Positions 1-64,000 of a stretch of DNA of 64,000 nucleotides are shown one piece after another; position 1 is the first letter of the stretch; each line of letters begins with the position of its first letter. The notes below the pieces were generated by a model that was given only the letters and a program-made list of their open reading frames with translations, did not search any database and was not told where the DNA came from. The stretch is from Isoperla grammatica (lineage: Eukaryota > Arthropoda > Insecta > Plecoptera > Perlodidae). The DNA lies in the NCBI GenBank assembly GCA_945910005.1, contig OX246743.1, forward strand, positions 16,888,695 through 16,952,694, read 5' to 3'. The translations under genes and the position numbers were made by a program.

Positions 1-3000
1 GGCAACTATCTGAGGTCAGAATGAGACTATAATAGTAGGTACTCTAGTTGAAACAGGGTGGTAGGTAACTATCTGAGGTCAGAATGAGACTATAATAGTA
101 GGTACTCTAGTTGAAACAGGGTGGTAGGTAACTATCTGAGGTCTGAATGAGACTATAATAGTAGGTACTCTAGTTGAAACAGGGTGGTAGGTAACTATCT
201 GAGGTCAGAATGAGACTATAATAGTAGGTACTCTAGTTGAAACAGGGTGGTAGGTAACTATCTGAGGTCAGAATGAGACTATAATAGTAGGTACTCTAGT
301 TGAAACAGGGTGGTAGGTAACTATCTGAGGTCAGAATGAGACTATAATAGTAGGTACTCTAGTTGAAACAGGGTGGTAGGTAACTATCTGAGGTCAGAAT
401 GAGACTATAATAGTAGGTACTCTAGTTGAAACAGGGTGGTAGGTAACTATCTGAGGTCAGAATGAGACTATAATAGTAGGTACCACTCTAGTTGAAACAG
501 GGTGGTAGGTAACTATCTGAGGTCAGAATGAGACTATAATAGTAGGTACTCTAGTTGAAACAGGGTGGTAGGTAACTATCTGAGGTCAGAATGAGACTAT
601 AATAGTAGGTACTCTAGTTGAAACAGGGTGGTAGGTATCTATCTGAGGTCAGAATGAGACTATAAAAGTAGGTACTCTAGTTGAAACAGGGTGGTCGGTA
701 ACTATCTGAGGTCAGAATGAGACTATAATAGTAGGTACTCTAGTTGAAACAGGGTGGTAGGTAACTATCTGAGGTCAGAATGAGACTATAATAGTAGGTA
801 CTCTAGTTGAAACAGGGTGGTAGGTAACTATCTGAGGTCAGAATTAGACTATAATAGTAGGTACTCTAGTTGAAACAGGGTGGTAGGTAACTATCTGAGG
901 TCAGAATGAGACTATAATAGTAGGTACTCTAGTTGAAACAGGGTGGTAGGTAACTATCTGAGGTCAGAATGAGACTATAATAGTAGGTACTCTAGTTGAA
1001 ACAGGGTGGTAGGTAACTATCTGAGGTCAGAATGAGACTATAATAGTAGGTACTCTAGTTGAAACAGGGTGGTAGGTAACTATCTGAGGTCAGAATGAGA
1101 CTATAATAGTAGGTACTCTAGTTGAAACAGGGTGGTAGGTAACTATCTGAGGTCAGAATGAGACTATAATAGTAGGTACTCTAGTTGAAACAGGGTGGTC
1201 GGTAACTATCTGAGGTCAGAATGAGACTATAATAGTAGGTACTCTAGTTGAAACAGGGTGGTAGGTAACTATCTGAGGTCAGAATGAGACTATAATAGTA
1301 GGTACTCTACTTGAAACAGGGTGGTAGGTAACTATCTGAGGTCAGAATGAGACTATAATAGTAGGTACTCTAGTTGAAACAGGGTGGTAGGTAACTATCT
1401 GAGGTCAGAATGAGACTTTAATAGTAGGTACTCTAGTTGAAACAGGGTGGTAGGTCACTATCTGAGGTCAGAATGAGACTATAATAGTAGGTACTCTAGT
1501 TGAAACAGGGTGGTAGGTAACTATCTGAGGTCAGAATGAGACTATAATAGTAGGTACTCTAGTTGAAGTTGAAACAGGGTGGTAGGTAACTATCTGAGGT
1601 CAGAATGAGACTATAATAGTAGGTACTCTAGTTGAAACAGGGTGGTAGGTAACTATCTGAGGTCTGAATGAGACTATAATAGTAGGTACTCTAGTTGAAA
1701 CAGGGTGGTAGGTAACTATCTGAGGTCAGAATGAGACTATAATAGTAGGTACTCTAGTTGAAACAGGGTGGTAGGTAACTATCTGAGGTCAGAATGAGAC
1801 TATAATAGTAGGTACTCTAGTTGAAACAGGGTGGTAGGTATCTATCTGAGGTCAGAATGAGACTATAATAGTAGGTACTCTAGTTGAAACAGGGTGGTAG
1901 GTAACTATCTGAGGTCAGAATGAGACTATAATAGTAGGTACTCTAGTTGAAACAGGGTGGTAGGTAACTATCTGAGGTCAGAATGAGACTATAATAGTAG
2001 GTACTCTAGTTGAAACAGGGTGGTAGGTAACTATCTGAGGTCAGAATGAGACTATAATAGTAGGTACTCTAGTTGAAACAGGGTGGTAGGTAACTATCTG
2101 AGGTCAGAATGAGACTATAAAAGTAGGTACTCTAGTTGAAACAGGGTGGTAGGTAACCATCTGAGGTCAGAATGAGACTATAATAGTAGGTACTCTAGTT
2201 GAAACAGGGTGGTAGGTAACTATCTGAGGTCAGAATGAGACTATAATAGTAGGTACTCTAGTTGAAACAGGGTGGTAGGTAACTATCTGAGGTCAGAATG
2301 AGACTATAATAGTAGGTACTCTAGTTGAAACAGGGTGGTAGGTAACTATCTGAGGTCAGAATGAGACTATAATAGTAGGTACTCTAGTTGAAACAGGGTG
2401 GTAGGTATCTATCTGAGGTCAGAATGAGACTATAATAGTAGGTACTCTAGTTGAAACAGGGTGGTAGGTAACTATCTGAGGTCAGAATGAGACTATAATA
2501 GTAGGTACTCTAGTTGAAACAGGGTGGTAGGTAACTATCTGAGGTCAGAATGAGACTATAATAGTAGGTACTCTAGTTGAAACAGGGTAGTAGGTAACTA
2601 TCTGAGGTCAGAATGAGACTATAATAGTAGGTACTCTAGTTGAAACAGGGTGGTAGGTAACTATCTGAGGTCAGAATGAGACTATAATAGTAGGTACTCT
2701 AGTTGAAACAGGGTGGTAGGTAACTATCTGAGGTCAGAATGAGACTATAATAGTAGGTACTCTAGTTGAAACAGGGTGGTAGGTAACTATCTGAGGTCAG
2801 AATGAGACTATAATAGTAGGTACTCTAGTTGAAACAGGGTGGTAGGTAACTATCTGAGGTCAGAATGAGACTATAATAGTAGGTACTCTAGTTGTAACAG
2901 GGTGGTAGGTAACTATCTGAGGTCAGAATGAGACTATAATAGTAGGTACTCTAGTTGAAACAGGGTGGTAGGTAACTATCTGAGGTCAGAATGAGACTAT

Positions 3001-6000
3001 AATAGTAGGTACTCTAGTTGAAACAGGGTGGTAGGTAACTATCTGAGGTCAGAATGAGACTATAATAGTAGGTACTCTAGTTGAAACAGGGTGGTCGGTA
3101 ACTATCTGAGGTCAGAATGAGACTATAATAGTAGGTACTCTAGTTGAAACAGGGTGGTAGGTAACTATCTGAGGTCAGAATGAGACTATAATAGTAGGTA
3201 CTCTAGTTGAAACAGGGTGGTAGGTAACTATCTGAGGTCAGAATGAGACTATAATAGTAGGTACTCTAGTTGAAACAGGGTGGTAGGTAACTATCTGAGG
3301 TCAGAATGAGACTATAATAGTAGGTACTCTAGTTGAAACAGGGTGGTAGGCAACTATCTGAGGTCAGAATGAGACTATAATAGTAGGTACTCTAGTTGAA
3401 ACAGGGTGGTAGGTAACTATCTGAGGTCAGAATGAGACTATAATAGTAGGTACTCTAGTTGAAACAGGGTGGTAGGTAACTATCTGAGGTCAGAATGAGA
3501 CTATAATAGTAGGTACTCTAGTTGAAACAGGGTGGTAGGCAACTATCTGAGGTCAGAATGAGACTATAATAGTAGGTACTCTAGTTGAAACAGGGTGGTA
3601 GGTAACTATCTGAGGTCAGAATGAGACTATAATAGTAGGTACTCTAGTTGAAACAGGGTGGTAGGTAACTATCTGAGGTCTGAATGAGACTATAATAGTA
3701 GGTACTCTAGTTGAAACAGGGTGGTAGGTAACTATCTGAGGTCAGAATGAGACTATAATAGTAGGTACTCTAGTTGAAACAGGGTGGTAGGTAACTATCT
3801 GAGGTCAGAATGAGACTATAATAGTAGGTACTCTAGTTGAAACAGGGTGGTAGGTAACTATCTGAGGTCAGAATGAGACTATAATAGTAGGTACTCTAGT
3901 TGAAACAGGGTGGTAGGTAACTATCTGAGGTCAGAATGAGACTATAATAGTAGGTACTCTAGTTGAAACAGGGTGGTAGGTAACTATCTGAGGTCAGAAT
4001 GAGACTATAATAGTAGGTACCACTCTAGTTGAAACAGGGTGGTAGGTAACTATCTGAGGTCAGAATGAGACTATAATAGTAGGTACTCTAGTTGAAACAG
4101 GGTGGTAGGTAACTATCTGAGGTCAGAATGAGACTATAATAGTAGGTACTCTAGTTGAAACAGGGTGGTAGGTATCTATCTGAGGTCAGAATGAGACTAT
4201 AAAAGTAGGTACTCTAGTTGAAACAGGGTGGTCGGTAACTATCTGAGGTCAGAATGAGACTATAATAGTAGGTACTCTAGTTGAAACAGGGTGGTAGGTA
4301 ACTATCTGAGGTCAGAATGAGACTATAATAGTAGGTACTCTAGTTGAAACAGGGTGGTAGGTAACTATCTGAGGTCAGAATTAGACTATAATAGTAGGTA
4401 CTCTAGTTGAAACAGGGTGGTAGGTAACTATCTGAGGTCAGAATGAGACTATAATAGTAGGTACTCTAGTTGAAACAGGGTGGTAGGTAACTATCTGAGG
4501 TCAGAATGAGACTATAATAGTAGGTACTCTAGTTGAAACAGGGTGGTAGGTAACTATCTGAGGTCAGAATGAGACTATAATAGTAGGTACTCTAGTTGAA
4601 ACAGGGTGGTAGGTAACTATCTGAGGTCAGAATGAGACTATAATAGTAGGTACTCTAGTTGAAACAGGGTGGTAGGTAACTATCTGAGGTCAGAATGAGA
4701 CTATAATAGTAGGTACTCTAGTTGAAACAGGGTGGTCGGTAACTATCTGAGGTCAGAATGAGACTATAATAGTAGGTACTCTAGTTGAAACAGGGTGGTA
4801 GGTAACTATCTGAGGTCAGAATGAGACTATAATAGTAGGTACTCTAGTTGAAACAGGGTGGTAGGTAACTATCTGAGGTCAGAATGAGACTATAATAGTA
4901 GGTACTCTAGTTGAAACAGGGTGGTAGGTAACTATCTGAGGTCAGAATGAGACTTTAATAGTAGGTACTCTAGTTGAAACAGGGTGGTAGGTCACTATCT
5001 GAGGTCAGAATGAGACTATAATAGTAGGTACTCTAGTTGAAACAGGGTGGTAGGTAACTATCTGAGGTCAGAATGAGACTATAATAGTAGGTACTCTAGT
5101 TGAAACAGGGTGGTAGGTAACTATCTGAGGTCAGAATGAGACTATAATAGTAGGTACTCTAGTTGAAACAGGGTGGTAGGTAACTATCTGAGGTCTGAAT
5201 GAGACTATAATAGTAGGTACTCTAGTTGAAACAGGGTGGTAGGTAACTATCTGAGGTCAGAATGAGACTATAATAGTAGGTACTCTAGTTGAAACAGGGT
5301 GGTAGGTAACTATCTGAGGTCAGAATGAGACTATAATAGTAGGTACTCTAGTTGAAACAGGGTGGTAGGTATCTATCTGAGGTCAGAATGAGACTATAAT
5401 AGTAGGTACTCTAGTTGAAACAGGGTGGTAGGTAACTATCTGAGGTCAGAATGAGACTATAATAGTAGGTACTCTAGTTGAAACAGGGTGGTAGGTAACT
5501 ATCTGAGGTCAGAATGAGACTATAATAGTAGGTACTCTAGTTGAAACAGGGTGGTCGGTAACTATCTGAGGTCAGAATGAGACTATAATAGTAGGTACTC
5601 TAGTTGAAACAGGGTGGTAGGTAACTATCTGAGGTCAGAATGAGACTATAATAGTAGGTACTCTAGTTGAAACAGGGTGGTAGGTAACTATCTGAGGTCA
5701 GAATGAGACTATAATAGTAGGTACTCTAGTTGAAACAGGGTGGTAGGTAACTATCTGAGGTCAGAATGAGACTATAATAGTAGGTACTCTAGTTGAAACA
5801 GGGTGGTAGGTAACTATCTGAGGTCAGAATGAGACTATAATAGTAGGTACTCTAGTTGAAACAGGGTGGTAGGTAACTATCTGAGGTCAGAATGAGACTA
5901 TAATAGTAGGTACTCTAGTTGAAACAGGGTGGTAGGTAACTATCTGAGGTCAGAATGAGACTATAATAGTAGGTACTCTAGTTGAAACAGGGTGGTAGGT

Positions 6001-9000
6001 AACTATCTGAGGTCAGAATGAGACTATAATAGTAGGTACTCTAGTTGAAACAGGAAGGTAGGTAACTATCTGAGGTCAGAATGAGACTATAATAGTAGGT
6101 ACTCTAGTTGAAACAGGGTGGTAGGTAACTATCTGAGGTCAGAATGAGACTATAATAGTAGGTACTCTAGTTGAAACAGGGTGGTAGGTAACTATCTGAG
6201 GTCAGAATGAGACTATAATAGTAGGTACTCTAGTTGAAACAGGGTGGTAGGTAACTATCTGAGGTCAGAATGAGACTATAATAGTAGGTACTCTAGTTGA
6301 AACAGGGTGGTAGGTAACTATCTGAGGTCAGAATGAGACTATAATAGTAAGTACTCTAGTTTAAACAGGGTGGTAGGTATCTATCTGAGGTCAGAATGAG
6401 ACTATAATAGTAGGTACTCTAGTTGAAACAGGGTGGTCGGTAACTATCTGAGGTCAGAATGAGACTATAATAGTAGGTACTCTAGTTGAAACAGGGTGGT
6501 AGGTATCTATCTGAGGTCAGAATGAGACTATAATAGTAGGTACTCTAGTTGAAACAGGGTGGTAGGTAACTATCTGAGGTCAGAATGAGACTATAATAGT
6601 AGGTACTCTAGTTGAAACAGGGTGGTAGGTAACTATCTGAGGTCAGAATGAGACTATAATAGTAGGTACTCTAGTTGAAACAGGGTGGTAGGTAACTATC
6701 TGAGGTCAGAATGAGACTATAATAGTAGGTACTCTAGTTGAAACAGGGTGGTAGGTAACTATCTGAGGTCAGAATGAGACTATAATAGTAGGTACTCTAG
6801 TTGAAACAGGGTGGTAGGTAACTATCTGAGGTCAGAATGAGACTATAATAGTAGGTACTCTAGTTGAAACAGGGTGGTAGGTAACTATCTGAGGTCAGAA
6901 TGAGACTATAATAGTAGGTACTCTAGTTGAAACAGGGTGGTAGGTAACTATCTGAGGTCAGAATGAGACTATAATAGTAGGTACTCTAGTTGAAACAGGG
7001 TGGTAGGTAACTATCTGAGGTCAGAATGAGACTATAATAGTAGGTACTCTAGTTGAAGTTGAAACAGGGTGGTAGGTAACTATCTGAGGTCAGAATGAGA
7101 CTATAATAGTAGGTACTCTAGTTGAAACAGGGTGGTAGGTAACTATCTGAGGTCAGAATGAGACTATAATAGTAGGAACTCTAGTTGAAACAGGGTGGTA
7201 GGTAACTATCTGAGGTCAGAATGAGACTATAATACTAGGTACTCTTGTTGAAACAGGGTGGTAGGTAACTATCTGAGGTCAGAATGAGACTATAATAGTA
7301 GGTACTCTAGTTGAAACAGGGTGGTCGGTAACTATCTGAGGTCAGAATGAGACTATAATAGTAGGTACTCTTGTTGAAACAGGGTGGTCGGTAACTATCT
7401 GAGGTCAGAATGAGACTATAATAGTAGGTACTCTAGTTGAAACAGGGTGGTAGGTAACTATCTGAGGTCAGAATGAGACTATAATAGTAGGTACTCTAGT
7501 TGAAACAGGGTGGTAGGTAACTATCTGAGGTCAGAATGAGACTATAATAGTAGGTACTCTAGTTGAAACAGGGTGGTAGGTAACTATCTGAGGTCAGAAT
7601 GAGACTATAATAGTAGGTACTCTAGTTGAAACAGGGTGGTCGGTAACTATCTGAGGTCAGAATGAGACTATAATAGTAGGTACTCTTGTTGAAACAGGGT
7701 GGTCGGTAACTATCTGAGGTCAGAATGAGACTATAATAGTAGGTACTCTAGTTGAAACAGGGTGGTAGGTAACTATCTGAGGGCAGAATGAGACTATAAT
7801 AGTAGGTACTCTAGTTGAAACAGGGTGGTAGGTAACTATCTGAGGTCAGAATGAGACTATAATAGTAGGTACTCTAGTTGAAACAGGGTGGTAGGTAACT
7901 ATCTGAGGTCAGAATGAGACTTTAATAGTAGGTACTCTAGTTGAAACAGGGTGGTAGGTCACTATCTGAGGTCAGAATGAGACTATAATAGTAGGTACTC
8001 TAGTTGAAACAGGGTGGTAGGTAACTATCTGAGGTCAGAATGAGACTTTAATAGTAGGTACTCTAGTTGAAACAGGGTGGTAGGTCACTATCTGAGGTCA
8101 GAATGAGACTATAATAGTAGGTACTCTAGTTGAAACAGGGTGGTAGGTAACTATCTGAGGTCAGAATGAGACTATAATAGTAGGTACTCTAGTTGAAACA
8201 GGGTGGTAGGTAACTATCTGAGGTCAGAATGAGACTATAATAGTAGGTACTCTAGTTGAAACAGGGTGGTAGGTAACTATCTGAGGTCAGAATGAGACTA
8301 TAATAGTAGGTACTCTAGTTGAAACAGGGTGGTAGGTTACTATCTGAGGTCAGAATGAGACTATAATAGTAGGTACTCTAGTTGAAACAGGGTGGTAGGT
8401 AACTATCTGAGGTCAGAATGAGACTATAATAGTAGGTACTCTAGTTGAAACAGGGTGGTAGGTAACTATCTGAGGTCAGAATGAGACTATAATAGTAGGT
8501 ACTCTAGTTGAAACAGGGTGGTAGGTAACTATCTGAGGTCAGAATGAGACTATAATAGTAGGTACTCTAGTTGAAACAGGGTGGTAGGTAACTATCTGAG
8601 GTCAGAATGAGACTATAATAGTAGGTACTCTAGTTGAAACAGGGTGGTAGGTAACTATCTGAGGTCAGAATGAGACTATAATAGTAGGTACTCTAGTTGA
8701 AACAGGGTGGTAGGTAACTATCTGAGGTCAGAATGAGACTATAATAGTAGGTACTCTAGTTGAAACAGGGTGGTAGGTAACTATCTGAGGTCAGAATGAG
8801 ACTATAATAGTAGGTACTCTAGTTGAAACAGGGTGGTAGGTAACTATCTGAGGTCAGAATGAGACTATAATAGTAGGTACTCTAGTTGAAACAGGGTGGT
8901 AGGTAACTATCTGAGGTCAGAATGAGACTATAATAGTAGGTACTCTAGTTGAAACAGGGTGGTAGGTAACTATCTGAGGTCAGAATGAGACTATAATAGT

Positions 9001-9126
9001 AGGTACTCTAGTTGAAACAGGGTGGTAGGTAACTATCTGAGGTCAGAATGAGACTATAATAGTAGGTACTCTAGTTGAAACAGGGTGGTAGGTAACTATC
9101 TGAGGTCAGAATGAGACTATAATAGT
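1..9126. repeat. 63-bp tandem satellite array, about 145 copies
   Basis: A 63-bp unit, with core GGTAACTATCTGAGGTCAGA and a GTTGAAACAGGGTGG segment, repeats head to tail from the first base until it breaks at 9127. Most copies differ by 0-2 bases. Recurrent variants are TATCTATC, GTGGTCGG, GACTTTAA, a 3-bp CAC insertion (481, 4018) and a 6-bp insertion (near 1566 and 7055). The array continues left of the window. It sits upstream of the first visible TOP1 exon, so it is probably intronic. Each unit contains TAG followed by GTAACT, which resembles a 5' splice site. The unit has stops in all sense frames and is not coding. Confidence 0.97.
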
Positions 9127-9165
9127 AATGTTGGTTGGGATGTTCAATAAGATACACGAGTGCAG

Positions 9166-9383
9166 GTTGTTGTTCGTGTACACAATGTCAGGCGGCCACC
9201 TCGAGCGGACGATTCAGCCGATCCGGTCGACGACCGAGGAGCTCGAAGAAGTCGCTCCAACTCAAGAAGGCACTCCCGGTCAAAAAGTCGCTCCTGCTCA
9301 AGAAGGCGGTCCCGTTCAAGAAGTTATTCCCGTTCCTCCTCGCGTCGCAGCCGGTCGGGCTCCAGCTGTCGTTCCTCTTCAAG
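9166..9383 (+). CDS. TOP1: TOP1 exon a (inferred): Arg/Ser-rich tract
   Basis: The open frame follows a GTGCAG acceptor and ends at AAG/GTTCGT. It encodes about 72 residues with dense RS dipeptides ([17 protein letters not shown] and onward) after a short acidic stretch (DDSADPVDD). It ends two bases into a codon, and the next exon starts with the one base needed, so the reading continues into the K-rich, KQW start of the TOP1 core. Known TOP1 N-terminal domains are disordered, charged and Lys/Glu/Asp-rich, so an RS-rich version is unusual. The exact 5' boundary (9166 or 9193) is uncertain, and the exon could belong to another transcript. Confidence 0.55.
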
Positions 9384-12300
9384 GTTCGTTATCCCCTCGC
9401 ACACACCGACTTCACTTGGCACATATGTTGAAATGATGCATCTATGCTATTAAGATGATAATAAGCCTATTGGGTGTCAAATGAGATGGCATGGAAATAT
9501 ATCTATAATATAGTATGAATTATCCCAACCACCTTGATCTCCCTAACCACAAATACACTTTATAATATTATATTTGATGCGATCTGTACATTTCGTTCAT
9601 GTTAAGCTGCTATTTTTGAAACATTTTATTGCAGGAGAGCAAAAAAGAAGCAGTGGACCACGTTATTTCACAGGGGTCCTTACTTCGCGCCCCCGTATGT
9701 TCGTCTCCCGCGTACTGTCAAGTTCTGCTACAATGGTCATCAGGTAACGTTATTTCACAGGGGTCCTTACTTCGCGCCCCCGTATGTTCGTCTCCCACGT
9801 ACTGTCAAGTTCTGCTACAATGGTCATCAGGTAACGTTATTTCACAGGGGTCCTTACTTCGCGCCCCCGTATGTTCGTCTCCCACGTACTGTCAAGTTCT
9901 GCTACAATGGTCATCAGGTAACGTTATTTCACAGGGGTCCTTACTTCGCGCCCCCGTATGTTCGTCTCCCGCGTACTGTCAAGTTCTGCTACAATGGTCA
10001 TCAGGTAACGTTATTTCACAGGGGTCCTTACTTCGCGCCCCCGTATGTTCGTCTCCCGCGTACTGTCAAGTTCTGCTACAATGGTCATCAGGTAACGTTA
10101 TTTCACAGGGGTCCTTACTTCGCGCCCCCGTATGTTCGTCTCCCGCGTACTGGCAAGTTCTGCTACAATGGTCATCAGGTAACGTTATTTCACAGGGGTC
10201 CTTACTTCGCGCCCTCGTATGTTCGTCTCCCGCGTACTGTCAAGTTCTGCTACAATGGTCATCAGGTAACGTTATTTCACAGGGGTCCTTACTTCGCGCC
10301 CTCGTATGTTCGTCTCCCGCGTACTGTCAAGTTCTGCTACAATGGTCATCAGGTAACGTTATTTCACAGGGGTCCTTACTTCGCGCCCCCGTATGTTCGT
10401 CTCCCACGTACTGTCAAGTTCTGCTACAATGGTCATCAGGTAACGTTATTTCACAGGGGTCCTTACTTCGCGCCCCCGTATGTTCGTCTCCCGCGTACTG
10501 GCAAGTTCTGCTACAATGGTCATCATGTAACGTTATTTCACAGGGGTCCTTACTTCGCGCCCCCGTATGTTCGTCTCCCGCGTACTGTCAAGTTCTGCTA
10601 CAATGGTCATCAGGTAACGTTATTTCACAGGGGTCCTTACTTCGCGCCCCCGTATGTTCGTCTCCCGCGTACTGTCAAGTTCTGCTACAATGGTCATCAG
10701 GTAGGCAAATAAACAAATAAACAAACCTTCGAGCTAGAGAAAACTTGAAGGTATTTCAATCCCCCACCGAAGGTTCAGTATGGAAGGTTAACGAACCTCC
10801 GCCAGGGGATTTATAAACCTTGGAGGAAATCAAGAACCAATTACATCACTGGCTATCGTCCTGCATCCATGCACAATTTGATAATGAGTGCTTATTGTTT
10901 TTAGAAAAAAATTTCTATTTTTAATGTAAGTCATAGGCCATGGCCTATAGACCACATTTGTGATTTTTTGTTATCATTTATATTTATATTTTGTTTGTTG
11001 GATGTATTCATATGCACTACTTTTCACTTGAATACATCGATAGGGTAAAACTGTATTGTAGTTATTTTATTTTTGTAAGCTGATTGCATTCCAAAAAGCA
11101 GCTATTAAGTCTACAATCAATCTTACTATTGTGCATATTAAATTCCTGGAAAAGAAAAAAAAAGTTTTTATTTTTGAATGAAAATTAATTCAGTCAATCA
11201 TTCCTTGAGATCCATTGGGATGTGAAATGAGATAAAATTTGGAGTTGGGAGGAAATGTCCAAGTGTTATTTTATAGTTTTAGTCCTAGCATTTGCCTTGG
11301 GAAAAATAAGGATTGCCGGTGACCTGTATCGAACCGGCGACCTGCCGAACTAGAGCCCGACCCATTTCTGTCGGTTTTACAGATGCATCTGTCACCGAAG
11401 GCGGAGGAAGTGGCCACCTTCTACGCCCGCATGTACAAGGAAAGCTGTGCAAAGGATAGCGTCTTTAAAAACAACTTCTTCATGGATTGGCGCAGAGAGA
11501 TGCAAAGTTCGGAGAGAAGCAAGATCTGTGAACTGCGGAAGTGCGACTTTAAACACATTCACAGATACTTGGTTGAGCGGAGCAATGGTCGCAGCAGTCA
11601 GGAGAAGCAGGTAAAGCTGTTTTCGGGGGGATGGTCTAGATTTCCCGTTCATGAGAATTGGAAACAAGAAGACTGAAGAGCTCATTGTCCCTCCCCCTCA
11701 AAATTATTTTGTTTCCCTTTATGAAGACCCCAGCATCACAGATAGTAATAAATCGTTATCTGTGCCAGCATTGTGACATGGATCTGATTCAGTCAACGTT
11801 ATATGGGATGTCTCTCAAATATATCGTAAAGCAGTTAATAATATCTGATAATACGTAATAATTCAATATTCGACTTATTTATAGTCTATATAAGTGTTTC
11901 AAAATAAGGGTTGTAGTTCTCTTAGGTGTCAGGACGGGTAATTAGGCTGTGATCGGTCACACACAATTAACAAGACATGTTTCCAGTTTTAGGCCTAGTC
12001 GTGACGTCACCACAGACGCCAACTCAGCGTTGTTTATTCACATATGATTATGAATAGAGGCGCAGCTCAAGTACAAATGATTAACTTAGTTCCGCGCACG
12101 GACGCTAGGGCAATACACACGCTTCTTCTTTTTCTTTTTTTTAACAGATATGATTATACATGTTCTTCAAACCAGAACTACTCAAAAGATTTCCTTTGAA
12201 CTAAACTAGCCTACTCAAATTTTTTTTTTTCTTTAAACTAGATTTTAATATCAAGTAATATGCATTTAAGAATTAGAATAATTATTCAGATTGAACAATT

Positions 12301-15300
12301 GTGAACAACAGATCAGAAATCAGATTTAGAGTGCATAGTCCTTCAACTTTATTGGGATTCTTCGCACACGGGGTTCTCGCTTCGGTGTGCTGGGACCGGG
12401 AGACGAGATGTTCGGCTGCTTGGATGGGGTATCGGTGCTAACGCCGACACCAGCGGGAGCATCCACGGATGGAGTTGGAGCCTTTGTATCATCGTCTGCG
12501 TTGGCAGCTGCTTCGGAAGAATTCCTTATGGACCGTCTAACGTAGGGTTTGAAAAACGATACGTTTCGTTCGTATTGTGCCACATCGTCTGTCTTGACTT
12601 TAACTGATGAGCCGTGCCTAGCGAGCACTGTTACAGGGTCTGGGCGGAATGGTGTAGATAGTTTTTTTTTGGGTACCTGACGCATGAGAACTTCATCTCC
12701 TTCCGCTATTGGACTTGGCGTGGCATGGCGTTTCAGTACACCCAGTCACGGAATGGGGAGTTGTGCGATACAAAAACAAGTATTCCCGGAGAGCGTTCTT
12801 CATCGTTTCTCCTATCGATGCGGCGATCTTTAAACGCTTGACGATACCGCGATTCTGGCGTTCAACAAGTCCATTAGCGCAAGGCCATAGCGGCGTCGAA
12901 TGCCTTATTTTGATGTTGTTAGCCGTGCAGTACGACTTGAACTCGTCGCTCGTAAAGTACGCCTCATTGTCGGTTTTTACGGATTCAGGGTAACCGAAGC
13001 GGATAAATATCCCGTCCAGGATGTCAATAGTTTTTTCCGAAGTTGTAGTTCTTGTCAGGGCAGCTTCGTAAAACCTGGAGTAGTAGTCTACAGCAACAAG
13101 AATGAATTGTCCGTCTGGTAACGGTCCCAGGTTATCGACTGCAATGTCAATTGCCAGGGGCGCTCTGGAAGAAGGCTCCGTACCATCGGCTCTGGTGGAC
13201 TGTAGGAACTTACTAGCTGGAACTCGTGACAGTGTTTGCAGAATAACTCGACATCTTTATCGATATTGCGCCACCACGCCTTGGTGCGAAGTTTTTGCTT
13301 CATAGCGACAATCCCTGGATGACCCTGATGTGCTAGTTCGAGAACTTGCGCACGAAGTTTCTTTGGAATGAGAAGGCGAGATCCGCGTAGGACGATTGAC
13401 TCGTAGCAACTGAGCTCTTGTTTGATTAGCTCATAAGTTCTGAGTTCTGCGGGCCAAATGTCTGCCGTGAGGCTTTGCCGCAGTTGGATTATTTCTTCGT
13501 CACTTTCTGACACTGCTTGTATCTCTTCTAGGCGCATTGCTCGAGGTACAGCCGGTGTTGCGACCCAGTGTATGTAAGTGTCTTGGATTTCATCAGGTTC
13601 TGGATTGCCGTTCTGTTTTGGCTTCAGTAGTCTAGATAGTGGATCGGTTATGTTGGTCTTCCCTGGTTGATACATAACCTTGTAGTTGTAGCCTTGAAGT
13701 CTTAACATCCATCTCTCTACTCGAGCACACGGTCTCGATTTCGTCCCGAAGATAAATTGTAGGGGTTTGTGATCTGTGACAAGCGTAAATTCACCACCAT
13801 AAATATAGTGGTGGAAACGCTCACACGACCATACAAAAGATAGTGCCTCCTTTTCGATATGGCTGAACTTGACTTCTTGACTTGATCAGTGAAGGATCGG
13901 CTCGCGAATTCGATAATTCGGGGCCCGTCTCTCTGTTCCTGGATTAGAACAGCCCCCAACCCGTATAGGCTGGCATCCGCAATTATAGTTGTTGGAGCGC
14001 CAGGAGTATAGAACCCTAAAGTACTTGTATCAGCTAGCATCCTTTTGATTTCATTGAATGCCTCAGCCTGGTCCTTACCCCATTTGAAGCTCACGTTCTG
14101 CTTCAGAAGTCTTCTGAGTGGCTCCGTAACAGTTGAGTAGTTCGTCAAGAACCGGGAACAGTATCCGGCTATTCCGAGAAATGATTTGATCTCTTCCTTG
14201 GTTTCTGGAGGTCTTAACTCTTGCACCGCTTTAACCTTACTGTGAAGAGGTTTTACTCCTTGCCCAGAAATATAGTGTCCTAGGAAATCAACCTGGGTTT
14301 TGCTAATCTCACATTTTCCCGCGTTCTGCAGCGTTAGTCCTTTCTCTATAGTGTCTGCAACAACTAAAGAAGTCTACGATCGTGTTCTGCTTGGTCTTTA
14401 CCATGGACGATCAAGTCATCGATAAATACTTCGACTCCCTCGCAGTCTGCTACCACGGTTTCCATCAGGCGTTGGAAGATTTCCGGGGCGCAATTTATTC
14501 TGAAGAATAATCTCTTGAACCGGAACAGGCCAGCAGCACTAACGAAAGTGGTTATCTCTCGAGATTCCTTGTTTAGTACTATCTTATGAGACGCGGACTT
14601 TAAATCCAACTTGCTGAACACCGTACTACCTTGTAACTCTGGCATGATATCATTTATTGTAGGGATTACATATCTCTCTCTGGCAATTGCTTTGTTAGGT
14701 TCACGCATATCAATGCAAAGTCTGATCTCACCTGACTTGGTTGGACTCGGGACTATAGGTGATACCCACTCGGAGGGGGAGACAACCCTTTCGATGAGGT
14801 CTGCTGCAACTAGCCCATCAATCTTAGCCTTGATCGCCGGCTTCAGTTGATGCGGTACCTTCCTAACGGCTTGTGCAACAGGTGTAACTCCCTCCATTAC
14901 GTAGAGTTTCAATTCGAAGTCCTTTAGTTTCCCTATTCCTGAGAAAAGTGTTGGAAAGTCCCTCTGAATACTATCAAGATTGCATGCTTTTCCACCTAGA
15001 CCTGTGGACACGTGGTTTAAAGGATAGCCTAGCTTCAGAACACCTAGGTCTTTAGCAGAGATTTTCCCTAGCAAAGGAACTCCCTTCCCTTCTACCACAT
15101 GGAACACTATGCTTTCACACACTTTAGGCCCAACCCTTATAGTGGTTGTGAATTTGCCAAGCACTTGTAAAGATTCAGTGCTGGCATAAGCATACAGAGT
15201 TTTGTTGGACTCACCGCATTTTCCCGAAATATGGTTTCTCTTGCAGTATTCCCAAGTCTCCTTGTCGAGCGTGAACGCAATTTCGCGCTCGGCTGAGCGG

Positions 15301-18300
15301 GAAGGAGGGAAATTCAACAAAAAACCTAAGTGTTACCGTTGTGGCTCCTCCAGGCACTTAGCAAGTGATGCGAAATGCCCTGCAAAGGGGAAAACCTGCA
15401 ATAAATGCGCATTTTGCAAATGGCCATTTTGCAGGGGTGTGTAAAACAAAAATGAAACTAAACCCTCCACTGCAGTACAGCAGAATGCCAAAGGTGGGAG
15501 AAATAGAGTGAACAACCTCACTTCAGAAGAAGAGCAAGAGGTTGGCTCCACATTCACAGTAGGTACAAAGCCAGATGAGTTGCTTACCGTCGAACTGGGC
15601 GGTGTCGCAGTTGAAATGATAGTAGATTCTGGTGCTACTTGTAATATCCTCGTCGCCATTGTAATGTATCTGGGGGTGGAAGGAAAGGCAAAACAATATG
15701 CGAGCACTCCAGTTAGCGCCATGTTTTATTAACTTATTACACTATTCATGTGATTGCGTTATCAGCGCAACGCTGAGCAATTAAAACGTAGGAGTCGGTA
15801 ATACAGTATATACTACAGTATGGTCTAGGTTATAGGATCTAGTATTAGGCACAAGTGCGAAATGGGGGCGTGACACTGAGTCAGAGTGTGGGGGGGGGGG
15901 AGGGTTAGCGTGTCCTCGGGCGTTTGGCTAGGGGACAGTGATATTCGGGGCCCATGGAGGCCGTTGGTCTGTTATACAGGTCGCCCGGCTGGGGGGCGAT
16001 GGTGGAGAGGTGGCGGATGTACGGCTCTTTTGCCTTGCTTGCCGTGGAGACGAACTGTCGTGCTAGTTGTCGGAGGTGCATGGCGACTTCGGGGATCCCG
16101 ACAGCACTATGGAGGTCTGCTGTAGATGTGTCGCTGAGCGCCCCAGTGGCGTATCGGATGGCCCTATTCTGCAGTCTTTGAAGTTTTAGAATATGTGTTT
16201 TTGCACAGCTGGCCCATGTATAGGGGCCGCGTAGGTAAAAGTTGGTCGGATGACGGCTTTGAACAATAGCATTTAGTCGCTGCCGACATATTTTGCGATC
16301 GTAATAATGGGGTAAGCGATGCCAGTTTGCAACGGGCTCGAGTGAGTACGGACTACGCATGGTTTATCCAACGTAACTTGTTGTCTAGGATAACTCCCAG
16401 ACACTTGCTCTCCGGGGTCCATACTACAGCTTGTCCTCGTATTAGAAGCGGGGGCTCACGATGTTTCTTAAATAGGAACGGGTCTCGGTGCTAAGGGTGT
16501 CTCTTGCGGGTAAATACTGGGGCTGTGGTCTTCGTCGGGTTTATGGCTATACGCCACTGTTCATACCAGGGTAGAACTCTCGCCAAGTAGCGTTTAAGGT
16601 GGCGCAACGCTATTGCGGGGTGCGCTCCTTGTGCCAGAGCCGTGAAGTCATCGGCGAATATACTCGCGATGATGGGTTCATCATGGGTAGGCAGTGGGAT
16701 GTCGTGTGTATAGATGCCGTAGAGGGAGGGTCCCAGGACGGATCCCTGTGGTACCCCGGCGTGAATAGTGTGTGTGGTAGAGGCAGCGTCCTTCCACGAG
16801 ACATGTATGTTCGTCCCGTCAGGTAAGATCTAACCATTCCCGTGAGGTGAGGGGGCATGCCTAGCCTGCACATTTTGACTAGGAGGCCCTCGTGCCAGAC
16901 TCGGTCGAATGCCTTGGCCACGTCGAGGAACACGGCCGTGGCTACCCTATTCTTGTTGTAGGCTGTTGTTACAAAGTCGGTGATGCGCGCTTAGAGCGTG
17001 CGTTGTGGAGTGGTGTCGCCTGAACCTGTATTGGCAGTCTGGATGCACGTTGGTGGCTGTCATCACCGGTTGGAGGCGGGCCAGTATTACTCTTTCGAAA
17101 AATTTTCCAAGGGTGCTCAGTAAGCTAATGGGCCTGTAGTTTGCCGGGTCACGAGGCGACTTACCCGGCTTGGGGAACATGACCACCTTGGTGTGCTTCC
17201 ATGGAGTCGGGTAGTGTTCGAGGTGTATTGCGGCGTATGGCGATCAGCAGGTGCACCGCCTCCATTGGTAGCTCGCGAACTACCGACATGGTGATGGTGT
17301 CGTGTCCCGGGGCTTTCTTAGCTGGTAGTTTAGCAACTATAGTGGCCACTTCTTGGATTGTGCAAGAGTGTTGTTGCTTGTTCGAGTCACGTTGTTGTTG
17401 TTGGTTGTTTTGAAATAGTTCCAGCTCTCGGAGGAGCCGGGGGGTGTCAGCGGTGTCAGCCGGGTTGGGGGAGAATTGGATTTCCAGGTGCGTGGCTAGT
17501 GCGTTTGCTGGCGCAGCTCAAGTACCGTACAAATGATTAACTTAGTTCCGTGCACGGACGCTAGGACACTACAAGGGTGTTGTGCGATCACTTGTATGGT
17601 ATGACGAAGCAATTTCACAAGGTTTTATAATGTAACTATTCTTCGCCTCTTAAATGAGTCATAAGTTGTTGGAGGCTTTCATGATTCGCCACCCATTTTG
17701 GTGGCTATTTTCCACCCCTGAAGATGTGACCAGTCTTGAAAAAGCCACCAACATGGGTGGCGAAACGTCGAGTGAAAACTCTGTACCGACACGACGAAAC
17801 AACCCAGAAGAAAATAATCTGTTCCTAAATGAGTCATATTTATCATTTTCTCTTCAGAGATTGAAAAAGTTCAACGAAAGACTAGTTCACGAGTACGGAT
17901 ACTGTGTCGTCAATGGCATTCACGAAAGGATTGGCAACTTTAAGATCGAGCCACCTGGTTTGTTCCGAGGTAGGGGGAACCACCCTAAGAGAGGGAAGTT
18001 AAAGAAACGGGTCTTGCCTGAAGATGTGACCGTCAACTGTTCCAAGGCTCCTCCCGCACCGATACTTGGCGGTAAACGTAAGTAGAATCGTGAAACTGTC
18101 CTCCGTCTTCAATCGGTATCTACTAGTATATTCAGTAGAAAGACGTTCGCCTACAAATCTGAATCATAATTTTGTATTTTCATTTAATTTATTATAGTAC
18201 TTTGCATAACGAGAATGACGGTATAAAATTTGGGTCAAAGGATGACATATATCAAATGAAAGCTTGAGACGAGTACTTTGATATACCTCTGGCAAATCCA

Positions 18301-21300
18301 GCTTTCGATGTCAAAACTAGGGTCAAAGGTCAAATTTGTAATTTTTTTAATAATTTTTAATTAAATAATGAAAACTGTTTGCAAGTTTTATCATACACTT
18401 TTAGTAAGGTAAATGTATTATGTTTCTTAAAAAAAAAATTAAATTACCAATTTACCCTTTTTTGATCTTAATTGAGGTCAATTTCCTCAAAATGGGTAAT
18501 TTCTAAAATTTTCTTCGATTTATTGGCCAATATGCATTATATCAACGTACTTACTCATAAATACGTTAAAATGAATAGTTTTTATTGTTATCACATTGTT
18601 TTCATGGTGTTCATTCAAAATGGCGGTCAAAGGTCAATAGGTAAGTATCGTCAAACTAAGTCTAGTAACTAAAATATTACTTGTGGGTACTCTAAAGACG
18701 CAGAATTTTAACTGCAATTACAATAACGAATAACAATATAATGTTTTAATCGTAAAAGAATGTTAATATCATATAACTTGTAAACTACTTAAGATTGTTA
18801 CTGAATTTCTAATTAATGTCCTCAGACATCAGGACGTATTCTTGAATGGGTGTGCAACTGCAACAAAATACATTTTTAAGAAAAGAGCATGACCATGTTG
18901 AGATACGTGATATGATAGTATGATATGATATCTGTCCTAGCAGTCACTGTCTAGTCGTCAAATTAATCAAAATTGAAGTCACCCAAAATTGAAGTCGTCA
19001 GATTAATCACCTTCTGATTCACTGGAATTCTCATGCTGGGTACCGATATTTGGACAGTCCTTCAGCTTACACGCGTGGGTACACCATCTGATTGGCCAAC
19101 ACTTCATCTGATTGGCCAAACACTCATAGGTCGGCATCTTGCAAACACGGCAACAGTTACAGGCTAGGAGATCCATAACGGTCAAAGGTGCTGGAGTTCC
19201 AATCATCCACTCGTTGCTCAGATCTCCTTATGCCGTTGTTTTCCATCCATAGCCACACAGATCAGGAACATCAGGGTTGGCTTCCAAGCAACGTATCAAT
19301 AGATCGTGTTTGGTTGATAACTCGCAGTCGCAGGATATGAAGCAGTAAGCAATCGTTACAAGGTGGTAGCTGATTAGACTTCATATCATCACACTTCTAC
19401 AAAGCTCGTAGCGCAGCAGGTTGACGCATGACAGAGTCGTGGTCAAAGAGCAGAGTTTACAGACAAACTTATCGAGTTTTTTTTGATGACATCGATAGAA
19501 ACTCTCCAGTCCTTACCCATCTTGCTTAGCTGACACAGAAATGCGAGTTTTTTCTCATGATATTCAAAGTTCTATTTTTCCCTTTACCACTGAATGAGCT
19601 CACTCAGGTTGGAACTCATAGTCGTCCCCTACACCTATAGATGCGCCCGTTGTTAACAAGGTAACAGTTTCATACATGTCATTTCCCATATAGAAAACAT
19701 ATCCATAGCAACATTGGGTGCCTATAGGTGAAGTGGCCGACTATGAATTCCAACCTTTGTCACAACCAGTGCATGGAGGTCAGGGAGGGTATTACATACT
19801 TCGAATCCCAACGAACTCGCTAGTTTCTACACATCTTCGAAGTGTGTTTGATTTTTGGTAGTCAAACGTCAACCAGCTGCCCTACGAGCTTTTTAAAAGT
19901 AAATGTGATGATATTAAGTCTAATCAGCTACCACCTTGAAACGATTGTCTACTGCTTCAAATCCTGCGGCTGCGAGCTAACCACCAAACAGCGGTCTGGA
20001 TACGTTGTTTGGACGCCAACCCTGATGTTCCTGATCCGCGTAGCTATGGATGGGAAACCACGGCAGAAGGAGATCTGAGCAACGAGTGGATGATTGGAAC
20101 TCCAGTACCTTTGACCGTTATGGATCTCCTAGTCTGTAACTGTTGCCGTGTTTGCAAGATGCCGACATGTGAGTGTTTGGCCAATCAATAAAAGTGTAAC
20201 CACGCTTGTAAGCTGAAGGATTGTACAAATACCAGTACCAGTACCAGTACCAGTAGCCAGCATGAGAATTCCAGTGAGTCAGAAGGTGATTAATCTGACA
20301 ACTTGGACAGTGACTGCTAAGGTAGATATAACATGATACTAGTATCATATCACGTATCTCAGCATGGTCATGCTCTTTTCTAAAAATGAATTTTGTTGCA
20401 GTTGCACACCCATTTAAGAATACCCTGATGTCTGAGGACATTAATTAGAAATTCAGTAACTATCTTAAGTAGTTTATAAGTTATATGATAACTACATTCT
20501 CTTACGATTAAAACATGATATTATTATTCGTTATTGTAATGGCAGTTAAAATTCTGCGTCTTTAGAGTACCCACAAGTAATATGTTAGTTACTAGACCTA
20601 GTTTGACGATACTTACCTATTGACCTTTGACCGCTATTTTGAATGAATACCGTGAAAACAATGTGATAAAAATAAGAAATATTCATTTTAGCGTATTTAT
20701 GAGTAAGTACGTTGATATAATGAATATTGGCCAATAAATCGAAGAAAATTTTAGAAATTACCCATTTTGAGGAAATTGACCCCAATCAAGGTCAAAAAAG
20801 GTAAGTAGGTAATTTAATTTTTTTTTAATAAACTTTATACATTTCTCTTACTAAAAGAGTATTTTTAAACTTGCAAACAGTTTTCATTATTTAATTAAAA
20901 ATTATTTACAAAATTACAAATTTGACCTTTGACCCTGGTTTTGACATAGAAAGCTGGATTTGCCAGAGATATATCATGGTTTTTTGAAAAGTACTCGTCT
21001 CAAGCTTTCATTTGATATATGTCATCCTTTGACCCAAATTTTATACCGACCAGGCCTTTTTCGAGCGTTATGCAAAGGACTATTAAGCTTTCTACTATAG
21101 ACTATAGATTGCAGTGTTGGGTAAGATACTTTTTTAAGTATCTAGGTATAGGTAACTTTGGTTGAAATGTATCTAGATACAGGTAAAGATACATTTTTTA
21201 AATGTATCTAGGTAAAGATACAAGATACTTACAAAAAGTATCTGTAGGTACAAGGTACTTTTTAAAACGGAACTGGGTTCATAAGATTATTATCCTGGAA

Positions 21301-24300
21301 TAGGATGACCAGAGGTCATAAGTGAAAATACGTTGAAAAATGTAACTATTGAAACATAACACTGTACTGTCATTATTCCTTGTCTTCGACAAGGTTTCCG
21401 CTTAGGTTTGTTTATGAATGTGATTTTAATCCTTACCTACTTATAGTTTGTGGTTCAATGTTTTCCATATTTTATATGCACGATAGGCAGGCTACATACA
21501 TAATTTATACAGGTGTCAAAACTTGTGATTTTTAAGCAAATGGAAGTCCCTCTCATTATGAATATCCAGCTAGGATTCGATTTAAAGTGGGCTCAATATT
21601 ATTCGTTTCAACAACTAGGCCTAAATTGTTCTGCAAGTTTTCAGAACCAAATTAATTTTATTTCAATCACGGTAATTTACACAATTTATGCATATTATAC
21701 GAGTATGCACAACATTGTATTTACAGGTTTGTTCCACACACATAACACATGTTCCAATGTTGTTTCTTACATTTTGTTCTTTAATACCAGCAATGTTTCG
21801 AACATATCGTCTGTTAACCTATTTCTACGTGGAGTTAGAATTTGCCCGCCTGTACTAAATGCCCTTTCAACAGGGGCTGAGGATGGCAAAATCGTATTTT
21901 ACTCAAGAAAAATATGTTTAATTGACAGTGAAAGCAGATTTAGACTTTTCGCGCGATTTTCTCGAACAAGAAATGTTTGTAAATTTGACGATCGCCAGCA
22001 TTTTCTTTTTAAAAATTGAATAAACTTCAAAAATTATCTTTTTACCTATGTATCTGAAAAGCTATAGATACATTGTAAAAAGGATCGAGATACAGGTACA
22101 ATAAATTATAAGTAAGAGAAGAAAAGGAGGCCTGTCTCCACTGGTTGACCAGATCTTACATGATGGCCTGATTAAGCCAAATGTGGGCATATGATAAAAA
22201 AAAAAAAAAAAAGTATCTAGGTATAGGTAAAGGTACACAAAATGTATCTAGATACAAGAACCTAGAATCTAGATAGTCCACAAGACTGATAGATTGTTGG
22301 TGTGCCACTACGTTATGCCCCACTTGTTGCCCATACACTACACTGTTGCCAGGTCACAGGTGGAAGGCACCCCTGACCTATATGGTCCTCAAGACTGATA
22401 GATTGTTAGTGTGCCACTACGTTATGCCCCACTTGTTGCTCATACACTACACTGTTGCCAGGTCACAGGTGGAAGGCACCCCTGACCTAGATGGTCCACA
22501 AGACTGATAGATTGTTGGTGTGCCACTACGTTATGCCCCACTTGTTGCTCATACACTACACTGTTGCCAGGTCACAGGTGGAAGGCACCCCTGACCTAGA
22601 TAGTCCACAACACTGATAGATTGTTGGTGTGCCACTACGTTATGCCCCACTGGTTGCTCATACACTACACTGTTGCCAGGTCACAGGTGGAAGGCACCCC
22701 TGACCTAGATAGTCCACAACACTGATAGATTGTTGGTGTGCCACTACGTTATGCCCCACTTGTTGCTCATACACTACACTGTTGCCAGGTCACAGGTGGA
22801 AGGCACCCCTGACCTAGATAGTCCACAAGACTGATAGATTGTTGGTGTGCCACTACGTTATGCCCCACTTGTTGCTCATACACTACACTGTTGCCAGGTC
22901 ACAGGTGGAAGGCACCCCTGACCTAGATGGTCCACAAGACTGATAGATTGTTGGTGTGCCACTACGTTATGCCCCACTTGTTGCTCATACACTACACTGT
23001 TGCCAGGTCACAGGTGGAAGGCACCCCCTGACCTAGATAGTCCACAACACTGATAGATTGTTGAAGTGCCACTACGTTATGCCCCACTTGTTGCTCATAC
23101 ACTACACTGTTGCCAGGTCACAGGTGGAAGGCACCCCTGACCTAGATAGTCCACAAGACTGATAGATTGTTGGTGTGCCACTACGTTATGCCCCACTTGT
23201 TGCTCATACACTACACTGTTGCCAGGTCACAGGTGGAAGGCACCCCTGACCTAGATAGTCCACAAGACTGATAGATTGTTGGTGTGCCACTACGTTATGC
23301 CCCACTTGTTGCTCATACACTACACTGTTGCCAGGTCACAGGTGGAAGGCAACCCTGACCTAGATAGTCCACAAGACTGATAGATTGTTGGTGTGCCACT
23401 ACGTTATGCCCCACTTGTTGCTCATACACTACACTGTTGCCAGGTCACAGGTGGAAGGCACCCCTGACCTAGATAGTCCACAAGACTGATAGATTGTTGG
23501 TGTGCCACTATGTTATGCCCCACTTGTTGCTCATACACTACACTGTTGCCAGGTCACAGGTGGAAGGCACCCCTGACCTAGATAGTCCAAAACACTGATA
23601 GATTGTTGGTGTGCCACTACGTTATGGCCCACTTGTTGCTCATACACTACACTGTTGCCAGGTCACAGGTGGAAGGCACCCCTGACCTAGATGGTCCACA
23701 AGACTGATAGATTGTTGGTGTGCCACTACGTTATGCCCCACTTGTTGCTCATACACTACACTGTTGCCAGGTCACAGGTGGAAGGCACCCCTGACATAGA
23801 TAGTCCACAAGACTGATAGATTGTTGGTGTGCCACTACGTTTTATGCCCCACTTGTTGCTCATACACTACACTGTTGCCAGGTCACAGGTGGAAGGCACC
23901 CCTGACCTAGATAGTCCACAAGACTGATAGATTGTTGGTGTGCCACTACGTTATGCCCCACTTGTTGCTCATACACTACACTGTTGCCAGGTCACAGGTG
24001 GAAGGCACCCCTGACCTAGATAGTCCACAACACTAAAAGATTGTTGGTGTGCCACTACGTTATGCCCCACTTGTTGCTCATACACTACACTATTGCCAGG
24101 TCACAGGTGGAAGGCACCCCTGACCTATATGGTCCACAAGACTGATAGATTGTTGGTGTGCCACTACGTTATGCCCCACTTGTTGCTCATACACTACACT
24201 GATGCCAGGTCACAGGTGAAAGGCACCCCTGTGGACCTAGATAGTCCACAAGACTGATAGATTGTTGGTGTGCCACTACGTTATGCCCCACTTGTTGCTC

Positions 24301-27300
24301 ATACACTACACTGTTGCCAGGTCACAGGTGGAAGGCACCCCTGTCCTAGATGGTCCACAAGACTGATAGATTGTTGGTGTGCCACTACGTTATGCCCCAC
24401 TTGTTGCTCATACACTACACTGTTGCCAGGTCACAGGTGGAAGGCACCCCTGACCTAGATAGTCCACAACACTGATAGATTGTTGGTGTGCCACTACGTT
24501 ATGCCCCACTTGTTGCTCATACACTACACTGATGCCAGGTCACAGGTGAAAGGCACCCCTGTGGACCTAGATAGTCCACAAGACTGATAGATTGTTGGTG
24601 TGCCACTACGTTATGCCCCACTTGTTGCTCATACACTACACTATTGCCAGGTCACAGGTGGAAGGCACCCCTGACCTAGATAGTCCACAAGACTGATAGA
24701 TTGTTGGTGTGCCACTACGTTATGCCCCACTTGTTGCTCATACACTACACTGATGCCAGGTCACAGGTGAAAGGCACCCCTGTGGACCTAGATAGTCCAC
24801 AAGACTGATAGATTGTTGGTGTGCCACTACGTTATGCCCCACTTGTTGCTCATACACTACACTGTTGCCAGGTCACAGGTGGAAGGCACCCCTGACCTAG
24901 ATAGTCCACAACACAGATAGATTGTTGGTGTGCCACTACGTTATGCCCCACTTGTTGCTCATACACTACACTGTTGCCAGGTCACAGGTGGAAGGCACCC
25001 CTGACCTAGATAGTCCACAAGACTGATAGATTGTTGGTGTGCCACTACGTTATGCCCCACTTGTTGCTCATACACTACACTGATGCCAGGTCACAGGTGG
25101 AAGGCACCCCTGACCTAGATAGTCCACAAGACTGATAGATTGTTGGTGTGCCACTACGTTATGCCCCACTTGTTGCTCATACACTACACTGTTGCCAGGT
25201 CACAGGTGGAAGGCACCCCTGACCTAGATGGTCCACAAAACTGATAGATTGTTGGTGTGCCACTACGTTATGTCCCACTTGTTGCTCATACACTACACTG
25301 TTGCCAGGTCACAGGTGGAAGGCACCCCTGACCTAGATAGTCCACAACACTGATAGATTGTTGAAGTGCCACTACGTTATGCCCCACTTGTTGCTCATAC
25401 ACTACACTGTTGCCAGGTCACAGGTGGAAGGCACCCCTGACCTAGATGGTCCACAAGACTGATAGATTGTTGGTGTGCCACTACGTTATGCCCCACTTGT
25501 TGCTCATACACTACACTGTTGCCAGGTCACAGGTGGAAGGCACCCCTGACCTAGATGGTCCACAACACTGATAGATTGTTGGTGTGCCACTACGTTATGC
25601 CCCACTAGTTGCTCATACACTACACTGTTGCCAGGTCACAGGTGGAAGGCACCCCTGACCTAGATAGTCCACAACACTGATAGATTGTTGGTGTGCCACT
25701 ACGTTATGCCCCACTAGTTGCTCATACACTACACTGTTGCCAGGTCACAGGTGGAAGGCACCCCTGACCTAGATAGTCCACAAGACTGATAGATTTGGTG
25801 TGCCACTACGTTATGCCCCACTTGTTGCTCATACACTACACTGATGCCAGGTCACAGGTGGAAGGCACCCCTGACCTAGATAGTCCACAAGACTGATAGA
25901 TTGTTGGTGTGCCACTACGTTATGCCCCACTTGTTGCTCATACACTACACTGTTGCCAGGTCACAGGTGGAAAGCACCCCTGACCTAGATAGTCCACAAC
26001 ACTGATAGATTGTTGGTGTGCCACTACGTAATGCCCCACTTGTTGCTCATACACTACACTGTTGCCAGGTCACATGTGGAAGGCACCCCTGACCTAGATA
26101 GTCCACAACACTGATAGATTGTTGGTGTGCCACTTCGTTATGCCCCACTTGTTGCTCATACACTACACTGTTGCCAGGTCACAGGTGGAAGGCACCCCTG
26201 ACCTACATGGTCCACAAGACTGATAGATTGTTGGTGTGCCACTACGTTATGCCCCACTTGTTGCTCATACACTACACTGTTGCCAGGTCACAGGTGGAAG
26301 GCACCCCTGACCTAGAGAGTCCACAAGACTGATAGATTGTTGGTGTGCCACACCGTTATGCCCCACTTGTTGCTCATACACTACACTGTTGCCAGGTCAC
26401 AGGTGGAAGGCACCCCTGACCTAGATAGTCCACAAGACCGATAGATTGTTGGTGTGCCACTACGTTATGCCCCACTTGTTGCTCATACACTACACTGTTG
26501 CCAGGTCACAGGTGGAAAGTACCCCTGACCTAGATAGTCCACAAGACTGATAGATTGTTGGTGTGCCACTACGTTATGCCCCACTTGTTGCTCATACACT
26601 ACACTGTTGCCAGGTCACAGGTGGAAGGCACCCCAGACCTAGATAGTCCACAAGACTGATAGATTGTTGGTGTGCCACTACTTTATGCCCCACTTGTTGC
26701 TCATACACTACACTGTTGCCAGGTCACAGGTGGAAGGCACCCCTGACCTAGATGGTCCACAAGACTGATAGATTGTTGGTGTGCCACTACGTTATGCCCC
26801 ACTTGTTGCTCATACACTACACTGTTGCCAGGTCACAGGTGGAGGGCACCCCTGCCCTAGATGGTCCACAAGACTGATAGATTGTTGGTGTGCCACTACG
26901 TTATGCCCCACTTGTTGCTCATACACTACACTGTTGCCAGGTCACAGGTGGAAGGCACCCCTGACCTAGATAGTCCACAAGACTGATAGATTGTTGGTGT
27001 GCCACTACGTTATGCCCCACTTGTTGCTCATACACTACACTGTTGCCAGGTCACATGTGGAAGGCACCCCTGACCTAGATAGTCCACAACACTGATAGAT
27101 TGTTGGTGTGCCACTACGTTATGCCCCACTTGTTGCTCATACACTACACTGTTGCCAGGTCACAGGTGGAAGGCACCCCTGACCTAGATAGTCCACAAGA
27201 CTGATAGATTGTTGGTGTGCCACTACGTTATGTCCCACTTGTTGCTCATACACTACACTGTTGCCAGGTCACATGTGGAAGGCACCCCTGACCTAGATAG

Positions 27301-30300
27301 TCCACAAGACTGATAGATTGTTGGTGTGCCACTACGTTATGCCCCACTTGTTGCTCATACACTACACTGTTGCCAGGTCACAGGTGGAAGGCACCCCTGA
27401 CCTAGATAGTCTAAAAGACTGATAGATTGTTGGTGTGCCACTACGTTATGCCCCACTTGTTGCTCATACACTACACTGTTGCCAGGTCACAGGTGGAAGG
27501 CACCCCTGACCTAGATAGTCCACAAAACTGATAGATTGGTTGTGTGCCACTACGTTATGCCCCACTTGTTGCTCATACACTACACTGTTGCCAGGTCACA
27601 GGTGGAAGGCACCCCTGACCTAGATAGTCCACAACACTGATAGATTGTTGGTGTGCCACTACGTTATGCCCCACTTGTTGCTCATACACTACACTGTTGC
27701 CAGGTCACAGGTGGAAGGCACCCCTGACCTAGATGGTCCACAAGACTGATAGTTTGTGGTGTGCCACTACGTAATGCCCCACTTGTTGCTCATACACTAC
27801 ACTGTTGCTAGGTCACAATTGGAAGGCACCCCTGACCTAGATAGTCCACAACACTGATAGATTGTTGGTGTGCCACTACGTTATGCCCCACTAGTTGCTT
27901 ATACACTACACTGTTGCCAGGTCACAGGTGGAAGGCACCCCTGACCTAGATAGTCCACAACACTGATAGATTGTTGGTGTGCCACTACGTTATGCCCCAC
28001 TAGTTGCTCATACACTACACTGTTGCCAGGTCACAGGTGGAAGGCACCCCTGACCTAGATGGTCCACAAGACTGATAGATTGTTGGTGTGCCACTACGTT
28101 ATGCCCCACTTGTTGCTCATACACTACACTGTTGCTAGGTCACAGGTGGAAGGCACCCCTGACCTAGATGGTCCACAACACTGATAGATTGTTGGTGTGC
28201 CACTACGTTATGCCCCACTAGTTGCTCATACACTACACTGTTGCCAGGTCACAGGTGGAAGGCACCCCTGACCTAGATGGTCCACAACACTGATAGATTG
28301 TTGGTGTGCCACTACGTAATGCCCCACTTGTTGCTCATACACTACACTGTTGCCAGGTCACAGGTGGAAGGCACCCCTGACCTAGATAGTCCACAAGACT
28401 GATAGATTGTTGGTGTGCCACTACGTTATGCCCCACTTGTCTCTCATACACTACACTGTTGCCAGGTCACAGGTGGAAGGCACCTTTGACCTAGATAGTC
28501 CACAAGACTGATAGATTGTTGGTGTGCCACTACGTTATGCCCCACTTGTCTCTCATACACTACACTGTTGCCAGGTCACAGGTGGAAGGCACCCCTGTCC
28601 TAGATAGTCCACAACACTGATAGATTGTTGGTGTGCTACTACGTTATGCCCCACTTGTTGCTCATACACTACACTGTTGCCAGGTCACAGGTGGAAGGCA
28701 CCCCTGACCTAGAGAGTCCACAAGACTGATAGATTGTTGGTGTGCCACTACGTTATGCCCCACTTGTTGCTCATACACTACACTGTTGCCAGGTCACAGG
28801 TGGAAGGCACTCCTGACCTAGATAGTCCACAACACTGATAGATTGTTGGTGTGCCACTACGTTATGCCCCACTTGTTGCTCATACACTACACTGTTGCCA
28901 GGTCACAGGTGGAAGGCACCCCTGACCTAGATAGTCCACAAGACTGATAGATTGTTGGTGTGCCACACTACGTTATGCCCCACTTGTTGCTCATACACTA
29001 CACTGTTGCCAGGTCACAGGTGGAAGGCACCCCTTACCTAGATAGTCCACAACACTGATAGATTGTTGGTGTGCCACTATGTTATGCCCCACTTGTTGCT
29101 CATACACTACACTGTTGCCAGGTCACAGGTGGAGGGCACCCCTGCCCTAGATGGTCCACAAGACTGATAGATTGTTGGTGTGCCACTACGTTATGTCCCA
29201 CTTGTTGCTCATACACTACACTGTTGCCAGGTCACAGGTGGAAGGCACCCCTGACCTAGATAGTCCACAAGACTGATAGATTGTTGGTGTGCCACTACGT
29301 TATGCCCCACTTGTTGCTCATACACTACACTGTTGCCAGGTCACAGGTGGAAGGCACCCCTGACCTACATGGTCCACAACACTGATAGATTGTTGGTGTG
29401 CCACTACGTTATGCCCCACTTGTTGCTCATACACAACACTGTTGCCAGGTCACAGGTGGAAGGCACAGGTGGAAGGCACCCCTGACCTAGATAGTCCACA
29501 ACACTGATAGATTGTTGGTGTGCCACTACGTTATGCCCCACTTGTTGCTCATACACTACACTGTTGCCAGGTCACAGGTGGAAGGCACCCCTGACCTAGA
29601 TAGTCCACAAGACTGATAGATTGTTGGTGTGCCACTACGTTATGTCCCACTTGTTGCTCATACACTACACTGTTGCCAGGTCACAGGTGGAAGGCACCCC
29701 TGACCTAGATAGTCCACAAGACTGATAGATTGTTGGTGTGCCACTACGGTTTGCCCCACTTGTTGCTCATACACTACACTGTTGCCAGGTCACAGGTGGA
29801 AGGCACCCCTGACCTATATGGTCCTTCAGACTGATAGATTGTTGGTGTGCCACTACGTTATGCCCCACTGGTTGCTCATACACTACACTGTTGCCAGGTC
29901 ACAGGTGGAAGGCACCCCTGACCTAGATAGTCTAAAAGACTGATAGATTGTTGGTGTGCCACTACGTTATGCCCCACTTGTTGCTCATACACTACACTGT
30001 TGCCAGGTCACAGGTGGAAGGCACCCCTGACCTAGATAGTCCACAAAACTGATAGATTGGTTGTGTGCCACTACGTTATGCCCCACTTGTTGCTCATACA
30101 CTACACTGTTGCCAGGTCACATGTGGAAGGCACCCCTGACCTAGATAGTCCACAACACTGATAGATTGTTGGTGTGCCACTACGTTATGCCCCACTTGTT
30201 GCTCATACACTACACTGTTGCCAGGTCACAGGTGGACAACACCTCTGACCTAGATGGTCCACAAGACTGATAGTTTGTGGTGTGCCACTACGTAATGCCC

Positions 30301-33300
30301 CACTTGTTGCTCATACACTACACTGTTGCTAGGTCACAGGTGGAAGGCACCCCTGACCTAGATGGTCCACAACACTGATAGATTGTTGGTGTGCCACTAC
30401 GTTATGCCCCACTTGTTGCTCATACACTACACTGTTGCCAGGTCACAGGTGGAAGGCACCCCTGACCTAGATGGTCCACAACACTGATAGATTGTTGGTG
30501 TGCCACTACGTTATGCCCCACTTGTTGCTCATACACTACACTGTTGCCAGGTCACAGGTGGAAGGCACCCCTGACCTAGATAGTCCACAACACTGAGAGA
30601 TTGTTGGTGTGCCACTACGTTATGCCCCACTTGTCTCTCATACACTACACTGTTGCCAGGTCACAGGTGGAAGGCACCCTTGTCCTAGATAGTCCACAAG
30701 ACTGATAGATTGTTGGTGTGCCACTACGTTATGCCCCACTTGTTGCTCATACACTACACTGTTGCCAGGTCACAGGTGGAAGGCACCCCTGACCTAGAGA
30801 GTCCACAAGACTGATAGATTGTTGGTGTGCCACTACGTTATGCCCCACTTGTTGCTCATACACTACACTGTTGCCAGGTCACAGGTGGAAGGCACCCCTG
30901 ACCTAGATAGTCCACAACACTGATAGATTGTTGGTGTGCCACTACGTTATGCCCCACTTGTTGCTCATACACTACACTGTTGCCAGGTCACAGGTGGAAG
31001 GCACCCCTGACCTAGATAGTCCACAAGACTGATAGATTGTTGGTGTGCCACACTACGTTATGCCCCACTTGTTGCTCATACACTACACTGTTGCCAGGTC
31101 ACAGGTGGAAGGCACCCCTTACCTTGATAGTCCACAACACTGATAGATTGTTGGTGTGCCACTATGTTATGCCCCACTTGTTGCTCATACACTACACTGT
31201 TGCCAGGTCACAGGTGGAAGGCACCCCTGACCTAGATAGTCCACAACACTGATAGATTGTTGGTGTGCCACTACGTTATGCCCCACTTGTTGCTCATACA
31301 CTACACTGTTGCCAGGTCACAGGTGGAGGGCACCCCTGCCCTAGATGGTCCACAAGACTGATAGATTGTTGGTGTGCCACTACGTTATGCCCCACTTGTT
31401 GCTCATACACTACACTGTTGCCAGGTCACAGGTGGAAGGCACCCCTGACCTAGATAGTCCACAAGACTGATAGATTGTTGGTGTGCCACTACGTTATGCC
31501 CCACTTGTTGCTCATACACTACACTGTTGCCAGGTCACATGTGGAAGGCACCCCTGACCTAGATAGTCCACAACACTGATAGATTGTTGGTGTGCCACTA
31601 CGTTATGCCCCACTTGTTGCTCATACACTACACTGTTGCCAGGTCACAGGTGGAAGGCACCCCTGACCTAGATAGTCCACAAGACTGATAGATTGTTGGT
31701 GTGCCACTACGTTATGTCCCACTTGTTGCTCATACACTACACTGTTGCCAGGTCACATGTGGAAGGCACCCCTGACCTAGATAGTCCACAAGACTGATAG
31801 ATTGTTGGTGTGCCACTACGTTATGCCCCACTTGTTGCTCATACACTACACTGTTGCCAGGTCACAGGTGGAAGGCACCCCTGACCTAGATAGTCTAAAA
31901 GACTGATAGATTGTTGGTGTGCCACTACGTTATGCCCCACTTGTTGCTCATACACTACACTGTTGCCAGGTCACAGGTGGAAGGCACCCCTGACCTAGAT
32001 AGTCCACAAAACTGATAGATTGGTTGTGTGCCACTACGTTATGCCCCACTTGTTGCTCATACACTACACTGTTGCCAGGTCACAGGTGGAAGGCACCCCT
32101 GACCTAGATAGTCCACAACACTGATAGATTGTTGGTGTGCCACTACGTTATGCCCCACTTGTTGCTCATACACTACACTGTTGCCAGGTCACAGGTGGAA
32201 GGCACCCCTGACCTAGATGGTCCACAACACTGATAGATTGTTGGTGTGCCACTACGTTATGCCCCACTTGTTGCTCATACACTACACTGTTGCCAGGTCA
32301 CAGTTGGAAGGCACCCCTGACCTAGATGGTCCACAAGACTGATAGTTTGTGGTGTGCCACTACGTAATGCCCCACTTGTTGCTCATACACTACACTGTTG
32401 CCAGGTCACAGGTGGAAGGCACCCCTGACCTAGATAGTCCACAACACTGAGAGATTGTTGGTGTGCCACTACGTTATGCCCCACTTGTCTCTCATACACT
32501 ACACTGTTGCCAGGTCACAGGTGGAAGGCACCTTTGACCTAGATAGTCCACAAGACTGATAGATTGTTGGTGTGCCACTACGTTATGCCCCACTTGTCTC
32601 TCATACACTACACTGTTGCCAGGTCACAGTTGGAAGGCACCCCTGTCCTAGATAGTCCACAACACTGATAGATTGTTGGTGTGCTACTACGTTATGCCCC
32701 ACTTGTTGCTCATACACTACACTGTTGCCAGGTCACAGGTGGAAGGCACCCCTGACCTAGAGAGTCCACAAGACTGATAGATTGTTGGTGTGCCACTACG
32801 TTATGCCCCACTTGTTGCTCATACACTACACTGTTGCCAGGTCACAGGTGGAAGGCACCCCTGACCTAGATAGTCCACAACACTGATAGATTGTTGGTGT
32901 GCCACTACGTTATGCCCCACTTGTTGCTCATACACTACACTGTTGCCAGGTCACAGGTGGAAGGCACCCCTGACCTAGATAGTCAATGTCAATAACATGT
33001 ATAAAAAATAACACAATAGTCAATACAATGTGCCACACTACGTTATGCCCCACTTGTTGCTCATACACTACACTGTTGCCAGGTCACAGGTGGAAGGCAC
33101 CCCTTACCTAGATAGTCCACAACACTGATAGATTGTTGGTGTGCCACTATGTTATGCCCCACTTGTTGCTCATACACTACACTGTTGCCAGGTCACAGGT
33201 GGAAGGCACCCCTGACCTAGATAGTCCACAACACTGATAGATTGTTGGTGTGCCACTACGTTATGCCCCACTTGTTGCTCATACACTACACTGTTGCCAG

Positions 33301-36300
33301 GTCACAGGTGGAAGGCACCCCTGACCTAGATGGTCCACAAGACTGATAGATTGTTGGTGTGCCACTACGTTATGCCCCACTTGTTGCTCATACACTACAC
33401 TGTTGCCAGGTCACAGGTGGAAGGCACCCCTGACCTAGATAGTCCACAACACTGATAGATTGTTGGTGTGCCACTACGTTATGCCCCACTTGTTGCTCAT
33501 ACACTACACTGTTGCCAGGTCACAGGTGGAAGGCACCCCCGACCTAGATAGTCCACAACACTGATAGATTGTTGGTGTGCCACTACGTTATGCCCCACTT
33601 GTTGCTCATACACTACACTGTTGCCAGGTCACAGGTGGAAGGCACCCCTGACCTAGATAGTCCACAAGACTGATAGATTGTTGGTGTGCCACTACGTTAT
33701 GCCCCACTTGTTGCTCATACACTACACTGTTGCCAGGGCACAGGTGGAAGGCACCCCTGACCTAGATAGTCCACAAGACTGATAGATTGTTGGTGTGCCA
33801 CTACGTTATGCCCCACTTGTTGCTCATACACTACACTGTTGCCAGGTCACAGGTGGAAGGCACCCCTGTCCTAGATAGTCCACAAGACTGATAGATTGTT
33901 GGTGTGCCACTTCGTTATGCCCCACTTGTTGCTCATACACTACACTGTTGCCAGGTCACAGGTGGAAGGCACCCCTGACCTAGATAGTCCACAAGACTGA
34001 TAGAATGTTGGTGTGCCACTTGTTGCTCATACACTACACTGTTTCCAGGTCACAGGTGGAAGGCACCCCTGACCTATATGGTCCACAAGACTGATAGATT
34101 GTTGGTGTGCCACTTGTTGCTCATACACTACACTATTGCCAGGTCACAGGTGGAAGGCACCCCTGACCTAGATAGTCCACAAGACTGATAGATTGTTGGT
34201 GTGCCACTACGTTATGCCCCACTTGTTGCTCATACACTACACTGATGCCAGGTCACAGGTGGAAGGCACCCCTGTGGACCTAGATAGTCCACAAGACTGA
34301 TAGATTGTTGGTGTTCCACTACGTTATGCCCCACTTGTTGCTCATACACTACACTGTTGCCAGGTCACAGGTGGAAGGCACCCCTGACCTAGATAGTCCA
34401 CAACACAGATAGATTGTTGGTGTGCCACTACGTTATGCCCCACTTGTTGCTCATACACTACACTGTTGCCAGGTCACAGGTGGAAGGCACCCCTGACCTA
34501 GATAGTCCACAAGACTGATAGATTGTTGGTGTGCCACTACGTTATGCCCCACTTGTTGCTCATACACTACACTGTTGCCAGGTCACAGGTGGAAGGCACC
34601 CCTGACCTAGATGGTCCACAAAACTGATAGATTGTTGGTGTGCCACTACGTTATGTCCCACTTGTTGCTCATACACTACACTGTTGCCAGGTCACAGGTG
34701 GAAGGCACCCCTGACCTAGATAGTCCACAACACTGATAGATAGTTGAAGTGCCACTACGTTATGCCCCACTTGTTGCTCATACACTACACTGTTGCCAGG
34801 TCACAGGTGGAAGGCACCCCTGACCTAGATGGTCCACAAGACTGATAGATTGTTGGTGTGCCACTACGTTATGCCCCACTTGTTGCTCATACACTACACT
34901 GTTGCCAGGTCACAGGTGGAAGGCACCCCTGACCTAGATAGTCCACAACACTGATAGATTGTTGGTGTGCCACTACGTTATGCCCCACTAGTTGCTCATA
35001 CACTACACTGTTGCCAGGTCACAGGTGGAAGGCACCCCTGACCTAGATAGTCCACAACACTGATAGATTGTTGGTGTGCCACTACGTTATGCCCCACTAG
35101 TTGCTCATACACTACACTGTTGCCAGGTCACAGGTGGAAGGCACCCCTGACCTAGATAGTCCACAACACTGATAGATTGTTGGTGTGCCACTACGTTATG
35201 CCCCACTTGTTGCTCATACACTACACTGATGCCAGGTCACAGGTGGAAGGCACCCCTGACCTAGATAGTCCACAAGACTGATAGATTGTTGGTGTGCCAC
35301 TACGTTATGCCCCACTTGTTGCTCATACACTACACTGTTGCCAGGTCACAGGTGGAAGGCACCCCTGACCTAGATAGTCCACAACACTGATAGATTGTTG
35401 GTGTGCCACTACGTAATGCCCCACTTGTTGCTCACACACTACACTGTTGCCAGGTCACATGTGGAAGGCACCCCTGACCTAGATAGTCCACAACACTGAT
35501 AGATTGTTGGTGTGCCACTACGTTATGCCCCACTTGTTGCTCATACACTACACTGTTGCCAGGTCACAGGTGGAAGGCACCCCTGACCTACATGGTCCAC
35601 AAGACTGATAGATTGTTGGTGTGCCACTACGTTATGCCCCACTTGTTGCTCATACACTACACTGTTGCCAGGTCACATGTGGAAGGCACCCCTGACCTAG
35701 ATAGTCCACAAGACTGATAGATTGTTGGTGTGCCACTACGTTATGCCCCACTTGTTGCTCATACACTACACTGTTGCCAGGTCACAGGTGGAAGGCACCC
35801 CTGACCTAGAGAGTCCACAAGACTGATAGATTGTTGGTGTGCCACTACGTTATGCCCCACTTGTTGCTCATACACTACACTGTTGCCAGGTCACAGGTGG
35901 AAGGCACCCCTGACCTAGATAGTCCACAAGACCGATAGATTGTTGGTGTGCCACTACGTTATGCCCCACTTGTTGCTCATACACTACACTGTTGCCAGGT
36001 CACAGGTGGAAAGTACCCCTGACCTAGATAGTCCACAAGACTGATAGATTGTTGGTGTGCCACTACGTTATGCCCCACTTGTTGCTCATACACTACACTG
36101 TTGCCAGGTCACAGGTGGAAGGCACCCCAGACCTAGATAGTCCACAAGACTGATAGATTGTTGGTGTGCCACTACTTTATGCCCCACTTGTTGCTCATAC
36201 ACTACACTGTTGCCAGGTCACAGGTGGAAGGCACCCCTGACCTAGATGGTCCACAAGACTGATAGATTGTTGGTGTGCCACTACGTTATGCCCCACTTGT

Positions 36301-39300
36301 TGCTCATACACTACACTGTTGCCAGGTCACAGGTGGAGGGCACCCCTGCCCTAGATGGTCCACAAGACTGATAGATTGTTGGTGTGCCACTACGTTATGC
36401 CCCACTTGTTGCTCATACACTACACTGTTGCCAGGTCACAGGTGGAAGGCACCCCTGACCTAGATAGTCCACAAGACTGATAGATTGTTGGTGTGCCACT
36501 ACGTTATGCCCCACTTGTTGCTCATACACTACACTGTTGCCAGGTCACATGTGGAAGGCACCCCTGACCTAGATAGTCCACAACACTGATAGATTGTTGG
36601 TGTGCCACTACGTTATGCCCCACTTGTTGCTCATACACTACACTGTTGCCAGGTCACAGGTGGAAGGCACCCCTGACCTAGATAGTCCACAAGACTGATA
36701 GATTGTTGGTGTGCCACTACGTTATGTCCCACTTGTTGCTCATACACTACACTGTTGCCAGGTCACAGGTGGAAGGCACCCCTGACCTAGATAGTCCACA
36801 AGACTGATAGATTGTTGGTGTGCCACTACGTTATGCCCCACTTGTTGCTCATACACTACACTGTTGCCAGGTCACAGGTGGAAGGCACCCCTGACCTAGA
36901 TAGTCCACAAGACTGATAGATTGTTGGTGTGCCACTACGTTATGCCCCACTTGTTGCTCATACACTACACTGTTGCCAGGTCACAGGTGGAAGGCACCCC
37001 TGACCTAGATAGTCCACAAGACTGATAGATTGTTGGTGTGCCACTACGTTATGCCCCACTTGTTGCTCATACACTACACTTTTGCCAGGTCACAGGTGGA
37101 AGGCACCCCTGACCTAGATAGTCCACAAGACTGATAGATTGTTGGTGTGCCACTACGTTATGCCCCACTTGTTGCTCATACACTACACTGTTGCCAGGTC
37201 ACATGTGGAAGGCACCCCTGACCTAGATAGTCCACAAGACTGATAGATTGTTGGTGTGCCACTACGTTATGCCCCACTTGTTGCTCATACACTACACTGT
37301 TGCCAGGTCACAGGTGGAAGGCACCCCTGACCTAGATAGTCTAAAAGACTGATAGATTGTTGGTGTGCCACTACGTTATGCCCCACTTGTTGCTCATACA
37401 CTACACTGTTGCCAGGTCACAGGTGGAAGGCACCCCTGACCTAGATAGTCCACAAAACTGATAGATTGTTGGTGTGCCACTACGTTATGCCCCACTTGTT
37501 GCTCATACACTACACTGATGCCAGGTCACAGGTGGAAGGCACCCCTGACCTAGATAGTCCACAAGACTGATAGATTGTTGGTGTGCCACTACGTTATGTC
37601 CCACTTGTTGCTCATACACTACACTGTTGCCAGGTCACAGGTGGAAGGCACCCCTGACCTAGATAGTCCACAAGACTGATAGTTTGTGGTGTGCCACTAC
37701 GTAATGCCCCACTTGTTGCTCATACACTACACTGTTGCCAGGTCACAGGTGGAAGGCACCCCTGACCTAGATAGTCCACAACACTGATAGATTGTTGGTG
37801 TGCCACTACGTTATGCCCCACTTGTTGCTCATACACTACACTGTTGCCAGGTCACAGGTGGAAGGCACCCCTGACCTAGATGGTCCACAACACTGATAGA
37901 TTGTTGGTGTGCCACTACGTTATGCCCCACTTGTTGCTCATACACTACACTGTTGCCAGGTCACAGTTGGAAGGCACCCCTGACCTAGATGGTCCACAAG
38001 ACTGATAGTTTGTGGTGTGCCACTACGTAATGCCCCACTTGTTGCTCATACACTACACTGTTGCCAGGTCACAGGTGGAAGGCACCCCTGACCTAGATGG
38101 TCCACAAGACTGATAGATTGTTGGTGTGCCACTACGTTATGCCCCACTTGTTGCTCATACACTACACTGTTGCCAGGTCACAGGTGGAAGGCACCCCTGA
38201 CCTAGAGAGTCCACAAGACTGATAGATTGTTGGTGTGCCACTACGTTATGCCCCACTTGTTGCTCATACACTACACTGTTGCCAGGTCACAGGTGGAAGG
38301 CACCCCTGACCTAGATAGTCCACAACACTGATAGATTGTTGGTGTGCCACTATGTTATGCCCCACTTGTTGCTCATACACTACACTGTTGCCAGGTCACA
38401 GGTGGAAGGCACCCCTGACATAGATAGTCCACAAGACTGATAGATTGTTGGTGTGCCACTACGTTATGCCCCACTTGTTGCTCATACACTACACTGTTGC
38501 CAGGTCACAGGTGGAGGGCACCCCTGACCTAGATAGTCCACAAGACTGATAGATTGTTGGTGTGCCACTACGTTATGCCCCACTTGTTGCTCATACACTA
38601 CACTGTTGCCAGGTCACAGGTGGAAGGCACCCCTGACCTAGATAGTCCACAAGACTGATAGATTGTTGGTGTGCCACACTACGTTATGCCCCACTTGTTG
38701 CTCATACACTACACTGTTGCCAGGTCACAGGTGGAAGGCACCCCTTACCTTGATAGTCCACAACACTGATAGATTGTTGGTGTGCCACTATGTTATGCCC
38801 CACTTGTTGCTCATACACTACACTGTTGCCAGGTCACAGGTGGAAGGCACCCCTGACCTAGATAGTCCACAACACTGATAGATTGTTGGTGTGCCACTAC
38901 GTTATGCCCCACTTGTTGCTCATACACTACACTGTTGCCAGGTCACAGGTGGAAGGCACCCCTGACCTAGATGGTCCACAAGACTGATAGATTGTTGGTG
39001 TGCCACTACGTTATGCCCCACTTGTTGCTCATACACTACACTGTTGCCAGGTCACAGGTGGAAGGCACCCCTGACCTAGATAGTCCACAACACTGATAGA
39101 TTGTTGGTGTGCCACTACGTTATGCCCCACTTGTTGCTCATACACTACACTGTTGCCAGGTCACAGGTGGAAGGCACCCCCGACCTAGATAGTCCACAAC
39201 ACTGATAGATTGTTGGTGTGCCACTACGTTATGCCCCACTTGTTGCTCATACACTACACTGTTGCCAGGTCACAGGTGGAAGGCACCCCTGACCTAGATA

Positions 39301-42300
39301 GTCCACAAGACTGATAGATTGTTGGTGTGCCACTACGTTATGCCCCACTTGTTGCTCATACACTACACTGTTGCCAGGTCACAGGTGGAAGGCACCCCTG
39401 ACCTAGATAGTCCACAACACTGATAGATTGTTGGTGTGCCACTACGTTATGCCCCACTTGTTGCTCATACACTACACTGTTGCCAGGTCACAGGTGGAAG
39501 GCACCCCCGACCTAGATAGTCACTGATATATTGTTGGTGTGCCACTACGTTATGCCCCACTTGTTGCTCATACACTACACTGTTGCCAGGTCACAGGTGG
39601 AAGGCACCCCTGACCTAGATAGTCCACAAGACTGATAGATTGTTGGTGTGCCACTACGTTATGCCCCACTTGTTGCTCATACACTACACTGTTGCCAGGT
39701 CACAGGTGGAAGGCACCCCTGACCCAGATAGTCCACAACACTGATAGATTGTTGGTGTGCCACTACGTTATGCCCCACTTTTTGCTCATACACTACACTG
39801 TTGCCAGGTCACAGGTGGAAGGCACCCCTGACCTAGATAGTCCACAAGACTGATAGATTGTTGGTGTGCCACTACGTTATGCCCCACTTGTTGCTCATAC
39901 ACTACACTGTTGCCAGGTCACAGGTGGAAGGCACCCCTGTCCTAGATGGTCCACAAGACTGATAGATTGTTGGTGTGCCACTACGTTATGCCCCACTTGT
40001 TGCTCATACACTACACTGTTGCCAGGTCACAGGTGGAAGGCACCCCTGACCTAGATAGTCCACAAGACTGATAGATTGTTGGTGTGCCACTACGTTATGC
40101 CCCACTTGTTGCTCATACACTACACTGTTGCCAGGTCACAGGTGGAAGGCACCCCTGTCCTAGATAGTCCACAACACTGATAGATTGTTGGTGTGCCACA
40201 CGTTATGCCCCACTTGTTGCTCATACACTTCACTGTTGCCAGGTCACAGGTGGAAGGCACCCCTGACCTAGATAGTCCACAAGACTGATAGATTGTTGGT
40301 GTGCCACTACGTTATGCCCCACTTGTTGCTCATACACTACACTGTTGCCAGGTCACAGGTGGAAGGCACCCCTGACCCAGATAGTCCACAAGACTGATAG
40401 ATTGTTGGTGTGCCACTACGTTATGCCCCACTTGTTGCTCATACACTACACTGTTGCCAGGTCACAGGTGGAAGGCACCCCTGACCTAGATAGTCCACAA
40501 GACTGATAGATTGTTGGTGTGCCACTACGTTATGCCCCACTTGTTGCTCATACACTACACTGTTGCCAGGTCACAGGTGGAAGGCACCCCTGACCTAGAT
40601 AGTCCACAAGACTGATAGATTGTTGGTGTGCCACTACGTTATGCCCCACTTGTTGCTCATACACTACACTGTTGCCAGGTCACAGGTGGAAGGCACCCCC
40701 GACCTAGATAGTCCACAAGACTGATAGATTGTTGGTGTGCCACTACGTTATGCCCCACTTGTTGCTCATACACTACACTGTTGCCAGGTCACAGGTGGAA
40801 GGCACCCCTGACCTAGATAGTCCACAAGACTGATAGATTGTTGGTGTGCCCACTACGTTATGCCCCACTTGTTGCTCATACACTACACTGTTGCCAGGTC
40901 ACAGGTGGAAGGCACCCCTGACCTATATGGTCCACAAGACTGATAGATTGTTGGTGTGCCACTTGTTGCTCATACACTACACTGTTGCCAGGTCACAGGT
41001 GGAAGGCCATCCGCCACGACAACACTGTCACGTGGTTGGCGCGTTGGAAGGAGAACATCCTAGGCGGAGTCAAGTACATGTTACTAAACTCTTCCTCGAA
41101 GCTAAAGTGCCAACAGGACGAACACAAATACGAGTTGGCGCGTCAACTACGCAAGTGCATCAAACACGTTCGGAAACAGTACCGCCAGGGATGGAGGAGC
41201 ACAAATAAGGGCGTCAGGCAGCTGTCTGTGGCTCTCTACTTCATAGATCAGGTACACGAAGACTCGTTTGCAAGATGCTATTGGTCTGAAGACCTTCCTT
41301 ATCAACAGTTGTTTTTACTCCATTGAAGAATTCTCTTTTTTAGTTTTATGCTGGTTTCCCATTTTATTGTATAGTTTAATCGTATTTATTTATTGTATTT
41401 TTTATTGTACTTATCCTATTATTTTAAAGTTACAATCATAGACTGTAAGTTAGTTCTAAGTTTTTGACCATGTAAAATATCCTAAATTAGTCTTGCTCAG
41501 GGATATACTTACAATAAACGAACATTACATTACATTACACACAAATCAGTAATCACTTTCATATAACTAGACTGTAAAGTCCTGCCGCACGCACCTGTTA
41601 TGCGTCACGTGTAGCGCTACACGTGACGCGTCAGTCGATTGCCACGAGCCTCCCACGCTCGTTCCCCGGCTGTCCGCTAGGGGAGCACCATGCGGCGGTG
41701 AACCCTCACTGGTGGTGGCGGCGCGCACACATACAAAACCCTACACTACATCCCCTAAAACAGATATACTAAACTAAACTAAAACTTGAAATACTCGTAG
41801 GCAAAAGATGAATAGAAAGCTAGCTAAAACTAAATCCTACAAACTAAAACAACTGGTGAAGGCTGCATCACTCTTGGTAGCGAAGTGGCTTGGCGCGCAC
41901 TCGCTGTGACCGTCGGAGGCCTTCTTCTAGACCCACGGCCGAACTCTTCGAAGCCTGTATAGGGCTTGCTACCGTTGACGCATCCGGCTCTCCCGTATTC
42001 ATGCTGCTGTTGTACCGACGCACCACTGACGAGTTCCGGGTGTAGTCAACTCCTTCCGGTGATCGAACAGTCACTGCATTTCCATGTTTGGCCACCACCC
42101 GATAGGGTGTGGGACAGAGAGGAGTTGCCAACTTGTGAGGAGTCTGTTGCTTCACCAATACCTCATCTCCCACAACAAGATCGCGCTCAACAGCCCTCCT
42201 AGACATATCAGCATATTCTTTCATATGAGCCTTAGCCACCATGGCATCCCGGTCCCGCACCTCCGTATCCACAGGCCCATGGGCAGCGATGCTGGGCACT

Positions 42301-45300
42301 TTCTCCCTGAGCTCTCGCCCAAATAACAGCTTAGCCGGGGAAACTCCTGTGGTGGTATGCGGAGTCGTGCGATATGCAAAGAGGTATTGCAATAATGCGC
42401 AATTCAGGTCTTGACTATTGTTGTGGGCAATCTTCAAGCATCATACTATGGAGCGGTTCTGGCGTTCAACTTCGCCGTTAGCTTGGAGATGAAGGGGCGT
42501 GGTTGCGTGCAACTGAAACCCATTCATGCGACAGAAATCCTTGAAATCTACGCTCGAAAACTGAGGCCCTCTGTCTGCGCGTAGAGCTGACGGTATTCCG
42601 AAGCACGCAAAGATCTCCCTCAAGAGAGCTATAGTCGTCTCGGTAGTAGTAGATTTAGTTAGGCATGCCTCTATATAGCGACTGTAGTAATCGACCACTA
42701 CTAGGATATACTGGCCATTAGGCAGAGGCCCCAAATAGTCTACTGCAAGGTAAACCCATGGCTTATCGGGCAGCTCCGTGCACCTAAGAGGTTCTGGTGG
42801 CTCGAAAGCACTCACTATTTGGTAACCATGGCATTTGCGGCAAAACTTTTCTACATCGGTGGCTAAGGTAGGCCACCACACCTTGGTGCGTAGTCGCTGT
42901 TTGGTCTTAATTACTCCCATGTGCCCCTCATGCGCTAATTCTAAAATCCGGTCACGCATGGATGCCGGCACGAGGATGCGTGTATCTCGTAGCACAAGCT
43001 CATCGTAAATGGAGAGCTCGTGGCCTATCAGCTGGTAAGTACGTAGTTCGGCAGGCCACTTCCCGCTACGAATAGCCGCCTTGAGTTTCTTCGTCGTTGG
43101 ATTCAAACGGCACTCCTCTTGCAGTTCTTTTATCCCGACTGCACAAGGTGCCGAGTTCTCCACCACCCACCGAATGTAGTCGTCATCGTTCTGGTCCCGT
43201 GGTTGGGATCGTTTGAATTGAACAAGCCTGGAGAGGGGATCCGCTATGTTTTGGCTGCCTGGCTTGTATACCAACTTAAAGTTGTACTCTTGCAAGCGTA
43301 AAACCCATCTTTCTACCCTAGCACAACGCTTCACTCTCTTGGAGAACAGAAACTCCAAAGGCTTGTGGTTCGTAATGAGTGTGAAAGGTGGGCCCCCAAT
43401 AAGATAGTACTTAAACCGCTCGCAGCCATGAACAAGAGCCAAGGCTTCTTTTTCAATCTGGCTATATCTTGCCTCGACTTCAGTAAGTGCTTTGCTGGCA
43501 TACTCAATCACCCTTTGCACCCCATCATGCTCCTGGAGTAAAAGGGCCCCTGTAGCCTGAGGGCCTCCATCAACTATGACAGTGGAAGGCACTCCTTTTC
43601 TGTAAAAGGCAAGTACAGGTTGAGTTGTTAACACTTTTATTATCTGTGACATGGCCTTGCCTGTTCTGAGCCCCAAAGAAACTCTGTGTTGGTTTTAAGT
43701 AGCTTCCGCAGGGGAAACGTGAGCGCAGAATAGTTTGGAATAAATCTCGCACTATACGCCACAAGTCCAAGCAGGCTATAGCCAGTTCCTGTGTGTTGGT
43801 GGGTGCACGGAAACTTTGTACCGCCTCTATTCTACTAGTGAGTGGCTGGACTCCTTTTGCTGAAAAAAGGTGTCCCCTGAACTCAACCGCTGGCTGGCTC
43901 AAAACACATTTATCTAGGTTCAGGGTAAGGGCCCGGTCTTTCAATGTGTGTAACAGGGCATGTAATCTTGCATCATGCTCTTGCTGGGTCTGTCCCCAGG
44001 TAATTTTCCACTCCCTCGCATGTTGCTGTGACCTGTTCTATTACCTTTTTGAAAATTTTCGAGGCACACTTAAGCCCGAAGATCAAAGTTTTGTAACGCA
44101 TTAGGCCAAAAGAGGTGAAAAAGGTAGTGATTTCCCGTGATTGTTTCGTTAACTCCAGCTGATGGAATGCGTCATTCATATCAAGCACTGAGAAGTTGGC
44201 GCGTCAACTACGCAAGTGCATCAAACACGTTCGGGAACAGTACCGCCAGGGATGGAAGTGTACAAATAAGGGCGTCAGGCAGCTGTCTGTGGCTCTCTAC
44301 TTCATAGATCAGGTACACGAAGACTCGTTTGCAAGATGCTATTGGTCTGAAGACCTTCCTTATCAACAGTTGTTTTTACTCCATTGAAGAATACTCTTTT
44401 TTAGTTTAATGCTGGTTTCCCATTTTATTGTATAGTATAATCGTATTTATTTATTGTATTTTTTATTGTACTTATCCTATTATTTTAAAGTTACAATCAT
44501 AGACTGTAAATTAGTTCTAAGTGTTTGACGATGTAAAATATCCTAAATGAGTCTTGCTCAGGGATATACTTACAATAAATGAACATTACATTACATTACA
44601 CACAAATCACTCTCATATAACTAGACCTGGGTAGTAACTTAACAGAAGTTGAGCCAGGAAATTTGTTAGCATATTTTCAATTATGGGTACTTCTCATATC
44701 ATTGAAAATAATTCCAAACACAATGCCTGCCAAGGCCTCATTTACTTAAAATTAATTACCAAACTGTCACGAATGAGTAACATACCTGCTGCGAAGATGA
44801 AGTGTTGAGCGTCTGTTTAGTAAGTAACTAACATGGTCAGCGTTCTACATTTTGTCGACGGTTGCAGCTGTCTTTGCGAGCCGGGAACGAGAAGGGGGAG
44901 GGTCGAGCAGACACCGTGGGCTGTTGTTCGCTGAAGGTGAAGCACGTCAAGCTCAAAGGAAATGGTGAGTCAAACTTATGCGATGACATGTTTCGTTTTA
45001 TTTTGCCATTGTTTTGGTTCAATTCATTCAAAATTCATTTCAATACTTCCTATTTACATCCCACATATATAATATATAAGTACATAAATGGCAAATGAAA
45101 CAATTTCGTTAACTTTGCCTTTTAGAATTACCTCGCCGAAAGCAATCATTTCATGTCACGACTTTCCGTTATTGTTTTTGTCACAGATATATGAACTCAG
45201 TTTAACTTTAAAGGTTTGATCTTCAACTATATACTTCACCCTACTGTACCTAATACCCTAATACCCACCGCTAGTAATATTGTTAGATAGCGAGAACCTA

Positions 45301-48300
45301 CCGTGACATCCATCCAATTCCGTCGGCTCGGCCTCGAACCCACGGACTCCAAAGTCGACGGACCCGTAGAAGTACTGGGGCGTAGCTCTAGGGGTGGTTC
45401 TCACATCATAGGGATCGGGACAACCCCGATTCAGGCAGTTTAGGTCTTAGATTGACAAGACATTGGTTCAAACAATAGAGGAACCGCAATTTATTAGATT
45501 ACACATTTATCCTACGTGGCTGAGTTATGGCAAATCTGTCTATGGGCATTCCAGGTCTGATGGACTTAACTTTCCTATCTAGAGGGTAGCTGTAGTAACC
45601 CCTATACCTTGGCTTCTCGGTGGCTGACTCCGACGCCGTGTTGTGGTTTGGCTCCGTCGTCCAGGTCCACGATCGGCCTCCATGTCCTTCCCTCTGGGTC
45701 TCCCGTCGTTCTTTCCACCGTTCCACCTTGGCACAGGTCTACCTCCTCTTCCGTTTCATGATTGAATGCCCCGAATACACACGTGCTCCCTCGCACCTAG
45801 ACTTTCCTACGTCATACCCCAGTCACCCCCTCTCTGCCCTACGCTGGCTGTACTAAGTCATAAATTACCAATCAGACTACTCGGTTCGACCCCCTCCGGT
45901 AACAATCACAAAAGAGTGGGGCCAGGCTCTACTGATGACATCACCAAACCAGCGCCCTCCTAAACCGAGTAGTCAGCAAAGTTGCCGCAATCATTGCCTT
46001 CAATACCGCAATAATTATTATTGAAATAACCAACGATCTAGGCTGACGAAATATCCAGCACAGCGCATACCTTAATTGTGAAAGAAACCGGCAAATGACA
46101 AACTAACACAATCAAGATATCCATAAATCACTAAGAAAGAAGGAGATTAACCAGTAAAAGTTATAAAGAACCAACTTTTACATGACAATATCATCAATTT
46201 TAACTTATCATGAAAATAAAATAACTAAAGCATTGCAAAACATACAGTTTTCTTTTTGAAGCCATTTTGGGCTATTTGCAGACAATGTAATTGAGGTGTA
46301 AAAGTTCAAACACCAAATTAGCAAAGACTTGGAGAATTATGAAAGATGACACATTGGAGACGGACCTTTGGTGATTACAAACCTACGCACTGTGCTTATA
46401 ATTGTCTATTACCTTTTCCCTTCATCTCATATGGTTCCACGATTTAGTATTCCCGGCATAACATATTTTGCACGTACATACTAGAAAATGATCATGCAAA
46501 ACACTGTTAATATTAATTAATTTTAGTACACTACACTAATCAATCCATACACACTAAAACACGAAGATACAGATTTTCGACTGATCAACAGGTGTGTGTG
46601 TTACTTAGGAAGAATCGTGTTGGACTTCCCAGGTAAAGACTCGATCCGCTACTGCAAAGAGATAAAGGTAGACCAAGGGGTGTATACGAACCTAAAGCAG
46701 TTCCAGCAGAGTAAAAATGGACAGTGTAAACTCTTCGACAAGCTTAACGTGAGTACGCGTACACAAGTTCTTTGCATCACCACCTCGAGTCAATTGTTAG
46801 CGGGTGGTAAACGGACCGTTGTATAAATATATCAATTATTTTCCAATTCTAGACAACGGCAATGAACCAACACTTAAAACAAATAATGAAAGGGTTGACG
46901 GCCAAGGTATTCCGTACGTACAACGCTTCATGCACCCTTCAGAGAGAGCTCGACAGGAGAAAGCACCAGTACTCGCATATGACGACTGAACAGAAGGTAG
47001 CACAGTAGTACAGTTTGTCAAACACGGATGACCTGTTGACAGATGGAGTTGTACCTCTTACGCCCGGTTAAATGTTTTATACCATCGCCAACTTGTTTTC
47101 TCCTTTGAAACCAGGCTTCTGATTGGCGGTTGCTTTGGAGAAAACAAGTTAGCGGTGGTCTGAATATTTAGCCGGCCGTTGTAATACCGGGCCTTAGCAA
47201 CTTAGATTTTGTCAAGGACTCGATTACGTTATGGATACAGGATACTCACGTGAACCGAAGCACTGTGGAGAAGCTCATATGAATGTTGGTTACTTTTAGA
47301 GTGCTCCTAATAAAATAATAGCAACTGCGCAGTGGGAAAACTGTGAAATCACAAACTGTGAATTACGGTTTCCATGGTTACCAGTGTGATTTCACAGGTT
47401 CAGGGCCCTTGACAATCATTGGCAAAACACTGTACTATTGCGATTTGGTTTCCACATGGTTACGAGTGTGATTTCACAGGTTCTAGCGTACAATGATGCT
47501 AACCGTGCGGTGGCTCGACTGTGCAATCACCAGCGTGCTGTACCGAAGAGGTTTGGCAAGATGATGGAGAACATGGCAAATAAAATCAAAATGAAGAAGA
47601 AACAAATCAAGGTTGCAGAGAGCTTGTACCGCCAGGCCGCTAGAGAGTGCAGGAGAAGCGGGGCGCACAAAAGTAACTCGAGGCAAGTTGCGTACCTACA
47701 CTGTCTCATACACGTTGGTGAAAAGGGAGAACTCGTCCGGTTTCGACGACATCTATCCAGTTTTTAAAAGCTGTGACCAATTGATATTGTAATTCTTTGA
47801 GGGTTTCTGATCGATTATTACGTTTGTGACATGAGATGTTCCCTGGTAAAATTTGTCTCTAAAAACCATTTATTCAGTTATAAAAGTGATTTACAAAGGG
47901 GGAGAAAAGGGGAGTTAACTGTATCTATAGCGAAACACTTGCCTTACAGCAAAACCGTCGAGAGGAGACGGGCGAATGTTGAGAGGCTGAAGCTCCAGTT
48001 GCAGAAGCTACGTATCCAAGCCGAAGACAAGGAGAAGAACAAGACCATCGCTCTGGGCACCTCCAAGCTCAACTACCTGGACCCACGGATCACCGTCTCT
48101 TGGTATTTATCAGGAATCCGAGCGATTATCGTTAATCGATTTCATAGTTCAAATCGCAATAGTCGTACGATTTAATTCCATCCACAAAATCGTGATTTTT
48201 CTGTCAATCTTAAATGATCGTAATTTTAAATTCGGTCGGTGCCAAATTGGCTACTACGGGCACATACTGTAAAACAACTGGTCGACCTAAACCTTAATTT

Positions 48301-48537
48301 TTAGTTGACTTGTTGTTACACAGAAAAAATTGGATAAGAGTACATTGTACATATATGGTGTGCATTCATGGAATCGGTAGTACTATACTTGAATCGCCAT
48401 TATTAATTAAGCTACATTAATATTTGTTTGCCAGGTGTAAGAAATATAATGTCCCCCTGGAGAAGTGCTACAACAAAACACAAAGGTCAAAGTTTTCCTG
48501 GGCAATCAAGAGGACACCAACAAACTTCAAGTTTTGA
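9166..48537 (+). CDS. TOP1: DNA topoisomerase I (type IB), spliced, 5' end outside window
   Basis: The enzyme relaxes supercoiled DNA in the nucleus by transient single-strand cleavage through a 3'-phosphotyrosine. Proposed join: 9166-9383, 9635-10700, 11383-11610, 17858-18077, 40992-41251, 44868-44964, 46609-46748, 46853-46996, 47480-47682, 47950-48102, 48435-48537. The sum is 2,832 nt, divisible by 3, and all junction phases agree. Core motifs appear in order: [44 protein letters not shown] (Arg), GKDSIRY (Lys), VFRTYNAS (Arg), CNHQR (His), a coiled linker, [13 protein letters not shown] and [11 protein letters not shown] (catalytic Tyr). With one 87-bp repeat copy the visible part is 624 residues; with all 12 it is 943. 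The start codon lies left of the window or in an unseen exon. The catalytic part is certain; the RS exon and the inclusion of all repeat copies are inferred. Confidence 0.93.
9384..9634 (+). other. TOP1 intron between exons a and b
   Basis: AT-rich, 251 bp, bounded by GTTCGT and TTTTATTGCAG. No coding or repeat structure is seen. Confidence 0.55.
9635..10700 (+). CDS. TOP1: TOP1 exon b: core subdomain start, with a 12-fold 29-codon repeat
   Basis: The acceptor is TTTTATTGCAG at 9634 and the final donor is CAG/GTAGGC at 10701. The TOP1 frame begins with AKKKQW, then [20 protein letters not shown] and KFCYNGHQ, which matches the start of the type IB core (W..L.H.GP.FAPPY..LP..VKF.Y.G). Beyond this one copy the same 87 bp recurs 11 more times without a stop. 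Unit starts are 9657 plus multiples of 87. Eleven internal boundaries read CAG/GTAACG (one CAT/GTAACG, at 10527), each a plausible splice donor in the same phase. A normal enzyme needs a single copy, so the first internal donor at 9744 may be the working one, with the other copies intronic. Confidence 0.85.
9657..10700 (+). repeat. 87-bp exonic tandem repeat, 12 copies
   Basis: Twelve head-to-tail units of exactly 87 bp; the first differs at its first bases (ACCACG instead of GTAACG). In the TOP1 frame the variants are few: synonymous CCG to CCA in units 2, 3 and 9; Val to Gly in units 6 and 10; Pro to Ser in units 7 and 8; and Gln to His at the end of unit 10. No indels or stops occur. Each unit also carries TTATTTCACAG, an acceptor-like string, 17 bp after the donor-like start. 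A second frame is open throughout, but it is a by-product of the repeat. Confidence 0.97.
10701..11382 (+). other. TOP1 intron between exons b and c
   Basis: The intron is 682 bp, from GTAGGC to TCGGTTTTACAG. It has short AACCTTCG/CGAAGGTT inverted motifs near 10723-10800. Near 11315-11350 the minus strand contains CGGTTCGATACAGG, which resembles a pol III B box (a possible tRNA-derived SINE fragment, weak). No coding is seen. Confidence 0.6.
11383..11610 (+). CDS. TOP1: TOP1 exon c: core domain, [13 protein letters not shown] segment
   Basis: 76 codons in phase 0 between TTTTACAG and CAG/GTAAAG. It encodes [17 protein letters not shown], then [11 protein letters not shown] and KCDF, aligned with the conserved eukaryotic TOP1 segment [13 protein letters not shown]...KNFFKDWRKEM...KCDF. 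The sequence continues directly from ...YNGHQ at the end of exon b, as the family expects (G..M.LSPKAEE), which confirms the phase. Confidence 0.96.
11611..12059 (+). other. TOP1 intronic sequence, unremarkable
   Basis: AT-rich intron start after the GTAAAG donor. Nothing recognisable is seen until the retroelement cluster. Confidence 0.6.
12326..15310 (-). pseudogene. Ty3/gypsy retrotransposon pol remnant (protease end, RT, RNase H, integrase)
   Basis: Read on the minus strand from 15310 down to 12326. First comes the protease-to-RT part (14364-15310), with the RT motif [16 protein letters not shown], an altered catalytic block [10 protein letters not shown] and [11 protein letters not shown] (the xxDD box). 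Next is the RT thumb and RNase H (13717-14226). Then come the rest of RNase H, DPLSRLL and the integrase H-H-C-C zinc finger (13088-13708). The integrase core follows ([12 protein letters not shown], about 12690-13160), and the integrase C-terminus ends at 12326. At least three frame breaks separate the pieces, so it is inactive. It lies antisense in the intron between TOP1 exons c and d. Confidence 0.9.
15313..15660 (+). pseudogene. Gypsy gag zinc knuckles and protease, in inverted orientation
   Basis: On the plus strand, opposite to the adjoining RT, lies a CCHC-type knuckle, [18 protein letters not shown] (about 15328-15380). A second knuckle begins CNKC and, after a frame change, reads NGHFAGVC (15398-15440). 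About 120 bases further is an aspartic protease motif, VDSGATCNI (about 15622-15650). Protease homology stops there, and its continuation is the inverted minus-strand part ending near 15300. The coding order therefore fits one element broken inside protease with one side inverted. Confidence 0.85.
15885..17510 (-). pseudogene. Jockey-type non-LTR retrotransposon (LINE) RT remnant
   Basis: On the minus strand the pieces appear in order: [11 protein letters not shown] (17161-17349); [20 protein letters not shown] with LGKFFERVI (16947-17186); [17 protein letters not shown] (16610-16933); and FADDF (the catalytic F/YxDD box, near 16650). A C-terminal part with [12 protein letters not shown] lies at 15905-16360. 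Frameshifts separate the blocks and no ORF1 is seen. A run of G at 15889-15901 marks the 3' end region. It is probably inserted into gypsy LTR sequence, since the 56-bp repeat follows directly at 17511. Confidence 0.88.
17570..17857 (+). other. Intronic repeat fragment with GCCACC/GGTGGC hairpins before exon d
   Basis: Two short hairpins (GCCACCCATTTTGGTGGC near 17688 and GCCACCAACATGGGTGGC near 17745) are followed by GAAACGTCGAG. This resembles dispersed repeats seen in many invertebrates. The frame is open into exon d (17654-17857), but there is a good acceptor (TTTTCTCTTCAG) at 17857 and no TOP1 homology before it, so it is treated as intron. Confidence 0.5.
17858..18077 (+). CDS. TOP1: TOP1 exon d: GYCVVN...[16 protein letters not shown] segment
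   Basis: 73 codons plus one base between TTCTCTTCAG and AAAC/GTAAGT. It encodes [36 protein letters not shown], then [16 protein letters not shown], the most conserved block of the eukaryotic TOP1 core. The last base, C, joins GT of exon e to give Arg, restoring GG-K-R-H-R-W-K, which fits the family pattern (PPPGHKWK). This phase identifies which AG in the last satellite unit is the true acceptor. Confidence 0.96.
19003..19206 (-). pseudogene. Cys-rich coding relic, left arm of palindrome
   Basis: The minus-strand reading gives [20 protein letters not shown], then [16 protein letters not shown] and [12 protein letters not shown], ending in an acidic Ser-rich tail (SSESEGD) and a stop. The Cys spacing is reminiscent of the Cys-rich tails of uncharacterised invertebrate mobile-element proteins (..LL.C.C...C....C.C....KC...C...C.N). 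The remainder of any ORF is lost. Function unknown. Confidence 0.5.
20009..20293 (+). pseudogene. Cys-rich coding relic, right arm of palindrome
   Basis: Inverted copy of the 19003-19206 relic, extending further at its N-terminal side: [16 protein letters not shown], then [21 protein letters not shown] stop (TAA) interrupts after CECLANQ where the left arm still reads through, and a CCAGTA microsatellite (20229-20257) is inserted before the [10 protein letters not shown] tail. Both copies are decayed. Confidence 0.5.
21117..22262 (-). mobile_element. hAT-family transposon relic with dimerisation-domain fragment
   Basis: It begins with a hAT-like terminus, CAGTGTTGGGTAAGATAC, at 21117. On the minus strand at 21903-21767 lies the C-terminal hAT dimerisation motif, [13 protein letters not shown], then [11 protein letters not shown] and a stop. 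The subterminal block AGTATCTAGGTATAGGTA recurs near 22214, beside a run of A. The other terminus is degraded where the 109-bp satellite begins. Most of the transposase is missing. Confidence 0.72.
22270..40991. repeat. 109-bp tandem satellite derived from the TOP1 exon e acceptor, about 170 copies
   Basis: The unit reads from GATAGTCCACAAGACTGATA through GTGCCACTACGTTATGCCCC and GCTCATACACTACACTGTTG to CCAGGTCACAGGTGGAAGGC and ACCCCTGACCTA. The last unit runs straight into TOP1 exon e, so every unit contains the acceptor TTGCCAG and the first 13 exon bases. After that acceptor each unit reaches an in-frame TAG within ten codons (...WKAPLT, stop). Units vary at a few sites (AACACTG/AAGACTG, GATGG/GATAG). 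Some lack 14-15 bp (near 34013, 34107 and the last one at about 40960). Kilobase blocks of variants recur, indicating higher-order duplication. Confidence 0.97.
32984..33030. other. Unique interruption in the 109-bp array
   Basis: One unit is interrupted by about 45 bp of AT-rich non-satellite sequence (AATGTCAATAACATGTATAA and on) before resuming at GTGCCACACTACG. It replaces the normal CCACAACACTGATAGATTGTT part and is the only such break seen. Confidence 0.85.
40992..41251 (+). CDS. TOP1: TOP1 exon e: [10 protein letters not shown]...VALYFIDQ segment
   Basis: Two bases plus 86 codons between GTTGCCAG (last satellite unit) and CAG/GTACAC. It encodes [32 protein letters not shown], then [16 protein letters not shown] and [13 protein letters not shown], colinear with the eukaryotic TOP1 core just before the first catalytic Arg. 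Its first 13 bases are the part present in the satellite. Its last 118 bases are duplicated at 44195-44312. Confidence 0.96.
41252..41572 (+). other. TOP1 intron segment (first copy of the duplicated block)
   Basis: AT-rich intron sequence after GTACAC. With the end of exon e it forms a block (41134-41572) that recurs at 44195-44626. It ends at CTAGAC, where the gypsy LTR begins. Confidence 0.85.
41573..41750 (-). mobile_element. Gypsy LTR (3' LTR of the second element)
   Basis: A 178-bp segment on the minus strand, starting TGTAGTG and ending TTTACA (TG...CA ends). It is preceded by a purine-rich tract, TTTTAGGGGA, at 41760-41751, as expected for a polypurine tract. It contains a 28-bp perfect palindrome at 41602-41629 with two CACGTG cores. 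The uninterrupted target (CTAGAC then CTGGG) survives at 44621, supporting this end of the insertion. Confidence 0.75.
41751..44194 (-). pseudogene. Ty3/gypsy retrotransposon fragment: RT, RNase H, integrase
   Basis: Read on the minus strand. An N-terminally truncated RT ([20 protein letters not shown]) starts at 44188. Its catalytic DD box is deleted where VENYL should be followed by it (about 43990). The RT remainder and thumb follow (43570-43944). RNase H is at 43676 downward (DPLSRLVQF), then the integrase zinc finger (HEGHMG...CRKCH) and the core with its D, D, E residues ([20 protein letters not shown]) down to 42441. After a stop, the integrase C-terminus lies at 42437-41868. The upstream side (gag, protease, 5' LTR) is missing. 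It is related to, but distinct from, the element at 12-15 kb. Confidence 0.92.
44195..44626 (+). pseudogene. Partial duplicate of TOP1 exon e with its donor and intron start
   Basis: Copy of 41134-41572. It contains the last 118 bases of exon e (44195-44312), the CAG/GTACAC donor and about 310 bp of intron, at high identity with a 7-bp deletion near 44610. Substitutions change Lys to Glu (KQYRQ to EQYRQ) and Arg-Ser to Lys-Cys (GWRS to GWKC). No acceptor or 5' half precedes it; gypsy RT is joined directly to it at GTTGGCGCG. It probably stays in the intron as a dead exon. Confidence 0.93.
44868..44964 (+). CDS. TOP1: TOP1 exon f: LRAGNEK segment with catalytic Arg
   Basis: 32 codons plus one base between GGTTGCAG and AATG/GTGAGT. 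It encodes [20 protein letters not shown], then [12 protein letters not shown]. The Arg of LRAGNEK corresponds to the first catalytic arginine (Arg488 in human TOP1). It follows VALYFIDQ of exon e, as the family requires. Confidence 0.96.
44965..46608 (+). other. TOP1 intron f-g with possible SINE and hairpin pieces
   Basis: A 1.64-kb intron. Near 45310-45385 the minus strand has GTGGGTTCGAGGCCGAG, a close match to a pol III B box (GGTTCGANNCC), so a tRNA-derived SINE fragment is possible. A 12-bp inverted repeat, GACTACTCGGTT / AACCGAGTAGTC (about 45874 and 45963), frames a segment with another GGTTCGA. No coding is seen. Confidence 0.5.
46609..46748 (+). CDS. TOP1: TOP1 exon g: GKDSIRY segment with catalytic Lys
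   Basis: Two bases plus 46 codons between TTACTTAG and AAC/GTGAGT. It encodes [20 protein letters not shown], then LFDKLN. The Lys in GKDSIRY corresponds to the catalytic lysine (human Lys532). LFDKLN matches the family's LFDRLN before the next core helix. Confidence 0.95.
46853..46996 (+). CDS. TOP1: TOP1 exon h: VFRTYNAS segment with second catalytic Arg
   Basis: 48 codons in phase 0 between CCAATTCTAG and AAG/GTAGCA. It encodes [33 protein letters not shown] and TTEQK. The Arg of FRTYNAS is the third catalytic residue (human Arg590). A short 104-bp intron precedes it. Confidence 0.95.
47040..47200. mobile_element. Small hairpin element (MITE-like) in TOP1 intron
   Basis: CCAACTTGTTTTCTCC (about 47088) and GGAGAAAACAAGTT (about 47134) form an inverted repeat that extends with mismatches to CGCCCGG and CCGGGCC near the ends. 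About 150 bp in all, a foldback MITE or hairpin. No clear target-site duplication is seen. Confidence 0.6.
47341..47479 (+). repeat. Duplicated 3' splice-site region with complementary 13-mer upstream
   Basis: GGTTTCC(AC)ATGGTTAC followed by AGTGTGATTTCACAGGTTC occurs at 47367-47401 and again at 47449-47483. The second copy is the true acceptor of exon i, ending at 47479; the first gives a decoy acceptor at 47397. CTGTGAAATCACA at 47341-47353 is an exact reverse complement of TGTGATTTCACAG in both copies, so it could pair with either acceptor. Confidence 0.85.
47480..47682 (+). CDS. TOP1: TOP1 exon i: CNHQR (catalytic His) and linker
   Basis: 67 codons plus two bases from GATTTCACAG to CTCGAG/GCAAGT. 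It encodes [32 protein letters not shown], then a basic coiled linker. The His of CNHQR is the fourth catalytic residue (human His632). The 3' boundary is inferred as a GC donor (GCAAGT). It is the only choice that leaves two bases (AG) to join C of exon j as Ser; a GT donor nearby would not keep phase. Confidence 0.9.
47950..48102 (+). CDS. TOP1: TOP1 exon j: linker end and [13 protein letters not shown]
   Basis: One base plus 50 codons plus two bases between GCCTTACAG and TCTTG/GTATTT. It encodes a charged linker helix, [18 protein letters not shown], then [19 protein letters not shown], the family's signature before the active-site tyrosine. TG joins G of exon k as Trp. Confidence 0.96.
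48435..48537 (+). CDS. TOP1: TOP1 exon k: C-terminal domain with active-site Tyr and stop
   Basis: From GTTTGCCAG to TGA at 48535. It encodes [20 protein letters not shown], then [13 protein letters not shown] and stop. The Tyr of CYNKTQR is the nucleophile that makes the 3'-phosphotyrosine (human Tyr723). The C-terminus NFKF is close to the usual DYEF end. An ATTAAA at about 48828 could serve as a poly(A) signal. Confidence 0.97.
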
Positions 48538-49520
48538 GAAGCCGATGCAACAGGTATGCTGTCATCATTCTTTAATCGAACTTCAAATAGTGCTGTATCG
48601 TCATTCTTAGACACTGTTCAAACTTAAGTAAAACATCCTAAAGTCTTCGATGTTGGTATGTTGGCAGGCTGGATTGTGAGATGCTCGTTGCCGGGAGGAA
48701 TCTCTGGACAAGTTTACCCGCACTGAATGCTCAAACATTTAACAGTATTTTGTAGTGGCACTTTGTGAAGTGAAAGTCTGCAAAAATGCAATAGCCTACT
48801 TATAAATGTAAATTAAGTTATTTAATCATTAAAAGTTGTTAATGTTTTATATATTAGTATATGTTCTCCATATTGATTTTATTTATTATACCAATACGTT
48901 CATTCAATCCCACACGAAGCATGGATTGAATACAGTAATTAATTGTGTTTCGTCCCTCTAATCTGTAATTAAATTATCAGTCACACTGCACACATGCCTT
49001 TTCAGGTTGTGTAATAGAGATGTCAAACAACTAAATATGTCACTATTTATTTATTATGAATGGCAAGTATGGCAAAATGGTATGCTTTATCTAATCTTAT
49101 ATAGAAGTAAATCAACCAAGAAAGATTTGTGTTCAGTATTTGCTATAAAAAGCAGTGTGGCAGCGTTTGACTACTTTTCTTACGTAAGTTTATGCCCTTC
49201 GGTTGGTTACCTGGAAGAGAGGGCGTGACCAATGAGGTTTGCACACTTACAAGTTGAAAGAACACCAGGAATCTGTTGATTTTCGTTGAATCAGCGTGTA
49301 TGAAAGCGGCAGTAGAAGGATCGGAGGTAAGTGTGCAACTACTTACGTTGGTGCTAGTATATACCCCGCCAAATAATGTAGGTGTCTGTCTGCTGCGGTA
49401 ATTTAAGAACAAAGTGCAACGTCCTAGTCCATTAATTTGTCACTACGTAACGCTCAACATTGAACGGAAGTGACGACATTGTAGCAAGAATTAAGATTCC
49501 ATAATTAAGTTTATTAAAAT
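48538..49520. other. TOP1 3' flank, intergenic
   Basis: AT-rich sequence with no coding support. A segment at about 49240-49370 resembles 58640-58760 (AAAGAACACCAGG, then ACTACTTACGTTGG), indicating a dispersed repeat fragment of unknown family. Confidence 0.6.
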
Positions 49521-49993
49521 TAGGGATGTCATAGGGTACCCGGGTACCCAGATCCAGAAATTACCCGAATCCATTTTTAGGATCCGGATCCTTATCGGGT
49601 AGTATTATTTGTATATATAAAAAAAAAAAAAAAATACGCGACGATATTTTTGCGGCTACTTTCCTTGAAGCTACAGTGAATTCCTGCTTGAGGGCGTGGC
49701 CAGCTGGTCGCTGGTTAGTACGCGCTGTCATTACTGCGGGTGAGTTCTGTGAGGCCATATACACTTCCCCCGCCCCCCTCGCCCTTCCCGCGCGCAGCGG
49801 CCACACAGAGCTCAACCCACACAGCGGCCGGCAGCTGACACGGACAGAGAACGACCTTCAACCGCGTGGTTTCGGGGGGGGGGGGGGTGTAACCAAGAGA
49901 AGATGACATAATTTAGGCTTTTAGGATTCGGGTAACCCGGTTCTTGGAAGGTCTGGAACCGGATCCGAATTTTCCTACCCTATGACATCCCTA
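49521..49993. mobile_element. hAT-like non-autonomous element with 8-bp TSD
   Basis: The terminal inverted repeats are TAGGGATGTCATAGGGTA at 49521 and its complement ending at 49993. The flanking 8-bp duplication ATTAAAAT is at 49513-49520 and 49994-50001. The 8-bp TSD and termini fit a hAT MITE. An internal part (about 49675-49760) recurs inverted at 56335-56430, in another copy of the family. It includes a run of A (about 49619) and a run of G (49874-49887). Confidence 0.88.
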
Positions 49994-50001
49994 ATTAAAA
50001 T

Positions 50002-50782
50002 TACATATTTACATACCCTCTATGTACCATGATAATACATTAATTGAACCTTTGTTTGTTATTGGTTGGGGCTGGGCCTTGTCAGGAAGGTAGCGGAATA
50101 ATCACACAAACACGTAAGTAATAAGGTTTATCAACAAAGTGTCATTTATCATCCATCCTTCTTATAACGTACAAACATACTGTATAATCACCTGTAGAAG
50201 TACCTGATTCTAGTGTCGGTGATGATTTCTTAAATAGGCTCAAATAATAATAATAATTGTGAAGAACGACATATAAATATCTTGTTTGCAAGTACGATTA
50301 CTTTTTGAGTTAGATAGAAGCAATCAATGATTTCCTTGTGTTTGATTGGCTGTGTGGCCATTTAAAAAAATGAAATGTGAGATGAAAGTAATGCACTGTT
50401 ACAAGTTAAATAATAATAATTATCATGAGACAGAGGAGGCATTTCTATAGGTAAATCAAGACAACCAGCATTCACTGGTTTATAATAAAACTTATGTACA
50501 ATCTCACCAGAACGAAGAAAACTGGACGCAAATAAGATTTTAAAAAAAGTGAGCACAATTCTACTCCGACGATTTCAACAACTGGAAAATATGTCAGGGC
50601 AACGGTCACAAAAGAAAGGCTCCCGGTTAGCTTAAAAATCACAATCGCAGTCCGCCTCGACTCGCCAGACATCACGACACTGGCTTCGAACGGACCGTGT
50701 TGATGCCCGTTGGCCACCACGTAAGTTTACGTATTTCTCTCCGCCTTCGTATGGTCTTTACATCGGTTCACACAAGTGTATT
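50002..50782. other. CSN1 3' flank or UTR
   Basis: Region downstream of the CSN1 stop on the minus strand. AT-rich with no coding evidence; it probably includes the CSN1 3' UTR. No canonical AATAAA was located with certainty. Confidence 0.5.
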
Positions 50783-61240
<10,458 letters not shown>

Positions 61241-61801
61241 TTTAATATTTTGGCCCAGGCCTACTTCTCTCGTTGAAAGCCTGTTCACAAAAATATCGTA
61301 AATTACGAGAATCTTCATTTGTCAAACAGCAGCGAAGTGTAGTGGTAAAATAACGTACTAAACAATGTCTTGGCTTCTTGAAGATACGCTTTTGAAGGTT
61401 GCCTCATTATAAGTAACACAGAAAAGAGGTTTGACGCAACTTATTAATTACAGTGAACGATTGTTATTTATCTATTCAAAAATACTCAGTTGTCATTAAG
61501 TTGGATAGGCTATAAGATAAATTATTTTTTTTTTTTTCTGGAAGCACATATAAAATAGTGTTTGAGCCTTTCTATGAGCCTTGGATAGTAAAAGCTTGAC
61601 GTTTTCAAGGCTGTGAGTAAACAACACAACAAACTACAAGGTCACGAGTACAACAGCTGCAGCTTCTGTCATTTATTCATAATATTGTCAAAATGTGAAG
61701 TGAAGTGATAACATTTTAAATGATTGTTTACAAAATTCATCTCTACATTCATTTAATAACGTGGTGTATATATTTTTGTGTTGTGTAAACTAATTTTGCC
61801 A
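61241..61801. promoter_or_regulatory. Putative bidirectional promoter, CSN1 and the gene at 61802
   Basis: 561 bp separate two divergent start codons. The region is AT-rich, with a T-run at 61528-61538 and a CAGCTGCAG motif near 61658. No TATA box can be assigned with confidence. Promoter activity is inferred from layout only. Confidence 0.5.
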
Positions 61802-62165
61802 ATGGCATCTCAGGATTCTGGAATAGAAACTGGTAATGACAGTAATGATAGTAGCTATCATGCCTCACAGGAGTCAAAGGACGCCAGCCAAATTAAAGTG
61901 TTCAAATATAATGTAGGGACCCTTTCTAAAATAATGTTACCAAGATCTACAGTACTTTCCACAGTGGCATCAGAGTATGACTGTAACTTAACGTTACAAA
62001 CCGCCCAAGAAAAAAGTGAAATCAACCTCCCTCTGCCTCTACAAATGTTCCGTCTACCAACTCCAAGATCTTTACCGTTTGATGTAGAACCACCAGCTGG
62101 TTTGTCCTTCCGAAACCTCCAGCCATCGAGCCTAGGACTTGGAAATGGTTACGAGTTAGTAGTAG
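61802..62165 (+). CDS. First coding exon of an unrecognised gene
   Basis: ATG at 61802 (AAACTAATTTTGCCAATGG) opens 121 codons to a good donor, GTAG/GTAAGA, at 62166. The frame continues only 7 codons past the donor before a stop. The protein starts MASQDSGIETGNDSNDSSYH, acidic and Ser/Asn-rich, then FKYNVGTLSKIMLPRSTVL, ends in PLPLQMFRLPTPRSLPFDVE and PPAGLSFRNL. No domain is recognised. The low-complexity start and Pro-rich end suggest a disordered N-terminal region. Later exons are not seen and probably lie to the right of the window. Confidence 0.72.
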
Positions 62166-62392
62166 GTAAGAGGACTGGTGTATAAGATGGTTATACATAG
62201 CCTAGGGCCTAGGCCTAGGCCTGGCATACGGCATTGGCTTAGGCCTACGTTAAAATCATGTAGAGTAGGCTAGGCTAGGCCCTAGGCCTAAGCCTTTACG
62301 TTGTTGCTGGTGTTTTTGTTGTTGATCTCTGTCGGTGGCGAGATTCTTAGCCCTCTTGGATTTGATCCATCTCTTAGTGCACCTCCACTGGC
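62166..62392 (+). other. Intron start of the 61802 gene
   Basis: Contains AGGCCTAGG blocks (62203-62225 and 62262-62290). Nothing else is seen. Confidence 0.5.
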
Positions 62393-62545
62393 AGAGCTGG
62401 GCAAAATACTCAAATATTTGTATTTTAGATACAAAATACTGAAATAAATGTAGTTTAGATACAAAATACAAGATACTTTTAGAAATATGTATTTTCGATA
62501 CAAAATACCTTTGTATTTTCAAAAATACTTACAATAAAATTAATT
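62393..62545. mobile_element. hAT-type terminal fragment (CAGAGCTGGGCAAAATACT)
   Basis: It begins CAGAGCTGGGCAAAATACT and continues with repeats of TATTTT and GATACAAAATAC, a pattern seen at ends of hAT elements in animals. No matching inverted end is found in the window, so it is a truncated piece. Confidence 0.55.
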
Positions 62546-62676
62546 TCCCTAAACTACAACTACCGGGAAATAAAGAACAACCAACATGTTTTTCTTTTAA
62601 TATTTTGGATGTTGGTTTAACAAAAGCAAGTGCTTAGTGTATGTCTAGAACATTAATTTATTCATTATCATGTAAC

Positions 62677-63060
62677 CAGGGTGGATGATTTTTTGGATTT
62701 TTATTAAAAAAAAACAAAAATCATGATTTTTTTATTTAAATCAGATTTTTCTGATTTAAATCGATTTCTTGATTTAAATCGGATTTTTTTGATTTTTTTC
62801 GATTTAAATCAGATTTTAATTGATTTAAATCAACAGTAAGAAGTGTTTCACAAAAGGGATAATCAACTGGTAAATTGCAATTGCCAACAAACAATACTAA
62901 TTGACAGAAAATAAACAAATAAATTTTCATTTTTCATATAATATGCGATCATGGTCTTCGAGGGAAATTGAAAATGAGATATATGCCTAGTTATGCTGGT
63001 AAGTTTTCTTTGTTGATTTAAATCTGATTTAAATCAACGATTTAAATCAATTCCACTCTG
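62677..63060. mobile_element. 384-bp hAT-like MITE with GATTTAAATC repeats, 8-bp TSD
   Basis: The ends CAGGGTGGATGATTT and AAATCAATTCCACTCTG are imperfect inverted repeats. The 8-bp duplication CATGTAAC is at 62669-62676 and 63061-63068. Near both ends the palindrome GATTTAAATC is repeated many times (62739-62830 and 63014-63049). No coding capacity. Confidence 0.93.
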
Positions 63061-63174
63061 CATGTAACGGACAGTAGCTACAAATTACAATACAAACAAT
63101 GATGGTAGCACTAGCTTGATTCAAATTACACTCATTGCTGCCCATTGGCCATTGCCCTTACAAAAATTTTTAGT

Positions 63175-63490
63175 AGTCAAAGATGAGTTAAAACATTGCC
63201 AAATGGTCGTTCAATCACCAAAACATAGTCAACGATGTGTTGCAGACCTTTTGGTTGCTATCTTACACATCTCCAAATGATAGTTAAAAGAATCCATCAC
63301 CAAAACATTGTCAACACATCGCAGGAACACAATCAGCTAGGTCGCAGAATCATAGTCAAAGGGTAGTTAAACGTATCCATCATCAAAACGTCGCCAACAC
63401 ATCGCAGGAACACAATCAGCTACGTTGCAGAAACATAGTCGAAAGGTAGTTAAACATCCATCATCAAAACGTCGCTGAAACATCGTAAAT
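63175..63490. repeat. Imperfect tandem repeat of about 84 bp
   Basis: Three to four diverged units share ATCCATCA(C/T)CAAAAC, then ACACATCGCAGGAACACAAT and CAGCTA. The clearest two begin near 63292 and 63376, with degenerate copies on each side. Confidence 0.8.
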
Positions 63491-64000
63491 TGCTAGTCAG
63501 CTATCTTGAAATTTGAAATTGCTCGCGTCACCGAGGTCTGCAACTGCCATTTTTATTACGTTGGGACTGCGACTGTGGTGAAGTGTGGTTTGGAAGTGTA
63601 GGCCTATGCGACGGCAGACAAATTCCGGTAAGTACAGTGGTAATGATTAATATTTACACATAAAGTGATCTAGGACAAAGTGAATGTACGGTAAACGTAT
63701 AATGTCGCGCGTATTGTCGTTATGCCTTGGCTGTAGATGCAAGTTTCAATGCCCTAGTCCTAGGCTACCATAACCTCACTTTAGGCGTAACCTAAATGCA
63801 TCTAGGTCCTAGATCTCACAAATACCATAGCATACCACATACTTGATAGGCTGGCCTCGTTCAACAAGCATGCCTACCTCATATAAGGTCCTTTGTATAA
63901 TAAATACCCGCCCAAGTAAGCTAGATAGGCTAGACTCCTAGGGCCCTAGCCTAGGCTAGGCCTAGGCCTAGCCTAGGCATTGTGTTTAAAATTAAACACA
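63491..64000 (+). other. Unique sequence with a possible untranslated exon ending at 63629
   Basis: A less AT-rich segment (63525-63629) ends in TTCCG/GTAAGTACAG, a strong donor sequence. It has no ATG-led frame, so it might be a 5' untranslated exon. AGGCCTAGGC repeats follow at 63946-63980. No other feature is seen. Confidence 0.3.

Follow-up and report, generated by a model that had tools for sequence, protein, structure and literature searches.

An intronic satellite carrying 172 copies of an exon's predicted 3' splice site in a TOP1-like gene of Isoperla grammatica

In a strongly diverged TOP1-like gene of Isoperla grammatica, the predicted 3' splice site of one exon (exon e) is repeated 172 times in the intron upstream of it; judged from sequence, the copy nearest the exon is likely the one used, at a probability of roughly 0.5, because no other copy would leave an exon as short as 260 nt between itself and the donor that follows. 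The gene lies in the 64-kb stretch of DNA analyzed here (the window). An intronic satellite built on a TOP1-family acceptor, its last unit running directly into the exon, had been predicted earlier, and both points are borne out, with the junction at 40992.

22269-40991, + strand: 109-bp satellite array; all 172 units include a predicted 3' splice site derived from exon e (TRF and unit segmentation).
40923-41007, + strand: last unit of the array, shortened by a 15-bp deletion and joined to exon e; its acceptor AG ends at 40991.
18072-40991, + strand: intron d, 22,920 bp, which contains the 109-bp array.

The satellite fills intron d, taking up 18.7 kb of 22.9 kb. TRF reports a single 109-bp array at 22269-40963 (171.4 copies, 95% matches), and by wrap-around alignment 172 units precede exon e, of which 149 are exactly 109 bp long. 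Exon e begins at 40992 and is reached directly from the last unit (40923 on), which is 15 bp short; the same deletion is otherwise found in units 108 and 109 only. The array is not a chance pattern. It contains 88 distinct unit types, the longest run of identical units at any fixed lag is 8, and no prominent higher-order repeat is seen at lags 1-45; mean unit distances are lowest at lags above 120, where just the two ends of the array are compared. The array would have grown out of a single copy of the exon e boundary, through either unequal exchange or slippage during replication.

The host gene is a strongly diverged TOP1, predicted to belong to the eukaryotic type IB topoisomerases. Its exons in the window are:

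9166-9383, + strand: possible exon a, RS-rich and sharing the reading frame of exon b, with a weak and uncertain acceptor.
9635-10700, + strand: predicted exon b, 109 nt with the first unit's donor and 1066 nt with the last.
11383-11610, + strand: predicted exon c.
17858-18071, + strand: predicted exon d; donor at 18071 or 18077, both giving the same frame.
40992-41251, + strand: predicted exon e, 260 nt, donor CAG|GTACAC (frame and TOP1 homology).
44868-44964, + strand: predicted exon f, with the first catalytic arginine (LRAGNEK).
46609-46748, + strand: predicted exon g, with the catalytic lysine (GKDSIRY).
46853-46996, + strand: predicted exon h, with the second catalytic arginine (VFRTYNAS).
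47480-47682, + strand: predicted exon i, with the catalytic histidine (CNHQR) and a GC donor.
47950-48102, + strand: predicted exon j, with the active-site tyrosine (KLNYLDP).
48435-48537, + strand: predicted exon k, which contains the stop codon.

The predicted protein, searched with possible exon a and one unit of an 87-bp repeat in exon b, matches the Pfam domains Topoisom_I_N, Topoisom_I, and Topo_C_assoc in that order (E-values 2.6e-81, 4.6e-85, and 4.2e-31). R274, K312, R370, H414, and Y507 fall in invariant columns of a 10-sequence alignment and correspond to what we take to be the active-site residues of eukaryotic TOP1 (Arg, Lys, Arg, His, Tyr). The protein is 53-57% identical to nine TOP1s that share 71-93% identity with one another, a divergence that the original prediction missed, along with the in-frame donor array of exon b; among the 120 matches listed, from 7,995 scored candidates of which 7,630 passed, no TOP1 relative exceeds 56% identity. 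Every predicted intron has GT-AG or GC-AG sites, and the window's exons hold 549 codons without a stop and no frame shift. In 200 simulations of unconstrained drift to 75% identity, a mean of 8.5 stops arose (minimum 2), so the absence of stops at 53-57% identity indicates that the gene was constrained for most of its history. The 5' end of the gene falls outside the window. The exon d donor had been set at 18077; it may instead be 18071, a 6-base ambiguity that leaves the frame unaffected. The neighboring CSN1 is 87% identical to that of Anabrus simplex over the query, and a 27-row tree places the window beside Neocloeon with weak support (41/70); by themselves these comparisons point to a likely insect, perhaps one of the Polyneoptera.

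The acceptor AG is intact in all 172 units. The heptamer TTGCCAG, which had been expected in every unit, is exact in 160; eight units have ATGCCAG, three TTGCTAG, and one TTTCCAG. The stretch identical to the start of exon e is 16 bases long (GTCACAGGTGGAAGGC; exact in 145 of 172 units), rather than the 13 first proposed. Acceptors were read in the frame fixed by the exon d donor, with units 51, 54, 74, and 105 left unread since they gave no match to the search string. From 149 of the 168 acceptors read a stop follows after 9 codons, and from 17 others the stop lies within the array after 3 to 52 codons. The acceptor of unit 171 opens 103 codons and terminates at 41206 inside exon e, out of the exon e frame, and the last acceptor alone preserves that frame. 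The forecast of a stop within about ten codons thus describes 153 of 168 acceptors and fails as a rule for any of them; the accompanying claim, that wrong acceptors remove the catalytic residues, is upheld, as the stops from the other acceptors read precede all five.

Core sequence does not mark the last acceptor as different, since the 33 bases ending at its AG are identical to those of 136 of the 171 others. Its polypyrimidine tract is ordinary, with 9 pyrimidines in 16 positions, and the AG-free stretch before it is 43 nt, owing to the 15-bp deletion, whereas units 1 and 171 have 58-59 nt. Exon e would likewise stay in frame and open from an AG at 40945-40946; no good tract was seen upstream of this AG. 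The 20 bases before the exon show 6 variant types, where 20-base stretches across the unit have a median of 13 (166 of 172 units compared; the last unit and five with awkward indels were excluded), and 7 of the 109 such stretches show as few. This low variation is only suggestive of constraint on the array acceptor; the 7-base acceptor itself is unexceptional (rank 19 of 109). Unusual RNA structure sequestering the upstream acceptors was considered and is unsupported, because a segment of the last four units plus the start of the exon has no folding advantage over shuffled sequence (z +1.37; 93 of 100 shuffles fold as well).

Under exon definition, an acceptor is paired with the donor at the far side of its exon. 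This mechanism would select the last unit. Use of the last acceptor would give an exon e of 260 nt, that of unit 171 would give 354 nt, that of unit 170 would give 464 nt, and the first acceptor of the array would give 18,899 nt. Should the last few upstream units be used, the 354-nt, 464-nt, and still longer exons would carry premature stops and would be removed by nonsense-mediated decay (NMD); acceptors farther up would mostly be ignored, having no good donor close by. The introns flanking exon e are long (22,920 and 3,616 bp), a setting in which exon definition is expected, a switch at 200-250 nt being quoted in PMC9225289. In the same paper, Carranza and others conclude that exon definition favors whichever sites lie nearest each other across the exon, a point tested for 5' sites in minigenes (PMC9225289). 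Its 3' site data count against exon definition picking the last acceptor: the upstream site is preferred overall in both event groups, and where two long introns impose exon definition that preference is described as lessened, not reversed (PMC9225289).

Donor-like sequence inside the array also counts against selection by exon definition alone. The unit consensus contains CAG|GTGGAA, 7 nt past the acceptor, with predicted U1 pairing of -7.6 kcal/mol versus -7.1 for the exon e donor; this is moderate within the range of the gene's predicted donors (-4.3 to -10.7 kcal/mol). There are 156 matches to CAGGTGGA within the array stretch. For 135 of 172 acceptors the nearest CAG|GTGGAA-type site more than 20 nt away would delimit a pseudo-exon of 116 nt, and exon definition by itself should not pass over such pseudo-exons. 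GTCACA, directly after the acceptor, pairs at -5.6 kcal/mol, and none of the consensus unit's GT sites reads GTAAGT.

Reliable use of an exon-nearest site has a measured analogue, for donors and not acceptors, in human ABCA7, where the first two bases of a VNTR (25-bp units, about 12 to 427 of them) are the exon 18 donor (PMC5954066). The isoform retaining one VNTR unit stood at 2 +/- 1% with no effect of VNTR size, and transcripts of this kind rose with cycloheximide (PMC5954066).

The 87-bp array in exon b is, by its predicted structure, a mirror of the exon e array, as it repeats a donor and stays in frame. Other duplications accompany it:

9660-10703, + strand: 87-bp array in exon b, 12 units of 29 codons each that keep the frame (TRF).
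44194-44609, + strand: 97% copy (404 of 416 bases) of 41133-41548, comprising the 3' half of exon e and its donor.
47367-47401, + strand: duplicate of the exon i acceptor, lying 82 bp before the predicted site.

Eleven of the 12 exon b units end in CAG|GTA and one in CAT|GTA. By the same rule the first donor would be chosen, giving the shortest exon (109 nt) and a protein of normal length; later donors would insert complete repeats of 29 residues and leave the frame intact. In a search for the source of a 63-bp array, TOP1 exons gave no match, with one weak match at 58706-58736, and a retroelement has no close relative among the 120 matches listed (best identity 56%).

The original prediction offered three outcomes, namely a mechanism that chooses the final site, recursive splicing, or heavy loss of transcripts to NMD, and these are not equal. 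Heavy NMD loss may occur. In its fullest form, many transcripts would splice to array acceptors or 116-nt satellite exons and decay, and array length would lower TOP1 output; we regard this as doubtful. It fits the intact AGs, the stop after 9 codons from most acceptors read, and the donor-like site at 116 nt, whose U1 pairing is no weaker than that of the exon e donor. In ABCA7, longer VNTRs accompany lower expression (33% lower between extreme samples) and more exon 19 skipping, but one-unit retention stays at the same level whatever the length (PMC5954066), and a heavily damaging array is not easily carried by a long-constrained gene. Recursive splicing through the array is extremely unlikely and its support thin: CCAG|GTCACA and CACAG|GTGGAA are AG|GT junctions that could act as ratchet points, the second is present in most units, and its U1 pairing is inside the gene's donor range, but GTCACA is weaker and neither site has the GTAAGT expected of fly ratchet points.

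Two further readings question the gene or the assembly. If the gene were a recently disabled TOP1 duplicate, the array would be neutral and correct splicing unneeded. The strong divergence, the 12-unit exon b array, the partial exon e copy, the duplicated exon i acceptor, and a 5' end beyond the window would suit this reading, which is nevertheless improbable in view of the uninterrupted reading frame and consensus intron ends, the retention of all five active-site residues, and an 87-bp array that remains in frame. Error in the array or at its junction with exon e is a natural concern with 18.7 kb of near-identical units, which are hard to assemble; we consider it very unlikely, as the number of unit types and the short runs of identical units argue against simple copying, the deletion of the last unit is shared with two others alone, and the exon e frame and TOP1 match continue from the last acceptor.

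Exon definition, as the preferred account, would make this gene a natural test of choice between near-identical splice sites. Most work on competing splice sites deals with a few at a time; here 172 acceptors lie in one gene, most with the same core and one giving the in-frame choice, so that the effect of position can largely be told apart from that of local sequence. Were the last acceptor the one used, the tendency to take the earliest on a first-come basis would have to be overcome by exon definition (or by exon enhancers), and the exon b donor array offers a mirror test within the same transcript. A more speculative extension, which we consider unlikely, treats the two ladders of sites (172 exon e acceptors and 12 exon b donors) as a heritable enzyme dial. 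If this were true, wrong rungs read at exon e would lead to premature stops while all exon b rungs stay in frame, and array length would set the amount of surviving mRNA and the number of 29-residue repeats in the DNA-binding core; array size would therefore be the dial.

Among the open-licence PMC papers listed for the terms used, no title or abstract opening describes a tandem-acceptor array. The gene resembles eukaryotic TOP1 in having all three Pfam domains and the active-site residues, and differs from the nine TOP1s compared in its much lower identity. Drosophila recursive splice sites are AG|GT junctions inside a long intron; the regenerated donors here differ in lacking GTAAGT and in occurring in about 156 near-identical satellite copies. 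The Drosophila Y genes kl-3 and kl-5 have gigantic satellite-filled introns and thus share satellite DNA in the intron of a protein-coding gene (PMC6508621); those introns are megabase-sized, a length not approached by the 22,920 bp of intron d, where the repeat unit itself contains the splice site. A close likeness is to the intron 18 VNTR of ABCA7, in which the array also abuts an exon, the repeat includes the exon's splice site, and splicing at the next unit causes a frame shift that exposes the transcript to NMD, as is predicted here from sequence. In ABCA7 the repeated element is a 5' splice site, the units are 25 bp long, and splicing has been measured (PMC5954066), whereas the TOP1 array repeats a predicted 3' site with 16 exon bases in 172 units of 109 bp.

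The satellite in intron d of this TOP1-like gene runs without interruption into the exon that follows it, on the plus strand:

22269-40963: tandem array of 109-bp units, 171.4 copies (TRF)
40992-41251: predicted exon e

These array limits agree with those of the original prediction to within a few bases. Unit-by-unit segmentation yields 172 units, numbered towards exon e, of which 149 are exactly 109 bp; they fall into 88 distinct types, and across 171 of them (the last omitted) 1.9% of positions depart from the consensus. The open reading frame from 40992 is continuous with the last unit, with no break at the junction. The acceptor AG is intact in 172/172 units; the exact heptamer TTGCCAG, attributed by the original prediction to every unit, occurs in 160. 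Exon sequence does follow the acceptor within the unit, extending over 16 bases rather than the 13 first proposed; these bases, GTCACAGGTGGAAGGC, equal the start of exon e in 145/172 units. The observation of a satellite built from a TOP1 3' splice site is confirmed and is striking.

With the frame set by exon d, the predicted exon upstream of the array, 168 acceptors were read (four units were left out). A stop is reached after 9 codons from 149 of them, and 17 more run for 3 to 52 codons before stopping, still inside the array; the unit 171 acceptor gives 103 codons and then a stop within exon e. Exon e is read in frame from the last acceptor (unit 172).

Joined in frame, the predicted exons give a protein of 549 residues. 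It matches solved TOP1 structures, beginning at residue 6 and continuing to its end (E 6e-189); the best match is 1nh3, a human structure. All three TOP1 Pfam domains are found, and the five active-site residues show no variation when aligned with the proteins of nine other animals; exons f to j encode them, every one downstream of the array. The gene is unusual for its divergence: nine TOP1s share 71-93% identity among themselves, and its own identity to them is 53-57%. Its 549 codons contain no stop, whereas selection-free drift to 75% identity produced at least 2 (mean 8.5; 200 simulations), so the gene was under selection during most of its history. The diverged gene adjoins a well-conserved one, 87% identical to that of the orthopteran Anabrus simplex:

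50900-59200, minus strand: COP9 signalosome subunit 1 gene

The tree of this neighbouring protein is weakly supported, so the source is described only as a likely insect.

Over the 33 bases that end with the AG, 136 of the 171 other acceptors are identical to the final one, so the acceptors are indistinguishable by core sequence. The final unit has a 15-bp deletion upstream of those 33 bases, leaving an AG-free stretch of 43 nt versus 58-59 in units 1 and 171; unusual RNA structure gives no help in explaining use of the last acceptor. The acceptors do differ clearly in how far they lie from the next donor (41251), with 260 nt for the last one, 354 for unit 171 and 464 for unit 170. Both introns flanking exon e are long. 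Exon definition favors the sites closest across the exon (Carranza and others, PMC9225289); for 3' sites, the same authors' data show an overall upstream preference, which long introns on both sides reduce; a reversal is not claimed. From donor distance, the long introns, this conclusion and the ABCA7 analogue, we infer that exon definition would select the acceptor closest to the 41251 donor and that nonsense-mediated decay (NMD) would remove a minority of transcripts.

Other features count against this reading. Within the last unit, an AG at 40945-40946 would preserve the frame of exon e as well. Seven nucleotides past the acceptor, the 109-bp unit carries CAG/GTGGAA, with U1 pairing of -7.6 kcal/mol (-7.1 for the exon e donor; -4.3 to -10.7 for the predicted donors of the gene). 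The nearest site of this type beyond 20 nt is 116 nt away for 135/172 acceptors, and pseudo-exons of 116 nt would be of ordinary size, most with stops; exon definition alone therefore leaves their skipping unexplained. Exon e may need enhancers of its own; alternatively, loss of many transcripts may be real. Recursive splicing through the array, with AG/GT junctions present and GTAAGT absent, is rated unlikely. Exon definition, choosing the acceptor nearest the exon, is still the preferred reading.

Further repeats and features lie in or beside the same gene:

4-9127: array of 63-bp units, about 144 copies, extending to the window's left edge
9166-9383: candidate exon a, RS-rich and sharing the reading frame of the TOP1 core, with a poor acceptor
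9660-10703: 87-bp array, 12 units, in exon b, open in frame and repeating a donor
18219-19432 and 19861-21048: arms (about 1.2 kb, 86%) of an inverted repeat that precedes the 109-bp array within intron d
41133-41548 and 44194-44609: two copies of the exon e 3' half and donor, 97% identical
47367-47401 and 47447-47483: exon i acceptor and upstream context, duplicated 82 bp apart (92% over 37 columns)
47682-47683: predicted GC-AG intron following exon i

The exon b array, the exon i and exon e copies and the 63-bp array, which ends 38 bp upstream of the likely exon a, indicate that boundary duplication is recurrent in this gene, a feature absent from the original prediction. The 87-bp unit encodes TLFHRGPYFAPPYVRLPRTVKFCYNGHQV with few changes, a 29-residue stretch that forms part of the DNA-binding fragment, and closes with a donor (CAG/GTAACG in 10 units, CAT/GTAACG in one, CAG/GTAGGC in the last). 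Because 87 is divisible by three and the unit is stop-free, any of these donors, first to last, would leave an open frame; the array thus predicts a TOP1 carrying the stretch 1 to 12 times, and the shortest choice would give a normal protein. From the upstream copy of the exon i acceptor the frame stops four codons on. The intron d inverted repeat is perhaps a mobile element. A Ty3/Gypsy-type fragment lies on the minus strand between the two exon e copies. The deposited TOP1 of Trichinella zimbabwensis (P0001) has a long internal duplication starting in the part that matches exon e, which could be real or a fault of annotation or assembly.

A 172-copy acceptor array paired with a donor array in one gene was not found in searches limited to open-licence PMC papers. 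The human precedent for a tandem array with a splice site inside the unit is the ABCA7 VNTR, which has about 12 to 427 units, the first two bases forming the exon 18 donor (PMC5954066). Retention of one unit is given there as about 2%, independent of array length, although expression is lower and exon 19 is skipped more often with longer VNTRs (PMC5954066). The ABCA7 array repeats donors, whereas the 109-bp array of the TOP1-like gene repeats acceptors.
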